From positions 6,094,279-6,158,278 of the forward strand of contig NZ_CM001240.1 of the NCBI RefSeq assembly GCF_000230835.1: a stretch of 64,000 bases of DNA, read 5' to 3'. Below, one piece after another: positions 1 to 64,000 of the stretch. The notes beneath the pieces were generated by a model. That model did no database searches. It was not told the DNA's origin and saw only the letters and a list, made by a program, of their open reading frames with translations. Within the stretch, counting starts at the first letter, position 1. Every line of letters starts with the position of its first letter. The DNA is from Clostridium sp. DL-VIII (GTDB lineage: Bacteria > Bacillota > Clostridia > Clostridiales > Clostridiaceae). The translations under genes and the position numbers were made by a program.

Positions 1-411
1 TTTATTTAATGGAACATTCATTATTATCATAATTGTGATTAATGGTGCAAATGAAATAATAAACATAATAAATGATGATATTACTCTTGATAAAGGATAT
101 AAATATTTAGGTACATATATCTTTTTTATTAGCGAACTCTTTCCCGTAATGCTTGTTAAACATTGATTAGTTGATAGAGAAAAAAAATCATAGAGTAATT
201 TTCCTGATAAAATGTATACTGGAAAATTAGGAATTTTGTTTTTAAATAAATCTGAAAATATAAAGGTTAGTACAATCATGACCAACAATGGATTAATCAT
301 ACTCCAAAATATACCCAAGACAGAATTTCTATATTTTAATTTAATATCTTTTTTTACAAATTCCCATAATAAAGCTCTATAATTATAAAAAGTTTTTACT
401 TGTGTAATCAT
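1..411 (-). CDS. ABC-2 type polysaccharide export permease (TagG/Wzm-like), partial at window edge
   Basis: Only the N-terminal 137 codons are in the window; the gene runs off the left edge. It starts at ATG 411 behind a TAAGGAG ribosome site. The visible protein has a short cytosolic head with the motif DIKLKYRNSVLG, then a first membrane segment (WSMINPLLVMIVLTFIF) and at least one more hydrophobic segment near the edge. This layout (basic amphipathic head, then YRxSxLGxxWxxxxP) is characteristic of the permease of O-antigen or teichoic-acid ABC exporters. It is the last gene visible in the minus-strand rhamnose operon, 57 nt after rfbD, so it probably exports the rhamnose-containing polymer together with an ATPase encoded outside the window. 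Family call is firm; substrate is inferred. Confidence 0.85.
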   Translation of the reverse strand, partial: MITQVKTFYNYRALLWEFVKKDIKLKYRNSVLGIFWSMINPLLVMIVLTFIFSDLFKNKIPNFPVYILSGKLLYDFFSLSTNQCLTSITGKSSLIKKIYVPKYLYPLSRVISSFIMFIISFAPLITIMIIMNVPLNK

Positions 412-467
412 TTTTTACTCCTTATATTTTTCAATATATTTGCGTTTTATATTTATCTTTTGTATTA

Positions 468-1307
468 TCATCTTAATCCAACAAAAAATCTAGCTAAAGC
501 ATCCTCCCAATCTGCCAACAGCTTAAATCTATTATTTGCAAGGCTTTTTTTAGATAATCTAGAATTCAAAGGCCTTACAGCCTTAGTTAGATACTCTTTT
601 GTAGATATATAGTTAATCTTACAATCAAGATTAGCTATTTTCATAATTTCCTTAGCAAATTCCGCCCAAGAGCAGAACCCTTCATTAGTTGCGTGATAAA
701 CTCCATATTTCTCACTTTCAGTCATATCACATAAAAGCTTTGCTAAATCCACAGTATAAGTTGGGCTTCCTATTTGATCAGCAACTACATCTATAGATTT
801 TCTTTCTTTGCCAAGTCTAAGCATAGTTTTAACAAAATTATTTCCATGTATACCAAAGACCCAAGATACTCTTACTATAAAATACTTATTTAAGTATTTT
901 TGTACCACTAGCTCTCCTTCATACTTGGCTTTTCCATAAACTGAAAGTGGATTAGGAACATCATTTATTTCAAAAGGCTTATCTCCATGACCATCAAATA
1001 CATAATCTGTGGATATGTAAATCATTTTAGCATTTACTTTTTTACATGCTTTTGCTATATTGGCTGTTCCTATTACGTTGACATTATAACATAGTTCCTT
1101 TTCATCTTCAGCTTTATCAACTGCTGTATATGCAGCACAATGTACAATGCACTTTGGTTTTAATTTTGTTATATACTCATTAACAGCCTTGTCATTTGTA
1201 ATATCAAGATCTTCTCTTCCAATCCCTAATGCATTAATATTTCTCTTATTGAATTCAGTTATAACATCAAAACCTAATTGTCCCTTAGCTCCTGTGACTA
1301 AAATCAT
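468..1307 (-). CDS. rfbD: dTDP-4-dehydrorhamnose reductase (RmlD)
   Basis: 279 residues, full length for the family. It reduces dTDP-4-dehydro-L-rhamnose to dTDP-L-rhamnose with NAD(P)H, the last step of the pathway. An N-terminal Rossmann motif TGAKGQLG (residues 5-12) binds the cofactor; STDYVFDG (99-106) and the short-chain dehydrogenase YxxxK pair YGKAK (Y124, K128) form the active site. It follows the glycosyltransferase by 11 nt and precedes the export permease in the same minus-strand operon. The other three pathway enzymes are encoded within 7 kb, so the complete dTDP-rhamnose route is present here. Confidence 0.96.
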   Translation of the reverse strand: MILVTGAKGQLGFDVITEFNKRNINALGIGREDLDITNDKAVNEYITKLKPKCIVHCAAYTAVDKAEDEKELCYNVNVIGTANIAKACKKVNAKMIYISTDYVFDGHGDKPFEINDVPNPLSVYGKAKYEGELVVQKYLNKYFIVRVSWVFGIHGNNFVKTMLRLGKERKSIDVVADQIGSPTYTVDLAKLLCDMTESEKYGVYHATNEGFCSWAEFAKEIMKIANLDCKINYISTKEYLTKAVRPLNSRLSKKSLANNRFKLLADWEDALARFFVGLR

Positions 1308-1318
1308 AATTTTTCATC

Positions 1319-2305
1319 TCACTTTAATTTCTTTAATATAACTTTAAATAACCAATTTGGCATATACTTAATTAAAATTTCAAAATACGCTTCTTTTTCA
1401 TTCAGATATTTATATTTAAATATCTCAAAAATCTTTTTATTTATCCTAGCATAACAAAAAGATTCAACTCTTCTAAGAGCTTTACCATCCACATATTTTT
1501 TCACTTCATTTACTCGTTCTTTTAATATATTTACTCTCAATTTATAATAATCTTTTTTATTATAAATACCTTTGAAGCTTCCCGTCTGATTATTTCCATG
1601 TATTCTATATTTTACTAAGGTCTTATTCACGAAAGATATTTTACCATAAAAACTCCCTATAATGCAAAGCCATTGATCATGAATAGTAACTTTTGAAAAA
1701 GGAATTGATTTTTTAGCTATCTCACTGCTTATAAGCATGCAGCAACCCGAAACACAATTTTTGAAGAAAAATTTAGAGAATAAATTTTCGCCTTCAACAT
1801 ATTCTATTCTAGGTTTTACTTCTATTAATGATTTTGCTGTAACCGCACCATTGCTATCTATGACAGACATATCACTATAAGCAAGTACAGAATTTTCTTT
1901 AATTATTTTATAAACTAATATTTGTATTTTATTACCTTCCCAAATATCGTCTTGATCGCAATAAGCGAAATATTCACCTTTTCCTATCCTTGTAAGCTCT
2001 TCAAAAGCTTTATTAGAACCTACATTTACTTTTCCTCTTATTATTTTATAAGGAAATCTGGTAATACATTTTTCAATAACTTGTTCATTTGTTGGATTCT
2101 CTGGACAATCATCATAAATTAATAATTCCAAATTATTGTAACCTTGATTATTTAATGAAATAAGTTGTTCTTTAAACCATGAGTAATTGGGATTATAAAC
2201 TGCTAGTAATATAGATATAAGCGGCAAACTATTAAAGTTTTTAACATTATCAAATTGTGTATTAACTTCCATAAACAAAAAAGAAAAACAATGTACAATT
2301 GTCAA
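1319..2305 (-). CDS. family 2 glycosyltransferase, probably rhamnosyltransferase
   Basis: 328 residues with a GT-A fold signature: LISILLAVYN opening strand near residue 29, a YDD motif at 64-66, and YCDQDD at 115-120 as the metal-binding DxD-like motif. It lies between rfbB and rfbD in the rhamnose operon, so a rhamnosyl donor is likely; the acceptor is unknown. The start is unusual. An in-frame ATG at 2272 has no ribosome site, whereas TTG 2305 has GGAG ten bases upstream (2316-2319), overlapping the rfbB stop. The first 11 residues from TTG are encoded by a copy of the dispersed ACAATTG-type repeat, so a repeat inserted between the old ribosome site and the gene has probably extended the protein. 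Confidence 0.88.
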   Translation of the reverse strand: MTIVHCFSFLFMEVNTQFDNVKNFNSLPLISILLAVYNPNYSWFKEQLISLNNQGYNNLELLIYDDCPENPTNEQVIEKCITRFPYKIIRGKVNVGSNKAFEELTRIGKGEYFAYCDQDDIWEGNKIQILVYKIIKENSVLAYSDMSVIDSNGAVTAKSLIEVKPRIEYVEGENLFSKFFFKNCVSGCCMLISSEIAKKSIPFSKVTIHDQWLCIIGSFYGKISFVNKTLVKYRIHGNNQTGSFKGIYNKKDYYKLRVNILKERVNEVKKYVDGKALRRVESFCYARINKKIFEIFKYKYLNEKEAYFEILIKYMPNWLFKVILKKLK

Positions 2306-2318
2306 TTGTCAATTGCTC

Positions 2319-3338
2319 CTATCTCCTTTCGTACATTTTTGTATAGTAGCTTTGATATTCTCCGCTAATAATATTTTCCCACCAGGATTTATTATCTAAA
2401 TACCATTTAATGGTCTTTTTTATCCCCTCATCAAAAGTTGTTGTTGGCAGCCATCCAAGTTCCTTGTGAATCTTATTAGGATCTATAGCATAACGCATAT
2501 CATGTCCTTTGCGATCAGATACATATTTAATTAAATTTTCTGATTTTCCAAGTTCTCTTATAATAGTCTTGACAACTTCTAAATTACTTTTTTCATTATG
2601 TCCACCAATATTATAAACTTCTCCAGCTCTTCCTTTATGAATAATTAAATCAATAGCTCTGCAATGATCCTCTACATAAAGCCAATCACGCACATTTTCA
2701 CCTGTACCATACACAGGCAGTTCTTTATCATTTAGTGCATTTGCTATCATTAGAGGAATTAATTTTTCAGGGAAATGATATGGTCCATAATTATTAGAAC
2801 ATCTTGAAATTGTAGCTGGCAGATTATAAGTTCTATAATATGCTCCAACTAAAAGATCAGCTGATGCTTTACTTGCTGAGTATGGACTTGAAGTATGCAA
2901 TGGAGTTTCTTCAGTAAAAAATAAATCTGGTCTGTCTAAAGGTAAGTCTCCATAAACTTCATCAGTAGATACTTGGTGATATCTCTTTATCCCATACTTA
3001 CGACAAGCATCCATAAGTACTTGAGTTCCCATAATATTAGTTTTTAAAAATATTTCAGGATTTTCAATGGATCTATCCACATGACTTTCAGCTGCAAAAT
3101 TTACTATAATATCCGGAGCTTCTTTTTCAAACATTTCATAAACTGCTTTTCTATCAGCTATATCTATTTTGTAAAAACTAAAATTCAGATTGTCTTTAAC
3201 ATCGATCAACGTTTCCATATTTCCTGCATATGTTAAAGCATCTACACAAATTATTTTATAGTTCTCGTATTTATTAAGCATATAGTGAATAAAATTCCCC
3301 CCTATAAAGCCAGCTCCACCTGTTACAATAATCTTCAT
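2319..3338 (-). CDS. rfbB: dTDP-glucose 4,6-dehydratase (RmlB)
   Basis: 339 residues, typical length. It converts dTDP-glucose to dTDP-4-keto-6-deoxyglucose using tightly bound NAD. Visible motifs are GGAGFIG (7-13) for NAD, STDEVYG (124-130) carrying the catalytic Thr-Asp-Glu, and YSASK (Y153, K157). It starts at ATG 3338 with GAGGAG upstream. In the ancestral operon it probably followed rfbC directly; now an IS110-family element of about 1.6 kb separates them, so transcription must either read through the insertion or begin in the 3339-3435 leader, which has an unusual interleaved set of inverted repeats. Confidence 0.97.
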   Translation of the reverse strand: MKIIVTGGAGFIGGNFIHYMLNKYENYKIICVDALTYAGNMETLIDVKDNLNFSFYKIDIADRKAVYEMFEKEAPDIIVNFAAESHVDRSIENPEIFLKTNIMGTQVLMDACRKYGIKRYHQVSTDEVYGDLPLDRPDLFFTEETPLHTSSPYSASKASADLLVGAYYRTYNLPATISRCSNNYGPYHFPEKLIPLMIANALNDKELPVYGTGENVRDWLYVEDHCRAIDLIIHKGRAGEVYNIGGHNEKSNLEVVKTIIRELGKSENLIKYVSDRKGHDMRYAIDPNKIHKELGWLPTTTFDEGIKKTIKWYLDNKSWWENIISGEYQSYYTKMYERR

Positions 3339-3365
3339 AAAAACACTCCTCGTATAATAAATTTT

Positions 3366-3432
3366 GTAGTTAGTTTTTAATCAATTTCCAGTATCTTAAC
3401 TAACTACAAGATCTTAAAGATAACTGGAAATT
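3366..3432 (-). other. interleaved inverted repeats in the rfbB leader
   Basis: Two perfect or near-perfect inverted repeats interleave here. GTAGTTAGTT (3366-3375) pairs with AACTAACTAC (3398-3407), and AATTTCCAGTATCTT (3383-3397) pairs with AAGATAACTGGAAATT (3417-3432, one extra base). The order A1-B1-A2-B2 means they form either a pseudoknot or two mutually exclusive hairpins in the rfbB leader transcript. They also abut the IS110-family insertion, so they may instead be part of its target or end. Function is not known. Confidence 0.45.
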
Positions 3433-3454
3433 ATAAGAACAGTATAGAATTGCT

Positions 3455-3640
3455 TCTAACCGCCAATATTTATAATGAAGAATTGGCGTAGGGCTATTCG
3501 GTTTCTCCTTGTTGGCCACCTCGGTGGTACTTCTTATAAAGAGTGTTTCCCTACTTGTATTGTTAACTTCTAACCCAGTCGTTGTCCGGGTTATTAATCG
3601 ATTAGCGTAGCAACTAATCCCAAAAGATTAATAACTTAGT
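3455..3640 (+). ncRNA. candidate IS110 bridge RNA region
   Basis: This noncoding stretch upstream of the transposase holds successive hairpins. CGCCAAT/ATTGGCG pair at 3461-3467 and 3482-3488; CCACC/GGTGG form a tight hairpin near 3515-3526; TAACCC/GGGTTA pair at about 3571-3592. A long stem pairs GTTATTAATC (3590-3599) with GATTAATAAC (3625-3634) and GATTAG with CTAATC inside it, leaving an asymmetric CCAAAA internal loop. IS110-family elements are known to express a structured bridge RNA from this position, with internal loops that recognise target and donor DNA. Assignment rests on position and fold only; loop-target pairing was not tested. Confidence 0.5.
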
Positions 3641-3731
3641 TCCTATTAGTGCGAGGGTGTTGATGCATTACAAATTAGAGATAATCCTATGCCAGTTCTT
3701 TTTTCTATTTTAAATGAAAGGTGGTAATACC

Positions 3732-5017
3732 ATGAATAACGCTTTAACAACTACCTTATTCATTGGTATAGATGTTAGTTCAAAATCCAATTATGTCTTT
3801 GCTTTAGATTTCTTTGGTAAAAAACTATTATCATTTCAAGTAAATAATAACCTTCCAGGTTCGGAAGAAATAGTATCTACTATTTTATCTTGCCTTAAGG
3901 AAAACAACCTAACACGCCTAACAATAGCTATGGAATCAGCCTCATTCTATAGCTGGCATTTAGCCAATACATTAGCTGCTCACGAGGCTTTGGTATGGTT
4001 TAAGCCTAAAGTTCACTGCATGAACCAAAGAGTGATTTGTGCATATAAGAAATCCTTTATTGATATGGATAAGACCGATCCAAAGGATGCATTTATCATC
4101 GCTGACTTTGCAAGAGTCGGTAAAATAACTACTGCTCCATGGAATGGTGCTCAATATATAGCATTACAAAGACTTACTAGATGCAGACTTCATCTGATGG
4201 AAAATATAAGCCGTGAAAAGTCTTATATTTTATCAAATATCTTTTTAAAATTTAGTGAGCTAGCTGTACTTGATAAAAGTGAAAATCCTTTTCCAAATAC
4301 ATTTGGAGCTACCTCATTAGCTGTTTTAACAGAATACATGTCTACCGAAGAACTTGCTAATGCAAGTATCGAAGATTTAGTTGCCTTTTTAGTTGAGAAA
4401 AGTAAAAACAGATTCTCAAATCCAGAAGCTACTGCCAAGTTGCTTCAAAAAGCTGCTAGAGATTCTTATCGGCTAGACAAAGCTTTGTATGATCCTTTAA
4501 ATGCGACTATTGCGGCTTCTCAAAACTCTGTATTAAAGCTTTAGAGAAAGAGGTTAAAGAATTAGATAAAGCTATTGAAAAAGCTATTAAAAGAATCGAT
4601 AATCATGAATTTCAATGCCTATTATCAATTCCTGGCATTGGTCCTGTATTTACAGCTGGAATAATATCCGAAATTGGTGACATAACCAAATTTAATAATC
4701 AAGGTTGCATAGCTAAATATGCTGGTTTAACTTGGAGAAAGAAACAATCAGGCAATTTTACTGCTGACAATACCTTTCTAACTAAAACAGGTAATAAATA
4801 TTTAAGATATTATTTATTAGAAGCTGCCGCTAGCGTCGTTAGACATAGTGATGAATACCGTGATTATTATCATAAAAAATATGATGAAGCCTTAATACAT
4901 AAACACAAAAGAGCACTTGCACTAACTGGACGTAAACTTGTAAGATTGATTTTTGCTTTGCTACACAATAATCAACTTTATACCTCTAAAGAGGTAGTTG
5001 GAAAAGCTATAATTTAA
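3732..5017 (+). pseudogene. IS110-family DEDD transposase, single frameshift
   Basis: The start is ATG 3732 with GAAAGGTGG upstream; an earlier ATG at 3714 lacks a site. The first frame carries the RuvC-like DEDD catalytic set: FIGIDVSSK (Asp), AMESASF (Glu) and MDKTDPKDA (two Asp). It ends at TAG 4542-4544. The protein continues in the -1 frame from about 4539: a helix-hairpin-helix-like PGIGPVFTAG and the C-terminal serine region AGLTWRKKQSGNF, ending at TAA 5017. Restoring one A in TTAAAGCT (about 4534-4541) joins the halves as ...VLKALEKEV. The site is not a classic slippery heptamer, so I call it a one-base deletion or sequencing error rather than programmed frameshifting. Confidence 0.85.
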
Positions 5018-5080
5018 TATGATGTTGTGTGCAGTCTTATAATTGCCAGTTAAATTCTAGAAATAAAAAAGGTTTATTAA

Positions 5081-5120
5081 GTGATTTCTTTTTTTCATAA
5101 GTGATTTCTTTTTTTCATAA
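5081..5120. repeat. 20-bp perfect tandem duplication
   Basis: GTGATTTCTTTTTTTCATAA occurs twice head to tail (5081-5100 and 5101-5120), just right of the IS110-family transposase. It may be a replication slippage product or mark the right flank of the insertion. Confidence 0.8.
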
Positions 5121-5179
5121 GACAAACTAACAAATTCCCAATTTTATTAAAATTTTATCTTGACATACTACCAGTCGTC

Positions 5180-5310
5180 TTTTTAATGGACAATTGACAA
5201 TGAATAATTGACAATTACGGATGAAATTCCTTACGGAATTTCTGAAATATAATTATCGAAAATCTGTAAGCTTTTCTTCCTTAATTGTCCATTGTAAATT
5301 GTTTATTGTT
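5180..5310. repeat. variable-end palindromic repeat, copy with full core
   Basis: Left end units (GACAATTGACAATG), a core with AAATTCCTTACGGAATTT and AAAATCTGTAAGCTTTTCTTCC, and right end units of the TTGTCCATTGTAAATTG type. The right end overlaps the end of rfbC and encodes its last residues (NKQFTMDN). Related copies occur throughout the window. Confidence 0.8.
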
Positions 5311-5862
5311 AATTCCTTCATATATAAATGTACAGTCACTATCTTTAAGTAACGGTGCCTTTTTGTCTTTTTCTGATAAAATTGGATCTTCAATTCCCCA
5401 TTCAATACCTATCTCAGGATCGTTAAACTTAATGCTTCTATCACTTTCATGATTATAATAATTATCTGTTTTATAAACAAATTCTACATCATCAGTTAAC
5501 GTCAAAAATCCATGTCCAAATCCTCTTGGAATAAATAATTGTTTTTTATTTTCTGCTGAAAGCTCCACAGATATCCATTCTTTATATGTAGGTGATCCCT
5601 TTCTTAAATCCACTGCTACATCAAGTACCGACCCTCTGATACATCGCACTAATTTGGCCTGAGCATGTTCTCCATTTTGAAAGTGAATCCCTCTAAGTAT
5701 TCCTTTTCCCTTTGAATATGATTGATTATCCTGCACAAAATCGCAGACTATCTCTGGAGTTTTAATTCTAGAGTAGGTTTCCATAAACCATCCTCTCTCA
5801 TCTCCAAATACTTGAGGTTCTACTATATAAACACCTTTTAATTTAGTTCCTATCAAATTCAT
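5281..5862 (-). CDS. rfbC: dTDP-4-dehydrorhamnose 3,5-epimerase (RmlC)
   Basis: 193 residues from ATG 5862, which has AAGAAGG upstream. A longer reading frame to TTG 5922 exists, but its first 20 residues come from a dispersed repeat and have no ribosome site, so I reject it. The enzyme epimerises dTDP-4-keto-6-deoxyglucose at C3 and C5. The cupin core shows the catalytic His in RGIHFQ (H60), D83 of DVAVDLRKGS, GFGHGF (114-119) and the active-site Tyr130. The last eight or so residues are also repeat-encoded. It follows rfbA by 60 nt on the same strand. Confidence 0.94.
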   Translation of the reverse strand: MNLIGTKLKGVYIVEPQVFGDERGWFMETYSRIKTPEIVCDFVQDNQSYSKGKGILRGIHFQNGEHAQAKLVRCIRGSVLDVAVDLRKGSPTYKEWISVELSAENKKQLFIPRGFGHGFLTLTDDVEFVYKTDNYYNHESDRSIKFNDPEIGIEWGIEDPILSEKDKKAPLLKDSDCTFIYEGINNKQFTMDN

Positions 5863-5877
5863 TATATAACCTTCTTT

Positions 5878-5922
5878 TAATGTACAATTGACAATTGTCA
5901 ATTGTACATTGTCCATTGTCAA
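5878..5922. repeat. end-only copy of the ACAATTG-type repeat between rfbA and rfbC
   Basis: Tandem and inverted ACAATTG/CAATTGT units fill the 60-nt gap between rfbA and rfbC without the hairpin core. They form a near-perfect palindrome inside an operon. Confidence 0.7.
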
Positions 5923-6804
5923 TTAATAAATAACTTTATTATCTGCAACATTCTTAAGATGTTGCCCATAAGGACTTTTCCCATACTCCTTAGCACTTTT
6001 CATTAATGTCTCTTTATTAATCCAGCCATTTTTATAAGATATTTCTTCTAAGCAAGCTATTTTAATTCCTTGTCTTGTTTCAATTACTTTTATATATTCA
6101 GAAGCCTCTGTCAAGCTATCCACGGTTCCAGTATCAAGCCATCCATATCCACGTCCGAGAGTAACTACATCTAATTTCCCATTTTCAAGATATATCTTAT
6201 TTAAATCTGTGATTTCTAGCTCCCCTCTTAAAGATGGTTTTAATAATTTCGCATATTCGCATACTTTATTATCATAAAAATACAATCCTGTTACAGCATA
6301 ATTTGACTTTGGACTTCTTGGCTTTTCTTCTATAGATATCGCCTTCCCAGCCTTATCAAATTCTACAACTCCAAATCTTTCTGGATCATTTACATAATAT
6401 CCAAAAATTGTTCCGCGGCCTTCATTTTCTATAGCTTTCTTTAAGTGTTGTTTTAGTCCATTTCCATGAAATATATTATCTCCTAGAATCATTGCACAAT
6501 TATCATTTCCAATGAATTCTTCTCCTAATATAAATGCCTGAGCTAACCCTTCTGGAGCCTGTTGTGCCTTATAGGATAAATTCATTCCATATCTGGAGCC
6601 ATCACCTAATAGCTTTTCAAAATTCGGCAGATCTTTTGGTGTTGAAATAATTAATATATCCCTTATTCCTGCCAGCATCAAGGTTGATAAAGGGTAATAT
6701 ATCATAGGCTTATCATATACTGGTAAAAGCTGTTTTGATGTTACCATTGTTAACGGATAAAGTCTTGTTCCGCTCCCCCCTGCTAGTACTATACCTTTAG
6801 TCAA
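5923..6804 (-). CDS. rfbA: glucose-1-phosphate thymidylyltransferase (RmlA)
   Basis: 293 residues, full length. It makes dTDP-glucose from dTTP and glucose-1-phosphate, the committed first step toward dTDP-rhamnose. The nucleotidyltransferase signature [11 protein letters not shown] occupies residues 9-19, and LGDNIFHG carries the metal-binding Asp. The start is TTG 6804, with GGAGGAAG about ten bases upstream; the nearby ATG at 6811 is in another frame and stops after four codons. It is the promoter-proximal gene of the rhamnose operon and diverges from the phosphotransferase gene at 7173. Confidence 0.96.
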
Positions 6805-6834
6805 AATTCATCACTTCCTCCAACGTTATATTAA

Positions 6835-6965
6835 AAAACATAATCACTATGCTATGTTTTAATTTGAAATTAACAATTTCCGTCAAAATTTCCTATAGAA
6901 TTTTTTGAATCTTATCTTTTTGAAAAGCTGTAAGCTTTTCTTCCCTCATTCATTGTTAATTAGAA
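6835..6965. repeat. variable-end palindromic repeat copy upstream of rfbA
   Basis: Core present: AAAATTTCCTATAGAATTTTTT and GAAAAGCTGTAAGCTTTTC, with diverged ends (GAAATTAACAATTTC and CATTGTTAATTAG). With the promoter at 7096-7124 it accounts for most of the 368-bp divergent intergenic region. I could not place a confident rfbA promoter. Confidence 0.7.
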
Positions 6966-7095
6966 TATATTACATTTAATTTTAACATATAAGTCTAAAT
7001 AAATAAATGCATTCTATAACCTTTATGTTTTCCATCAACTTGAATTAAACTCAAATTTTATCAGTCAAAATAATGGTATTATACTACTTAATTCA

Positions 7096-7124
7096 TTGCA
7101 AAATTCCGTATAAAATGATATTAT
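7096..7124 (+). promoter_or_regulatory. sigma-A type promoter for the 7173 gene
   Basis: TTGCAA (7096-7101), a 17-bp spacer and TATTAT (7119-7124), 48 bp upstream of the start codon. Confidence 0.7.
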
Positions 7125-7172
7125 ACAGCTAACTAACATACTTATAATAATAATATAAAAGGATGAGTCTTT

Positions 7173-8591
7173 ATGATAAAGGAAAATCAGAAATTCTTAA
7201 ATGAAATTAACGCCATTACAGATATTATAATTTTATTCTTATCTATGACTTTAGCATACTTTACTCGATTTTATATATTCTCACCAAATACTGAGTATAT
7301 AAAACTAATAACTTATATTCAATTCAGCTTTTTTATACTTCCGATAAATCTTATTATTTTTACTTTCTTTAATTTGTATCATTCTTTTAGAACCGTATCC
7401 TTTACTAAAGAATGTATGAAAATAATTGAAGCAAATACGTTTCTTACAGCAATAATACTATCTTTATTATTTATCTTTAAATTAGTTAACATCTCTAGAT
7501 GGGTTATTGTTATATTTTATCTTATAAATATAATTTTAATAGTTACTAAAAGATTAATTTTAAGAAAAGTTTTGTCCTATATGAGGGCAAAAGGATTAAA
7601 TTTAAAGCATTTAATAGTTGTTGGTGCAGGTGAAGTTGCTAGTGAATATTTAAAAGTTATTATTAATAATAAATCATATGGTTATAATTATCTTGGTTAT
7701 GTTGCTAATAATTTGAATTTTTATGGTACAAGCCTTGGAAACTATGACGATTTATTAGATATCTTAAATAAGTACAAGCCAGATGAGGTCGTTTGCGCCC
7801 TTGATATATCAGATGCCAAATACATAGAAAAAATAGTTTCAGATTGCGAAAAGAGCGGAACAAAAATTTCTATAATTCCATTTTGCTATAAATACATTCC
7901 AAGTCATCCCTATATAGACCAAATTGGAGATATACCGTTAATTAATATTAGAAGGATTCCGTTAGATAATTTAGGCAATTCCCTTATTAAGAGATCTATA
8001 GATGTTATAGGTTCAATCGCTTTAATAATTATTACAAGTCCAATTATGATCTTCACTACATTAATTATTAAATTAACTTCAAAAGGACCTATTATATTTA
8101 AACAAGAACGCGTAGGTTTAAATAAGAATTTATTTACCATGTATAAATTTAGATCTATGAAAGTTAATTCAGAAGAACGAAGTGGCTGGAGCACAAATAG
8201 CGATCCGCGAAGAACTAAATTCGGCTCCTTTATTCGTAAATTTTCCATTGATGAACTCCCTCAATTCTTTAATGTACTAAAAGGTGATATGAGCTTAGTA
8301 GGACCAAGACCAGAATTGCCCTTTTTTGTAGAAAATTTCAGAAATGAAATTCCACTTTATATGGTTAAACATCAAGTAAAACCAGGAATAACTGGTTTAG
8401 CTCAAATAAAAGGATATAGAGGTGATACTTCAATAAAAAAAAGAATCGAGTACGATATTAAGTATATTGAGAATTGGAGTTTACTAATGGATATAAGTAT
8501 ATTATTCCAAACTGCTTTCAAAGGATTTAAAAATAACGAAAAAGTCATCTTAAACAATACTGAATCTGTCAATAATAGAATGGATTTATAG
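7173..8591 (+). CDS. polyprenyl-phosphate sugar phosphotransferase (WbaP/CpsE-type)
   Basis: 472 residues, typical of exopolysaccharide-initiating polyprenyl glycosylphosphotransferases. Four membrane segments lie in about residues 15-130, then a CoA-binding-like Rossmann segment (VVGAGEVASEYLK, near residue 150), then a re-entrant hydrophobic helix (about 275-297) leading to the catalytic domain. That domain has KFRSMKVNSEE, the DELPQFFNVLKGDMSLVGPRPE block and the KPGITGLAQ tail. It transfers a sugar-1-phosphate to undecaprenyl phosphate at the membrane, starting repeat-unit assembly. It has its own promoter and a strong terminator. Neighbouring rhamnose genes and a ligase-like gene suggest the same polymer; the first sugar is not readable from sequence. 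Confidence 0.93.
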   Translation: MIKENQKFLNEINAITDIIILFLSMTLAYFTRFYIFSPNTEYIKLITYIQFSFFILPINLIIFTFFNLYHSFRTVSFTKECMKIIEANTFLTAIILSLLFIFKLVNISRWVIVIFYLINIILIVTKRLILRKVLSYMRAKGLNLKHLIVVGAGEVASEYLKVIINNKSYGYNYLGYVANNLNFYGTSLGNYDDLLDILNKYKPDEVVCALDISDAKYIEKIVSDCEKSGTKISIIPFCYKYIPSHPYIDQIGDIPLINIRRIPLDNLGNSLIKRSIDVIGSIALIIITSPIMIFTTLIIKLTSKGPIIFKQERVGLNKNLFTMYKFRSMKVNSEERSGWSTNSDPRRTKFGSFIRKFSIDELPQFFNVLKGDMSLVGPRPELPFFVENFRNEIPLYMVKHQVKPGITGLAQIKGYRGDTSIKKRIEYDIKYIENWSLLMDISILFQTAFKGFKNNEKVILNNTESVNNRMDL

Positions 8592-8628
8592 AACAATTAT
8601 ATTAGGCTAATCTTTTAAATAATTTCCG

Positions 8629-8668
8629 AAATCCGCTAACCATATTTTTTCCGCTAGCGGATTTTTTA
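8629..8668 (+). terminator. rho-independent terminator after the phosphotransferase gene
   Basis: AATCCGCT pairs with AGCGGATT across a 16-nt loop, followed by TTTTTTATA. Confidence 0.85.
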
Positions 8669-8766
8669 TATAGTTTACTTATCCTCACTAATATTCTTCA
8701 TATTAAATTTATTATACTAATCAAAATTACAATCTTTTTGGCAAAATTATTATTGTGAGCAAATAA

Positions 8767-8795
8767 TTGCAATGGCTTATCTCCAGTGTTATAAT
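8767..8795 (+). promoter_or_regulatory. sigma-A type promoter for the O-antigen ligase-like gene
   Basis: TTGCAA (8767-8772), 17-bp spacer, perfect TATAAT (8790-8795), about 55 bp before the GTG start. Confidence 0.8.
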
Positions 8796-8850
8796 ATTAC
8801 ATATTTGTATGAATAATTTACAAAAATAAACTTACTAGGATGTGTAGATA

Positions 8851-10698
8851 GTGGAAAAAATAAAAAATTATTTAGAAGAAAAAACGTATTTTCCAAGAAG
8901 ATTTTTAAGAGAAGTGAAATTTAACTTTTTCATTCCTATAGCTCTTATTCTTACAATAATACCTTTGATAGTTCATGTAGCGTCCGTTAGAATAGATGAT
9001 GAAACTATAGAAATATATGCTAGAGCTCTACAATCAGACCTTTTTTCTCAGTGGAAAGCCTCCATATTATTGTTTTTTTCAATAATACTAGTTATTTTTG
9101 GTATTCTCTTCTTTAAACGAATATTTGAAAAAAAAGATAAAGTTACTAATCTTATCCTAATTGGAAGTATTATATTTTGGATTTTCACCTTATGCTCTGC
9201 AATTTTTTCAGTACATAAAGCTTATGCCATTCATGGTGCATTTGATAGAGCCGAAGGCTTTATTACTATTACTTGTTATATTATCTTATTAATATATTCA
9301 ATTTATACTTTTAGAACAGCTAAAAACCTTAAATATGTTATTGTTCCAATTCTTATATTAGTTGCAATCGAAGCCTTTTTAGGAGTCTTTCAATATACAG
9401 GAAATGATTTAATCAACAGTACATTAGGTTTGTTTCTTGTCACCGGTAAAACTACTGGCAAGCTTAGCTTAATGTATGAAACCGGAAAATTATATGGAAC
9501 TTTATATCATTATAATTATGTCGGAAGTTTTGTTGCTATAGTATTACCAATATTAGTTGTTTTAGCGATATTTGTTAAGAAAACTATATATAAAATACTT
9601 TTAGGTATTGGTGCATTGCTCTCTCTATGGTTATTATTCGGAAGTACCTCTCGTGCTGGTATTATTGGTATTGGCTTTTCTGCACTTTTAGGTATTATAA
9701 TATTGTGGAAATCTATCTTTAAAAGATGGAAAATCATTGCAATATGTATTGCCGCACTAGTCGTGTTAGTCGTAGGACTTAATCTTGCAACAAACGGTAC
9801 AATTTTTATAAGAACTTCAAGCTTAATATCTGATTCTTTAAGTTTCTTTAAAGACACAAGCGATTTTAATTATCAGGAACATACTCCAGTTAAAGATGTT
9901 AAAAATATTGATAATCATTCTGAAATTATATTTCCTAAAGAAACTTTAAAGTTATCTTACGAAAATAATAAATTAACCTTTAGAAATTCTAAAAATGAAT
10001 TAGTAAATTATATTCAAAAGAACAATGTTTTTACTACCGATAATGCAGCTTTTAAAAACACCTCTTTTGAATTTGAGCGAGCAAAAACCGATACTGCTGT
10101 CGCATTTATATATATGAAGATTAATAACGATTATACCTTTGCATTTAGATTAGGAAAAGACAACAGCATCCACTTAATTGATATTAATAACAACAATGAT
10201 ATTGATATAGATTACCCTGAAACTATTAGTTTGTTTAATGGTAAAGAAAAGCTTGGATCATCAAGAGGTTATATTTGGTCAAGATCTATTCCTCTAATAA
10301 AAAATAACATTGTAATTGGTGGCGGGCCAGATAGTTATATATATCAATTTCCCAAAAATGATTTAATCGGTAAATACTATGCTTATGATACTCCAAATAT
10401 GATTGTTGACAAACCACATAATTTATATTTACAAATTGCATTAAATGAAGGTTTAATTGCGTTATTAGCATTTTTAGCTATTATGATAATCTATATTGTT
10501 GATAGCATAAAACTATATGCTTTAAAGAAAGAATACAATGAATCTCAAATTTTAGGAATTGCAATTTGTTTAGGTGTTGTAGGATACTTATTTGCTGGAT
10601 TGTTTAATGATTCTGTAATAAGTGTGGCGCCAATTTTTTGGATAATTTTAGGTGTCGGTGTTTCAATTAATTATACCAATCGCCAAACCTTTAAATAA
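8851..10698 (+). CDS. O-antigen ligase / polymerase family membrane protein (Wzy_C)
   Basis: 615 residues, starting at GTG 8851 with an AGGATG-type site. About eleven hydrophobic segments flank a long extracytoplasmic region (about residues 320-480). The Wzy_C hallmark LLFGSTSRAGIIG lies near residue 265, and GGGPDSYIYQFP near 490 matches the conserved motif after the large loop. Family members join or polymerise lipid-linked polysaccharide on the outer membrane face; in Gram-positives they act on secreted heteropolysaccharides. It is next to the initiating phosphotransferase and rhamnose genes, supporting one shared polymer pathway. Ligase and polymerase roles cannot be separated from sequence. 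Confidence 0.88.
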   Translation: MEKIKNYLEEKTYFPRRFLREVKFNFFIPIALILTIIPLIVHVASVRIDDETIEIYARALQSDLFSQWKASILLFFSIILVIFGILFFKRIFEKKDKVTNLILIGSIIFWIFTLCSAIFSVHKAYAIHGAFDRAEGFITITCYIILLIYSIYTFRTAKNLKYVIVPILILVAIEAFLGVFQYTGNDLINSTLGLFLVTGKTTGKLSLMYETGKLYGTLYHYNYVGSFVAIVLPILVVLAIFVKKTIYKILLGIGALLSLWLLFGSTSRAGIIGIGFSALLGIIILWKSIFKRWKIIAICIAALVVLVVGLNLATNGTIFIRTSSLISDSLSFFKDTSDFNYQEHTPVKDVKNIDNHSEIIFPKETLKLSYENNKLTFRNSKNELVNYIQKNNVFTTDNAAFKNTSFEFERAKTDTAVAFIYMKINNDYTFAFRLGKDNSIHLIDINNNNDIDIDYPETISLFNGKEKLGSSRGYIWSRSIPLIKNNIVIGGGPDSYIYQFPKNDLIGKYYAYDTPNMIVDKPHNLYLQIALNEGLIALLAFLAIMIIYIVDSIKLYALKKEYNESQILGIAICLGVVGYLFAGLFNDSVISVAPIFWIILGVGVSINYTNRQTFK

Positions 10699-10729
10699 AA
10701 TGATGATTAATTAATTTTTATTTTAAAAA

Positions 10730-10778
10730 TAAAAAAGTGGGTAGTATATTCAAACATACTGTCCACTTTTTATTTTTT
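10730..10778. terminator. bidirectional terminator between convergent genes
   Basis: AAAAAGTGGGTAGTAT pairs with ATACTGTCCACTTTTT around a short loop, flanked by A and T runs on both sides. It can serve the ligase-like gene (+) and the surface protein gene ending at 10822 (-). Confidence 0.8.
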
Positions 10779-10821
10779 AATTTATCGCTGATTTTTTTAC
10801 AGAATATTAAATTAATCTTAT

Positions 10822-12291
10822 TTACTTAATCCAATCTCCATTTGGACCTAAACTATATCCGTCAATTATTGTGTTTGCAGCCATAACTCCACTAGAATAT
10901 AAGTAATACCATACCCCATTATTATCTCTAAGCCAGCCTGTAACCATGGCACCACTGTTATCTAAATAATACCAGCTTCCATTATATGATATCCAGCCTG
11001 TAGCCATTGTTCCATCCTCTTTAAAATAATAATTCTTTCCATAATTTTTATCAAAATACCAGGTACTCTTTAATGGATTTCCTATAGAATCGTTATATTG
11101 CCATTTTCCATTTATATTTACCCACTGATTAGTTTTAACATCTTTACCTGTCACTTGCGCATTGCTTGATGTATTAGATTGGCTTTTCCCGTCACTTGTG
11201 CCTCTATATACTGTAACAGTATATATTCTTTCTTCATACTCATCATCATTTCGATCATATGTATTACTATTATTGATCTTTATTGTAATTACATTCTTTC
11301 CCTCATTTAAATTTATTCTTCTTATATAAGGATCTTCTGTTGTAGATCCATTAACTCTAACCACATCATCAAATTCAGGTTTTGCTTTTAGAATTATACT
11401 ATCCCAATCTTCATTAACATCCACAGCATAAGAAGTTACTTTAGGTTTAAACTTAAGTGGGACATCTCCACCTTGTATAACTATATCATCTAAGTATATT
11501 GGATCCTGTTCGTTATCAATCACTTCCGAAGTATTTCCTCCAGCAGCTGTTCCACCTCTATTTATATTTAATGTGTATGTCTGCTCCTTTCCTTCACTAT
11601 CCTGAAGTTCTATAAGAATTTTATTTTCTCCATTATTTAAACTTACCATTCTTCTGAAATCATCATATTTATATACTCTTATTCCATCAATTTTAACATC
11701 ATCATCTTCATCTTCAGGCTTTGCAGCTATTCTTATTTCATTAACCGAAGAATTTACATTTACATTATAAGACATCTTATCCTCAGAAAAGTCTATATCT
11801 CCATCACTCAAGATAATGTTATCTAAATAAACATCATCTGAATCTGAATCTGAATCATTTGAAGCACTCCCTCTGTTTATTACTAGATTATATGTTCTTA
11901 TGCCATAATCTTCAGTTTCGACTTTTATTTTAATCATATTCCGTCCTTTATCTAATTCAACTTCTTTTTGAGCTTTTCTATTATCATCTAAAGGAACTTC
12001 CTCACCATCTATCTTTATTTTATCATCTCTATCTTTTGCTTTGGCTGTAATTACTACTGTGCTATCACTACTATCAACCTTTACAGTATATTCAGTTTTC
12101 TTTTTTGAAAAACTCAAATCTCCTTCACTTATATCAAGATCATCCAAATAAGAATTTTCTATGGCATCTTTGTCGTCGTCTGAAGATGCATAAGCTGTAT
12201 CTACCGAGTTAATAAATTTTACTGGTGAAGCTATGGAAAATGCTGATATAGCCAGAGTCATAGCAATTATACGCTTTATATTTTTGTTCAT
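10822..12291 (-). CDS. secreted protein: three cadherin-like domains plus C-terminal wall-binding repeats
   Basis: 489 residues. A basic, hydrophobic N-terminus with AYAS (about residue 35) is a Sec signal peptide. Three beta-sandwich modules of the cadherin-like (PF12733-type) kind follow at about 45-140, 152-245 and 265-367. Each opens with YLDxIxxxxGDxxF, has TxYxVxV in the middle and closes with YTLNINRG or a variant. Residues 385-489 are aromatic GWxxxxGxWYYLxxxGxM repeats of the choline/glucan-binding type, which anchor proteins to wall polymers noncovalently. The ending IIDGYSLGPNGDWIK is a tail shared by its neighbours. No enzymatic domain is visible; a structural or adhesive surface role is inferred. 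It is the last of six related minus-strand genes. Confidence 0.9.
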   Translation of the reverse strand: MNKNIKRIIAMTLAISAFSIASPVKFINSVDTAYASSDDDKDAIENSYLDDLDISEGDLSFSKKKTEYTVKVDSSDSTVVITAKAKDRDDKIKIDGEEVPLDDNRKAQKEVELDKGRNMIKIKVETEDYGIRTYNLVINRGSASNDSDSDSDDVYLDNIILSDGDIDFSEDKMSYNVNVNSSVNEIRIAAKPEDEDDDVKIDGIRVYKYDDFRRMVSLNNGENKILIELQDSEGKEQTYTLNINRGGTAAGGNTSEVIDNEQDPIYLDDIVIQGGDVPLKFKPKVTSYAVDVNEDWDSIILKAKPEFDDVVRVNGSTTEDPYIRRINLNEGKNVITIKINNSNTYDRNDDEYEERIYTVTVYRGTSDGKSQSNTSSNAQVTGKDVKTNQWVNINGKWQYNDSIGNPLKSTWYFDKNYGKNYYFKEDGTMATGWISYNGSWYYLDNSGAMVTGWLRDNNGVWYYLYSSGVMAANTIIDGYSLGPNGDWIK

Positions 12292-12449
12292 AATATTACC
12301 TCCAGTCTTATAATATTAATTTTACCTTATGAATATATAATTTAAAATACTATTTTGCAAAAAATACTCTATTTATAGGTTTATCTGTAATCATAAATAA
12401 TTATAACCTTTAAATATAAATATGAACATAAGGAATAAGATATGATTTA

Positions 12450-12590
12450 ATTAACAATTGACAATGTACAATTTTGGATAAAATTTCTTTAGGAATTTTT
12501 AAAATATGTTTCTAAGAAAAGCTGTAAGCTTTTCCTCCCTAATTGTCAATTGTACATTGTCCATTGTCAATTATCTATTGTTTATTTATG
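12450..12590. repeat. variable-end palindromic repeat, best-preserved copy
   Basis: Ends are ACAATTG-type units in opposite orientation (TTAACAATTGACAATGTAC on the left, CATTGTCCATTGTCAATTA on the right). The core has AAATTTCTTTAGGAATTTTT and GAAAAGCTGTAAGCTTTTC. It lies between the surface-protein genes starting at 12291 and ending at 12650. Confidence 0.85.
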
Positions 12591-12625
12591 AAAAAAGAGA
12601 CGAGGTTATACCTCGTCCCATTTTT
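12591..12625 (-). terminator. rho-independent terminator of the 12650 gene
   Basis: GACGAGGT pairs with ACCTCGTC around TAT; on the minus strand it is followed by TCTTTTTTC. Confidence 0.85.
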
Positions 12626-12649
12626 AAATTAACAATTTAAAATTGCTAA

Positions 12650-14581
12650 TTATTGAATCCAAGCTCCTGAAGCTCCTAATACATAACCATCAACAGTTGT
12701 GTTAGCAAGCATAGCTCCTGATGCATTTAAGTAGTACCAAGTTCCATTGTCATTTAACCAACCAGTAGCCATTGCTCCTGATGATTGTAAGTAGTACCAA
12801 GTACCTCCATCATTAACCCAACCAGTAGCCATTGCTCCTGATGCATTTAAGTAGTACCAAGTAGAACCAACTTGTTGCCATCCAGTAGCCATAACACCGT
12901 CAGCTTTTAAGAAGTACCAAGCTCCTTGATAGTTAACCCAGTTGTTAACAACTTTAGTTCCAGTTGCATCAAAGAATGTCCAAGTTCCATCAGCAGCTTG
13001 TGACCAACCTACTGTAGCTGGAGCAGCTGGAGTAGCATCTGAAGCAGTTTCAGCTGCACCTTCTGTTACAGTTGTATAGATATCTCCATCTTGTTCCCAA
13101 GTGATTATATTCTTTTCATCATATACGCTTAATACGTTTAATGAAGAATCTACAGAATATTTCTTAGTCATTTCATTGTTTGCAAATTCATAGATTTTTC
13201 CATCAGCTACAACCCAAACATTTCCATCAACGTCTGTATCGTATGGTAAACCTGAATGTCCATCGTTATCGATATCGTCATCTACGTCTACATCATCATC
13301 ATCATCTTTTTCTGCTAAGTAAACATCTACTTTATCATCTTTATCAAATATTCCATTATGATCTTCATCATATGGTCTCTTTGCAGTATCAGAATCAGAA
13401 TCATCTAAATATTTAACTTTATCTTTCTTAAAGTTAATACTAGTTACTTTAACATTATCCTTGCCTTCATCATATCTGATAGCTAATAATTGTCCATTAG
13501 CTACTGAGAATGTAGTATCGTCTTTAACTTCTCTATTATCAGTAAATATTGCATCATATGCATCATCTGCATCTCCACAATCAAGTTCACCCTTAGTTAC
13601 TTCGTAAGATGAAACTTCTTTTGGAAGATAAGCATCATCCTTTTGATCTCCTTGAGCTTTAGCAACCTTTTGGATGAAGTAACGGTTAGTAACACCTACA
13701 ACTGAACCATCAGTATTTTTAGTAATTGTCTTAAATCCATCAGTTGCAACTGCTGAACCTGTTGTAGTTCCTGTAACTTTTGCATTCTCAGAACTATCAA
13801 ATATATTAACATTAACTAATATATAAAGATTATCCTTGTCTTGAGCTAATAACTTTGGAGCTGCTGCAAGTGAAGCAGTTAATCCAGCATCTTTATCATA
13901 ATCATCATATTCTTCAATCTTAACATATTTTCCTTCTTTAGTGCTATATGCATAGATGTTTGCAAGGTTAGAAACATCTACATATTTACCATCTTCATTA
14001 GTAAATCCATATAACTTACCTGTCTTAGCATTATCTTCATTACTATTTACTGAATAAGCATACCAGTCTTCACCAAACTTAGTTGAGTAAACTGCTTTAT
14101 ATGCATCATCATTACCATCTACAGCATTACCATCTTTATCAAGGAAATCGATATCTTCAGTAGAATTAACATCATCATATCTATCAGTTTTAGCTAATTT
14201 TGATTTTAATTTTGTTTTAGCTGTATCATATTGATCTTCTGGAGTATCATCATCACTTACATCTCCATTTGTCATATCAACTAAATATTCATCGTCTCCA
14301 TCTTTTGCATAAGCATATTTATCTTGGAATGAACCTTCAAGATCAGCATCTTCAACATCGTCTAATGCCTTATCTTTGCTTCCATCATTATAATAGATAC
14401 CTAGATCATCATCATCTGTTCTATATCCTTGATATGCATATTTACCATCTGAAAATGCTACTGCATTATCGATAGTACCATCCTTAGTTCCTAATTTGTC
14501 TGAAGCCATAGCTGGTACTACTGACATAACAGAAGCAGCAGCTACTAATAAAGCTGTAATTTTGTTTGCTCTTTTAAACAT
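12650..14581 (-). CDS. abundant-type secreted surface protein with six wall-binding repeats
   Basis: 643 residues. The signal peptide ends at VPAMA-SD (about residue 27). A 500-residue acidic, Asp- and Lys-rich body follows; it has many short YAY/KxDxDD stretches but no family I can name. Residues about 535-643 are six aromatic wall-binding repeats (WYYLNASGAMATGW type) ending in TVDGYVLGASGAWIQ. It has the strongest expression signals in the array: a TTTACA-17-TATAAT promoter, GGAGGG ribosome site and its own terminator. Its synonymous codons are more uniform than those of its neighbours, as in highly expressed genes. I infer a major wall or S-layer-like protein; an alternative is an exported binding protein of unknown ligand. 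Confidence 0.87.
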   Translation of the reverse strand: MFKRANKITALLVAAASVMSVVPAMASDKLGTKDGTIDNAVAFSDGKYAYQGYRTDDDDLGIYYNDGSKDKALDDVEDADLEGSFQDKYAYAKDGDDEYLVDMTNGDVSDDDTPEDQYDTAKTKLKSKLAKTDRYDDVNSTEDIDFLDKDGNAVDGNDDAYKAVYSTKFGEDWYAYSVNSNEDNAKTGKLYGFTNEDGKYVDVSNLANIYAYSTKEGKYVKIEEYDDYDKDAGLTASLAAAPKLLAQDKDNLYILVNVNIFDSSENAKVTGTTTGSAVATDGFKTITKNTDGSVVGVTNRYFIQKVAKAQGDQKDDAYLPKEVSSYEVTKGELDCGDADDAYDAIFTDNREVKDDTTFSVANGQLLAIRYDEGKDNVKVTSINFKKDKVKYLDDSDSDTAKRPYDEDHNGIFDKDDKVDVYLAEKDDDDDVDVDDDIDNDGHSGLPYDTDVDGNVWVVADGKIYEFANNEMTKKYSVDSSLNVLSVYDEKNIITWEQDGDIYTTVTEGAAETASDATPAAPATVGWSQAADGTWTFFDATGTKVVNNWVNYQGAWYFLKADGVMATGWQQVGSTWYYLNASGAMATGWVNDGGTWYYLQSSGAMATGWLNDNGTWYYLNASGAMLANTTVDGYVLGASGAWIQ

Positions 14582-14619
14582 AATTTTTCTTTCCCTCCTA
14601 AATTTTAAAATTCAGATAA

Positions 14620-14648
14620 ATTATAGCACTATTGTACAACCCTGTAAA
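14620..14648 (-). promoter_or_regulatory. sigma-A type promoter for the 12650-14581 gene
   Basis: On the minus strand: TTTACA (14648-14643), 17-bp spacer, TATAAT (14625-14620), 39 bp before the start codon. Confidence 0.75.
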
Positions 14649-14835
14649 GGTATATAATGCCTATGTGTGTACATTAATGTAAAATTCCACATTTAACGAT
14701 TTATATCATATGTAATTTATACTAAAAATACACCGATTATACTAATATACCATATAAATTAAAACTTGTACAGAAAATACTATATCTTTTCTAATTTTAT
14801 TTAAGTTCCTAGTCTTTCCTATGTTGTCATTAACT

Positions 14836-14994
14836 AATACAAATGTAAATTCTATTTTGGGGACTTTTTTTAATAATAATTTCTACTTTTTTATATTTTT
14901 TAGAAATTATTTTTTTATTTCCCCTAAGTACCGTTTATTTCTTTTAAATACATTATATAATACAAAAGGTTAATTTTATTTGGGGACTTTTTTA
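14836..14994. repeat. two 34-bp diverged direct repeats ending in GGGGACTTTTTT
   Basis: Two similar segments at about 14837-14870 and 14960-14993 share ATACAAA, TATTT and an identical TTGGGGACTTTTTT end, spaced 123 bp apart in an otherwise featureless AT-rich gap between the genes at 12650 and 15028. A short ACAATTG-type palindrome follows at 14994-15020. Function unknown. Confidence 0.6.
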
Positions 14995-15027
14995 ATTGAC
15001 AATTTACAATTGTCAATTAATAAAGCA

Positions 15028-16257
15028 CTATTTAATCCACGCTCCATCGCTCCCTAGTCTGTATCCATCTATCTTTGTATTCTTAGCCATAGCTCCATTG
15101 CTTTGCATATAGTAATACTTACCATTTGTATCTTTAATCCAGCCTGTCATCATCACCCCATTAGAATCTAAGAAATACCATTCGCCATTAACATTCTGCC
15201 AATCTGTTTTTCTTGCTCCATCTGCCCCCAGATAGTACCAGTTGCCACCTAAGCTTAACCAATTGACTGCCATTGTACCATCTTCTTTTAAATAATAAGT
15301 CTTTCCGTAGTTTTTATCATAATACCAGCTGTTTCTTACAGGAGCTCCAGTAGAATCGTTATATTCCCATACTCCATTTATTAACACCCATTGATTAGCT
15401 TTTATATTTTTATCTACTTGGGCTGCATTTGGGCCGTTTGAAGTATTTGTATTAGATTTTTCTCCTCTTATTACATTTATTGTGTATGTGGTAATATTGT
15501 CATCAAGATCTGTTAGATTAATTTTTACTACGTTTAATCCCATTTTAAAATGCAGATCTTTTTTATATCCATCATCTTCATCGACTGTGAACCCGCCAAT
15601 TTTTACAGTGCAATCGTCATCTTTAGGTTCAGCTTTAATTTCTATATCATCTTGATTTCCATTAATTGTTACATTATATATAAAGTTCTCTTCATCGAAA
15701 TTAATTGGAATTTTACCTGAATCTAAAGTCAGATTATTTAAATAAATATCATTACTTTCTGATTTAATTATATTTATTTTATACGTTTTAGCACAATTAC
15801 TTATATTTTCATCATCCACTGCCCTTTCTAGTGCCGCTTCACTTGTATACGTTCTTACATAAAGGGTAGTTTTTCCTTCCTTTATAGATATATCTTCTTC
15901 CATATCATGAGGAGTTGCATAGTTCCTATCAGATTCAAATACTTTAGCTATATAACCTTCTCCCTCTACCTCTCCAAATATTTTAACTCCATCACTATTT
16001 TTATCAAGTGTCACATAGTAATCTTTGTCATCTGTTAAATACTTCTTATATCCACTATAATCATCACAAAGTTCAAGGCTTTCACCATCTGTAGATTGAA
16101 CATCTAAAGATTTTAATTCTCCTTTGTCTGCTAAAGAATAAGTTGAAACTTCTGCATAAGCTTTTGTAGTAATAAATGATAAGTTTACTGGAGAAAACAT
16201 TGATAAACAACTTATAGAGAGTAAACTTGCAAACATCACTTTAATCTTTTTATTCAT
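15028..16257 (-). CDS. secreted wall-binding protein with novel N-terminal domain and one cadherin-like domain
   Basis: 409 residues with a signal peptide ending near TKAYA-EV (residue 35). Residues about 40-170 form a domain I do not recognise, shared with the products at 19844 and 21431. It runs from GELKSLDVQSTDG through a KDYYVTLDKNSDGVKI strand pair to TLYVRTYTSEAAL and a CAKTYKINI end. One cadherin-like module (about 175-265) follows, starting DIYLNNLTLDSGKIPI. The C-terminus is five or six aromatic wall-binding repeats ending in KIDGYRLGSDGAWIK. The start codon has GGAGGG upstream. It is likely a noncovalently anchored surface protein; ligand and role unknown. Confidence 0.88.
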   Translation of the reverse strand: MNKKIKVMFASLLSISCLSMFSPVNLSFITTKAYAEVSTYSLADKGELKSLDVQSTDGESLELCDDYSGYKKYLTDDKDYYVTLDKNSDGVKIFGEVEGEGYIAKVFESDRNYATPHDMEEDISIKEGKTTLYVRTYTSEAALERAVDDENISNCAKTYKINIIKSESNDIYLNNLTLDSGKIPINFDEENFIYNVTINGNQDDIEIKAEPKDDDCTVKIGGFTVDEDDGYKKDLHFKMGLNVVKINLTDLDDNITTYTINVIRGEKSNTNTSNGPNAAQVDKNIKANQWVLINGVWEYNDSTGAPVRNSWYYDKNYGKTYYLKEDGTMAVNWLSLGGNWYYLGADGARKTDWQNVNGEWYFLDSNGVMMTGWIKDTNGKYYYMQSNGAMAKNTKIDGYRLGSDGAWIK

Positions 16258-16304
16258 TTTATTTCCCTCCCATAATTTCGATCTAATAGAAATTGTAATT
16301 CTAC

Positions 16305-16440
16305 ATTATATATATGTTGCAATTGAAAATTTACAATGTACAATCGACAATTATAGTTGAAATCCTTACAGGATTTCTTCAATAATTGTTAATTGTGAAC
16401 TATACATTGCAAATTGCAATATATATATGTAATTAATTTT
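16305..16440. repeat. nested palindromic repeat with TATATATGTTGCAATT ends
   Basis: The outer inverted ends are TATATATGTTGCAATT and AATTGCAATATATATATG; inside are ACAATGTACAATCGACAATT-type units and a short core AAATCCTTACAGGATTTC. It lacks the second core hairpin. The same outer ends recur around 21305-21385. Confidence 0.75.
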
Positions 16441-16499
16441 TTATAAATACCTACGGCATTTGAAATTGAGCTTTCTTAAAGTTTCTTAATCATTTTATT

Positions 16500-16593
16500 T
16501 CTATATTTTTAGATTTTATGTGTGCGCCTTAACCAGAAAGGACAGGTACTCTGTTATTTCGGTAAGCCACCACATAAATTTACCCCCATCTAT
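16500..16593 (-). repeat. 3' flank element with TTATGTGGTGGCTTACCGAAAT motif
   Basis: Directly downstream of the gene ending at 16594. The motif GTGGTGG...CTTACCGAAAT recurs downstream of the genes ending at 19844 and, weaker, 21431. The 20-mer AGGTACTCTGTTATTTCGGT (16544-16563) is identical to the reverse complement of 54103-54122, inside a long palindrome 37 kb away, so this is a dispersed repeat. Confidence 0.65.
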
Positions 16594-17670
16594 TTATCGA
16601 GAGATCCAAGCTCCATTTGAATCTAGTTTATACCCATTTATTATTGTGTTCTTTGCCATAACTCCAGAAGAATTCAAGTAATACCACTTTCCATCATAAT
16701 CCTGGAGCCAGCCTGTCCTCATTGAGCCATTTGAATTTAAATAATACCACTCACCATTTATTAACTGCCACCCTGTTTTCATTGTTCCATTGCTATCCAT
16801 GTAATACCATAGATTATTAATCTGTTTCCATCCTATAGTCTTATTTCCTTGCTCATCTATATACGACCATTGTCCATTATTTAATCCCCAACCTTTAGCA
16901 ACCGTATTATTATTTCCAGCTGGAGATGTCTGATGATTTTCTTGAGCATTTGACGAAGTCTCTGTTCCTCCTCTATTTATATGTAATGTATATATTTTTT
17001 CCAGATCTTCATCATCTTTTTCACCTTCTATTTTTATTTGTATTTCATTTTCCCCTTTAATTAAAGATACTGTTCTTTTATAATTCCTATCTTCAGATGC
17101 AGTTACTTTATCTATTTCCACATCATAATCATCATCTTCTGGAACTGCTTTTATACTAATCTCTGAAAGATCCGCTGGAACGTTTACCTTATAATCAGTT
17201 TTCTCTCTTGAAAAATTTATTTCTCCTTCACTCAAACTTATATTACTTAAATAGATTTGCTTATTTTCTATATGCCCTCTTTTTACCGTTAAGGTATATG
17301 TCTTTTTTGCTGATCCATTTTGAACCTTTATAGTAATTTTATTTTCTCCTTTATCCAAATTTACTATTTTTTCATAACCTTCATCTTCAGATACCTCAGT
17401 CCCTTCTATTTCAACTTCTGCATCCTCATCACTAGGTGTTGCTCTTACTGCTAATTCATCTACCGATGAATCTAATTGCAAGGTATATTCTGTTACTGTT
17501 TTTTTAAAGTCTATCGAACCTTTCCCTAAAGAAATTTTCTTTAAATCAGCTCCTTTGACTCTTGCTTCGGCACTTGTTGTCAAAATATTTAAATATTTTG
17601 AAGGTTCTATTATAGAAAATGCACTAATAGTAAGAGTGATTGCTATTATGCGTTGAATCCCTTTATTCAT
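16594..17670 (-). CDS. secreted wall-binding protein with two cadherin-like domains
   Basis: 358 residues, the shortest of the array. Its signal peptide is MNKGIQRIIAITLTISAFS and beyond, with likely cleavage near TSAEA (residue 36). Two cadherin-like modules follow (about 38-130 and 137-235). Each opens with an SLGxGxIxF/SLSEGEINF strand, has an ATPSDEDAEVEI or AVPEDDDYDVEI central turn and closes on YTLTVKRG or YTLHINRG. A Ser/Asn-rich linker leads to five aromatic wall-binding repeats (about 258-358) ending NTIINGYKLDSNGAWISR. It lacks the extra N-terminal domain of the neighbours. Surface display is well supported; function is unknown. Confidence 0.88.
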   Translation of the reverse strand: MNKGIQRIIAITLTISAFSIIEPSKYLNILTTSAEARVKGADLKKISLGKGSIDFKKTVTEYTLQLDSSVDELAVRATPSDEDAEVEIEGTEVSEDEGYEKIVNLDKGENKITIKVQNGSAKKTYTLTVKRGHIENKQIYLSNISLSEGEINFSREKTDYKVNVPADLSEISIKAVPEDDDYDVEIDKVTASEDRNYKRTVSLIKGENEIQIKIEGEKDDEDLEKIYTLHINRGGTETSSNAQENHQTSPAGNNNTVAKGWGLNNGQWSYIDEQGNKTIGWKQINNLWYYMDSNGTMKTGWQLINGEWYYLNSNGSMRTGWLQDYDGKWYYLNSSGVMAKNTIINGYKLDSNGAWISR

Positions 17671-17741
17671 TTAAATTCCTCCAATTAATTATATTTCACT
17701 AATTATATATATTTTAACATATTTTTCACTTCTATAACCAT

Positions 17742-17862
17742 TTTAATTGACAATTTACAATGTATAATTAATAATTTAGGTTGAAATTCCTCACAGAATT
17801 TTTAAAAATATATTTTTTGAAAATCTATAAGCTTTTCTTCATCAATTGTTAATTGTAGTTTT
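17742..17862. repeat. variable-end palindromic repeat copy
   Basis: Left ends AATTGACAATTTACAATG; core GAAATTCCTCACAGAATTTTT and GAAAATCTATAAGCTTTTCTTC; right end CAATTGTTAATTG. With the copy at 17940-18075 it fills most of the 472-bp gap 17671-18142. Confidence 0.8.
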
Positions 17863-17939
17863 TTCTTTTATTTAATTATAGATACTAAATCTCAAAATTA
17901 TACTTGATTTTTACATTATTTTCCAATACTATATTTCTA

Positions 17940-18075
17940 AAAAATTTGCAATGTATAATTAATAATTTTTATATTAAATTTCTCTGGAAAATTTTCACAA
18001 ATCATACTTTGGAGAAGCTACAAGCTTTTCTTCATCAATTGTCAATTGCTAATTGTTCATTGTAAATTATAATGT
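17940..18075. repeat. variable-end palindromic repeat copy
   Basis: Left end TTTGCAATGTATAATT; core AAATTTCTCTGGAAAATTTT and GGAGAAGCTACAAGCTTTTC; right end CAATTGTCAATTGCTAATTG. It is a second, more diverged copy about 200 bp from the previous one in the same orientation. Confidence 0.8.
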
Positions 18076-18081
18076 ATATGC

Positions 18082-18112
18082 TAAAAAAGAACGTCAAAAG
18101 ACGTTCCTTTTA
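18082..18112 (-). terminator. rho-independent terminator of the 18143 gene
   Basis: GAACGTC pairs with GACGTTC around AAAA; on the minus strand it is followed by TTTTTTAGC. Confidence 0.85.
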
Positions 18113-18142
18113 TCAACTTATATTCACCTATAATTCTCAATC

Positions 18143-19453
18143 TTAATGAATCCAAGCTCCATCAGAGCCTAACTTGTATCCATCAATTGTAGTGCTATAA
18201 GCCATTGAACCATTACTGTTTAAGTAATAGTATTTTCCACTTATATCTCTAACCCATCCAAGCTGCATTCTTCCTTCAGTATCAAGATAATACCAAGTTC
18301 CTCCTACTGACTGCCAGCCTGTCTTCTTAAGTCCATCATATCCCAAGTAATACCAGCTTCCATTGTAGCTTGCCCAGCCAGTAGCCATATTTCCGTCAGC
18401 TTTTAAGTAATAATTCTGTACCCACATATTTTTTACTGGGTTTCCTGTTGAATCATTATATTGCCATTGTCCATTTACTTGTATCCATTGATTTGGCTTA
18501 GCAGACGAGACAGTTCCTGCCGAACTTGGAGTTGATGTTGCTGTATTACCACTTGTACCTGTTGATGTTCCATTACCTGTATAGTGTAATTTAACTTTAT
18601 ATTCACCTATAACATCATCATCATCATCATATGTTACATCATCATCTGGTTCTTCATCATATATTCTAACAATAAAAGTCATATCTGATGATACATCAAA
18701 TTCTTTATCTATATCATATCCCTTAGCTGAACTTGAAGTTGATTTAAATACTTTAATATAATCATCATCTACATCCCCATCTACATCAAAACTTACTTTA
18801 TCTGATGAAGTCTTAGCATAATAAGTTTCACCTTCTTCTACATCATCGCTATCTACTTCATTATCAGAATTATAATCATCCTCATCATAAAGTTGTATAG
18901 AATCACCATCATCATTTAATAAATCCAAACTGTCAAATTTATCCTCATCATTATCGTCATCGTCATCGTCATCATATTCTACATCAACTTCGTATTCTTT
19001 ATAATCTAAATCATCATCATCATATTTTGCATCTTTTACATCATCTTTATCTTCATCTTCATCATATACTCTTATAATAAAATCTTGATCATCATCTAGT
19101 GCAAATTTATGTCCATTTGAATATCCTTTATTACTATCTGATGCATCATCTTTAAATATTTTAACATAATCATCTCCACCTTCAGCACCATCCACATCAA
19201 AAGTAACTTCGTCTTTAGCCTTAGTATAATATGTGTCACCATCATCTACATCATCACTATCTACTTTATCATCATAATCATCAGAATCATATAAACGTAT
19301 AGTTCCATCTTTATCTTTTACTTTTAAATTAATATCACCAGTTGATGCATATGCCTTTGTTGCTAATAAATTAGCGTATTTTCCTGGTGCCACAGCTGAA
19401 ACAGTTCCTATTGCTAATGCTATAGCAATAATCTTCTTTAAATTTTTACTCAT
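18143..19453 (-). CDS. extremely acidic secreted wall-binding protein with two tandem N-terminal domains
   Basis: 436 residues from ATG 19453, which has GGAGGAG six bases upstream; an in-frame ATG at 19468 lacks a site. The signal peptide ends near TKAYA-ST. Two tandem copies of one domain follow (about 42-165 and 175-290). Both share IRLYDSDDY/IQLYDEDDY, a TYYTKAKDEVTFDVDG strand pair, DDYVKIFK/DDYIKVFK and an FIIRVYDE/FIVRIYDE end. This is a diverged form of the unrecognised domain at the N-terminus of the 15028, 19844 and 21431 products. Long Asp runs make the protein very acidic and might bind calcium (inference). The C-terminus is five or six aromatic wall-binding repeats ending TIDGYKLGSDGAWIH. 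Confidence 0.87.
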   Translation of the reverse strand: MSKNLKKIIAIALAIGTVSAVAPGKYANLLATKAYASTGDINLKVKDKDGTIRLYDSDDYDDKVDSDDVDDGDTYYTKAKDEVTFDVDGAEGGDDYVKIFKDDASDSNKGYSNGHKFALDDDQDFIIRVYDEDEDKDDVKDAKYDDDDLDYKEYEVDVEYDDDDDDDNDEDKFDSLDLLNDDGDSIQLYDEDDYNSDNEVDSDDVEEGETYYAKTSSDKVSFDVDGDVDDDYIKVFKSTSSSAKGYDIDKEFDVSSDMTFIVRIYDEEPDDDVTYDDDDDVIGEYKVKLHYTGNGTSTGTSGNTATSTPSSAGTVSSAKPNQWIQVNGQWQYNDSTGNPVKNMWVQNYYLKADGNMATGWASYNGSWYYLGYDGLKKTGWQSVGGTWYYLDTEGRMQLGWVRDISGKYYYLNSNGSMAYSTTIDGYKLGSDGAWIH

Positions 19454-19639
19454 ATTTTTCTCCTCCATTTTTTGATCAATAAAATTTTACTTAATATTAT
19501 CATTAATTCCTAATACATTCATTCCACTACTAGCTCTTATATTTTTAACAAATAATGGATGAAATCTATTAAAATAATTGTAAGCTTTCCATATAACTAA
19601 ACTAGTTCTATATTTTTAGTAGAATAGCATACTTTGATC

Positions 19640-19843
19640 TTCTACCTTTATTAAGCTTTTGTGTGCACTTCACCATAAATCATATACATATTTATGAAAG
19701 ATGCATTTGAAATTAAGCTCTTCAAGATTATTAGTGCAAATTGGCACAACCTTGCACTTAGAATCTTACAGAGAAAATTTCATGAACCTGCTGGAATAAA
19801 TATTTATTTAATTTCGGCAAGTTACCACCACGTAACTTAAGTC
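19640..19843 (-). repeat. 3' flank element of the 19844 gene
   Basis: Downstream of the stop lies TTACGTGGTGGTAACTTGCC, then GAAGAGCTTAATTTCAAATGC and GTGCACACAAAAGCT. Each resembles a segment in the 16440-16593 flank (CTTACCGAAAT, AAAGCTCAATTTCAAATGCC, GCGCACACATAAAATCT), but their order and spacing differ. With AT-rich sequence upstream this fills the gap 19469-19843. Confidence 0.55.
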
Positions 19844-21106
19844 TTATTTGATTAATTTTCCTGTTGCATCTAAATAGTATGATTGACCATTTGAATCCTG
19901 AATTGAGCCGGTTTTCATTTCCCCATTACTATCTAAGTAGTACCAGTTACCTGAAGAATCTTCAAGCCATCCCATCTGCATAGTTCCACCTTTATTTAAA
20001 TAATACCAGTTACCATTTAAACTTATCCAGCCTGTTTCCATGGCTCCACTTTCATTGAAATGATACCAGCCGTTATTATAATCAAGCCATCCAGTTGCCA
20101 TGCTTCCATCTTCTTTTAAGTAATAACTCTTTCCACTATCTTTATCAAACCACCATTGATTTTTTAATGCTTCTCCTGTACCATCTATATATTTCCATAC
20201 TCCGTCAACTCTCTGCCATGTATTAAATTTATTTGCAGCAGTTTGAACTGAGAAATCTTGAATATTTGATGTTGAGCTTGTACTATTTGAAGCTGATGTT
20301 TTTCCTCTATATACATTTAAAGTATAAGTCTCATCGTCATCATCACTTTCAACGTAAATCTCTATTGCGTTATTTCCTTTATCTAAACTTATTGTCTTTT
20401 CATAGTTATCATCTTCTTCTACAGAACTGCCATTAATTTCAACTAAGTCATCATCATCTTCTGGAGTTGCTCTTACAAGTATTTTATCAACCTCTTCATC
20501 CACATTCACATTATAAGAATATTGATCCTCATCAAAAGCAATGCTTCCATCACTTAAATAAATACTTTCTAGATTTGCATAATCTTTATCTAATTCTTCA
20601 TCTAAATTAGCAGTTGTTTTATCAACATGAATTACGTAAGTCTTTTCGCAGTCAGTTACATCTCCATCATCATAAGCATCCTTATAAGCTTCTTCACTCT
20701 TATAAGTTCTTAGGTAGATATCCGTATATGCTGAATTAACTGAGATATAATCTCCAACATCTTCACCTTTTTCAGTTTTGTCACCTGAAGTAAATTGTTT
20801 AACTACATATCCACTTCCTTTTACATCAGCAGATATCTGGAATCCATCAGCCCCAGTAAGTTCTATATAGTAATCCTTTCTGCTTGACAATGCTACACTA
20901 TCGCCTGCATAAGTATCACTTAATTTAATTTCACTTCCAGTACTTCTTGTTATTTTAAGTGAACTTAATTCTCCATTACTGGCATTGCTATAAGTCGATG
21001 CATAAGCTGCCACGCCTCCAAGAATAAGATTACTTCCCTGAACAATTCCTGAAACTGCACCAATAACCAATGTCACAGCTATTATATGTTTAATCCTTTT
21101 ATGCAT
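19844..21106 (-). CDS. secreted wall-binding protein with novel N-terminal domain and one cadherin-like domain
   Basis: About 420 residues. Two adjacent ATG codons (21109, 21106) follow GGAGGG; the second has the better spacing. The signal peptide ends near AYAS (residue 38). The unrecognised domain (about 42-165) shows GELSSLKITRSTG, KDYYIELTGADGFQI, GYVVKQFTSGD and DIYLRTYKSEEAY with CEKTYVIHV. One cadherin-like module (about 180-270) has LESIYLSDGSIAF and YTLNVYRG. A linker leads to about six aromatic wall-binding repeats. Unlike most neighbours it lacks the GYxLGxxGAW tail and ends SYYLDATGKLIK. It is probably surface-attached; function unknown. Confidence 0.87.
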   Translation of the reverse strand: MHKRIKHIIAVTLVIGAVSGIVQGSNLILGGVAAYASTYSNASNGELSSLKITRSTGSEIKLSDTYAGDSVALSSRKDYYIELTGADGFQISADVKGSGYVVKQFTSGDKTEKGEDVGDYISVNSAYTDIYLRTYKSEEAYKDAYDDGDVTDCEKTYVIHVDKTTANLDEELDKDYANLESIYLSDGSIAFDEDQYSYNVNVDEEVDKILVRATPEDDDDLVEINGSSVEEDDNYEKTISLDKGNNAIEIYVESDDDDETYTLNVYRGKTSASNSTSSTSNIQDFSVQTAANKFNTWQRVDGVWKYIDGTGEALKNQWWFDKDSGKSYYLKEDGSMATGWLDYNNGWYHFNESGAMETGWISLNGNWYYLNKGGTMQMGWLEDSSGNWYYLDSNGEMKTGSIQDSNGQSYYLDATGKLIK

Positions 21107-21302
21107 CATTTCCCTCCGATTCTTTTATCAAATTTCATAACTTTGTTCTATTTAAGGAAATTTGATATCTTAAGCTTCATTAAGTATAGTATATTCTTAA
21201 TCTAAATAAAATATTTGATCAAAATTCTATACACTTCTAACTATACTATAAAATTCTAAAATTTTTATAATATAATTATTAACATTTTATAAATATTTAA
21301 GA

Positions 21303-21390
21303 ATCTCAAATATATATGTGTTGCAATTAACAATTTACAAAGTACAATTGACAATTGTTCATCGTCAATTGCGACATATATATGTGACTT
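21303..21390. repeat. 75-bp palindromic repeat with ATATATATGTGTTGCAATT ends
   Basis: Outer inverted ends ATATATATGTGTTGCAATT and AATTGCGACATATATATGTG enclose ACAATTG-type units only; the core hairpins are absent. It follows the 21431 gene end after a TTTATTTGGTGGTTTACAGA segment that matches the other 3' flanks. Confidence 0.75.
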
Positions 21391-21430
21391 CTGTAAACCA
21401 CCAAATAAATCTAGTTTCAAAATTAAATGT

Positions 21431-23128
21431 CTATATTATTAGAACCCCATTCTCAGTGAAGTTATATGTTTTTCCATCAATAACCTTAGTTCCAGTTGCC
21501 ATAGTCCCATCATCATTTAAATAATATTTTGAATTCGAATAAATAAGCCATCCTTTTTGCATTATTCCATTTGCATTTAAGAAGTACCAACTTCCATTAT
21601 CAAGGAACCAACCTGTCTTCATTGAACCATCTTGATTTAAATAGTACCAATTTTCAACCTTAGTAGTATTTGAAGTATCTTTATCTGTTCCATCACTTGA
21701 ATTATTGTTGTTTGCTGCAGTAGTCTCTTCTTTATACCAGCCTGTTTTCATAGAACCACTTGCTTTATCTAGCATATACCACTTTCCACCTGTATATTGC
21801 CATCCACTTAGCATAGTACCATTGCTGTTTAGTAAATACCATTTATCATCCTTTTGTAACCAGCCTGTTAATTTAGCACCATTTTCATCATAATACTCCC
21901 AGCTTCCATTTGTTTGAACCCATCCTGATTTTTTACCTGTACCTTGATCACCTGTGTTTGAATCTTGATTGTCCTTATCTGTATTTGTATCTTCATCTGC
22001 TTTTCCTCTAATTATATTTAAAGTATACACTCTCTTTTTATCATTTACTTCATCTTGAACTGTAACTTTTATAGTGTTTTCACCTTTATCTAAAGATACT
22101 TTCTTCTCATAATCATCATCACTGCTTACTTCATCGCCATCGATTGTAACCAAATATTCATCATCTTCTGGCTCAGCACCTATTGTTATTTTACTTACTG
22201 ATTCATCAACATCTACATCATATGAAGTCTCATCCTCTGAGAAATCAATATCTCCATCACTGAGAGTAAGATCATCTAAATATATATCATCTTCTGTATC
22301 TGACGAATTTCCTCTTGTTATATTTAAAGTATAAGTTCTTTGATTATCCTTATTATCAGTTACCTTTACTTTAATTTCATTATCACCTTTATCTAAAGAT
22401 ATGGTTTTCTTATAGTTATCATCTGAGTCTACTAATGAACCATTTATTCTTACTCTATCATCTTCATCTTCAGGTTTTGCTGTTATTTTTATTTCACTAA
22501 CTGAAGAATCTACCTTTATATCATAACTTGTCCTTTGTTTTAAAAATGATATATCACCTTTACTTAAATCAATATCTTCTAAATAAATAGGATCTTGAGT
22601 ATCATCTTCATAAGAACTATCCGTAGTCTTCTTAACATTTATTGTGTATTCTTCATCACAATCTGTCACATCTTTTTTTTGGTCTTTTGCTTTTCTAAAT
22701 GCTGATAATGATTCATAAGTTCTTACATATATTGTAGTATTACCTTTTCCAAGTAAAATTTCATCTCCTGGCTCATAGGCTACTGCATCAGAACTATCTG
22801 ATGTAAAAATTCTAACTATGTAATCATCGCCTTTTACATTTGCATCTATTTTAATACCATCACTATCATCTGTAAGCCTTGTATAATATTCTTTATCATC
22901 ATTTAATTTTACTTCATCTCCATAATATGAATCTCTTAAATCAAGAGTATCACCATCAATAGCTTTAATCTTCAAGGATTTCAATTCTCCGTTGCTTGGA
23001 GAATATGAAGCTGCATAAGCTGGTTTTCCTGCAATGTCGAATACTTTTATTGGTGATATACTCAAAACTGTTGAAAAAGTGCTTGTGATAAGTGTAATTG
23101 TAATTATTCGTTTTATAATTTTGCTCAT
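21431..23128 (-). CDS. largest array member: novel domain, two cadherin-like domains, wall-binding repeats
   Basis: 565 residues from ATG 23128, with GGAGGG seven bases upstream; an in-frame ATG at 23170 lacks a site. A signal peptide ends near KPAYA-AS. The unrecognised N-terminal domain (about 40-165) has GELKSLKIKAIDGDTLDL, KEYYTRLTDDSDGIKI, DYIVRIFTSD and TIYVRTYESLSAF with CDEEYTINV. Cadherin-like modules follow at about 185-275 (YLEDIDLSKGDISF) and 283-375 (YLDDLTLSDGDIDF), both with DDDYEKKVSLDKG-type turns. Seven or so aromatic wall-binding repeats end the protein, with a Thr/Asn/Ser-rich insertion (KEETTAANNNNSSDGTDKD) splitting them. It diverges from the small gene at 23314. Confidence 0.88.
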   Translation of the reverse strand: MSKIIKRIITITLITSTFSTVLSISPIKVFDIAGKPAYAASYSPSNGELKSLKIKAIDGDTLDLRDSYYGDEVKLNDDKEYYTRLTDDSDGIKIDANVKGDDYIVRIFTSDSSDAVAYEPGDEILLGKGNTTIYVRTYESLSAFRKAKDQKKDVTDCDEEYTINVKKTTDSSYEDDTQDPIYLEDIDLSKGDISFLKQRTSYDIKVDSSVSEIKITAKPEDEDDRVRINGSLVDSDDNYKKTISLDKGDNEIKVKVTDNKDNQRTYTLNITRGNSSDTEDDIYLDDLTLSDGDIDFSEDETSYDVDVDESVSKITIGAEPEDDEYLVTIDGDEVSSDDDYEKKVSLDKGENTIKVTVQDEVNDKKRVYTLNIIRGKADEDTNTDKDNQDSNTGDQGTGKKSGWVQTNGSWEYYDENGAKLTGWLQKDDKWYLLNSNGTMLSGWQYTGGKWYMLDKASGSMKTGWYKEETTAANNNNSSDGTDKDTSNTTKVENWYYLNQDGSMKTGWFLDNGSWYFLNANGIMQKGWLIYSNSKYYLNDDGTMATGTKVIDGKTYNFTENGVLII

Positions 23129-23313
23129 AATACTTCCCTCCATGCCATTATAATTTAATTTTACCATCATTTTAACACAAAATCCAAGTATTTCACGGAT
23201 TAACGTCTCTGTTTTTTCAAATAATAGAGTATAGACAAATTTTATGTCGTCTTAATTTAAGCAGTTTATGACTTTAATTTTTTCAAATAATTACTAGTTA
23301 GGAGTGATTAATT

Positions 23314-23535
23314 ATGGATAATAAAAAAGCATCCCGTACTCCAATTTCAGGAGATTATTCTATGGAAGATTTAACTGATGCATCAGCATCAGATCCAAGT
23401 GATTCTTATATGAAGAAAATTAAAAATCTTTATCTTCCTCATTCAAAGGATGATTATAAGCCAAGTGAGGAAAGCATAGAAGATGCAAATAATTTAAGCC
23501 ATCCTAAGCCACCAAGTCCAAATTCATTAAATTAA
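23314..23535 (+). CDS. small hydrophilic protein, family not recognised
   Basis: 73 residues, starting at ATG 23314 behind TTAGGAGTGAT. No signal peptide or membrane segment. The middle KNLYLPHSKDDYKPSEESIEDA resembles NPYLPKMRTNYHPDKNDVESA in the next gene, so the two are paralogues sharing NxYLPxxxxxYxPxxxxxExA and a Pro-rich end. Base use is like that of neighbouring genes and a good ribosome site is present, so I think it is real. It diverges from the large surface protein gene by 186 bp; any link to it is only positional. Confidence 0.65.
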   Translation: MDNKKASRTPISGDYSMEDLTDASASDPSDSYMKKIKNLYLPHSKDDYKPSEESIEDANNLSHPKPPSPNSLN

Positions 23536-23590
23536 CTCAGGATTTCAATAATTGTTAATTTTAAAATATTAATTGTAAATTGCAATATGA
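23535..23590. repeat. partial palindromic repeat between the two small genes
   Basis: CAGGATTTCAATAATTGTTAA and an ATTAATTGTAAATTGCAATA end match the right half of the copy at 16305-16440. The left half is missing. Confidence 0.6.
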
Positions 23591-23630
23591 TGTATAAAAA
23601 TATGACATTTAATAAACTAGGAGTGATTTT

Positions 23631-23885
23631 ATGAGTAAAAAAAAGATTTCATCTATTTCCAATGTAAAAGATGATGATAAAGCAGCTTTTAATAATCCAT
23701 ATCTGCCAAAAATGAGAACTAATTATCATCCTGATAAAAACGATGTTGAAAGTGCTACTGGTGTTGATTTTCCTATTAATATGCCAAATCCTGCAACAGA
23801 TCCTATTGTAGCAAATAATATATCTAACGCAGAATTTGATTACACACAGGATATGCTTTTACCTGACGATGATGATATAGATTAA
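23631..23885 (+). CDS. small hydrophilic protein, paralogue of the 23314 product
   Basis: 84 residues behind CTAGGAGTGATTTT, nearly the same leader as the 23314 gene, suggesting duplication of the whole unit. The core YLPKMRTNYHPDKNDVESATG aligns with the neighbour; the N-terminus is basic and the C-terminus acidic (LLPDDDDID). No known domain or targeting signal is seen. A likely terminator follows at 24050-24088. Function unknown. Confidence 0.65.
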   Translation: MSKKKISSISNVKDDDKAAFNNPYLPKMRTNYHPDKNDVESATGVDFPINMPNPATDPIVANNISNAEFDYTQDMLLPDDDDID

Positions 23886-23934
23886 TAAACTTCATAAGTT
23901 ACAGTTTATCAAAATAGTTAAAAATTATAAGTTA

Positions 23935-23990
23935 GGGCATTGTCAATTGTCAATTAAAATTCCTTATGGAATTTTAAAATAATTCAAGAA
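23935..23990. repeat. half copy of the variable-end repeat
   Basis: Ends ATTGTCAATTGTCAATT followed by AAAATTCCTTATGGAATTTTAAAAT, the first core hairpin, only. Confidence 0.65.
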
Positions 23991-24049
23991 AATAAATGAA
24001 TAACTATGGCGATGTTGGTAATAATACTATATGTACCCCATAATACTCA

Positions 24050-24088
24050 GGCACTAAAGTTTATCATTTTAATTTAGTGCTTATTTCC
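24050..24088 (+). terminator. probable terminator after the small genes
   Basis: GGCACTAAA pairs with TTTAGTGCT around an AT-rich loop, followed by TATTTCC; the T-run is weak. Confidence 0.55.
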
Positions 24089-24095
24089 AAAGAAA

Positions 24096-24140
24096 AGGTA
24101 TCTCAATATGATTAAAATCATTTTGAGATACCTTCTTTTA
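24096..24140 (-). terminator. strong terminator of the metallo-beta-lactamase surface protein gene
   Basis: AAGGTATCTCAAtATGAT pairs with ATCATTTTGAGATACCTT; it overlaps the last codons of the gene, and on the minus strand the stem is followed by TTTTCTTTGG. Confidence 0.8.
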
Positions 24141-25922
24141 TTTTTGCTGTAGTGTCCAATTATCTTTAGTGGTATATATTGAAATGCCTTCATCACTGCC
24201 GCTTGTTTCATATGTGTTAATTCCATTTGAGACTAAATTTTTATGAGCCTCATTGTCATTGGCACTTTCTTTAGATCTACTTATTATTCCTATGTTTGGT
24301 TTTAAGTATCTAAGAAAATCTACTGTTGATGATGTATCATTTCCATGATGAGGTACTTTAAGTACATCAACTTTTCTACCACCCAATAAATCATTTGTCC
24401 AAAAATCTTTTTCTGAATTCCATTCCATATCTGCAGTAAACAGTTCTTGTAAATCACCATAACTTAAATATACGATGGCTGAATTTTCGTTGATCCCCCA
24501 GTAATATTGTGCTAGTTTATCAGAGCCAATTCCTCCAAAGTCCTTACCTGATTGTACGAATTGTAAAATTTTCTCTTTGTCTACAAATTCACCATGCTTT
24601 GGAGTTATGAATTCCATGTCTTTAAGCTTCATAGCTGCTACTGCACGATTATAAACTTCAAAATCATATTTCATCATTTCTATATCACTTCTATTTTCCG
24701 CTGTTTCTTCTATACCAGAATACCAATTTTTCATTTTTGCAATATCAGGCATATATACTTTACCTACATTGAAATTACTTAATACAGCAGCTAGTCCACC
24801 AATATGGTCTGAATGTGCATGAGTAACTATTACATAATCAATTACTCCCTTACCATCCTTTTGTTTTAGGTCTTGTCCTCTTAGAAAACTAACTAACTTA
24901 TCTGAAGATTCTGGAGTTCCAGTATCAATCAATACAGTTTCGCCATTTGGAAGCTTAATAAACGCACAATCCGCATCTCCAACATTTAAATGTTCAACAA
25001 ATAAATAATCTTTCATCTTTGCAGTTCCTATATACCTGCCATTAGAATCAAAATTTTCTGCTTGACCATCTATGATTGCATAACCAGTTGCAAGAGTACC
25101 ATCAGCTTTAACATAATATTTATTTGATTTTGTAGTTACCCACTGATTAGTTGCCATTTCTCCGTCATCTTTTGAATAATACGATATTCCATTATCAGTG
25201 AAAAATCCTTTTTTTAGGCTTCCATCTTGTGCAAAGAAATACCATTTCCCATCTATGTATTGCTTTCCTGATAACATTATTCCATCACCATTTAAATAGT
25301 ACTTATAACCCTTATCATTAAGCCATCCTGTTTGCATTATCCCGTTTTTATCCAAATAAAACCACCCATAGTTACCATATTGCCATCCAGTTTGTTTTAT
25401 TCCAACTTCGTTAAAATAATACCATGAACCATCAATTTTTTTCCAACCTATAGTCGCGGAATAATCACTTCCTAAATAAAATTCATTGCTATTATCTGCA
25501 TTTGGATTTACGTCTTTTTCTTTAAACCATCCCGTTTTCTTTAATATTCCATCCTTAGTAACATAATACCATTTCCAATGTAAATTCTGCCATGCTGGTA
25601 AAATTTCTATTGTTGATGTTTCTGAATTTTGGTTTTGATTGTCATTTTCATCTATAGAGCTTGTACTTTTTCCTTGATTATTTTTTTCAGAAGTATTTGC
25701 TGTATCCTTACTTTGAGTTGTTTCCGTATTTTTAACAGCATCCTTACCTTCTGAATCTGAACTTTTCACATTTTCACTGCTGCTTCCTTGTTTATTACCG
25801 CTGTCTACCGTACTAGTCTGATTTACATTATCATCCGCCATTGCCATAGTTCCAACAAACGACATACATAATAAAAAGACCATTGGAATTATGACTAATG
25901 CTTTCTTTATATTCTTTTGCAT
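24138..25922 (-). CDS. secreted wall-binding protein with ComEC/Rec2-like metallo-beta-lactamase domain
   Basis: 594 residues. A signal peptide ends near AMA-DD (residue 29), then a Ser/Asn/Asp-rich linker (about 30-105). About eight aromatic wall-binding repeats (105-300) precede a C-terminal metallo-beta-lactamase domain (about 305-594). This reversed order contrasts with its neighbours. The catalytic domain has LNVGDADCAFIKLPNG, DTGTPES, the zinc motif THAHSDHIGG (near 365), ADMEW and VPHHGNDTS near 545. This set is typical of the ComEC C-terminal-like hydrolase clade, some of which are nucleases or phosphodiesterases; others are phosphorylcholine esterases. Because it is bound to the wall, a role in extracellular DNA or wall phosphodiester cleavage is plausible but unproven. 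Confidence 0.9.
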   Translation of the reverse strand: MQKNIKKALVIIPMVFLLCMSFVGTMAMADDNVNQTSTVDSGNKQGSSSENVKSSDSEGKDAVKNTETTQSKDTANTSEKNNQGKSTSSIDENDNQNQNSETSTIEILPAWQNLHWKWYYVTKDGILKKTGWFKEKDVNPNADNSNEFYLGSDYSATIGWKKIDGSWYYFNEVGIKQTGWQYGNYGWFYLDKNGIMQTGWLNDKGYKYYLNGDGIMLSGKQYIDGKWYFFAQDGSLKKGFFTDNGISYYSKDDGEMATNQWVTTKSNKYYVKADGTLATGYAIIDGQAENFDSNGRYIGTAKMKDYLFVEHLNVGDADCAFIKLPNGETVLIDTGTPESSDKLVSFLRGQDLKQKDGKGVIDYVIVTHAHSDHIGGLAAVLSNFNVGKVYMPDIAKMKNWYSGIEETAENRSDIEMMKYDFEVYNRAVAAMKLKDMEFITPKHGEFVDKEKILQFVQSGKDFGGIGSDKLAQYYWGINENSAIVYLSYGDLQELFTADMEWNSEKDFWTNDLLGGRKVDVLKVPHHGNDTSSTVDFLRYLKPNIGIISRSKESANDNEAHKNLVSNGINTYETSGSDEGISIYTTKDNWTLQQK

Positions 25923-25935
25923 ATTACTGCTGCCT

Positions 25936-26020
25936 CCTTAAGAGCACATGAAAATAAATAATAGTCCAAATATACATGCTGGTCTATTATTTTTTGATTG
26001 TGCCTACTGCCCATAAGGGA
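25936..26020 (-). promoter_or_regulatory. structured 5' leader, similar to the leader at 57901-57990
   Basis: The predicted transcript leader has AATAATAGACCAG pairing with TTGGACTATTATT, followed by TTTATTTTCATGTGCT and the ribosome site. A second leader upstream of the amino acid permease has the same order: GGCATAAT, AAAAAATAACAGGCCAG, TTGGCCTATTGTTTATTTT, ATGTGCT. It may be an attenuator; ligand unknown and no riboswitch class recognised. Confidence 0.5.
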
Positions 26021-26021
26021 T

Positions 26022-26050
26022 ATTATAACTCTAAATTCAAATTTTTTCAA
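26022..26050 (-). promoter_or_regulatory. sigma-A type promoter for the 24138-25922 gene
   Basis: On the minus strand: TTGAAA (26050-26045), exactly 17 bp, TATAAT (26027-26022). It predicts a leader of about 90 nt. The rest of the gap to 26336 is AT-rich with nothing I can name. Confidence 0.75.
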
Positions 26051-26335
26051 ACTTACATTGAACATACATAACAAACACTTAAGCTAAGAATCAATCGTAT
26101 ATCACATGGACAATATCTATTCTTAACTCATGTAAATATTGTGTAAATTTTTATCTTTTTACAGATGATATAGTTTCAATACAACGTGTTTTACATTTCT
26201 CATGGGATCACCTCTCACTATTTAATGAATATTCCAAAGTCAGTGATTGCTTAGCACTTATGATAAATAATATTATATCTAATATCTAGATTAATCTTCA
26301 AAATATCTTATGGAGAAATTTGAAGTATATAAAAC

Positions 26336-26368
26336 AATAAAGGGCTGCTTACGCAACCCCTTTAATAC
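26336..26368 (-). terminator. terminator downstream of the small secreted peptide gene
   Basis: On the minus strand AAAGGG and CCCTTT enclose GTTGC-GTAA-GCAG, followed by ATTGTTTTAT. Confidence 0.7.
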
Positions 26369-26442
26369 AACTTTATTATAACGGAACAACTCTTGTGAGT
26401 TTTTGATAAAGTTTGATCACAACTATCTAACTTTTATTGTTA

Positions 26443-26604
26443 TTAATGTGGATCTACTGAATCTACATGGAATACATTATTTTTATTTACACTAGATACT
26501 ATGTTATTTTTAGTGTTCTTAATATGGTTAGCATTAGTTGACGCAAATGCAACATTTGTTAATAACATTGATGTTGCCATTACTGCCAATATAATTTTTT
26601 TCAT
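26443..26604 (-). CDS. 53-residue secreted peptide, candidate quorum-sensing signal precursor
   Basis: A short gene from ATG 26604 with AGGGAGG nine bases upstream and stop at 26443. The product starts with a Sec signal peptide (MKKIILAVMATSMLLTNVA, cleavage near AFA-ST), leaving about 31 hydrophilic residues that end NNVFHVDSVDPH. It lies 87 bp downstream of an HTH-TPR regulator on the same strand, with its own TGTTTT/TTGTTT...TATAAT promoter and a terminator. Small exported propeptides just downstream of a TPR regulator are the standard layout of RRNPP systems (PlcR-PapR, NprR-NprX, and the qss loci of solventogenic clostridia). The mature signal would be expected near the C-terminus. Gene call is strong; signalling role is inferred. 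Confidence 0.72.
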   Translation of the reverse strand: MKKIILAVMATSMLLTNVAFASTNANHIKNTKNNIVSSVNKNNVFHVDSVDPH

Positions 26605-26654
26605 AAATTTTCCTCCCTAAAAGCTTAGTTAAATCTACAAATCCTTCATTTAAC

Positions 26655-26684
26655 ATTATAACATAATATTAGAAATGAAAACAA
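26655..26684 (-). promoter_or_regulatory. promoter and dyad for the secreted peptide gene
   Basis: Minus-strand TTGTTT (26684-26679), 18-bp spacer, TATAAT (26660-26655). ATTAT-GTT-ATAAT (26655-26667) is a perfect dyad over the -10 and could be an operator. Separate transcription of the peptide from its regulator is suggested. Confidence 0.55.
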
Positions 26685-26691
26685 AAAAATT

Positions 26692-28029
26692 TTAAATTCC
26701 TTTTATCTGCTTCATTTTTTCTCTTGACTTCCTGCTAAAATATTTGCTTTTTTCTTCATTTTTACCTCTGTAATACTCTCCAATCTCTAAGTAGATTAAA
26801 GAATAATCTATATTTAATTCTTTTGCTTTATCTGCCATAAGCGTTAAATTTTCCTTATCTTCTTTTTTTATATAAATAAGCACCAACTCATAAATTACTT
26901 TTTCAAGTAAACTTAAGTTCTCCTTATCATCTTTTTCACATACTTCTAATGCCTGTAAAAGATAGCCCTCGACCTCTTCATTTACATGTCTAAGCACTTT
27001 TCCAGCAAAGTATAAAATCTCATTAAGATCTTTACTATTTAGACTATATATTAAAGATTCTTTGATATGCATTGCTGCTGTTTTATAATCCTTTTTATTA
27101 AAATATAAATCGGAGAGGTTTAAGTAAGTAAGAGCTATAAAATCTTTATCATTATATTTCATAGCAATATTTAGTGTTTCCTTGTATTCTTTTTCTGCTT
27201 CATCAAACTTATGGTAATCGTTAAAACAATTTGCATATACCATTTTTATCCTTAACAACATCTTATAATCCTTAATTTCAAACTGCTTTATCATTTCAAA
27301 ATACTTTAAAGAACTCTCATATTCACCTAGCTTTTTATATGTCAATGCTCTAAAATGCAGTATCATTACAGAGAGATCATTGTTTGCTATATCATTATTT
27401 AATTTTTCTGCGTACTCTAATTGTTGTAATGCCCTAGCGTAATTCTCAGTGAATATATTATTTCTGGATTTATATATATAAAAAGTTACTTCCTCTAAAC
27501 TATTTTGAGAATTAATGCTTACTTTTAATCCAATCTCACACATCTGCTCACTTTTAAAATAACTACGTTTATAGTAGTAAAAATCAGCTGCTAATTTATA
27601 CAGCTCTATTTTGTTATTATCTGTAATGCTATAACTTTCAATTAACTTTTCTCCAGCCTGCAATTTCTGTTCAAACAAATCTATTATTTCAATTTCTTTT
27701 AATTCCTTCAAAATTTGATTTTGGAAAACATAATTTGCTTGTTCGTCTTCTCCTATCATTAACTCATTTGGCGTAATTAATGATAGATTCATTCCTTTCT
27801 TTTTTGCAATTTTATTTAAATTTTCGGAAATTCCCTGTGCTAAATTATAACTTAATTTTTGCTTATTATTTTCGATTAAACTTATCATTATTCTTGTGCA
27901 TACACCTGCTGAAATTTCATCTTGAGTTGCTCCAAGAATTACTTGTCTTATCTTTTTTAACCTTTCTCCTTGTTTCATGATTTCATTATCAAACAATGTT
28001 ATACCCCAACTTTCTGTTATTCTTATCAT
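26692..28029 (-). CDS. RRNPP-type transcriptional regulator (HTH plus TPR repeats)
   Basis: About 445 residues. An N-terminal XRE-like helix-turn-helix (GERLKKIRQVILGATQDEI, then RIMISLIENNKQKLSY, residues about 18-75) precedes a long all-helical region of tetratricopeptide-like repeats (about 105-435), e.g. LAADFYYYKRSYFKSEQM and FDEAEKEYKETLNIAMKY. This architecture belongs to the Rap/NprR/PlcR/Rgg group, whose TPR domain binds a small re-imported peptide. The small exported peptide gene directly downstream supports this. The start is uncertain: ATG 28029 and ATG 27978 lack good ribosome sites, while TTG 27996 has GGGG seven bases upstream. Targets are unknown; the adjacent surface-protein array is a candidate by position only. 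Confidence 0.87.
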   Translation of the reverse strand: MIRITESWGITLFDNEIMKQGERLKKIRQVILGATQDEISAGVCTRIMISLIENNKQKLSYNLAQGISENLNKIAKKKGMNLSLITPNELMIGEDEQANYVFQNQILKELKEIEIIDLFEQKLQAGEKLIESYSITDNNKIELYKLAADFYYYKRSYFKSEQMCEIGLKVSINSQNSLEEVTFYIYKSRNNIFTENYARALQQLEYAEKLNNDIANNDLSVMILHFRALTYKKLGEYESSLKYFEMIKQFEIKDYKMLLRIKMVYANCFNDYHKFDEAEKEYKETLNIAMKYNDKDFIALTYLNLSDLYFNKKDYKTAAMHIKESLIYSLNSKDLNEILYFAGKVLRHVNEEVEGYLLQALEVCEKDDKENLSLLEKVIYELVLIYIKKEDKENLTLMADKAKELNIDYSLIYLEIGEYYRGKNEEKSKYFSRKSREKMKQIKGI

Positions 28030-28313
28030 TTGAAAATAAATGTTTTAACTCTTATTAAAAATGAATTAATAATGAAATGTACTTTTATGCTATTTAGGTT
28101 GCTTTGCTCTACTATTTTATAAATGACATAATAAATAACATATATTTCTATATATAGATATATTATATTAATTAGAGTTAATGTTCAATGCCATATTTAT
28201 AACTTTTATATTAATTAATAGCCATCTTTATAAAAAATTTAATATTATTATGCCTAATTCATATTTTCCAGTGAAATCATATGATATTATCATTATTCAG
28301 TCGTATATTCATG

Positions 28314-28427
28314 TAAAAAAATAGATACACGTTTAATCCTACTAAATAAACATGTATCTATTTTAATTAACATCTCTTAACTCTTAAGAACAATCGGATA
28401 AATAACAAGTTTTTTATCCAATTGTCC
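28314..28427 (-). terminator. two hairpins downstream of the YitT-family gene
   Basis: Minus-strand GGACAATTGGATAAA/TTTATCCGATTGTTC (28427-28388) is followed by AAAATAGATACATG/CGTGTATCTATTTT (28364-28314), whose stem runs into TTTTTTTAC. The second is the better terminator. The rest of 28030-28313 is AT-rich with a palindromic TATATCTATATATAGA segment and no recognised gene. Confidence 0.65.
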
Positions 28428-28439
28428 CTAAGTCATGAG

Positions 28440-29300
28440 TTATATATTTAAAAAGCCTTTTCCTCTAACTTCTGATATATCGATTATTGTTATAAATGCG
28501 CTTGGATCTATAGAGTGTATTGCACTTTTTAAGTCTATCATCTGATGAGAGCTTACAATACAATAAAGCATTTTCTTTCTATCATGGGTATATTCTCCCT
28601 CTGCAAATAGAGACGTAATTCCACGATTTAAATCTTTAATTACAAATTCAATAATTTCTTCTTCTTTTCTTGTTAATATAAGGAGCAGTTTTCTGCTATT
28701 AAATCCTTTTAGCATTCTATCTAGAACTAAGCTTTGAATGAATAACGAAATAATTGTATATAATGCCTGTTGAATACCAAATATTATTGCTCCAGCAATG
28801 ACTATTAATAGATTAAGAGAAAAGCCTAAGCTTCCTATATTAAAATTTGAAAATCTCTTTCTGATTAACATTGTTATGATATCAGTTCCACCTGTAGAAC
28901 CACGCCTTAGAAATACTAATCCATAACCAATTCCACATAATACTCCACCATAAATGCAATAGATAAGTAAATCCCCATCTAGATTTATAAAGTAAGCAAA
29001 AGATTTTGTTATCATAAGTGAAAATGAAAGACAAAGCATTCCTATTGTAGTATAAATAGTAAATGACCTATCAAGTTTTTTGTAACTCAATATGAGCAGT
29101 GGTACATTAATTAAGAAAACCACTATACCAGCTGGAACTTTAAGTGTGTATTCTAAAATCAACGCTACACCTGTAGCCCCTCCACTTAAAAGTTTAGCAT
29201 GCACTAAAAAAAGATTTACTCCTGAAGATGCTATCATGCAGCCTAAAAATATGAATATAACATCAACTAAATTTCTCTTATATTTGTAATATGTGCTCAT
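28440..29300 (-). CDS. YitT family membrane protein
   Basis: 286 residues with five or six membrane helices in about residues 10-195, then a cytosolic C-terminal DUF2179-type domain (about 205-286). The conserved LSGGATGVALILEY, RRGSTGGTDIITMLIR and FGIQQALYTIISLFI segments identify the YitT/YvjA group (DUF161 plus DUF2179). The biochemical role of the family is not established; it is common in Firmicutes, often in several copies. The start ATG 29300 has AAGGAG upstream. It is a single transcription unit by spacing, with terminators downstream. Confidence 0.9.
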   Translation of the reverse strand: MSTYYKYKRNLVDVIFIFLGCMIASSGVNLFLVHAKLLSGGATGVALILEYTLKVPAGIVVFLINVPLLILSYKKLDRSFTIYTTIGMLCLSFSLMITKSFAYFINLDGDLLIYCIYGGVLCGIGYGLVFLRRGSTGGTDIITMLIRKRFSNFNIGSLGFSLNLLIVIAGAIIFGIQQALYTIISLFIQSLVLDRMLKGFNSRKLLLILTRKEEEIIEFVIKDLNRGITSLFAEGEYTHDRKKMLYCIVSSHQMIDLKSAIHSIDPSAFITIIDISEVRGKGFLNI

Positions 29301-29519
29301 TTATATACTCCTTATATTTCAATTAATAATTAGAAATTTACGTCTCCCGCAATCTAGAGATTTAATCAAACTTCTACATTGGCCAAATATAATTCTATAT
29401 TTAATTAATCGCATTTTCAACAAGACATCTTTATATTCTACAAACAACCTTTATAATCTTAGTAATTATTTATTAATAATTTAACCTATATATTAAATTT
29501 TCAAACTTATACATATAAA

Positions 29520-29556
29520 AATAATAAGCCAGCGTACTTCTGGCTTATTATTTATT
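29520..29556 (-). terminator. terminator of the chemotaxis receptor gene
   Basis: AATAAGCCAG pairs with CTGGCTTATT around a short loop; on the minus strand it is followed by ATTTTTATATG. Confidence 0.85.
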
Positions 29557-29574
29557 AAATATTATTCATACTAT

Positions 29575-31728
29575 TTAAATTTTAAATTTATCTATTTCTA
29601 TTTCTAAAAGTTCTGCTTTTTCTTTTAGCATTTCTGCTTCTTTAGTAACTTCTTCTATAGCTTCTGTCTGTGTTTGAATTGAGGCTGTCACTTCTTCAGA
29701 GCAGGCTGCTGTTTCTTCAGATATTGCTGCAATATTATTTATTGAATTGACTACATGACTATTATTTTCATGCATTTTTTTAACAAAATCCCCTACATAA
29801 TCTACAGCATTCGTTATTGTATCAGTTGCCTCTGTAATCTTATTAAAAGCATCATTAACCTCGTTAACAGATTCAAACTGATCTTTTGAAACACTCTTCA
29901 CTTCCCTCATAGCTGTAACGCTGCTTAATATATATTGTTTTATGTCTAAAATTATTTTACCTATGTCTTTGGTGGATTGTGCTGAATCCTGTGATAATTT
30001 TTGAATTTCTTCCGCTACTACTGCAAAACCCTTACCAGCCTCACCAGCTCTTGCAGCTTCTATGGATGCATTTAAGGATAACAGCTGAGTTTGTTCTGCA
30101 ATGCCCTTTAAGGCTTCTAAAATACCTTCTATGCTATTAGATTTTTCATTTAAATTTTCAATATTCCCTTGAGTTTCTTCCACAATATTTACCGTAGTTT
30201 GTGCTTTTGTTTTTAAATCATCCACTTTAATAATTCCGTTAGCAATTGCTTTAGACGAATTAATTGATTCCTTAATCATCAGTTCAGTTTTTTCTGCCAA
30301 TTGATTAAATTCAGTTTCCATCTGCTCACCAAGCTTAGCACTTTCTTCAGCCCCATTAGCTTGATTACATGCACCATCAGCTATTTCTTGTGCAGTAGTA
30401 CTTATTTCTTTTGCTACACTTGTAGTTTCCTGAGATTTACTATTTAAAATTGAAGAACTTTCTTTAATATCATAGGTTAGAGCTCTTGTTCTATTTAATA
30501 ATTCTGAAATTTTATGTATCATTTCATTAAAACTTTCTCCTAAAACTCCAATTTCATTTTTAGAGTTAATAGAAGCTTTCACTGTAAAATCTCCTGTAGC
30601 TGCTATTGATAATAAGTTTGATATTTCCGCTATAGGCTTGGAAATTCTTCTTGAAACATATACTATTATTACAGCTGCTATAGCTAAGATAACTAATCCT
30701 ACTATTATTGAAGTTTCTCTTACCTTATCTATTATTGCCTTTGCACTAGATTCCTTCTGAACTGTAATAACCGACCAGTTTTGTGAGCTCCCATCAAGCT
30801 TAATATTTGTATAAGAAGCATAATAGTTTTGTCCATCTTCTTTGTACTTAATACTGCCAGAATTACCAGCCGTAAGCTGTGCGATAATTTCTTTTACTCC
30901 ATCTGATAATTGAATTGGCTCTTCCTTAGGATTTCCTTCTTGAACACCTGTTGTTTTAGTCTGATTTTTGTAATTATATAACTGCTGTATTACATCATCA
31001 TCCGGATGAGCAACCGCAACACCATCTCCATCTATTATGAAAGAATACCTTCCTGATTTCTCATCTGAATTTTCTTTTACTAGTTCTTGGAGCTTTTCTA
31101 AATTAATATCGGCCCCCATTACTCCTGTAAATTTATTATCATCCATTAATGGAATAAACACTGAGGTAACTGGATTTTTAGATGAAACTGAATAATACGA
31201 TTTAGATACAAATGGTGCTAGTGTACTCTTAGATTGGCTAAACCACCATCTATCTGATCTATCAGCAAGCTCTCCTGATGATCTCCCAGTCTGCATCCCT
31301 GTTTGATCTTGTATATATAGCAATTCAAAATATGGATTTCTTTTTTGACTATCTTTAAGTACATTCTCTTTTGCATCTTTATTTCCTAGTACAACATCAG
31401 AATTATATGCTAAATCCTCAGTCACTTTATAGGCTGTATCCATAAAACTTGATACATTTTTAGAAATAAGATTTGTTATAATTTGATTATTGTTGTTTAT
31501 TTCATCATCATAATATCTGGATAAAATACTAGTCACACATATTATAATTCCAAAGGTCAAAACTACAGCTATTGATAGCATTGTAAATAGCAATTCTCGT
31601 TTTATACTGCCATTTTTTAAACTTCTATTTATAGTTGTATTTTCATATGATCTTTTACTTCCATTATCCAGATTATTTTTTGAATTTACTTTTGTTTCAG
31701 CATCATTCTTTTTTCTTTTCATTTTCAT
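29575..31728 (-). CDS. methyl-accepting chemotaxis protein with dCache sensor
   Basis: 717 residues, a standard transmembrane chemoreceptor. After a charged head, TM1 (about 45-67) leads to an extracytoplasmic double-Cache domain (about 70-325) with DRWWFSQSK and the FTGVMGADINLEKLQ strand. TM2 (about 338-358) is followed by a HAMP linker (RRISKPIAEIS) and the long signalling coiled coil. The kinase-contact hairpin tip (GIAEQTQLLSLNASIEAAR then AGEAGKGFAVVAEEIQKL) is well conserved. It passes ligand signals to CheA. The dCache fold often binds amino acids, but no ligand can be assigned from sequence alone. A monocistronic unit with its own terminator. Confidence 0.95.
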   Translation of the reverse strand: MKMKRKKNDAETKVNSKNNLDNGSKRSYENTTINRSLKNGSIKRELLFTMLSIAVVLTFGIIICVTSILSRYYDDEINNNNQIITNLISKNVSSFMDTAYKVTEDLAYNSDVVLGNKDAKENVLKDSQKRNPYFELLYIQDQTGMQTGRSSGELADRSDRWWFSQSKSTLAPFVSKSYYSVSSKNPVTSVFIPLMDDNKFTGVMGADINLEKLQELVKENSDEKSGRYSFIIDGDGVAVAHPDDDVIQQLYNYKNQTKTTGVQEGNPKEEPIQLSDGVKEIIAQLTAGNSGSIKYKEDGQNYYASYTNIKLDGSSQNWSVITVQKESSAKAIIDKVRETSIIVGLVILAIAAVIIVYVSRRISKPIAEISNLLSIAATGDFTVKASINSKNEIGVLGESFNEMIHKISELLNRTRALTYDIKESSSILNSKSQETTSVAKEISTTAQEIADGACNQANGAEESAKLGEQMETEFNQLAEKTELMIKESINSSKAIANGIIKVDDLKTKAQTTVNIVEETQGNIENLNEKSNSIEGILEALKGIAEQTQLLSLNASIEAARAGEAGKGFAVVAEEIQKLSQDSAQSTKDIGKIILDIKQYILSSVTAMREVKSVSKDQFESVNEVNDAFNKITEATDTITNAVDYVGDFVKKMHENNSHVVNSINNIAAISEETAACSEEVTASIQTQTEAIEEVTKEAEMLKEKAELLEIEIDKFKI

Positions 31729-32284
31729 AGATATTTACCCCTTACTTAATGTAGATCTGTTATTTATAGTGACTGGACAGTCAAAAGTTCTATAAAAAAA
31801 GTTAACCCCTTTAGGTAAATTTATAGTATCCTTTTAATTGCTCAAGAAAAAAAGGAGATAAAATCTACCAAAAGAATCAACTTAAATTAGTTTATCATAA
31901 TATTGGTAGATTAACTATAGATTTATGTGGAATTTGTTAAATAAAATTTTAGCCAACTTTAGAAAATGTTTTTCAAGGCAAGCTCCGCTTAATTACTTTT
32001 TTATAATTTATAACAGACATAATGTATTTTCCTCCAATTATAATATAATACAAGTTATAGCAACAAGACAAACTGCACCTAGCAATACTTGTTCGACATT
32101 TAATATACTGGATGCCTTTTTTGCATGGACAGAAAAACATTAACAAATCAGAAGCCGTTAAGAAAGGCTTTATATTATACATTAAATCATAAAAAAATTG
32201 CAAAAGAAGCTATTTTTTTCAATACGGTAGATGTTCCACCGCTTACACATTATCTTTCTAATTTAATATAAAATTATGAATAAA
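31729..32284. other. intergenic stretch without a supported gene
   Basis: Holds a perfect 12-bp palindrome GACTGGACAGTC-like segment at 31771-31782, a TCTACCAA/TTGGTAGA inverted repeat (about 31865-31917), and a 15-codon minus-strand reading frame (MSVINYKKVIKRSLP) behind a good TTGGAGG site (about 31981-32043). The upstream minus frame has Cys-rich stretches (FFCPCKK, CSLSCCYN) but no matching start. I see no convincing gene; it might be debris of an additional Cys-rich peptide gene. Confidence 0.4.
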
Positions 32285-32332
32285 AAAAGTATCCTTGTAT
32301 ATAATAAATATATAAGGATACTTTTTTATATC
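32285..32332 (-). terminator. terminator of the RiPP operon
   Basis: AAAAGTATCCTT pairs with AAGGATACTTTT around an AT loop; T or A runs flank both sides. Confidence 0.85.
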
Positions 32333-32391
32333 CTACTTACTTTATGTAAGTAGTATCTGAAAATAGACAATTATCTATTTATTTATAAAAA

Positions 32392-32592
32392 TTAATGACC
32401 TGCTTTAAATGCTACACTATAATTGTCATCACTATTTTTAGAATTACAATTACATTCACAACTAGGCATTCCTGGGAACCATGATACATTGTATGTGCTA
32501 CTACTTCCACTGTTGCAATAACAATGACATCCTCCCATTACCATAGTTTCTTCTGTTTCTGGTCTTCTGTTTAATGGATTAACTATTTTCAT
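32392..32592 (-). CDS. Cys-rich RiPP precursor peptide (ranthipeptide/Clo7bot-like)
   Basis: 66 residues, start ATG 32592 with GAGAGGAAG upstream. A charged leader (MKIVNPLNRRPETEETMVMG) precedes a core with two CxCxC clusters: CHCYCN (residues 22-27) and CECNCN (49-54), separated by a Ser/Thr-rich stretch and WFPGMP. It is the last gene of the operon, 59 nt after the radical SAM/SPASM gene, with a hairpin in between that could set precursor levels apart from the enzymes. Small Cys-rich peptides beside such maturases in clostridia are thioether-modified (ranthipeptide/SCIFF-type chemistry) or belong to the Clo7bot and CLI_3235 families. Which family this one joins, and the crosslinks formed, cannot be settled by reading. 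Confidence 0.82.
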   Translation of the reverse strand: MKIVNPLNRRPETEETMVMGGCHCYCNSGSSSTYNVSWFPGMPSCECNCNSKNSDDNYSVAFKAGH

Positions 32593-32651
32593 ACTAAAAA
32601 CTTCCTCTCATATTTTAATTAATAATTGTCTATTTTTCATGCAATTAATTA

Positions 32652-34172
32652 TTAGTTGACTTCTATTTTGGATATTTGACCTATTCTTTCTGGATAATCT
32701 TCTAAAACTTGATGATAATAAACTAACCAAGATAGATATCTATTCCTTAAATTTTTACATATGTTTCGTTTTTTCTCAATATCAATTCCAGACTCATCAT
32801 AACAATCTGCATAGCAAATATCACATAGACGGACAGCCCAACATTTAGAGCAATCTTGTATGGATTCCTCTTCATATTTATTTAAATAATACTTTTTAAC
32901 TGCTTCCTCATTTAAACCAGTATCTACATTTCCTATCACTGGCGAATCTCCAATACGTTCACAAACTTTATAGTTGCCATCTGTACAAACATATAATCTT
33001 CTTTGACCTGGAAGACAACATCCATTATAATAATACAGGTCTAATGGCTTGTCTCTTAAGATTCTATTGTGTATTTGAGTTAGTGAAGCTTCTAAAACAT
33101 ATGAATAAATATTATGTGTCTTATGATTAGAAACACTTTCTCTAGTCTTCTTAATTGCCCAATCAAACCATCCATCAGCAATCTGATAGTCATCATAACC
33201 TTTATTTTTTAATTCATCAAAATAGCTTTCAGGCACAGTACCTTGGGATGGATAAGTAACTCGTACTTCTGTGTCATCTGACAAGAAATCTAAGGATTCA
33301 AAAAATCTATTTATTTTTTCTAAACGTTCTACTGTATATGGTGGCAATAAAACTGCATTAACTGTGATAGTAGTATTTTTGTATTTATTAATCGCTTCCG
33401 ATAATATTTTAAGGCCTCTAAATGCATCTTTAAATGTCGGTTTACCATCGACATATACCCTAGCAGTATTTTGAACTTCCTCTGGCCCATCTAAGCTCAC
33501 AACAATACTTAAATTAGGAATGCGTGCCAAGTAATCTGCTATTTCCTTTGTAATTAATGTTAAATTTGTAGTCAATGAAAAGCTTAAATTGCAGTCCTTG
33601 AGATGCTCTAATGAATATTCTATACACTGTTTCATTACATCAAATTTTACTAATGGCTCTCCACCATAAAAAGTTATAGCTAATCTCTTATTGCTACGAT
33701 GTAAATATATATAATCAATTGCTTTTTTTGCAGTTTCAAATTCTATACTTTCAGTGTTAAAATTTCTAGTTCCATCATTATAATCATTATAAATACAATA
33801 CTTACATCTCAAATTGCATTTACCTGTCAATTCAATTATTAATTGCTCCATTTGCAAATTTTCTTCTTTAATTTTATTTTCTAAAGGTATGAAATGCTTT
33901 ATTTCTGAATTACAAAGCAAATTTTCTTCGTTAAAAAAATCAGTAACATTATCTATATTTTTATTTTCATCAGCTATATTTCTAAGTTGTGATGCACAAA
34001 TATTTTCATCAAACAATCCAGTAATAAATGGTGAACTTTCATCATCCAACTGAACAACTTTACCTGTGCCCGTATCATATAAATAATCGCTTTTATCAGT
34101 AGAAAAAGTAGCCCCTAATCTATAGATATCTCCTGTTTCTTTTTCTTTAATTAAACTATTAATACTTATCAT
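32652..34172 (-). CDS. radical SAM/SPASM peptide maturase (CcpM-like)
   Basis: 506 residues. An N-terminal peptide-recognition-like region (about 1-105) precedes the radical SAM domain with its CxxxCxxC cluster motif GKCNLRCKYC (C119, C123, C126) and FYGGEPL motif. The C-terminal SPASM region has NGCCLPGQRRLYVC, KVCERIG and CSKCWAVRLCDICYADC with a late C, enough Cys for two auxiliary iron-sulfur clusters. Enzymes of this type make thioether or carbon crosslinks in RiPP precursors; the Cys-rich peptide encoded next is the obvious substrate. It abuts the permease gene without a gap, so translation is probably coupled. Confidence 0.93.
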   Translation of the reverse strand: MISINSLIKEKETGDIYRLGATFSTDKSDYLYDTGTGKVVQLDDESSPFITGLFDENICASQLRNIADENKNIDNVTDFFNEENLLCNSEIKHFIPLENKIKEENLQMEQLIIELTGKCNLRCKYCIYNDYNDGTRNFNTESIEFETAKKAIDYIYLHRSNKRLAITFYGGEPLVKFDVMKQCIEYSLEHLKDCNLSFSLTTNLTLITKEIADYLARIPNLSIVVSLDGPEEVQNTARVYVDGKPTFKDAFRGLKILSEAINKYKNTTITVNAVLLPPYTVERLEKINRFFESLDFLSDDTEVRVTYPSQGTVPESYFDELKNKGYDDYQIADGWFDWAIKKTRESVSNHKTHNIYSYVLEASLTQIHNRILRDKPLDLYYYNGCCLPGQRRLYVCTDGNYKVCERIGDSPVIGNVDTGLNEEAVKKYYLNKYEEESIQDCSKCWAVRLCDICYADCYDESGIDIEKKRNICKNLRNRYLSWLVYYHQVLEDYPERIGQISKIEVN

Positions 34173-35387
34173 TTACCTTCCTCCTTCATACTTCTCATAA
34201 AAATATCTTGTTAAAAAAGCTCCTAAAATTATATTCAATATTGCTGCAGCAGTTATTACATATGGAGATCTAATAAAATAATAGTAATTACATCTCACAA
34301 GTTCTCCATAAATATCTATCCCACTACTTGGAAAAAGATCCCCTATAAAATAAACTAAGTTTGGTGCACTAGGCATACTTTGAATAATAATTGGTGCTAT
34401 TAATATAGCAATAGAAAATGCCAAAGCATATATTGGTGACTTAATTCTAGAAGATATACATAATGTAATAATGATCACTGAAATCACAGAGATTATCCCT
34501 AGTAAAATTGTTTGCATAAATACTTGTCCAATTGTATATGGACTACATGAAAATATACTTATAAGTTGTATAGGATCTTTCAGAGCCTTCACGCCAAAAA
34601 GCATAGCACATGATAATGTATATCCTCCCATATAAACTATATACAAAATAATTCCAACTATTGACATAGCTATAGTTCTAGATAATGCAAGTGCTTTCCT
34701 ACCATGTTTGGTTGTTCTAAAAACAACATCAGCTCCATTCTGATAATTACCAGAGAATAATTGTACTGCTAATGTACAACATAAAAATGTAATTATCCTC
34801 ATACTTAGTCCCAATTTATCAAGTGCAGAATCCCAACCTACTCTCGGATAATAATAAAATGGTATGTCTATTTTTTCTGCTCTTTTTTGTTCTAATTCAT
34901 ATGCCTTTGTATTTCCTTTTAACTGCTGACCAAGATACTCATTTCTAGAATTTTTGAGTTTATCATAAAATTTCGATATATCATTTCCAGATAGCTTGTC
35001 ATATATTTTAGAATAATTATAATTAACATCTATACCGTAAACCCACTGTATTAAGCTTTTCTCACCACTATAAGGATATACATCTTTTACAAACACATCA
35101 TCTGGAGTAGACTCACCATACTTTTTGTAAATTTCTTTCTGCTTTTCAAAAACATCAGCTAAATGTTTTCCAGATAACTCTGTTTCTTTTTGAACTTGTT
35201 GTATATTATGCACAGCATCTAGACCTGATAATGTTGTAGATTGATTATTATTCAGTACATATCCATTTTCTCCATACGTTGAAAGAATAGATAAACCAAG
35301 TGATAATATTATCAAAATAAAGAAAATAATTACAGTATTGCGCATTTTTAATATATGTTTCAATTCTAATTTAATAAGTCTTAACAT
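34173..35387 (-). CDS. ABC-2 type permease of the RiPP operon
   Basis: 404 residues. One N-terminal membrane helix (about 17-36), a long extracytoplasmic domain (about 40-205, with repeated YxKxYxKL and KNSRNEYLGQQLKG segments) and five C-terminal helices give the usual ABC-2 exporter permease layout. It ends one base before the radical SAM gene and begins six bases after the ATPase gene, so it pairs with that ATPase. In peptide loci such pairs provide immunity or extra export. The role is inferred from context. Confidence 0.85.
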   Translation of the reverse strand: MLRLIKLELKHILKMRNTVIIFFILIILSLGLSILSTYGENGYVLNNNQSTTLSGLDAVHNIQQVQKETELSGKHLADVFEKQKEIYKKYGESTPDDVFVKDVYPYSGEKSLIQWVYGIDVNYNYSKIYDKLSGNDISKFYDKLKNSRNEYLGQQLKGNTKAYELEQKRAEKIDIPFYYYPRVGWDSALDKLGLSMRIITFLCCTLAVQLFSGNYQNGADVVFRTTKHGRKALALSRTIAMSIVGIILYIVYMGGYTLSCAMLFGVKALKDPIQLISIFSCSPYTIGQVFMQTILLGIISVISVIIITLCISSRIKSPIYALAFSIAILIAPIIIQSMPSAPNLVYFIGDLFPSSGIDIYGELVRCNYYYFIRSPYVITAAAILNIILGAFLTRYFYEKYEGGR

Positions 35388-35393
35388 ATTTCC

Positions 35394-36281
35394 TCACCCT
35401 AACTTATAATTTTTAATCTCTTCTTTGAACTCCCACAAATATACATCTTCTAAAGTAGGAACACAGCTTTGCGCATTTTCAAATATTTGATTATCACTAA
35501 CATATCTTACCTCTAATTTATTATTATCCCCATAATGAATGTTAATAATATTTTCTTGTTTCAATAAAGAGTTAACTTCATTTTCGGTACCATAGGCAGT
35601 CCATATTTTACCTATAAGATTACTTATTAATTTTTCTCGATTTCCAACTGATATAATTTTACCTTGCCTCATAATGATATTTTTTGTTGATATATTTTCA
35701 ATGTCCGATACTATATGAGTTGATATAATAACTATTTTATCTTTTGCATACTCCGATACAAGCTGTCTAAATCGAATTCTTTCTCCTGGATCTAGCCCAG
35801 CTGTTGGCTCATCAAATATTAATATTTTAGGTTTGTTTAATAATGCTTGTGCTATTCCTACCCTTCTTTTTGTTCCACCTGATAATTGACATACTTTCCT
35901 CTTTGTATATTCTGTTAAACTTAATACTTCAATTAACTTATTAATTTGTTTCTTTGCCTTTACATAAGGTACGCCTTTTAATCCTGCCATATACTCCAAA
36001 TAATCCTTTACTGTAAATGTTCCATCGCAGCCAAAATTTTGCGGTAAATATCCAAGAATACTTCTATATTCACCACCTAGCTTTAGCACAGGTTGGTTTT
36101 CAAAATAAATAGCACCACTATTAGGTTTTAATATATCACATATAATATTCATTAATGTTGTTTTTCCAGCACCATTAGCCCCAATTAGTCCCCATATTCC
36201 ATTAGAAACTTCTATATTAACATTATCTACAGCCTTTTTACCTGAAAAATTTTTACAGATATTGTTTAATGTTAATTTCAT
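35394..36281 (-). CDS. ABC transporter ATP-binding protein of the RiPP operon
   Basis: About 295 residues from ATG 36281, which has AGGAGG eight bases upstream (the frame also reaches 36299). Walker A is GANGAGKTT, the signature LSGGTKRRVGIAQ and Walker B ILIFDEPTAGLDP, followed by the switch His (STHIVSD). It resembles the ATPases of two-component ABC-2 lantibiotic-type exporters (BcrA/NatA group) and is paired with the permease downstream. The C-terminal 70 residues are the short regulatory tail seen in that group. Self-immunity or antimicrobial export is plausible. Confidence 0.92.
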   Translation of the reverse strand: MKLTLNNICKNFSGKKAVDNVNIEVSNGIWGLIGANGAGKTTLMNIICDILKPNSGAIYFENQPVLKLGGEYRSILGYLPQNFGCDGTFTVKDYLEYMAGLKGVPYVKAKKQINKLIEVLSLTEYTKRKVCQLSGGTKRRVGIAQALLNKPKILIFDEPTAGLDPGERIRFRQLVSEYAKDKIVIISTHIVSDIENISTKNIIMRQGKIISVGNREKLISNLIGKIWTAYGTENEVNSLLKQENIINIHYGDNNKLEVRYVSDNQIFENAQSCVPTLEDVYLWEFKEEIKNYKLG

Positions 36282-36292
36282 TTCATTTCCTC

Positions 36293-38098
36293 CTAACATG
36301 CATTATCTACAGATTTATTCAACTTATCTGTCTGTGTAGAATATAACTCATAATAAAGTCCTTTATTATTTACTAATTCCATATGTTTACCTTGTTCAAG
36401 AATTACTCCTTCTTTCATAACTATTATTTCATCTGCTAATGATATACTCGAAAACCTATGTGTAATAAATATTGCCAATCTTTCTTTTTTATTAGAATTT
36501 ATTTGTTGAATAATATGATTTTCTGCTTCTACATCAATAGATGAAAATGGTTCATCAAATATACATATTAAACTATCACAATAACAACATCTTGCTATCG
36601 CTATTTTTTGCCACTGCCCCTGAGATATATCCGTTCCATACTTCCAATCTTTCATTAATAATGTTTCTTCTTTAAATGGTAACCCATCAATTAAATCTTT
36701 TATACCTGCTATATTAACTGCCTTAGAAAAATATGTTTCTTTCTTTTTATTACCTCTTACTGCAATATTATCATGTATGCTGAATGGATATTTTATGAAA
36801 TCTTGAAAAATAGCACTAATATTTGAATAGTATTCTTCATCATTAATTTCTTGCAGATTAATTCCATCTATCAATATTTTTCCCAGAGTAGGTTTATATA
36901 ACTTTAACAACAATTTAATTAAAGTTGTTTTTCCTGAACCATTAAGACCTACAATAGAATATGTCTTTCCAACTTCGAATTTAAAATTTATATTTTTTAA
37001 TGCAAATTTTTGATTTTGGGGATATTTAAATGAAACATTTTGAAATTCAATACACGAAATTTTACAATCTATTCTTCTATTAATTTCATCGGCTTGAATA
37101 TTTGTTTTTTCTATAACATCTAGTGATCTTAGATATAAAATACTATTATGCAATACAGAAATTTGATTTGACAATTCGATAATTGATGATTTTAAATTAT
37201 CTTGTGCATTAAAATATAACACAATAGTTCCCAGACTACATTTACTTTCAATAGATAATATTAAAATCCAAACTTTAAGAAAAGTCGAAATTATTTCATC
37301 TAATCCTTGAGCTGATACCTTCTTTGCTAATAGGATTTTCCTAGCTTTTTTATCATTCTTTAAGAACTTTAGATAATTATCTTTTATAATTTGTACTATT
37401 TTAAGCCCAATTCCATACAACTTTATTTCTTTAATATTTTCGTTTTTAATTAATATCATTTTTAGATAATTAATTAATCTAAATTTTTCTGTACGTTCAA
37501 AAAATACATTATACCAATATGTGTTTGTTTTTAAAGAAATATATAATGCTGGTAATGCTGAAACTACACTTACAATAACGACCTTCCAATCAAATTGTAT
37601 TATTATAACTATAACCCCGATTGCTTTAATAATAGAATAAATGCATTCTGATATTGAATCTAATAGACTCAAACAATTTTGTGATGTATGAGATATAGCC
37701 ATATTTATATGATTATATGTGTCTGAATCATCAAACATTTCCATGGAAAATTTCAAACTTTTCTTCAATATCATTTCAGTAATATGCAAGTCTAACAAAT
37801 CGCCATATGTCTGTTTGATATATTGTAAAATTCCATTTAATAAATATCCTAGTAGTGTAACTATTGATAGCAATATCAACGATTCAATTCCTATATTTAA
37901 CCATTTTTCTTGTGAAATCATAATTACTACTACATCTAAAAACTTCTGCCATATTAATAAATTAATAGGTGCAATTAAACCTGTTAAAATACTTACACCG
38001 AATATTAGTATTAAATATATTGGTGAAGCAGACAGTAGTATATAAATAGCTTTTCTCAATAGCATTAACTTCTGCTTGAAATTCAATTTATCACTCAT
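36293..38098 (-). CDS. ABC exporter, fused membrane and ATPase domains
   Basis: 601 residues. Five or six membrane helices in about 20-320 precede a nucleotide-binding domain with Walker A GLNGSGKTT (near 395), a divergent signature ISQGQWQKIA, Walker B LICIFDEPFSSID and switch TH. There is no N-terminal C39 peptidase domain, so leader removal must be done by another enzyme, consistent with the M16-type gene just upstream. The half-transporter would act as a homodimer to export the modified peptide. The stop overlaps the next reading frame, showing tight operon packing. Start ATG 38098 has GGAGTG upstream. Confidence 0.92.
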   Translation of the reverse strand: MSDKLNFKQKLMLLRKAIYILLSASPIYLILIFGVSILTGLIAPINLLIWQKFLDVVVIMISQEKWLNIGIESLILLSIVTLLGYLLNGILQYIKQTYGDLLDLHITEMILKKSLKFSMEMFDDSDTYNHINMAISHTSQNCLSLLDSISECIYSIIKAIGVIVIIIQFDWKVVIVSVVSALPALYISLKTNTYWYNVFFERTEKFRLINYLKMILIKNENIKEIKLYGIGLKIVQIIKDNYLKFLKNDKKARKILLAKKVSAQGLDEIISTFLKVWILILSIESKCSLGTIVLYFNAQDNLKSSIIELSNQISVLHNSILYLRSLDVIEKTNIQADEINRRIDCKISCIEFQNVSFKYPQNQKFALKNINFKFEVGKTYSIVGLNGSGKTTLIKLLLKLYKPTLGKILIDGINLQEINDEEYYSNISAIFQDFIKYPFSIHDNIAVRGNKKKETYFSKAVNIAGIKDLIDGLPFKEETLLMKDWKYGTDISQGQWQKIAIARCCYCDSLICIFDEPFSSIDVEAENHIIQQINSNKKERLAIFITHRFSSISLADEIIVMKEGVILEQGKHMELVNNKGLYYELYSTQTDKLNKSVDNAC

Positions 38099-38123
38099 TA
38101 CATCACTCCATAACAGATATTAT

Positions 38124-39254
38124 TTATTTTTTAGATTTTCTCGCATTTTTTATAACTATTTTTATTGGCTGATGAGTAATATAATCTAAATGTTCAAATA
38201 TTCTTTCATCTATGACATCTGCTAATTCCAAAACATTTTTCAAATCAAAAATTGGTATATCATACAATACATAGTTGTAAAATTTATTGATCCAATCCTC
38301 ATTACTTTCATCTTGCAAAGACCATTCTTTTATATACTTATAAAAGAATTTTTTATAATAGAATAATTCTTTAACAGTATTTCTTTTCTCTAAACATCTT
38401 CTTAATTTATTTGCTGTATTATTTGAAGTATCTACAGTGATATCAATTACAGTAATCACTATATATCTCTCTGAATAAGTAAAATATTTTTCCTTTACAT
38501 AAGTATCAGTATGAAAATATTTTTGGCATAGATATTGTAAATAACATAATATAAACTCTTTAATTATTGATTCTTCTATACTTAAAATATTATTTATTTT
38601 AAAATATAGGTCGATTGTACATTTCTTATCTTCTATTTCATTAATATGTAAAACCATATCTTTATCGAATATACATTCACTTATTTTTATTTTTTTAGCT
38701 AATTTATCTTTTTCAATTATAGCTTTCACTTGTTCTTGTATTTCTCTTTTTTCATTGAACCGAATTTTATAAAATATATTTTTTCTTTTTATATCATTTA
38801 GCCAAGCTTCAACATCCTTGTATGTTATTTTGCTAATCTCATCAATTTTTCCCATAGCAAAATAACCAATTCTATTTTCTGTTACAAATCTAACTATTTT
38901 TTCTCTCTCAATAGTGATTTTTTCCATACCAATACATTCATTTATCACTTGAACTTTTGCTCTTTCTACATTCTGAGTATTTATTATATCTCCATTCTCT
39001 ATCAAATCATCTATATAATTAATCCATTCTTTTTCTTCTTTTATTGCTGTATAATATAAACATGCATGATCCAAACATGTATAGCCATATGCATATTTTA
39101 AAGATGGCTTTTTTAATATACTATAATATGGCATTAAGCATACATGTTCGCCAACATGAGCTAATCCACTGAATTTTTCTTTTTCTTCTATTCCTTTTGC
39201 AATTAATATATATAAATGTTCATATTTAGAATCGTATATATTATTTAAATTAAT
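38124..39254 (-). CDS. M16-type metallopeptidase of the RiPP operon, non-ATG start
   Basis: The frame is open from just after TGA 39263-39261. The first ATG (39134) would leave out FSGLAHVGEH, which contains the inverted zinc motif HxxEH of M16 peptidases; the third ligand fits E66 after that ATG (VERAKVQVINEC), 70 residues after the motif's Glu. I therefore place the start at ATT 39254, seven bases after GAAGGTG; ATT 39257 is an alternative. A lost base in the T run near 39244-39246 would instead open a longer frame from TTG 39275. About 376 residues, near single-domain M16B size. M16 proteins in peptide loci trim precursors, fitting an exporter without a C39 domain. The rest of the protein is diverged. 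Confidence 0.7.
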   Translation of the reverse strand: MNLNNIYDSKYEHLYILIAKGIEEKEKFSGLAHVGEHVCLMPYYSILKKPSLKYAYGYTCLDHACLYYTAIKEEKEWINYIDDLIENGDIINTQNVERAKVQVINECIGMEKITIEREKIVRFVTENRIGYFAMGKIDEISKITYKDVEAWLNDIKRKNIFYKIRFNEKREIQEQVKAIIEKDKLAKKIKISECIFDKDMVLHINEIEDKKCTIDLYFKINNILSIEESIIKEFILCYLQYLCQKYFHTDTYVKEKYFTYSERYIVITVIDITVDTSNNTANKLRRCLEKRNTVKELFYYKKFFYKYIKEWSLQDESNEDWINKFYNYVLYDIPIFDLKNVLELADVIDERIFEHLDYITHQPIKIVIKNARKSKK

Positions 39255-39296
39255 AATATTTCACCTTCTTCCAATAAAAACTTTATTATTTATTCT

Positions 39297-39395
39297 TTAT
39301 AAATAATAAATTTCACTACTGTTTAAACATTGATTGAAATTACCATTGACAAATTTATTATAATAATCATTCTCTTGATATTTGGTACACTCCAT
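39297..39395 (-). CDS. possible 32-residue leader peptide or remnant upstream of the M16-type gene
   Basis: A short frame from ATG 39395 (also ATG 39401) with AGAGAAG upstream, ending 37 bp before the M16-type gene. It is polar, Asn- and Tyr-rich, with two Cys (MECTKY and NQCLNSS). It could be a tiny leader, an accessory precursor, or chance. No family recognised. Confidence 0.3.
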   Translation of the reverse strand: MECTKYQENDYYNKFVNGNFNQCLNSSEIYYL

Positions 39396-39576
39396 AAACA
39401 TGCTTCTCTAATACTTTATTATTTATTGTGCCTATTCAGTTGCCTTAACCACATATTCTCACAATATCAAAATTAAGTAAATATATTTTTCATTAAACGT
39501 ATATTTTCAAGTATTAAACGCTATATCTTATTTATTTTTTTGCAAGTATTCTTTTTATTCTTAAAAAGGAAAATAT

Positions 39577-39927
39577 ATGTTTGGTGGTATAGGCATGCTT
39601 GCGGGAAATAACACAAAGATGTTCTGTCTTCCTCTTTTAATTAATCTCAAAGATGGTGTTAAAACTATCCGAAACTGGATATAGTCTTAAGAACAACATA
39701 AATCTCATATTGTTCAAATGATTCAAAATGGTTTTTCAATCAAAAAAACTTTAGTGGAAAAATCAATTCTACTTTTAGATAGATATTTTCTTTCTGTTCC
39801 TGCACTTATAGCCTTAAATAAGCTAAATGAGGAAAATGGTAGTTTACTGCAAATTGTAACAAAAGCAACAGTAGCAAGCTACTTGCGTAAAAACATTTTT
39901 CGCATTATGTGTAAAAATACGAATTAA
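39577..39927 (+). pseudogene. decayed DDE transposase fragment
   Basis: The plus-strand segment encodes MFGGIGMLAGNNTKMFCLPL, then LINLKDGVKTIRNWI, two stops (39679-39690), then SHIVQMIQNG and SILLLDRYFLSVPALIALNK with LQIVTKATVASY. The order (FCLP..., hxDGVKTI, LLLDRxFLSVPAL, QIVTKAK) matches the catalytic middle of an IS4-like transposase as found in clostridia. Both ends are missing and internal stops are present, so it is a remnant. It lies just upstream of the RiPP operon, which could have been acquired with mobile DNA. Confidence 0.7.
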
Positions 39928-40000
39928 GCATAACTAAAATAATTAAAAACAAGCAAAGAAATCCTTCATTTTATGAGGATTTACAGGTTTGTTAAATGAA

Positions 40001-40056
40001 CAAAAAAAGAGCCCTTAATTAGTTTTTAACTAATTTAAAAGCTCTTCTTTTTTAAT
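40001..40056 (-). terminator. terminator of the giant glucan synthase gene
   Basis: Minus-strand AAGAGCTTTTAAATTAGTT pairs with AACTAATTAAGGGCTCTT, followed by TTTTTTTG. Confidence 0.85.
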
Positions 40057-40081
40057 TGGTAGTTCAGTTCTTAACTGCTAA

Positions 40082-43000
40082 CTAATTAAAGTATACAGTT
40101 ATATCTAATTTACCCTTATTCCTTGGAATTATATTATCTTTTACTGCTTCTCCGTTAATCACTACTTTAGTATTACTTCCAATATCCAGCTCAGCATTCT
40201 CCTCTAATCTAGAAGCTTTTATAATATATTCTTCTTTTTCATTTGTAATCTTTATCTCAAATTCCTTCCAATCTTTTGGAACGCATGGATTTATGCTGTA
40301 TCCTTTATCTTTTACTTTTCTTAAGCCTAAAATATTTTCTATTCCAACCCTATACATCCAGCCTGAAGCTCCTGTATACCAGCTCCAGCCTCCTCTTCCT
40401 GCATGAGGCTCCTTTATGTAAACATCCGCTGACATTACATATGGTTCTACTTTATAAGTCATGCATTCTAATTCTGTCTTTGAATGGTTTATAGGATTTA
40501 TCATATTATAGTATTTGACTGCCTTATCTCCAAGCTTAAGCTTAGTTAAAGCTAAGATTACCCATACGGCTGCATGAGTATACTGCCCTCCATTTTCTCT
40601 TACTCCTGGTACATAACCTTTTATATAACCTGGTTCTAATTCTGAATTACTAAATGGTGGTGCAAGCAGCAAAATCATACCCTTATCGCTCTTAACAAGA
40701 TTATTATCAACAGCTTCCATTGCTTCCATTGCTCTTGTTTTACTATCTACTTTAGGCTCAAATTTGTATTCATCATCAAAGGCTCCTGAAATTATGGACC
40801 AGCTTTGAGCTAAGGAATCAATCTGGCATTCTGGATTTTCCCTTGAACCAAGTGGAGTTCCATCATCAAAATACGCTCTCCTATACCAGCCTCCATCCCA
40901 TGCATTTTTCTCTAAATTTTCTCTTATAAAGCCTTTTCTTTCTTCATAGTGTTTTTTTGTTTCCAGATCATTTCTTATTTCTGAAATTTCAATAAAGCTG
41001 TTTAAAATGGAGTACAAAAACCATCCAAGCCATACACTTTCTCCTTTTCCTTTATTTCCAACAGTGCTCATTCCATCATTCCAATCTCCGCTGCCCATTA
41101 AAGGAATGTTATGAATTCCAAATTTTAAGCTTTTCTCTATGGCCTTCAAACAGTGCTCATATATGGTACCTTCCTTTGAAGATTGATTAACTATTGTATA
41201 TCTCTCATCTTCGCCTTCTCTTAAAGGTTCATCTTCAAGATAAGGAGCTTTTGCATCTAAAATATCATAATCTCCTGTAGAATTAACATATTCTGCAGTT
41301 ACATAAGGAAGCCATAGAAGATCATCACTAAATCTGGTCCTTATTCCAGAATTAACAACTGGATGCCACCAATGCTGTACATCTCCTTCTACATATTGCC
41401 TTGATGCACTTCTTAAAATCTGTGCTTTTGGTATTTCAGGCTCTACAACTCCAAGAGACATGGAATCCTGAAGCTGATCTCTAAAACCATATGCTCCTCC
41501 ACTTTGATAAAATGCACTTCTGCTTAAATACCTACAGCTTAAGGTTTGATATAAAAGCCATCCATTTAAAAGATGGTCTAAAGATTTATCTGGTGTCTTA
41601 ACTTGTATATTTCCAAGGAAATGTCTCCAATATTGTTTTACTTTATCTAATTCATCTTCTACATTTGCAAAATTACTGTATTTTTCTATGAATTTTGCTA
41701 TATTATCCTTTTCATCCTGGCCAAATAAAACTACTAATTCCTTCTTTTCACCTTTTCTTAATTTAAAAGTAGTTTGAGCTGCCAAGCATGGATCATAAAT
41801 CCCCCCGAATTTATTATTTAAACTCTTACTGCTTAATGCCTGTGGCTTAGCTGTTTCCCCACCAATCCCTATAAATTCCTTATTATCTCCAGTAAAACTT
41901 GTTTCTTCTCCACCTATAATTGTTAAATAAGCATTTAATTTTCCAAAGTACTCACTATAAGGATTATGCGCTCCTATGAATCCATTACTAATTTCATTCC
42001 CGCTGCCTTGATTTTTCTTTATATATGTAGAAATATATCTTGCACTATCATACTCGTAAACTCCTAGAACGAGTTTTGCATAGTAAAATAATGAAAGTTC
42101 TCTATCCTCATTACTTAAATTCTCCAAGGTAACCCTTTGAAGCTTTATTCTTTCATTTTTAGGTGCAAAAACTTCAAGTTTCCCTTTAAGCTCATAGGCT
42201 GTATGCTTATATTCTGAATATCCAAAACCATGCTTTATTATATAATCTCCTGAGTCTCTAACTGGTTTTGGTGTTATTGAAAAATACTCACCAGAATTAT
42301 TATCTCTGACATAAAGAGCTTCTCCGGCTGGATCTCTAATATAATCATTACTCCAAGGTGTTATCTTGTTTTCTCTTGAATTTCCACACCAAGTATAACC
42401 TGAACCTGTTTCCGATATGTGAAATCCAAAATCTTCATTAGAAATAACATTAATCCAAGGTGCTGGAGTATTCTTATAATGTGATAGTTTAATCACATAA
42501 CTATTATCTTTTTTATTAAAGCCTCCAAATCCATTAAAGAAATCTAAATCTTCTATTTTAAAATCCTCATTAACCTCATCGCTAAAAGTCATATTAATTG
42601 AAGGTTTAGCTTCATCGTTGCAACCCATGTTAATTGAAGTTTCAGCTTCATGGTTATAACCTATATTAATTGAATTTTCGGCTTCATCTCTATTAACTTG
42701 CTTATCTTTATATTTATCAACTTCTAAAGTCAACTCCTCAGCAATTTCGTTAGCAGCCTTCTTCATATTATTTTTGTAGCTTTCCGGCTCATTTACTTTT
42801 TCATTCTTCCTGCTCAAATCATGTTGTTTTTCTGGCCCCTTAGTATTTTTAATCAAGTCATAGTTATTTATTACTTCTTCATCATTATCATATACTTCAT
42901 ATGGTATATCCCTTAAAGTTTCTTCCTTTTGTATATCCTTTAACTCTTCCTGCTTTGATATATCCTCTGAATTTTCTTCCTTCTTATATTTATCTATAAA

Positions 43001-46000
43001 CCTTGAATTGTTTCTAAGGGCTATACGTGAATCTAAACCTTCTGCATCTAAATTCATATAAGTATTTAAATTTTTCTCTGAATATACATAGGAATTTAGA
43101 CTATTCTTGCTATCTAAATATATCCTTGAGATTCCTATTAATAAATCTTTAGTTTCAGAATCCATAGTGGCTTTAGTATGCACGAAGATTCCACCTGATT
43201 TGTTTAGGGAATTTCTTTCATTAGAAGTTCTTATTATATCCATTATATTTTTTTGAAGGGGTGCTTCATAAGTAACTTCCTCATTATTATATATAACTAA
43301 ATCTAATTTAACTCCTTTTAGTTTTAAATAATGATGAAATTTTACAGCAGTAAACGCTATGTTTACATCTTCTCCTTTTTCAATAAATAACATTATAATA
43401 GGTAAATCTCCTGAGATGCCATAAGCCCATAAATCCTTTTGATGCTTTGAAATATTCTCAATATAATTTTCTCTGTTTTCTCTGCTGCTGCTTAAGAAGA
43501 ATATATTACTTGCAGCACTTTGGAAAGCATTAGCCATTGCACTTCTTATTCCTAAATTCTTAAGCTCAAGCTGTGTACTTATGCTATAATTCTTGAATAC
43601 TATATCAAGTTTTTTATAGTCATTATATTCTCTGCATATTTCAAGCACCTGTTCCTTTGAATCGCATATTCCTGTAATATAATAAATTTCTCTTTTAGAT
43701 TTTGCTTCTAATCTAATCCTTGTACGCATACTCATTATAGGGTCTAAAACTGTTCCCACTGTATTATTTAAAGCTTTATCATTATCCATGACCAATGGAT
43801 TCTTTAATTCCCTGTCTCTGCCTATAAAATTTAGCCTAGAAGTTTCATAGGATAAGCTTCCTTCCAGCTCACCATTAACAACTGCCTTGTGGAAGACATA
43901 AGGAATCTTTCCATCTTTAACTCTTGGTCTTCTGCTGCCTATAAGTATCTCTTCTTCTGAATCATATTCAGTCTGAACAAATAAATTAGAAAAGGCTGGA
44001 TGGACTGCATCTGCACTAAAGGCCGCTAAAGTTATTTCTATATAACTTGTTATCTCAACACTTCTTCCTTTATCGCTCAAATTATTTAAAGTGAGCTTTC
44101 TTACTTCAAAATTTTCTTCTGAAGAGAGTACAACTTCCATTTCAGTTTCAATGTTACCATCTTTTCTGCTAAACTTTGCTTTATCTAAATTGAATTCTAC
44201 TAAATATTTATCTCCAGAACTCTTACAAGGTTCATAAGTTGAGCTCCAGTAATCATTAGAATTTAAATTCTTTATATAGAAGAAAACTCCACTATCATCG
44301 CTTGTTGAATTTCCTTTCCATCTATAAAGCATAGTATCATTTTTCTTTGAATATCCGCTTCCACCCACTGTAATCATGGATGAATAGTCTCCATTACTTA
44401 ATAACAAAAACTGTGGACTATCTTGATTTACTTTTTCGAATATCCTTGGAATTAATACTTCTCCCTTAAAATATCTATTCTTTATAGAAAAATCTTCATT
44501 TCTTTCAAATGTTACATACTGTGGTATTCTTTCCTTTAATAAGAGTTCAGTCGCCTTAACTTCTGGCAGATCATGAAATCTATTAACTAATATATTATTT
44601 AGCAATACATTATCCAAAGACATGAGTGACATTCCTAAATGATGTACCATGTAAGTCATAACTTTGTTAATGCTTTGTGGATAACTTAAAACCTTAGAGC
44701 CTCTGATATTCGCATTATTTATATGTTTTTCGTTATTTTCCTCAAAATCATCCACATTATCAACATTATTCACATGGTTTTCAACAATATAACCTTCTTT
44801 TTTATCCCTTACATTATCCACGCTTTTTAGGAGGTTATCCACAGATTCTTCATACTTATCCACATTTTGTGCATAATTTTCTTCAGCTGTTGATATATTA
44901 TTGTTATTTAAAGTACTATTTGCAACTTTTAATTCAGCTTCATTTTCTGAAAGTGTCATTATATATTTATCACTTCTTGCTTTAGTATAATCCAAAGCTT
45001 CAATGAACCCATATCGTCCTAAAGCTCCTATATCTTCAAGCCTTCTAAGATTTTTAATTGCAGTATTTTTAGCAAAAGGAAGAACCATTAAAGTTGAGTA
45101 TGGGGATATTACAAGATCATCTTCAAGACCTCTCTTTAAGCCTAGTCCTGGAACTCCAAACGCCTTATATTGATAATTATCAGAAGGATCAAATTCATAA
45201 AATGCAGATTCTGATATTCCCCAAGGAGTTTTCTTTTGTTTTGCAAAACTTATTTGAGCTTTTATTACAGCCCTATAGGTTTGACTGAGTAAAGTTTTTG
45301 GGTAATTCTTCATTATGAGTGAAGGCATAAAATATTCAAACATAGTCCCACTCCAAGATACAAGAGAGTGGCTGTGAAATGCATTCGTCATCGCTCTTCC
45401 AAGCTTAAACCAATGAGACGAAGGCACATCATCTTTAGCTATAGCAACAAAAGATGCTATTCTTGATTCTGATGCCAATAGGTCATAATATGAATTTCCA
45501 AGTGAATTCTCTTCTACATTATATCCAATAGAAAACAAACCTCTGGTTTTATCATAAAGAAAATTAAAGTCCATTTCCTTTGAGATACCATCAATATCTT
45601 CTATTAAATGATTTATTTTATTTATGTAATTTCTTAAGGTATCAATCTTTTGTCCTAAGGAACATTTAAAGTTATCCCCATTTTTTCTTTTTACTTCCTC
45701 GCATCTCTTTACTAATTCTTTAATACTCGGAACACCCTCAAAAAATTCTCTGCTATATATATTTTCTAAGCCGTCAAACATGAGATTGTAATACTCTATT
45801 TTCCTATTAACCTCATTTATAAGCTTGTTAATCCAATACCTTGTTTCTTTATTTTCAGGCTTTGCCCCATTTTTATTATAATCATTTTCCTTTGATGCTC
45901 CCCCCAATATATTTTCATTATCCTTTAACTCATTAAGTTTAAATGAGATCTCGATTAAGGTTTTAAAATATTCTCCAATATTTATATGTGATGAAAATTT

Positions 46001-49000
46001 AAGTTTAAGAAAAGAATCTTCATCTTCAATTATCTTATAAATATCATTTAAAGCTATTACCTCTTTAGTTCTTATTACTTTATTGCTTTTAAGTTCATTT
46101 AAAGTTTCTTTTAGCAGCCATAAGTCTCCTAGAAGATTTCCACTATCAACGGTTGATACATATCTCGGCCATAAGGGCTCTTTTGTTTTCGTGTCATACC
46201 AGTTTAAATAATGGCCATTTACTTTTTGCAGACCTTTCATGCTATTTAATATAAGCTCTGTTCTATCAACAAACTCTGTCATGGTTATATATCCTAGGTC
46301 GTATGCAACAATATTAGAGGTAATACCCATACCAATATTGGTTGGAGAGGTTCTATGGGCAACGCCCTTAAGTGGTTTTTCCTGATAGTTATCTGGTGCT
46401 AAATAATTGTTTTCTTCATTAACAAAATCCTCGTAATATGCATATATTCTTCTTGAAACTTTTCTAAGGAATGTTTTTTCATCATTACTTAAAAGATTTT
46501 TATTTCTTTCTGGTATCTTCTTACTTATAAAATAAGCGAAGTAAGGAGCGACAATCCAAAGGCCAGCAACCACTATATTATAAGCAATAGCTCCAAGAGA
46601 ACTATATAGTGATAAATAAAGTACTACTATTCCAACTACCGGAGAAATCCACATCCTCCTTAAGTAATTAGTAAAATCATTATTTATTTTTTTCTCCACA
46701 TGATCTGCTGATTGCCATTCTAAAAGATTTCTTTTAGAAATAAGAACTCTAAATAGTGTTACTATTATTGCATGAAGCATTAAAAAAGCTTGATAAGGAA
46801 TAAAACTTACTATTAACACCATCTGGTCAAAGGTCTTAAATGTTCCCATTAATTTATTTTTAGGCGTTACAACGAAATCCGTTACTGTAAATACTAAAGG
46901 TACTATTAATGCTAAAAAAGCAAGTAATACAATTTGACTTCCATTATTTAAGACAGTCAAGGATAAAATAAGAGTAAGAAGTAAGTTAGGTGCCAGTAAA
47001 CTTCTCCTTAAATTATCGAATATCTTCCACTTATATAATAAACTCATTTTATTTGAAAATAGCCAGCCTATTAATTGCCAGTCTCCTCTGACCCATCTAT
47101 GCAGTCTTCTGGAGCTAGCCTCATAGGATCCAGGATATCCATCAATAAATTCTACATCACTTAAAAGTGCACATCTTGCAAGACCACCTTCAAGTAGATC
47201 ATGACTCAAGATCGTATCATCTTTTATAGAATTATGCAGTGCCTTATAAAATTCGTCTATACATATTATTCCCTTACCCGTAAAAGAACCTTCCCCAAAT
47301 AAATCCTGATAAGTATCAGAATAAGCTACTGAATACCCATCTACACCTTCTTCTCCTCCAAAGATTTTCGAAAAATAAGTCTGATTTTTAGCTTCTAAAC
47401 TTATACTTACTTTAGGCTGCATTACTGCATATCCCCTAGCTACCTTGTTTCCTATTATGTGTGGAATATTTAAAACATGGCTCATAGCACCTATAAGTTT
47501 AAAGATGCTTTCTCTTGGCATAAAAGTATCTTCGTCCAGCGTAACTAAATATTTAGCATCTTTAAGTATTTCTATGTTATCACTAAGAACATTATATGTA
47601 TGATCCTTTCTATCTCTGATAAGAGCCATAAACTCCATCAATTTTCCGCGTTTTCTTTCCTTTCCCATATATACTCTTTGCTTCTTATTATAAATCCTCT
47701 GCCTGCTCAAAAAGAAAAATCTACTTTCACTATCATTCATAAAGTCGTTATAATATTTTTCATTTAAGCGTCTAGCACATTCTATTCCAGATTTAATTAT
47801 TTCATCATCTTTTTCTACGCTTTCATACTCAGAATCTGAAAAGTCATTAAGCAAAGCAAAATATAAATTTTTATCTTTATTACCACAATAAATTACTTCT
47901 AATTTTTTCATAAGTTCCTGAATCTTTTCTTTTGAACTTACTATTGCCGGAATTACAACTATTGTTTTATATTTATCAGGAATTCCTTCAATGCAATTTA
48001 ATTTAGGAACTAATCTTATATCACCAATTTTGCTCACAGTATAATTAGTAAGAGCAATTACGATTTCGTTTACCGGAATTAATAGAACTAGGAACGAAAG
48101 CATATATTGCATCCTAGTATAGACAGCTCCGAGTAAGGTACTCACAAACAAAATCAAAAAACTCAAGCCTATTGTCCCAAGAATATTGGACAATACATAT
48201 ACATTTTCTGAAATCACAGTTCTTATATTATTGCTGTATCTTTTTAACTCATTTACCCCATCATCTATTAGGTAGTAACCAATATGACATTTATAACTTT
48301 CTTCCTTATTATCTTTGCTATTTTGTGCAAATCCTAAGATATAATTTGCAACATCAATCTCATTCATTCCAGCAGTTCTAGCTATTTTCTCAAGTTTATG
48401 CCTATAATAATCCTTAGATTCAAAATCCATTTTATTATAAACATCTTCTGGATCTTTTTTTAGAATCTGCTCAACTAAAGAAGTGCTTTCAAAAAACCTT
48501 CTCCAGCTTATTCCTTCTATTTTTCTAATAGAGGTTATGTATTCACCAATATGCCTTTCTAAGGATTCTTCCCGCAATTCACTTTTAATATTATTACTTT
48601 CTAAATCAGTGTTCATTTTCCACTTAGATTCTATAAACTTATCAACTCGTTTATCCTCTATGGAATTATCTCTTAAAACTCTAAAAAATTCTCTTAAGAA
48701 TAAATTGCTTATATTTTTGCCCTCAGAAAAAATACTGCTGATCTCATCATCCAATTTATTATTGTTAATGGCATCAACAACTTTCTCAGCTAAATTTTTT
48801 CCTTTTATAATTTCCTTTTGAATATTAACAAGTTCATTAGTATATTTAGATAAGTTTATAATAATTGCTATCTTCAGCATGAGAGGAAATGCCCATAATT
48901 CTCCCATTGTAAAAATCTTATCCTTATTAAAAGACTTTTCGTTTGTATTCTTCCCTTGAAGTTCATTTATATAACTTATAAATTTATCGCAATCAATTTC

Positions 49001-49321
49001 ATTTCCCGCATTAATATAATTTTTCGCCACCATAAAAATACGTGGAACCAATTCCTCATTTTCATGATCTTTATCATTATTAATTTCACCTATGGAAGAT
49101 AACCCTCTGAAATAATCTATAGGCATTTCAACTTTTATTGCTTTATATTCTCTTTCAATCAAATATATATTATCAAGAAGCCATTCAGATGCCCCTAGCA
49201 TCTTATCTCCATTTTTTGATAACTTACGAAAGTACATGAAATTATCATGGATGCAAGAAAAGCCTTCTGCAAGTTCTCTTAAAACACTCTTCCTCACTCC
49301 ATAAGAATTATTTCTCTTCAA
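40082..49321 (-). CDS. cyclic beta-1,2-glucan synthase-like giant enzyme (NdvB/ChvB type)
   Basis: About 3079 residues from TTG 49321 (AGGGAG eight bases upstream); ATG 49342 adds seven residues but lacks a site. A helical head precedes membrane helices (about 390-440) and a GT84-type glycosyltransferase with TLDEDTFMPRES (near 605) and RRLHRWVRGDWQ (near 740). More helices (about 780-930) lead to a long glycoside-hydrolase-like middle and a C-terminal GH94-type phosphorylase domain with GAYGFRDQLQDSM (near 2617) and GSGDWNDGMS (near 2754, general-acid Asp). These enzymes build, size and close cyclic beta-1,2-glucan. Two low-complexity insertions (about 1480-1550 and 2110-2265) make it longer than usual. 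Monocistronic. Confidence 0.93.
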   Translation of the reverse strand: MKRNNSYGVRKSVLRELAEGFSCIHDNFMYFRKLSKNGDKMLGASEWLLDNIYLIEREYKAIKVEMPIDYFRGLSSIGEINNDKDHENEELVPRIFMVAKNYINAGNEIDCDKFISYINELQGKNTNEKSFNKDKIFTMGELWAFPLMLKIAIIINLSKYTNELVNIQKEIIKGKNLAEKVVDAINNNKLDDEISSIFSEGKNISNLFLREFFRVLRDNSIEDKRVDKFIESKWKMNTDLESNNIKSELREESLERHIGEYITSIRKIEGISWRRFFESTSLVEQILKKDPEDVYNKMDFESKDYYRHKLEKIARTAGMNEIDVANYILGFAQNSKDNKEESYKCHIGYYLIDDGVNELKRYSNNIRTVISENVYVLSNILGTIGLSFLILFVSTLLGAVYTRMQYMLSFLVLLIPVNEIVIALTNYTVSKIGDIRLVPKLNCIEGIPDKYKTIVVIPAIVSSKEKIQELMKKLEVIYCGNKDKNLYFALLNDFSDSEYESVEKDDEIIKSGIECARRLNEKYYNDFMNDSESRFFFLSRQRIYNKKQRVYMGKERKRGKLMEFMALIRDRKDHTYNVLSDNIEILKDAKYLVTLDEDTFMPRESIFKLIGAMSHVLNIPHIIGNKVARGYAVMQPKVSISLEAKNQTYFSKIFGGEEGVDGYSVAYSDTYQDLFGEGSFTGKGIICIDEFYKALHNSIKDDTILSHDLLEGGLARCALLSDVEFIDGYPGSYEASSRRLHRWVRGDWQLIGWLFSNKMSLLYKWKIFDNLRRSLLAPNLLLTLILSLTVLNNGSQIVLLAFLALIVPLVFTVTDFVVTPKNKLMGTFKTFDQMVLIVSFIPYQAFLMLHAIIVTLFRVLISKRNLLEWQSADHVEKKINNDFTNYLRRMWISPVVGIVVLYLSLYSSLGAIAYNIVVAGLWIVAPYFAYFISKKIPERNKNLLSNDEKTFLRKVSRRIYAYYEDFVNEENNYLAPDNYQEKPLKGVAHRTSPTNIGMGITSNIVAYDLGYITMTEFVDRTELILNSMKGLQKVNGHYLNWYDTKTKEPLWPRYVSTVDSGNLLGDLWLLKETLNELKSNKVIRTKEVIALNDIYKIIEDEDSFLKLKFSSHINIGEYFKTLIEISFKLNELKDNENILGGASKENDYNKNGAKPENKETRYWINKLINEVNRKIEYYNLMFDGLENIYSREFFEGVPSIKELVKRCEEVKRKNGDNFKCSLGQKIDTLRNYINKINHLIEDIDGISKEMDFNFLYDKTRGLFSIGYNVEENSLGNSYYDLLASESRIASFVAIAKDDVPSSHWFKLGRAMTNAFHSHSLVSWSGTMFEYFMPSLIMKNYPKTLLSQTYRAVIKAQISFAKQKKTPWGISESAFYEFDPSDNYQYKAFGVPGLGLKRGLEDDLVISPYSTLMVLPFAKNTAIKNLRRLEDIGALGRYGFIEALDYTKARSDKYIMTLSENEAELKVANSTLNNNNISTAEENYAQNVDKYEESVDNLLKSVDNVRDKKEGYIVENHVNNVDNVDDFEENNEKHINNANIRGSKVLSYPQSINKVMTYMVHHLGMSLMSLDNVLLNNILVNRFHDLPEVKATELLLKERIPQYVTFERNEDFSIKNRYFKGEVLIPRIFEKVNQDSPQFLLLSNGDYSSMITVGGSGYSKKNDTMLYRWKGNSTSDDSGVFFYIKNLNSNDYWSSTYEPCKSSGDKYLVEFNLDKAKFSRKDGNIETEMEVVLSSEENFEVRKLTLNNLSDKGRSVEITSYIEITLAAFSADAVHPAFSNLFVQTEYDSEEEILIGSRRPRVKDGKIPYVFHKAVVNGELEGSLSYETSRLNFIGRDRELKNPLVMDNDKALNNTVGTVLDPIMSMRTRIRLEAKSKREIYYITGICDSKEQVLEICREYNDYKKLDIVFKNYSISTQLELKNLGIRSAMANAFQSAASNIFFLSSSRENRENYIENISKHQKDLWAYGISGDLPIIMLFIEKGEDVNIAFTAVKFHHYLKLKGVKLDLVIYNNEEVTYEAPLQKNIMDIIRTSNERNSLNKSGGIFVHTKATMDSETKDLLIGISRIYLDSKNSLNSYVYSEKNLNTYMNLDAEGLDSRIALRNNSRFIDKYKKEENSEDISKQEELKDIQKEETLRDIPYEVYDNDEEVINNYDLIKNTKGPEKQHDLSRKNEKVNEPESYKNNMKKAANEIAEELTLEVDKYKDKQVNRDEAENSINIGYNHEAETSINMGCNDEAKPSINMTFSDEVNEDFKIEDLDFFNGFGGFNKKDNSYVIKLSHYKNTPAPWINVISNEDFGFHISETGSGYTWCGNSRENKITPWSNDYIRDPAGEALYVRDNNSGEYFSITPKPVRDSGDYIIKHGFGYSEYKHTAYELKGKLEVFAPKNERIKLQRVTLENLSNEDRELSLFYYAKLVLGVYEYDSARYISTYIKKNQGSGNEISNGFIGAHNPYSEYFGKLNAYLTIIGGEETSFTGDNKEFIGIGGETAKPQALSSKSLNNKFGGIYDPCLAAQTTFKLRKGEKKELVVLFGQDEKDNIAKFIEKYSNFANVEDELDKVKQYWRHFLGNIQVKTPDKSLDHLLNGWLLYQTLSCRYLSRSAFYQSGGAYGFRDQLQDSMSLGVVEPEIPKAQILRSASRQYVEGDVQHWWHPVVNSGIRTRFSDDLLWLPYVTAEYVNSTGDYDILDAKAPYLEDEPLREGEDERYTIVNQSSKEGTIYEHCLKAIEKSLKFGIHNIPLMGSGDWNDGMSTVGNKGKGESVWLGWFLYSILNSFIEISEIRNDLETKKHYEERKGFIRENLEKNAWDGGWYRRAYFDDGTPLGSRENPECQIDSLAQSWSIISGAFDDEYKFEPKVDSKTRAMEAMEAVDNNLVKSDKGMILLLAPPFSNSELEPGYIKGYVPGVRENGGQYTHAAVWVILALTKLKLGDKAVKYYNMINPINHSKTELECMTYKVEPYVMSADVYIKEPHAGRGGWSWYTGASGWMYRVGIENILGLRKVKDKGYSINPCVPKDWKEFEIKITNEKEEYIIKASRLEENAELDIGSNTKVVINGEAVKDNIIPRNKGKLDITVYFN
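42579..42687. repeat. three 36-bp in-frame repeats inside the giant enzyme gene
   Basis: Encodes EAENSINIGYNH, EAETSINMGCND and EAKPSINMTFSD in tandem, within a low-complexity insertion. Confidence 0.75.
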
Positions 49322-49475
49322 GTAAAAAACTCCCTTCTTCATGTAATCTAAAAATAATTACTTAACGGAGATATTTTTACCAAAATTATAAAAAGTATTC
49401 TTAATTTATTTATGTAATGCTCTTAATAAAATTATCCAATTGCACATTTGACCTTAATGTTATGCAATAGTTTTA

Positions 49476-49844
49476 TTATCTTGTCATACCAAATAAAGCA
49501 CCTGAAATGAAAGGTACTAGCCAGATAATCCAAACAGTAATACTTAATTTGTGGAAGTTTGCTTTGGTCTTTTCATCTTTCTTAATTAATGCTACAGTTG
49601 CCCAAAATGCGTGAAATAACATCAGAATAATCGCTAGTAAACCTGTAACACCGTGAAAATTAAGTTTGAACCCACCAGCTGCAATTGTGCTCATAATTGT
49701 AGTTCCAGTAGTATCAAATACCAAGCCTAAATAAAACATAATCAAGTGCCATTTCTTGAGGCCGCCTTGAATTTTTTCGATCCATACCCCTATAGTATAG
49801 AACACGAGAGCCAATGTAATTGTTATTATTGCATAAATTAGCAT
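49476..49844 (-). CDS. HsmA family membrane protein
   Basis: 122 residues with four membrane helices (about 2-22, 34-56, 65-88, 100-120). The segments YTIGVWIEK, GLVFDTTGTTIMS, HGVTGLLAIILMLFHAFWA and FHKLSITVWIIWLVPFISG match the TIGR03987/HsmA family of small integral membrane proteins. The function is not well defined; two conserved His sit in helices 3 and 4 and might coordinate haem (inference). Start ATG 49844 has GGGAGGAAGG-type site. Monocistronic by spacing. Confidence 0.85.
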   Translation of the reverse strand: MLIYAIITITLALVFYTIGVWIEKIQGGLKKWHLIMFYLGLVFDTTGTTIMSTIAAGGFKLNFHGVTGLLAIILMLFHAFWATVALIKKDEKTKANFHKLSITVWIIWLVPFISGALFGMTR

Positions 49845-49854
49845 AATAAGTACC

Positions 49855-50080
49855 TTCCTCCCTTAATTGTAAATATAATAGACTCTATTATTATTCTATT
49901 AACGAATAATAATATACGGTTATGAATAGAGTATACATAATTTTTCTAGTGCATAGTAAAAGGCACTTGCATTTCTGCAAGTGTCTAAAATAAACATTGA
50001 AACTATACTAGATATCACAAATAAGCATAACTGTTACTAATTGATGTCCGTAACCAGTTTTGCATTCTATTGGTTAATTA
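49855..50080. other. intergenic stretch with one hairpin
   Basis: AGGCACTTGCA pairs with TGCAAGTGTCT (49961-49986). The rest is AT-rich with an imperfect ATTATTATTCTATTAACGAA region. No gene seen. Confidence 0.4.
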
Positions 50081-50081
50081 A

Positions 50082-50480
50082 TTAAAGGATTATTTTAAAA
50101 GTAGCAATAATATACTAGCGGCATGGTTTACAGGTTCATATGGAACAAAAAATCAGCGAGAAGATAGTGATATTGATATTGCATTGCTATTTGACAAACA
50201 GGTTGGTATTATGGACGAAATGTCTATATCCTGTAAAATCAGTGAAATCGCTGATTTTGATAATATTGACACAATTAACTTATTATCTGCCCCTATAACT
50301 TTGCAGTTTAAGGTTATAGATGAAAATAGAAATATTTATGAAGGAGATTACTATAAAGTCTGTGACTTTATGGAGGAGATATTTAATAAATATAGAGATG
50401 AAAAATATTATCTGGATCGATTTATGTACGATTTTTACGAAAGTTATAACATTAATGGGGGCAATATTAATGAAATTTGA
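50082..50480 (+). pseudogene. MNT-type nucleotidyltransferase antitoxin remnant
   Basis: The frame is open from 50082, but no good start or ribosome site precedes the conserved region. KDYFKSSNNILAAWF leads into FTGSYGTKNQREDSDIDIALLF, the GSx(10)DxD nucleotidyltransferase core with both metal-binding Asp. The remainder (LFDKQVGIMDEMS...) resembles the C-terminal half of minimal nucleotidyltransferases. MNT proteins are antitoxins of HEPN toxins. The missing start suggests a decayed copy; a weak TTG at 50184 would exclude the active site. Confidence 0.6.
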
Positions 50481-50643
50481 TAAAGATGTATCTATATACT
50501 TTAATATGGCAAAATTCAGAAATAGGATAGTTCATATGTATTTTAACATAAGTGATGAAATGATATATGATATAGTTCAAAATAATATTAGTGATTTTGA
50601 AAAATTTATTAGTAATGTTGTTAGTGTTATTTCAAGAAAATAA
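50470..50643 (+). pseudogene. HEPN (HepT-like) toxin C-terminal remnant
   Basis: 57 residues from ATG 50470, overlapping the end of the MNT frame. It has the HEPN signature RNRIVHMYF (RxxxxH) followed by DIVQNNISDFEKFI, but the N-terminal helices of the roughly 130-residue domain are missing. Together with the MNT remnant it is the trace of an MNT-HEPN toxin-antitoxin module. HEPN toxins are RNases that MNT partners inactivate by adenylylation. Confidence 0.6.
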
Positions 50644-50731
50644 AATCCTACTGATGAAACTTCATTATCGTAGATGTATCATAACGTTTGTAAGAAATTA
50701 TGAAGTATAAGTTAAAAATAATATATAAAAA

Positions 50732-50769
50732 AGTAAGGAGTCTACATTTTGTCTGTAGGCTCCTTTCCA
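50732..50769 (-). terminator. terminator of the M18 aminopeptidase gene
   Basis: AAGGAG-CTACA pairs with TGTAG-CTCCTT around a short loop; on the minus strand it is followed by ACTTTTTTAT. Confidence 0.85.
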
Positions 50770-50805
50770 ATATAGGATTTAGTATTCTTATCTGATTTCA
50801 CTATC

Positions 50806-52092
50806 TTAATTAAAGAATTCAGTAAACGCTCTAATTATATATTCATTATCCATTACAGCTGCTAATTCTCTTATTGAATGCATACTAAGTATTGGTGCAC
50901 CTAGATCTATTACTGGTATGTTTAATTTTGCTGCTGTAATAGGCCCTATTGTTGTTCCGCCTCTTAAGTCTGATCTGTTTACAAATACCTGGCATGGTAC
51001 TCCAGCTTTTTCGCATATTCCCTTAAATACTGCACTTGCATAGCTGTCTGTTGAGTAGCTTCCTCCCGCTGCAATTTTAAGAACTGGTCCTTTTCCAAGC
51101 ATTGGTCTGCTTGTTGGATCACATTTTTCAGTATAATTTGGATGCAGTGCGTGAGCTAAATCTGCTGAAATCATTATTGAATTACTTAAGGCTCTCTTAA
51201 AATCTTCTCTCTCTTTTCTTAGGCCTATAGCTATTCTTTCTAAAATATTACTCAAAATAGAGGAATTTGCACCTTGCGAAGTTAAGCTTCCTATTTCTTC
51301 ATTATCTAAAGCCACTAAAACTTTAGTCGACTTAATTTCATTACTACTAGTTAAAGCCTTTAAGCCTGAAAATACCATCCAAAGATCATCTAATCTTCCG
51401 CATGATATAAATTCATTATCTGCTCCAAATAGAATTCCCTCCGCATACTCATATAAGAACAAATCAAAATCTAATATATCACTAGCATCTACTTTTAAGG
51501 TCTCTGAAATTAAATTAATTAAATATTGATCATTTTCCAGTTTATCTTGAACCATTGTAAGTAGTGGCAATGTATCCTTCTGCTTATTATATTCATAGCC
51601 TTCATTAATGCTTCTATTCATATGTATTGCTAAATTTGGAATGATTAAAACTGGCTTATTAATATCAATTAACTGAGTCTTTGGCTTAAATGGATTTTCT
51701 CCTTTTAAGGTCACTCTTCCTGCTATGCTTAGTGGTCTGTCAAACCATGTGCTGAGTATTGCTCCTCCGTAAACCTCTGTATTTAATTTAATATAATGAC
51801 CTTCAACTTTCATCTCAGGATTTGGCTTTATTCTAAAGCCTGGTGAATCTGTATGAGCTCCAATTAATCTAAAGCCATCCTTTTCAATATCGCCGCTTCC
51901 AATTTCAAATGCAATTAAAGCAGAGTCATTTTTCATTACATAATGTTTTCCGCCTTTTTTTAAGTCCCATTTATCCTCTTCCTTAAGCTCCTCATAACCT
52001 TCCTTATCCAAAATTGCTTTAATCTCATAGGCACCTTGAAAAGCCGTTTTACTCTTATTTATAAAATCTAATAATTGTTGTGTATTGCTCAT
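50806..52092 (-). CDS. M18 family aminopeptidase
   Basis: 428 residues, typical for M18. Metal and catalytic motifs are all visible: GAHTDSPGFR (His, Asp; near 80), CGRLDDLW (bridging Asp; near 227), DNEEIGS (Glu-Glu; near 260), SADLAHALHP (near 310) and the C-terminal SMHSIRELA carrying the last His (about 401). M18 enzymes are cytosolic, dodecameric, zinc-dependent aminopeptidases, often favouring acidic N-terminal residues. It lies 24 nt after the DUF2442 gene on the same strand; that adjacency has no evident functional link. Start ATG 52092 has AGAAGG upstream. Confidence 0.96.
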   Translation of the reverse strand: MSNTQQLLDFINKSKTAFQGAYEIKAILDKEGYEELKEEDKWDLKKGGKHYVMKNDSALIAFEIGSGDIEKDGFRLIGAHTDSPGFRIKPNPEMKVEGHYIKLNTEVYGGAILSTWFDRPLSIAGRVTLKGENPFKPKTQLIDINKPVLIIPNLAIHMNRSINEGYEYNKQKDTLPLLTMVQDKLENDQYLINLISETLKVDASDILDFDLFLYEYAEGILFGADNEFISCGRLDDLWMVFSGLKALTSSNEIKSTKVLVALDNEEIGSLTSQGANSSILSNILERIAIGLRKEREDFKRALSNSIMISADLAHALHPNYTEKCDPTSRPMLGKGPVLKIAAGGSYSTDSYASAVFKGICEKAGVPCQVFVNRSDLRGGTTIGPITAAKLNIPVIDLGAPILSMHSIRELAAVMDNEYIIRAFTEFFN

Positions 52093-52116
52093 ATGTCTAC
52101 CTTCTTTAATTATATA

Positions 52117-52383
52117 TTAATTACTTATTTGATTATTGGTAATCTTTCCAATATTCCATAGTTCATACTCACTAATATCAATATCTTCATTCCAACTAAC
52201 CCCATATCCATGAGTATCTACTTTTGCTTGTTCAAATAATAATTTATTTTTTAAATCACCATAAAACTCTTCGTCTAATTTAGGCTTAAAATCAATTTCC
52301 TTAACTACTCCATTATCAAATAAAACTAGTAGGATATAATGCTGAGAATCCACTTGTATATTTTTTATCTTATGGCAATCCAT
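52117..52383 (-). CDS. DUF2442 domain protein
   Basis: 88 residues. The pattern HYILLVLFDNGVVKEIDFKP, then VDTHGYGVSWNEDIDISEYELW, is typical of DUF2442. This small family is usually encoded next to DUF4160, as here (six-nucleotide gap). The pair is considered toxin-antitoxin-like in some databases, but its activity is not established. Because the partner is frameshifted, this copy may be an orphan. Start ATG 52383; the preceding gene's end (GGAAGGGC) supplies a possible ribosome site. Confidence 0.85.
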   Translation of the reverse strand: MDCHKIKNIQVDSQHYILLVLFDNGVVKEIDFKPKLDEEFYGDLKNKLLFEQAKVDTHGYGVSWNEDIDISEYELWNIGKITNNQISN

Positions 52384-52389
52384 AAATTG

Positions 52390-52639
52390 TTACTCTAGCC
52401 CTTCCAATTTTCTAAATACCTTAGTATTCCACATATCTATTAAATCTTTTTTATATTTCTCAGCCCATTCTTTCACTAATTTTAAAGCTCTATTTGATAA
52501 ATCTCTTTCTAACATTTCCAATGTATTAATGTCTATAACTCCAACAAATTCACCATATATTGCGTGAAAATGAGGAGGTGCATTATCATTTGGATACATT
52601 TTTAACTACTATTCCATAAAATCTTGTGATAACCGGCAT
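52390..52639 (-). pseudogene. DUF4160 domain protein, frameshifted near its start
   Basis: ATG 52639 behind CGAGGTGAAT encodes MPVITRFYGIVVK, the expected N-terminus of DUF4160. The frame then fails: a T run at 52599-52603 has five T where four would continue KMYPNDNAPPHFHAIYGE. The rest runs in frame from 52599 to 52390. The PPHFH motif and an aromatic-rich end are intact. Either it is a recent one-base insertion inactivating the gene, or a sequencing error. An internal start at ATG 52599 would lose 13 residues. Confidence 0.75.
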
Positions 52640-52713
52640 ATTATTCACCTCGTTCATTTATTCATTTATTCATATTATATACTATACTCACACATACATA
52701 AACACCCTGTGAA

Positions 52714-53589
52714 TCAAAAACTAAAACTGCTCACAAGCTGTTCATTTTTCCCTAACTTTCTTTCACCGTTATATAATTCTATTACTTCTTCATTATCATC
52801 ATTGACATTAATTTCATCACTAATATTATTATTTTTCCTTTTACCTTTACTAACCCTTTTCTTTTTTTCTAATAATTCTGGAACATTGAACTCGAAACTT
52901 TTTGCATGAATTCTTTCTGTCTCAATCTTGGCATCATTAGAAGTTTGATCAATACATTCAATATTATTCATAGTATTTATATTCTGAGTCAAGTTCATTT
53001 TAACATCCTTAGATTCATCAGTTTTTATAGTATCATTACTACAAGTCAAACTGCCTATATTACCAGCTCTATTTGTATCATCAGCTTTTGAATTTTCATT
53101 TGTACTACTGTTGTTTAATGAAATAATATTATTATTTAAATCAGCTGCTGCCTCACAGCTAGCTCCTAATTGTTCTTTATCCTGCTCATTATTAGCTACA
53201 GATTTATTTCCAGAAGTTTTAGAATTTGTTTCAATTTTATCTTCTGTTTTAATTTTTTCCTGTACTTTAATATTTTGATGCTTTGCAAAGTTTTTAACTC
53301 TATATATTTTATCTTCAGTTAATTCAACCATTTCAAGCTTTATAAAAGTTTCAATAGCAAGCTCAACTTGAGAAGGCTCCCTATTGAATTCTATAGATAA
53401 AGTTTCTATAGTATATGGAATATTTCTAGATAAAAATAATTCTCCTCCTAAATTCACTTTGCCAGCCAAAGCAATAAGTCTGATCCAAATATAGCAAATA
53501 AGATCTCTCTGCTCCATTCTATCGATTATCTTAAATTTAGTATCCTCATGCATATCAACTCTTAATTTAACAAATTTTCTTTCCCTCAT
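52714..53589 (-). CDS. phage replisome organizer N-terminal domain protein
   Basis: About 291 residues from ATG 53589 (GAGGAG ten bases upstream; a GTG at 53598 touches the site). The first 120 residues, with KFVKLRVDMHEDTKFKIIDR, GKVNLGGELFLS and PYTIETLSIEF then VELAIETFIKLEMVE, form the winged-helix-like N-terminal domain of phage replisome organizers (TIGR01714-type). The remaining 170 are a low-complexity, Asn/Thr/Lys-rich tail (ISLNNSSTNENSK and so on) with a basic patch KKRVSKGKRKNN. No other phage genes are nearby, so it is probably a domesticated single gene. Function in the host is not known. Confidence 0.8.
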   Translation of the reverse strand: MRERKFVKLRVDMHEDTKFKIIDRMEQRDLICYIWIRLIALAGKVNLGGELFLSRNIPYTIETLSIEFNREPSQVELAIETFIKLEMVELTEDKIYRVKNFAKHQNIKVQEKIKTEDKIETNSKTSGNKSVANNEQDKEQLGASCEAAADLNNNIISLNNSSTNENSKADDTNRAGNIGSLTCSNDTIKTDESKDVKMNLTQNINTMNNIECIDQTSNDAKIETERIHAKSFEFNVPELLEKKKRVSKGKRKNNNISDEINVNDDNEEVIELYNGERKLGKNEQLVSSFSF

Positions 53590-53708
53590 TTTTAACACGC
53601 TCCTCTATATTAATAATTTCTATATAGGATATATGCTCTAATTTTAAAGATTACATAAATTTCAAAAAATTTACAAAAAACTTTTACTCAGGCAAATTTT
53701 ATTATATA

Positions 53709-53748
53709 TAAAAACACTTGCCTATATAAATAAACAAGTGTTTTCTTT
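53709..53748 (-). terminator. terminator or hairpin upstream of the replisome-organizer-like gene
   Basis: AAAACACTTG pairs with CAAGTGTTTT around a 14-nt loop. A second small palindrome AGTTAAGAAC/AATTCTTAACT (53761-53804) follows; its ends resemble other dispersed repeats. Confidence 0.6.
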
Positions 53749-53926
53749 CTGACTTTTATAAGTTAAGAACAAAATTCCTAATATGAATTTTTAATTCTTA
53801 ACTGTTTAAACAAATCTTTATAGTTTTACGTAATAAACATATATCTCTTTTCATTTGATACACGCTTAATTCTACTCTACACATTCTGGATATCTACATA
53901 GATATCCAATCTGTGCTTTGAAATAT

Positions 53927-54147
53927 ATGCCATACTAGAAATGAGAGGTACTCTTTTATGCAGTGTTACATTAGAGAATTAGTTGTAGGTATTTCTTCAG
54001 CAGAAGTTGTTCCATTTTTGCTTGTCACGAACTTGTTTCGGGAGCATGCAGAAATGGTGCAACTTTTGCTGTTAGAAATCCTTAGGCTAATTCTCTTTAG
54101 TAACCGAAATAACAGAGTACCTCTCATTTCGATAAGTTATGGCATAA
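53927..54147. repeat. 220-bp imperfect palindrome downstream of dapA
   Basis: Two arms of about 100 bp pair with mismatches: ATGCCATACTAGAAATGAG, GGTACTCTTTTA, AGAGAATTAG and CAGCAGAAGTTG on the left match the reverse complement of the right arm. The loop holds TTGCTTGTCACGAAC. Within the right arm, 54103-54122 is the exact reverse complement of 16544-16563. It ends 24 bp from the dapA stop and could act as its terminator, but it looks like a miniature mobile element. Confidence 0.7.
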
Positions 54148-54170
54148 ATCAAAATATATACTTTAGATAT

Positions 54171-55055
54171 CTATATAAGATTATTCTTAGAAAGTTGTTC
54201 TTTTAGTAACTCTAAGTTTTTGCCTTCCATAGGGAATAGTGGCATTCTAAGAGGTCCCACTTCATATCCCATAAGACCTAATGCTGTCTTTACTGGAATT
54301 GGATTAACTTCTACGAATAATGTATTAATTAGGTCTAAATATTTTGTTTGAAGTTCACTGCTCTCTTTTACTTTTCCTTCAAAATATAAACTACAAATCT
54401 CGTGTGCTTCCTTTGGCATAACATTTGAAAAAACAGAAATAACGCCTTTTCCCCCAAGCGATAATATAGGCAGTATCTGATCATCATTTCCTGAATAAAT
54501 ATTAAGTTCATCTTTACAAAGAGCTCTTATTTTTGCAATAGCTGAAAGATCTCCGCTAGCTTCTTTTGTAGCAACTATACGTGGATGCTTTGCTAATTCA
54601 ACATAAGTTTCAGGTGCTATGTTAACTCCTGTTCTTGATGGTACATTATATAAAATAATAGGAATATTAACTCTATCTGCAATATAATTATAATGTTTAA
54701 TTAATCCACTTTGAGTAGTTTTATTATAATATGGTGTAACTAATAAAAGTGCATCAGCACCAACGCTTTCAGCATATTTAGAAAGTTCTACCGCATAAAT
54801 TGTATCATTAGAACCTGTACCTGCTATAACTGGTACTCTTTTATTTACATACTCGACTGTAAATTTAATCACTTCTCTATGTTCTTCATCACTCATAGTA
54901 GAAGATTCCCCTGTAGTTCCTGCAATTACAATTGCATCACTACCATTCTCTATATTAAAATCAATTAATTTTTTTAATTCAGAGAAATTAACTCCATCTT
55001 CTGTAAAAGGTGTAACAATTGCTACTGCTGCACCAGTAAATATAATATCCTTCAT
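54171..55055 (-). CDS. dapA: 4-hydroxy-tetrahydrodipicolinate synthase
   Basis: 294 residues, standard length. It condenses pyruvate and aspartate semialdehyde in lysine and diaminopimelate synthesis. The Schiff-base Lys164 lies in TKEASGD, the catalytic Tyr136 in ILYNVPSRTG with substrate Arg141, and the GTTGE motif (46-50) holds the Thr of the proton relay. It is cytosolic and tetrameric in the family. It starts at ATG 55055 with GAGGGGG upstream and stands alone here, without other dap genes. A possible promoter is at 55088-55116. Confidence 0.96.
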   Translation of the reverse strand: MKDIIFTGAAVAIVTPFTEDGVNFSELKKLIDFNIENGSDAIVIAGTTGESSTMSDEEHREVIKFTVEYVNKRVPVIAGTGSNDTIYAVELSKYAESVGADALLLVTPYYNKTTQSGLIKHYNYIADRVNIPIILYNVPSRTGVNIAPETYVELAKHPRIVATKEASGDLSAIAKIRALCKDELNIYSGNDDQILPILSLGGKGVISVFSNVMPKEAHEICSLYFEGKVKESSELQTKYLDLINTLFVEVNPIPVKTALGLMGYEVGPLRMPLFPMEGKNLELLKEQLSKNNLI

Positions 55056-55087
55056 AAAAAATTGCCCCCTCGAATATTTTCTATATA

Positions 55088-55116
55088 ATTATAACATAGT
55101 AAAGTGATACTATAAA
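55088..55116 (-). promoter_or_regulatory. dapA: possible dapA promoter
   Basis: Minus-strand TTTATA (55116-55111), 17 bp, TATAAT (55093-55088). Confidence 0.5.
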
Positions 55117-55224
55117 CTTAGAATGTATTTAAAATAATAAAAAATACTTATTAACTAAAAATATTGTTATAATAAATGTATTAATTATTGTTAGTTCTTT
55201 ATGGAAATGATTGGAGTGTACAAA

Positions 55225-56400
55225 ATGTTTAGTAAATTATTAGTTGATAAATTAGTAAAAGATAATACTAATATCAAAGACGATAAGGTTAGAAATTCTT
55301 ATGGTATGCTTGGTGGAGTTATTGGAATCTTAGTAAATGTGATTTTATTTATTATAAAGCTCTCTGTAGGAATTATTGTTTCAAGTATAGCTATTACAGC
55401 TGATGCCTTTAACAATCTTTCTGATGCGGGTTCTTCTTTAATAACTATCTTAGGCTTTAAACTTTCAAATAAACCTGCTGATAGGGAACATCCTTTTGGT
55501 CATGGAAGAATTGAATATCTTTCAGCCTTACTTGTTGCTTTTATGGTAATGCTGGTTGGCTTTGAATTTATTAAATCTTCCTTTGAAAAGATAATTACTC
55601 CAGAACCTATTACCTTTGAGATGGTTTCTTTTATTTTGCTTATTGTATCTATCTTTTTTAAACTTTGGCTTTCAAAATTTAATAAATTCATTGGTGAAAA
55701 AATTAATTCTGCTGCTTTAAAAGCCTCTTCTACAGATGCATTAGTTGATGTTGTTACTACAATTTGTATCGCTATTTCACTTTTGGTTTCAAGATTCACT
55801 TCTTTGCCTATAGATGGCTACATGGGAATTCTTGTTTCACTATTTATAGTTTATTCAGGCTTTAATCTTGTTAAAGATACCGTTAATCCTCTTTTAGGTG
55901 AAGCCCCAGACCCTAAACTGGTTGAATCTATACAAGAAATGGTCTTATCTTATGATAACATTCTTGGTACTCATGATTTAATCATTCATAATTATGGTCC
56001 TGGAAAATGCATGGCATCAATTCATGCTGAAATCCCAAGTGATATAAATGTTGTTGATATTCATGAGATAATTGATAAAGCTGAACGTGAAATATCTTCA
56101 GCACTTAAAATTTATCTCGTAATACATATTGATCCAATCTGCATTATTGAAGGTGAAATTAAAGATACCTATGAAGAGGTCTTATCTATAATAAAGGAAT
56201 ATAATTATATAGAATCCATACATGATTTTAGAATTGTTGGCCAGGGTGACATAAAAAATTTAATTTTTGATGCAGTTATAGATACTCAGAAGAAAGCATC
56301 TATAACTGATGATGAATTAATTAATAAAATTTCTGAAGAAATCAAAAATTCCCATCCATTATATAATTGTATAATCACCCTCGATAAGCATTTTACTTAA
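55225..56400 (+). CDS. cation diffusion facilitator (CDF) family metal transporter
   Basis: 391 residues from ATG 55225, with GGAG nine bases upstream; ATG 55201 lacks a site. Six membrane helices span about 25-225. Metal-site motifs are visible: helix 2 ADAFNNLSDAGSS (Asp pair) and helix 5 STDALVDVVTT (Asp pair), with HPFGHGRIEYLSAL between helices 2 and 3. The C-terminal cytosolic domain (about 230-391) is longer than average, with a second ferredoxin-like stretch. CDF proteins exchange Zn, Mn, Fe or related cations for protons; specificity is not assigned. It is convergent with the amino acid ABC genes. Confidence 0.93.
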   Translation: MFSKLLVDKLVKDNTNIKDDKVRNSYGMLGGVIGILVNVILFIIKLSVGIIVSSIAITADAFNNLSDAGSSLITILGFKLSNKPADREHPFGHGRIEYLSALLVAFMVMLVGFEFIKSSFEKIITPEPITFEMVSFILLIVSIFFKLWLSKFNKFIGEKINSAALKASSTDALVDVVTTICIAISLLVSRFTSLPIDGYMGILVSLFIVYSGFNLVKDTVNPLLGEAPDPKLVESIQEMVLSYDNILGTHDLIIHNYGPGKCMASIHAEIPSDINVVDIHEIIDKAEREISSALKIYLVIHIDPICIIEGEIKDTYEEVLSIIKEYNYIESIHDFRIVGQGDIKNLIFDAVIDTQKKASITDDELINKISEEIKNSHPLYNCIITLDKHFT

Positions 56401-56448
56401 AAAATATAAAGAATTAATAAAAAATTGAATATATTTTAAGATAGTATA

Positions 56449-56485
56449 AAGAAAGACAACTAAATATTTAGTTGTCTTTCTTATA
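56449..56485. terminator. bidirectional terminator between convergent genes
   Basis: A perfect palindrome, GAAAGACAACTAAATATTTA and its mirror half, flanked by A and T tracts; it serves the CDF gene (+) and the amino acid ABC ATPase gene (-). Confidence 0.85.
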
Positions 56486-56523
56486 ATACTTTCCAATATA
56501 ATTCCTTAACATAGGCTAACTTT

Positions 56524-57246
56524 TTATAAAACCTTAGATAAAAAGTCTATTGTACGTGGATTTTTAGGATTTTTAAACAATTCTTCTGGTGTTCCTGATT
56601 CTATTATCTTTCCTTCATCCATAAATAATATTCTATCTCCAACTTCTCTTGCAAAGCCCATTTCATGAGTAACAATTACCATTGTCATACCTTCTTTTGC
56701 AAGATCCTTCATTACATTTAAAACTTCCCCTACCATTTCTGGATCTAAAGCGGAAGTTGGTTCATCAAATAACATAACAGCTGGCTGCATTGCAAGAGCT
56801 CTAGCTATTGCTATTCTTTGCTTTTGTCCTCCTGACAACGAAGCTGGATATGCATCTATTTTATCTATTAGACCTACTTTTTCTAGTAGTCCAACTGTTA
56901 TATTTTTAGCTTCTTCCTTTGAAATTCCTTTTACCTTAACAGGGGCTAAAGATATATTTTCGCGCACTGTTTTATGAGGGAATAAATTAAAGTGTTGGAA
57001 TACCATACCCATCTTTTCTCTAACTTTATCTATATTAGTAGATTTAGCTGTTATATCCTTGTCCTCAAAGGTAATTTGACCTGATGTAGGAGTCTCTAAT
57101 AAATTAAGGCATCTTAGAAATGTACTTTTTCCTGAACCTGATGGGCCAATTATAACTACAACTTCGCCTTTTTTAATGCACTCATCTATACCTTTTAAAA
57201 CATCATTTTTTCCAAAACTTTTGCATAAATTCTTAACGTATATCAC
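56524..57246 (-). CDS. polar amino acid ABC transporter ATP-binding protein
   Basis: 240 residues, typical of GlnQ/HisP-type ATPases. Walker A is GPSGSGKST, the signature [16 protein letters not shown], Walker [15 protein letters not shown] and the switch His VTHEMGFA. Its start overlaps the permease gene by 14 nt, so translation is coupled. With the permease and the lipoprotein upstream it forms a polar amino acid importer (glutamine, arginine or cystine type; specificity not fixed). Confidence 0.95.
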
Positions 57247-57892
57247 TTGCCTTCATTCTCCTCTCTACATAGTTTAGTACTCTTGACATGGTAAAAGTTA
57301 ATACAAAGTACACAACTGCCGCTACTATTATAGGCTCTAAACCTAAAGCCGTATTTCCTCTTACAATTCCTGCATTATACATAAGTTCTGCAACTCCAAT
57401 AACTGAAACCATTGAAGAATCCTTAAGTATAGCAATAAATTCATTTCCAAGGGCTGGCAATATGTTCTTGAATGCCTGCGGTATAATAATATGAATCATT
57501 GATAACCTTTGGTTCATACCTAAGCTTCTTGCTGCTTCCATCTGACCTCTGTCAACGGCATCTATTCCAGCTCTAATTATTTCTGACACATATGCTGCTG
57601 AATTCAAAGCTAATGAAATTGCACCAACGGTCATATCTGGCATGTCCACTCCTATTAGCTTTGGTAATCCAATATAAATTATATAGATTTGAACTAGAAG
57701 TGGAGTACCTCTTACAAATTCTACATAAGCAGCTGCTATAAAACTTATTGGCTTAATTTTTGAGCGTCTTAAAAGTGTTAAACCAAGTCCTAAAATCGTA
57801 CCAAATAACACTGCAAAAAACGCCAATACAACAGTTATTTCCGCACCTTTTAAATAATATTCCGAGTATTTTCCTAAAAACGTAAAATTCAA
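57233..57892 (-). CDS. polar amino acid ABC transporter permease
   Basis: 219 residues with five membrane helices of the HisM/GlnP fold. The EAA loop ([21 protein letters not shown]) and the signature [20 protein letters not shown] are clear. The start is TTG 57892 directly behind GGAGGGAAAATA. Upstream is a structured leader (57901-57990) resembling the one before the metallo-beta-lactamase surface gene. The binding-protein gene lies 556 bp upstream, an unusually wide gap for this operon type, filled by a dispersed repeat. Confidence 0.95.
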
Positions 57893-57900
57893 TATTTTCC

Positions 57901-57990
57901 CTCCTAGTTCTCAAGCACATAAAAATAAACAATAGGCCAAGAGGTACATTATATACTGGCCTGTTATTTTTTATTATGCCTCAAATTCAA
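57901..57990 (-). promoter_or_regulatory. structured leader of the amino acid permease gene
   Basis: Minus-strand AAAAAATAACAGGCCAG pairs with TTGGCCTATTGTT around a loop, then TTTATTTTTATGTGCT and the GGAGGG site. Same layout as 25936-26020; likely an attenuator or a repeated element. Confidence 0.5.
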
Positions 57991-58130
57991 ATATCATAAA
58001 ATAATCACTAATTTTTAATTATAAATTATTAATTCTAAAATTTCAACAGGTATAAACTTACAAACACTATGCTAAATATGTTTTTATGTATCAAAAGAAA
58101 AATAAAATCATTAGCAAACTTTAATCCGTG

Positions 58131-58371
58131 ACAAATTAAGAGTGACAAGTAATAAGTTAAGGAGGAAGCTCAAATAGAAAATGCGAAAATCCAATATATA
58201 AAAGGATGTTACATTGCATATGCAATTTAACTAAGTTCGAGAGTCCAAATATAAAATTTGGACTCTCACTTATCTCTCTTTTTCCCAAATGAATTTCTAA
58301 AATGTATTATTGAAAAACCCTTAGATTTTTCTACCTAAACTTGCCCCTTATCACTTATCACTTGTCACTAT
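58131..58371. repeat. miniature palindromic element with AGTGACAAGT-type ends
   Basis: Inverted ends AGTGACAAGTAATAAGT (from 58140) and ACTTATCACTTGTCACT (to 58370) match at all but one base. Inside is a perfect hairpin GAGAGTCCAAAT/ATTTGGACTCTC (58240-58268). It lies between the binding-protein and permease genes of one transporter, and its ends are short tandem units (GTGATAA) as in the other variable-end copies. Confidence 0.75.
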
Positions 58372-58448
58372 TTTAATGTTCTTTATAATTTAAATGTAAT
58401 AAATAATCTTATTATATATCCCCATATATTTTTTATATTCCTAAAATA

Positions 58449-59285
58449 TTAGTCTACTAATTTATTTGCATCCATTACAAATTGATCTATCTTCTTATCA
58501 TCTTGTAATTGTTTTATTACTTTATTAACTTCTGCTTGTAAGTCTGGTGAATTCTTCTTCATAGCTATAGCTGAACCACCGTCTGGATCATTAACTACTA
58601 ATTGATCTGCAATTGCTATACCAGGATTCTTTTCAACATTGATTTTAGCTACTGGCTCTTCAGCTAAAACTGCATCTACTTTATTATTCTTTAAATCTAA
58701 TACTAAATCAGTAACTTTATCTAAAGACTTAATATATTTTGCTTCAAAATTAGCTTGTGCAATTCCTTCTTGAACTGAACCTTTTTGAACTCCAATTTTC
58801 TTTCCTTTTAAATCTTCCATCTTAGTAATTCCAGTTTCATCTCCAGATCTTACTATAAATCTATGTGTTGCTGTATAATATATATCTGAGAAATCAGCAT
58901 TTTCTTTTCTTTCAGCTGTTGGAGTCATACCTGCAAATACCATGTCAACTTTATCTGATTGAAGAGCTACAAGTAACCCATCAAAAGCCATATCTTTTAC
59001 TTGAAGTTTTACCCCTAAATCTTTTGCAAGTTCTTGTGCAATACTAATATCGAAACCAACAATTTGATCTTGTCCATCCACTTCCTTATGGAATTCGTAT
59101 GGTGGGTAATCAGCACTTGTTCCAATTACAAGTTCTCCTTTTGCTTTTATTGCATCTAATGCTGAAGTGCTAGATGCAGCACCATCTTTTTTTGTACTAC
59201 TAGTGCTTCCGCATCCTATCATACTTATTGCTATAGTAGACACAGCTAAAACCGCTGCTATTTTCTTTATTATTCCTTTTTTCAT
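58449..59285 (-). CDS. polar amino acid ABC transporter substrate-binding lipoprotein
   Basis: 278 residues from ATG 59285, nine bases after GGAGGT; a frame to 59360 has no site and is rejected. A lipoprotein signal peptide with lipobox SMIGC places the lipidated Cys at 25. A Ser/Thr linker leads to a type 2 periplasmic-binding fold: GELVIGTSADYPPYEFH, GFDISIAQELAKDL, MVFAGMTPTAERKENADFSD and GKKIGVQKGSVQEG. This is the extracellular receptor of the importer encoded downstream. Ligand not assigned. Confidence 0.95.
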   Translation of the reverse strand: MKKGIIKKIAAVLAVSTIAISMIGCGSTSSTKKDGAASSTSALDAIKAKGELVIGTSADYPPYEFHKEVDGQDQIVGFDISIAQELAKDLGVKLQVKDMAFDGLLVALQSDKVDMVFAGMTPTAERKENADFSDIYYTATHRFIVRSGDETGITKMEDLKGKKIGVQKGSVQEGIAQANFEAKYIKSLDKVTDLVLDLKNNKVDAVLAEEPVAKINVEKNPGIAIADQLVVNDPDGGSAIAMKKNSPDLQAEVNKVIKQLQDDKKIDQFVMDANKLVD

Positions 59286-59331
59286 AAATAAATACCTCCA
59301 AAAATTATTTCCTTCTTTAACCGATAGCATA

Positions 59332-59360
59332 ATTATACACAGTTTGTTATATTTATTCAA
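59332..59360 (-). promoter_or_regulatory. sigma-A type promoter for the binding-lipoprotein gene
   Basis: Minus-strand TTGAAT (59360-59355), 17 bp, TATAAT (59337-59332), 46 bp before the start. The remaining gap to 59844 is AT-rich; a diverged ACAATTG-like stretch lies near 59670-59780. Confidence 0.75.
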
Positions 59361-59844
59361 TAGTAATATATCAAAAACTTAAATTTTTATTAATTAATAT
59401 TTAATTTTCCCTATATATTATATATATTATTATATTATTTATGTATCGTTTATAGCTTTACATATACTCAATCTATGGACTTTTACTTATTTTAATTTTT
59501 CACTAGTATTCTTCTGTATTTTATAGTTAATTATTATAACCTTTTAATAGCTTTTATAATTATCTCAAGAAAATATTGGAAAATATACATAGTCTACATT
59601 ACAATTATGCATATTATAACTTCAAAATCATATTTTCCTTAACAAAACTACATGATTATAATTAGCAGTCCACAATTGAAAATATACAATTTTGTATAAT
59701 ATTCTTTTTCAGAATACATTTAAATATTCTTATAAAACTCTTTAGTTTGTCCATGCTTTATTATTAATTGCACCGTGTTAACTCCAAATTTAATCAGCCT
59801 TCCAATATTAAATAATCTTATAATCTCTTACATAATAATAAAAC

Positions 59845-59886
59845 ACTACATTTATTATTCATTAAATAATGCAGTGTTTTATTTTA
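59845..59886 (-). terminator. terminator of the nucleotidase gene
   Basis: AATAAAACACTAC pairs with GCAGTGTTTTATT; the stem overlaps the stop codon region. Confidence 0.8.
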
Positions 59887-61395
59887 TGTTACAACTTCAA
59901 CATACTTATTTTTATCAACAATGATATTTTTATACTTTTCAAAGTAATTTATTATTATTTCAGTCATTTCCAACTGAATTTCTTTAACTACTGTACAATT
60001 TTTATAAAACTCATATCCTCCAGCACCACTTGCTCTATAATTATTCATTACAATAGTTAGTTTCTCTTCATCTCCAATGTCCTTACCACTTAGCCTAACA
60101 TACTCTAGTTTATGTTTATTATTTTCATAAAGTCTAAAACAATATTGGATATTGCTAAAATAATCATAATTATAATGTTCAACTTTAGGTTTTAAAAATG
60201 TTTCTGATACTGATATTTCTTTTCCATCATAATTAAAGTATTCACAAGTTCTTAATAAAGCTTTCTTTAGTATTTCTCCTGTAATTTCTAATACTACTAG
60301 AGTATTTGGATATACATATGTAGAAACAATATCCCGTACAGTTACTTCCTTTTTAAAGCCTTTTATTGAATTGGCAAAGGATGTACAAGATATATCAGCT
60401 CTGCTCTCATTTATTTGTATAAAATTAATAAAGTTTGCTATTATAGATCCTTCTAATGCCATATTCAAATGATGTTTGGGAATTAAATCTACATCTAAAT
60501 ATCCAACAGGCGTATCTAACCACTTTTGAACCTCCTTTTCCATAGGAAGTAATTCTTTAAACATTTTTTTATTAGGCTTTATTTTAGGTATTCTTATTGA
60601 AGAACTTATTTCACTAATACTATTTTCATACTGTAAGTTTATCTCTATAAATCCCTGACCATTTGCTGGAGTTTGTACTATGTATGTACCATACAATCTT
60701 CGTCCAGATATAGACGTATGTTGATGCCCAGTTAGTAAAATGTCAAATTTAAATTTACTACAAATTCTATCCCCCAAATTCTCTGTAGTATTACTTAATA
60801 TCTTATTTGTATCTAAATCTCTTTCAAATCCACCATGATAAACTCCAATCAATACATCAACTTTATATTTTATCTCATTATATTGTTTTTCTAAAGAAGA
60901 TAAAGTATCCTCTATGCTGAAATTTTCGAGATTATGAGACTGCTCCCATACATTTATAAATTCAGTAGTAACGCCAATTATTCCGACAACTAATCCATTT
61001 TCCATTTTCTTAATTGCATATGGTAAAATAGATATTTCCCCAGTTTTATCCTTTACATTACAGCAAATACACTGCCCTTTAAATTCCTTTAAGTATTTTT
61101 TCAAATAATCATATCCGTAATTAAAATCATGATTTCCAAGAGTAATAAAATCATATCCGCCTTCATTCATTACTTTAGATATTGGATGCTCCTTAAGTTT
61201 AATCTTAGACAAATAAGTTGTAAATGGTGAGCCCTGTATCGTATCACCTCCATCAATTACTAAAGTATTTTTATCTTTAGTAAAAGAGTTAATTGTATTT
61301 AATATACCTATTGGTTTCTGAATGTTATCAGTGTAATCCGTCGGATATACAAATCCATGCATATCTGAGGTAAAATAAATTTTTAAAGTTTTCAT
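59884..61395 (-). CDS. 5'-nucleotidase / cyclic phosphodiesterase family metallophosphatase, cytosolic form
   Basis: 503 residues of the UshA/CpdB family. Metallophosphatase motifs are DMHG (11-14), DGGDTIQG (48-55), GNHDFNYG (87-94), a YHGG and GHQHTS. The C-terminal 5'-nucleotidase domain has VYPNTLVVLEITG and the NNYRASGAGGYEF substrate-stacking loop near residue 457. No signal peptide is present, unlike classic secreted members, so it should act inside the cell on nucleotides or 2',3'-cyclic nucleotides. It follows the phnC-phnE-phnE genes by 129 nt of repeat-containing DNA on the same strand, suggesting a link to phosphorus or phosphonate uptake. Confidence 0.92.
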   Translation of the reverse strand: MKTLKIYFTSDMHGFVYPTDYTDNIQKPIGILNTINSFTKDKNTLVIDGGDTIQGSPFTTYLSKIKLKEHPISKVMNEGGYDFITLGNHDFNYGYDYLKKYLKEFKGQCICCNVKDKTGEISILPYAIKKMENGLVVGIIGVTTEFINVWEQSHNLENFSIEDTLSSLEKQYNEIKYKVDVLIGVYHGGFERDLDTNKILSNTTENLGDRICSKFKFDILLTGHQHTSISGRRLYGTYIVQTPANGQGFIEINLQYENSISEISSSIRIPKIKPNKKMFKELLPMEKEVQKWLDTPVGYLDVDLIPKHHLNMALEGSIIANFINFIQINESRADISCTSFANSIKGFKKEVTVRDIVSTYVYPNTLVVLEITGEILKKALLRTCEYFNYDGKEISVSETFLKPKVEHYNYDYFSNIQYCFRLYENNKHKLEYVRLSGKDIGDEEKLTIVMNNYRASGAGGYEFYKNCTVVKEIQLEMTEIIINYFEKYKNIIVDKNKYVEVVT

Positions 61396-61399
61396 ATAA

Positions 61400-61515
61400 C
61401 CACCCTTATAACAATTTGCAGTTGTGGAGGAAAAGCCTATGGATTTTCAAGAATTTATTTTTAAAAATCTCTATAGGGATTTTATCCTTAACAGTTAATT
61501 ATAAGCTGCTGACTG
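61400..61515. repeat. variable-end repeat copy with TTTGCAGT ends
   Basis: The core is the same as in the other copies (GGAGGAAAAGCCTATGGATT and CTCTATAGGGATTTTATCC), but the ends are TTTGCAGTTG and GACTGCAAACTGA rather than ACAATTG units. It shows that the core and the ends vary independently. Confidence 0.75.
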
Positions 61516-61524
61516 CAAACTGAA

Positions 61525-62337
61525 TTAAATTCCTGTAGCTAGCTTCGCTCTAATCTTTGTTGAACAGTATTCTACAATAAGAACTAATACAGCTAACCCT
61601 ATAAGTATAGCTCCAACCTCTTTCCATCTATAAGCATTCATTGCAAATATAAGCGGTGCTCCAATTCCACCTGCTCCAACAAGGCCTAAAATAGTTGCAT
61701 CTTTTAAATTTATTTCAAATCTATATATTGCTGTAGATACAAAATTGGTAGAAAGCTGCGGAAGTATTCCATACCTTACTTTTTGAGCAAGATTACATCC
61801 TGCGACATCCAATGACTCTATAATATTTCTATCTAGATCCTCTATCGCCTCAATATAAAGCTTTGTCATCATGCCAATAGAAACAATTCCAATAGTTAAA
61901 ACACCTGCAAAAGCTCCAGGCCCTGTAACTCTAATAAACATTAGTCCATAAACAAAAGCTGGAATTGTCCTTATAGCTGCAACTATTATTGTACCTAGTG
62001 TACTTATCCATTTAGGTACTATATTAGCTGAGCACATAAATGCAAAAGGAACTGATATTATTGAACCTATTATAGTTCCAAGTACAGCTATTGCTACTGT
62101 TTGAAGCAAAAGATACAATACTCCATTTGTTCCAAAATTAAATAAAAGTTCTTTGCTAGGTGAAATTAAGCCAATTAAAATATTTTTTGCTATAGAAACT
62201 CCTGTATACTTAATTCCATGATATTCAAGAGAATTAGCTGACCAAATTATCAATGCCAATACAACAAGAGTTGATATTAATTTTACAATCCAAAGTTTTG
62301 GCTCTTTTGCTAATTGATTTTTAACTTCAAATTTCAT
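61525..62337 (-). CDS. phnE: phosphonate-type ABC transporter permease
   Basis: 270 residues, PhnE family, with about six membrane helices. The EAA-like loop is IESLDVAGCNLAQKVRYGILPQ, followed by FEINLKDATILGLVGAGGIG, the hallmark of PhnE. The start ATG overlaps the stop of the second permease gene (TAATG), so the two are translationally coupled and probably form a heterodimeric channel. Substrate may be a phosphonate, phosphite or phosphate ester; it is not fixed by sequence. Confidence 0.93.
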   Translation of the reverse strand: MKFEVKNQLAKEPKLWIVKLISTLVVLALIIWSANSLEYHGIKYTGVSIAKNILIGLISPSKELLFNFGTNGVLYLLLQTVAIAVLGTIIGSIISVPFAFMCSANIVPKWISTLGTIIVAAIRTIPAFVYGLMFIRVTGPGAFAGVLTIGIVSIGMMTKLYIEAIEDLDRNIIESLDVAGCNLAQKVRYGILPQLSTNFVSTAIYRFEINLKDATILGLVGAGGIGAPLIFAMNAYRWKEVGAILIGLAVLVLIVEYCSTKIRAKLATGI

Positions 62338-63158
62338 TATCTTAATTTCCCCCTTATGTATTTTGATAAATATTCAATTATCACTACTGTAATAAATAAC
62401 ATAAATAATATCATGCCAACTTTATCATACTCTCTCCAGCCTATTTTTTCATTTAAAATAAGACCTATCCCGCCTGCTCCAACATATCCAAGTATAGCTG
62501 CATAACGTACATTAACTTCAAAGCAATATAAACAATTTGACAAATATGTAGGTAAAATTTGTGGAATTATAGCTGACAAAAATGCTTTGAACTTTGTTGC
62601 TCCTAATGCCTCCAAGGCTTCAAATGGGCCCATATCTACAGTTTCTATTTTTTCATATATCATTTTAGCTACTATGCCCATAGTAAATATCGCTATAGCA
62701 ATTGTTCCTGCAAATGGTCCTAAATCAAATACAAAAGTAGCGATTAATGCAATTATTAATGTTGGTAACGTTCTTATTAAGCTTAATATAAATCTTATAA
62801 ATAATAACAACGGCTTACTGTGATTTACATTAACTGAAGCTAAAATTGCAAATGGAATAGCTATAACAGATCCAATAATCGAACCAATCATAGACATTTG
62901 TATTGTTTCTTTAAGAGGATTAATTACCTCTTGTGCATATTTCCAATTAGGTGGAATCATTTCAGCTAAAATTGCGGTGAATTGATTCCCATTTCTTATA
63001 ATTTTCTCAAAACTAAAATCCGTAATATTTGCTGACGCAATAATCACAGTTATAAGACCAGTCAGTATAAACGGTAGTTTAGGTATTGGAGGTTGAATTT
63101 CTTTGCCATTATTTAAAATTATCTTTTTAGGAATAATTAAATTTTTTATATTCTTCAT
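62337..63158 (-). CDS. phnE: phosphonate-type ABC transporter permease, second subunit
   Basis: 273 residues, paralogous to the next gene. After an N-terminal cytosolic segment (IPKKIILNNGKEIQPPIP) come six hydrophobic helices. The conserved loop is FEALEALGATKFKAFLSAIIPQ and the hallmark FEVNVRYAAILGYVGAGGIG. It starts one base after the phnC stop and overlaps the next permease by one base. Two permeases in one operon are common in Firmicute phn transporters. Confidence 0.93.
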   Translation of the reverse strand: MKNIKNLIIPKKIILNNGKEIQPPIPKLPFILTGLITVIIASANITDFSFEKIIRNGNQFTAILAEMIPPNWKYAQEVINPLKETIQMSMIGSIIGSVIAIPFAILASVNVNHSKPLLLFIRFILSLIRTLPTLIIALIATFVFDLGPFAGTIAIAIFTMGIVAKMIYEKIETVDMGPFEALEALGATKFKAFLSAIIPQILPTYLSNCLYCFEVNVRYAAILGYVGAGGIGLILNEKIGWREYDKVGMILFMLFITVVIIEYLSKYIRGKLR

Positions 63159-63159
63159 A

Positions 63160-63924
63160 TTAACTTTCTATCACCTCTCCAGAAATTAAGTCACGTCCAT
63201 ATATTTTTGTTAATGTTTCTTTATCAACCTCACTAACTGGACCATCATAAACTATTTCTCCAGCTTTTATTCCAATTACTCTATCTGCATAATCCAATGC
63301 TAAATCTACATGATGAATGTTTATTATAATGGATATATTCATCTCTTTATTAATTCTTCTAAAATCATTCATAACTTCTTTTGCCGTAACTGGATCTAAT
63401 GCAGCGACTGGTTCATCTGCTAAAATTATTTCTGGATTTTGAGCAAGAGTTCTTGCAAGTGCAACTCTTTGCTGTTGTCCTCCCGATAATTGATCTGCTC
63501 TAATATATGCCTTATCTAAAATTCCAACCTTGTCTAAAGCTTCTAACGCTGCTATCTTATCTTCTTTCGAGAATAATCCTAGAATACATTTCCACGTTGG
63601 AAGTTCTGGAACTCTAGAAGCTAATACATTTTTTATGACACTTATTCTACTGATAAGATTAAAAGATTGAAAGATCATTCCAATTTTTCTTCTAAAAACT
63701 CTCAATTCTTTACCTTTTAATTTCCTAACCTCTTGTCCATTCACAGTGAGTCTTCCATTGCTTATATCATGCATTTTATTTATAGTTCGCAATAGAGTAG
63801 ATTTTCCTGCACCTGATAATCCAATTATCGCTACAAACTCTCCTTGATTAATTTCTAGCGAAACATTTTTTAATCCTTTAACTCCATTAGGATACACTTT
63901 ATCTACATTTTCAAACTTAATCAA
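63160..63924 (-). CDS. phnC: phosphonate-type ABC transporter ATP-binding protein
   Basis: 254 residues. Walker [10 protein letters not shown], signature [17 protein letters not shown], Walker [14 protein letters not shown] and a switch His in [10 protein letters not shown]. The length and the conserved [21 protein letters not shown] segment fit PhnC. It starts at TTG 63924 with GGAGGT six bases upstream. The binding protein (phnD) is not in this window; it is probably further upstream. Confidence 0.94.
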
Positions 63925-64000
63925 AATAATACCTCCATATTAAAGTCAAATATGTCAAATTTAATATTTATCGAATTGTTATAAATTATTAACTTAATTA

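Follow-up and report, generated by a model that had tools for sequence, protein, structure and literature searches.

A six-gene Clostridium operon for a probable ruminococcin C-related sactipeptide, with a putative leader-trimming M16 peptidase

Ruminococcin C of Ruminococcus gnavus comprises the peptides RumC1-5 and the maturases RumMC1-2. Thioether links in RumC1 join Cys3 to Asn16, Cys5 to Ala12, Cys22 to Lys42 and Cys26 to Arg34 (PMC8172795). RumC is released after Lys19 (PMC8188230) and requires trypsin for activity, and the R. gnavus operon is reported to encode putative proteases and ABC transporters (PMC6779426). These putative proteases may be M16 proteins. The RumMC enzymes carry the motifs CX3CX2C and CX13GX4CX36CX2CX5CX2CX18C (PMC6779426). 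Another family of putative sactipeptides, NF035954, is named after the Clostridium acetobutylicum gene CA_C0660, which together with CA_C0658 (an Fe-S oxidoreductase) is among the genes affected by adhE deletion (PMC4845359). In a literature search, none of the matches listed names an M16 peptidase for RumC-type sactipeptides. Likewise, the locus name CA_C0660 led to a single paper, whose passages on it describe no such M16 link, and the name CA_C0659 led to none.

The operon described here lies on the minus strand of a 64,000-nt stretch of DNA (the window) from Clostridium sp. DL-VIII, whose genome is a single 6.48-Mb contig. It appears to serve the making, cross-linking, trimming and export of a small, cysteine-rich, ruminococcin C-related, bacteriocin-like peptide. 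Between 39257 and 32392 it encodes, in transcription order, an M16 protein, a fused ABC exporter, an ABC ATPase, a permease, a radical SAM/SPASM enzyme and the precursor (Table 1). An initial annotation had proposed a compact RiPP operon with this gene order, and every feature was found where it had been placed. The genes, said there to overlap or to lie within about 60 nt of each other, are separated by 25, 11, 6, 0 and 59 nt when the ATPase start is taken as 36281; this inner ATG has a better Shine-Dalgarno sequence than 36299 and is probably the true start. The terminator proposed after the precursor is also probable: a 141-nt stretch (32260-32400) with a folding z of -5.9 contains an A/U-rich hairpin of 14 bp with a run of U at the end of its 3' arm, though a GC-rule scan did not pick it up. 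A promoter scan stayed near shuffle level (75 found against 64.8 expected, sd 8.8), and an Rfam search of 31900-40100 gave nothing above gathering score.

Table 1. Features of the operon in window coordinates
Feature	Position	Strand	Remarks
Divergent M16-type zinc peptidase, ~376 aa	38124..39257	-	Non-canonical start, ATT 39257-39255 or ATT 39254-39252; HxxEH spans residues 33-37, with E106 as the third ligand
Extended Shine-Dalgarno region GGAAGAAGGTGAAAT	39258..39272	-	Strongest in the operon
Fused ABC exporter (membrane part and ATPase), 601 aa	36293..38098	-	Without C39 peptidase domain
ABC ATPase, probable immunity transporter	35394..36281	-	Alternative start 36299
Membrane permease, 404 aa	34173..35387	-	Next to the ATPase here and again in several relatives, hence taken as its partner
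Radical SAM/SPASM maturase, RumMC type	32652..34172	-	CX3CX2C; SPASM cysteines in RumMC spacing; N-terminal region aligns with 5why
Putative sactipeptide precursor of 66 aa with CxCxC at two places	32392..32592	-	NF035954 member
Probable rho-independent terminator	32283..32327	-	14-bp A/U-rich hairpin, inner 5-bp stem, U run ending the 3' arm
Homologous block common to the window and G030	32247..39308	.	94.9% identical; entire operon, terminator and ~50 bp upstream

The precursor, with cysteines at 22/24/26 and 45/47/49, belongs to the CA_C0660 family. It scored 81.6 bits against NF035954 (cut-off 60; residues 1-63 of 66; E 3e-23), and this match to a curated family, with the recurrence of the gene set in other loci, places the set above chance. 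The NCBIfam search listed no match to the RumC family NF035950 (cut-off 40 bits) at E <= 1 and none to the CLI_3235 or Clo7bot models. The family assignment by profile search, suggested as a check in the initial annotation, thus points to the ruminococcin C/CA_C0660 sactipeptide group and not to those two models. A protein search with the precursor as query returned only the window's own protein. NF035954 is a rare family, since it is above cut-off in only 2 of 147 relatives and 1 of 391 class genomes (both counts include the window's own genome); NF035950 gave three weak matches over the 391 class genomes, none above cut-off.

Ten precursors of related loci, nine other distinct ones and that of Clostridium puniceum, were scanned with NCBIfam. 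Those of L005, L006, L017 and L066 exceeded the NF035954 cut-off and those of L008 and L013 the RumC cut-off, while L007, L009, L010 and L041 fell below both. The leader and the tail N-x-x-x-N...A recur in most rows of an alignment of 26 precursors. CxCxC occupies both places in eight of these (window, L084, L005, L006, L009, L017, L066 and L042, the last with cysteine beyond the two motifs), and the L041 precursor also has it at both places. Other precursors have cysteines in 2+2 (the RumC type; L008, L013, L015), 2+3 (e.g. L010, L012, L018, L019) or 3+2 arrangement (L007, L014, L034). Together with 3+3, these suggest a modular cysteine ladder for stapled hairpins. Projected through the RumC-family row L008, as RumC1 itself is outside the alignment, Arg34 of RumC1 would correspond to Ser54 of the window precursor and Lys42 to Phe62.

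Profile scores and motifs identify the maturase as a RumMC-type radical SAM/SPASM enzyme. It scored 498.4 bits against the RumMC equivalog NF035951, below the cut-off of 720; L008 (920 bits) and L013 (958 bits) were above it and the other five of the seven maturases scanned were below. Scores were lower for CcpM (TIGR04068; 252.4 bits, cut-off 500), PapB-type ranthipeptide maturases (132.6 bits), the SCIFF maturase (103 bits) and the anaerobic sulfatase maturase (TIGR03942; 79.5 bits, cut-off 349.45), and these four identities were rejected as under their cut-offs. The CcpM assignment raised in the initial annotation therefore fails, and so does the sulfatase-maturase assignment that it had named as evidence against the operon. 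Both RumMC motifs are exact in the window. The SPASM spacing marks a wider group: 35 of the 43 maturases tested, including those of a sister clade, have it exactly. The nearest solved structures are 5wgg and 5why, which we take to be CteB, the SCIFF thioether enzyme. PADLOC, applied to four of the six operon proteins, matched none but the maturase, and this one only to viperin-type radical SAM models.

The exporter matched ABC_tran above and ABC_membrane below the Pfam cut-off. No C39 domain was among its Pfam matches, in agreement with the earlier description of an exporter without leader peptidase. For the ABC ATPase, 25 NCBIfam models were listed, including GldA and lantibiotic-protection types, all below cut-off; for the permease, neither Pfam nor NCBIfam gave a match at E <= 1. 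The pair is a probable immunity transporter.

The M16 frame, described initially as hidden, proved to be real and coding from 38124 to 39254 or 39257. Its motif AHVGEHVCL sits 5' of the first ATG (39134), and from there upstream to the TGA at 39261-39263 the frame contains no ATG, GTG or TTG. Both other frames are closed in this stretch, and the 40 codons upstream of ATG 39134 differ from those of the 92%-identical copy in a genome of the same genus (G030) by four synonymous and three non-synonymous changes (dN/dS 0.15). These codons are therefore coding and under purifying selection. The Shine-Dalgarno sequence of the gene (-14.1 kcal/mol) was equalled by 2 of 3000 random 20-mers from the window minus strand; its GAAGAAGGTGAAAT is unchanged in G030, as is ATT-ATT, and the ATT start is seen in these two genomes only. 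The internal ATG 39134 has no Shine-Dalgarno sequence (-3.5 kcal/mol, equalled by 1552 of 3000). Translation thus seems to begin at a rare ATT codon. The M16 genes of L005 and L006 have ATG near the place of the window ATT, and in the protein alignment the column of the second ATT is Met in P0007 and P0008 (P0003-P0008 are metagenome proteins, compared at protein level).

Computation shows the M16 fold, to which residues from 5 onward belong, and the zinc site, with H33, E36 and H37 of HxxEH and the downstream Glu E106 in the alignment. Neither the 336-aa nor the 376-aa form had a Pfam match, the gathering scores of PF00675 and PF05193 not being reached; PF00675 was reached by four of five M16 relatives tested, but not by L005. 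The 336-aa version is the one found in the sequence database (P0002), and entries P0003 and P0005 of the same clade begin downstream of the catalytic motif. The enzyme is easily missed because of such entries, and its apparent ATT start is part of the reason why annotation overlooks it. Three further M16 genes occur elsewhere in the source genome.

With the maturase alone as query, 79 loci were fetched. An M16 gene (profile score > 100 bits) was present in 22 of the 42 with a maturase of at least 238 bits and in none of the 37 below. These 22 correspond to 20 distinct loci, since the maturases of L028-L030 are identical; L004 and L007 (C. puniceum, same frames) were counted once. Because these same hits served to build the M16 profile, remote M16 genes may be missed. 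The neighbourhood comparison thus upheld the proposed combination of RiPP precursor, radical SAM maturase, C39-less exporter and M16 protein with intact zinc site. Absence of the precursor from syntenic loci had been named as a point against the operon; a cysteine-rich precursor frame is present in the related M16 loci. Within the fetched DNA, all 24 cases (window, G030 and the 22 loci) have both the M16 gene and an exporter, of 562-633 aa, on the maturase strand. The L014 M16 gene and the L034 exporter are more than 9 kb, and the L020 exporter more than 5 kb, from the maturase, with other genes between; the L034 M16 frame runs to the contig end. The window, G030, L005 and L006 have the M16 gene upstream of exporter and maturase, and their M16 proteins are shorter and divergent. 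M16 genes belong to RumC-type clusters too, as L008 and L013 exceed both the RumC and the RumMC cut-offs. L042 contains a related cluster at 9992-12521 with split maturase and M16 frames.

On a tree of 43 rows (41 different; maturases of at least 200 bits and more than 380 aa, L042 being left out for its split frame), M16 presence requires 5 changes against 14.3 in shuffles, related rows not being independent. None of the 13 maturase rows of the sister clade comes with an M16 gene; one of these rows (L021) is on a 3.2-kb contig. Pfam scans of the clade's exporters in L025 and L026 gave no C39 domain, and a crude C39 pattern was absent from those of its ABC frames whose Walker motif matched. 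The ten proteins scanned from L025, L026 and L032 included no recognisable leader peptidase. A rule of 'C39 exporter or M16' is thus not supported: a missing C39 domain does not by itself call for M16, as this clade has no M16 gene and those of its exporters that were scanned have no C39 domain. In view of the sister clade, the proposed role of M16 as the leader peptidase is kept here as putative. Separately, cell-wall D,D-peptidase genes are present in L032 (Enterococcus raffinosus), where genes for an S11 D,D-carboxypeptidase, a D-Ala ligase, a VanY-like protein, an acyltransferase and an alanine racemase lie at 13655-18303 beside the radical SAM peptide cluster. L025 has a VanZ-like gene after the exporter.

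The operon stands at different chromosomal places in two species. The block shared with G030 is at about 901.4-908.4 kb there, and the window flanks match G030 elsewhere, at 74-85% identity in long matches. These flanks, 8.5-8.6 kb apart in the window, are ~0.9 kb apart in G034 and ~1.8 kb apart in G038, without the operon; in G065 they are ~3.0 kb apart, with only a 21-nt chance-like match to it. Between the window and G030, dN/dS is 0.60 for the precursor, over few sites, and 0.15-0.32 for the other operon genes. The initial annotation saw a complete set of genes; the G030 copy is immediately preceded by genes for a LytTR response regulator, a GHKL sensor kinase and AgrB (L084, 5490-8251). 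The window copy has no such agr-type regulator upstream, and the 64 kb of the window gave no AgrB match. AgrB-like genes occur in 11 loci, both with and without M16. L005 has agr-type-looking regulator, kinase and AgrB genes downstream and a small sigma-factor-like gene (17594-20994, 12048-12563), AgrB alone being matched by search. Upstream of the block, a short plus-strand frame of the window (39718-39927) looks by eye like a transposase remnant; it is one of three small flanking frames without a Pfam match. Beyond it, one frame of 3086 aa that carries GH94 and glycoamylase-type domains spans 40082-49342; it is probably cyclic beta-glucan synthase-like.

We consider it probable that this is a RumC-like CA_C0660 sactipeptide operon with M16 leader trimming, an ATT start and a mobile block. 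With the leader (MKIVNPLNRRPETEET...) as its guide, the radical SAM enzyme would join the CxCxC sulphurs to downstream alpha-carbons, by analogy with RumC biochemistry (PMC6779426; PMC8188230). The predicted product is two stapled hairpins with four to six thioethers. The M16 protein would remove the leader with or before the C39-less exporter, the presumed export step, as suggested by gene linkage and by M16 leader peptidases of other RiPPs (PMC10885120). A dedicated peptidase is the likelier route here because RumC is cut after Lys19 and needs trypsin, whereas residues 11-21 of the window precursor contain no Lys or Arg. The ATPase/permease pair may protect the producer from a putatively antibacterial product, and the operon may travel between Clostridium genomes as a block. 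If translation starts at ATT behind the extended Shine-Dalgarno sequence, the M16 protein is probably made in small amounts. Several points weigh against this reading: the maturase misses the RumMC cut-off; the sister clade has C39-less exporters and no M16 gene, so that M16 is not their general need; the operon has one M16 gene, with three others elsewhere in the genome, whereas M16 enzymes consist of two halves (PMC12731061) and PttP1/PttP2 is heteromeric; and RumC itself depends on trypsin for its activity (PMC6779426). A further version, which we hold to be rather unlikely, is that the mobile operon makes a six-thioether double hairpin (three bridges per hairpin) and rations its dedicated M16 leader peptidase by AUU and the extended Shine-Dalgarno sequence, trimming and peptide activation being held back by initiation fidelity (IF3).

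The chemistry could be that of a ranthipeptide system, with the same architecture and thioethers on beta or gamma carbons. The nearest structures, those of a SCIFF enzyme, and the listed PapB-type models fit this, but the RumMC score exceeds those for CcpM, PapB and SCIFF, the exact RumMC spacing, common as it is, agrees with it, and the precursor family aligns with RumC-family precursors over the C-terminal NxxxN...A region; we regard this reading as unlikely. CxCxC can also serve as a metal-ligand motif, and the peptide could bind metal rather than carry thioether bridges. With a radical SAM/SPASM maturase adjoining, a match to a curated putative-sactipeptide family and RumC relatives that have four cysteines in the same frame, this is highly improbable. 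The product might instead act mainly as a signal or self-regulatory peptide tied to agr-type regulation, given the genes directly upstream in G030 and those downstream in L005. Little credence is due to this, as the dedicated ATPase/permease pair resembles an immunity transporter, the window has no AgrB match and AgrB-like genes occur irrespective of M16.

The remaining alternatives concern the M16 protein. M16 enzymes, insulinase for one, have a broad range of peptide substrates, and this one might degrade unmodified or stray peptide, for quality control or immunity, without trimming leaders. That breadth, and a sister clade that manages without the gene, would suit such a role; the constant strand of M16 gene, maturase and exporter, the lack of any other peptidase family matched in the operon and the known M16 leader peptidases of other RiPPs (PMC10885120) argue for trimming and leave degradation rather unlikely. 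It is very improbable that the gene is decayed, with a dead protein starting at ATG 39134. The lack of a standard start codon before HxxEH and the 336-aa database version could be read so, but residues from 5 onward are part of the fold and relatives start near the same place. A pseudogene was rejected on the selection acting on the upstream codons, the start region unchanged in G030 and the internal ATG without Shine-Dalgarno sequence.

Among known systems, ruminococcin C resembles the window in its precursor, with a short leader, N-terminal CxC, C-terminal cysteines at i/i+4 and an NxxxN...A tail, and in its maturase, which has the same order of domains and exactly the same spacing of SPASM cysteines. 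The RumC-family loci L008 and L013 share with the window the M16 gene and the C39-less exporter. Ruminococcin C differs in having four cysteines rather than six and in its release after Lys19 and need for trypsin, and the window falls outside both the NF035950 family and the RumMC cut-off. The window precursor is by score a direct member of the CA_C0660 family. Another member, from L017 of Clostridium acidisoli (87.2 bits), lies among consecutive genes in the order maturase, M16, precursor, exporter, unlike the M16-first order of the window, G030, L005 and L006 with their shorter, divergent M16 proteins. AlbE and AlbF are M16-type proteins encoded in the sactipeptide cluster of subtilosin A, a peptide that, in contrast to the product proposed here, is cyclised head to tail and carries three thioethers. 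PttP1/PttP2 likewise involve an M16 zinc peptidase in RiPP maturation, for class III lanthipeptides (PMC10885120), but as a heteromer and for another peptide class, whereas the window has one M16 gene and a putative sactipeptide. The kind of sactipeptide operon is already known; the six cysteines, the divergent M16 protein and the ATT start mark this one as a variant. As a same-strand M16 gene accompanies 22 of 79 maturases, two of these loci being above the RumC and RumMC cut-offs, leader removal by M16 is directly testable.
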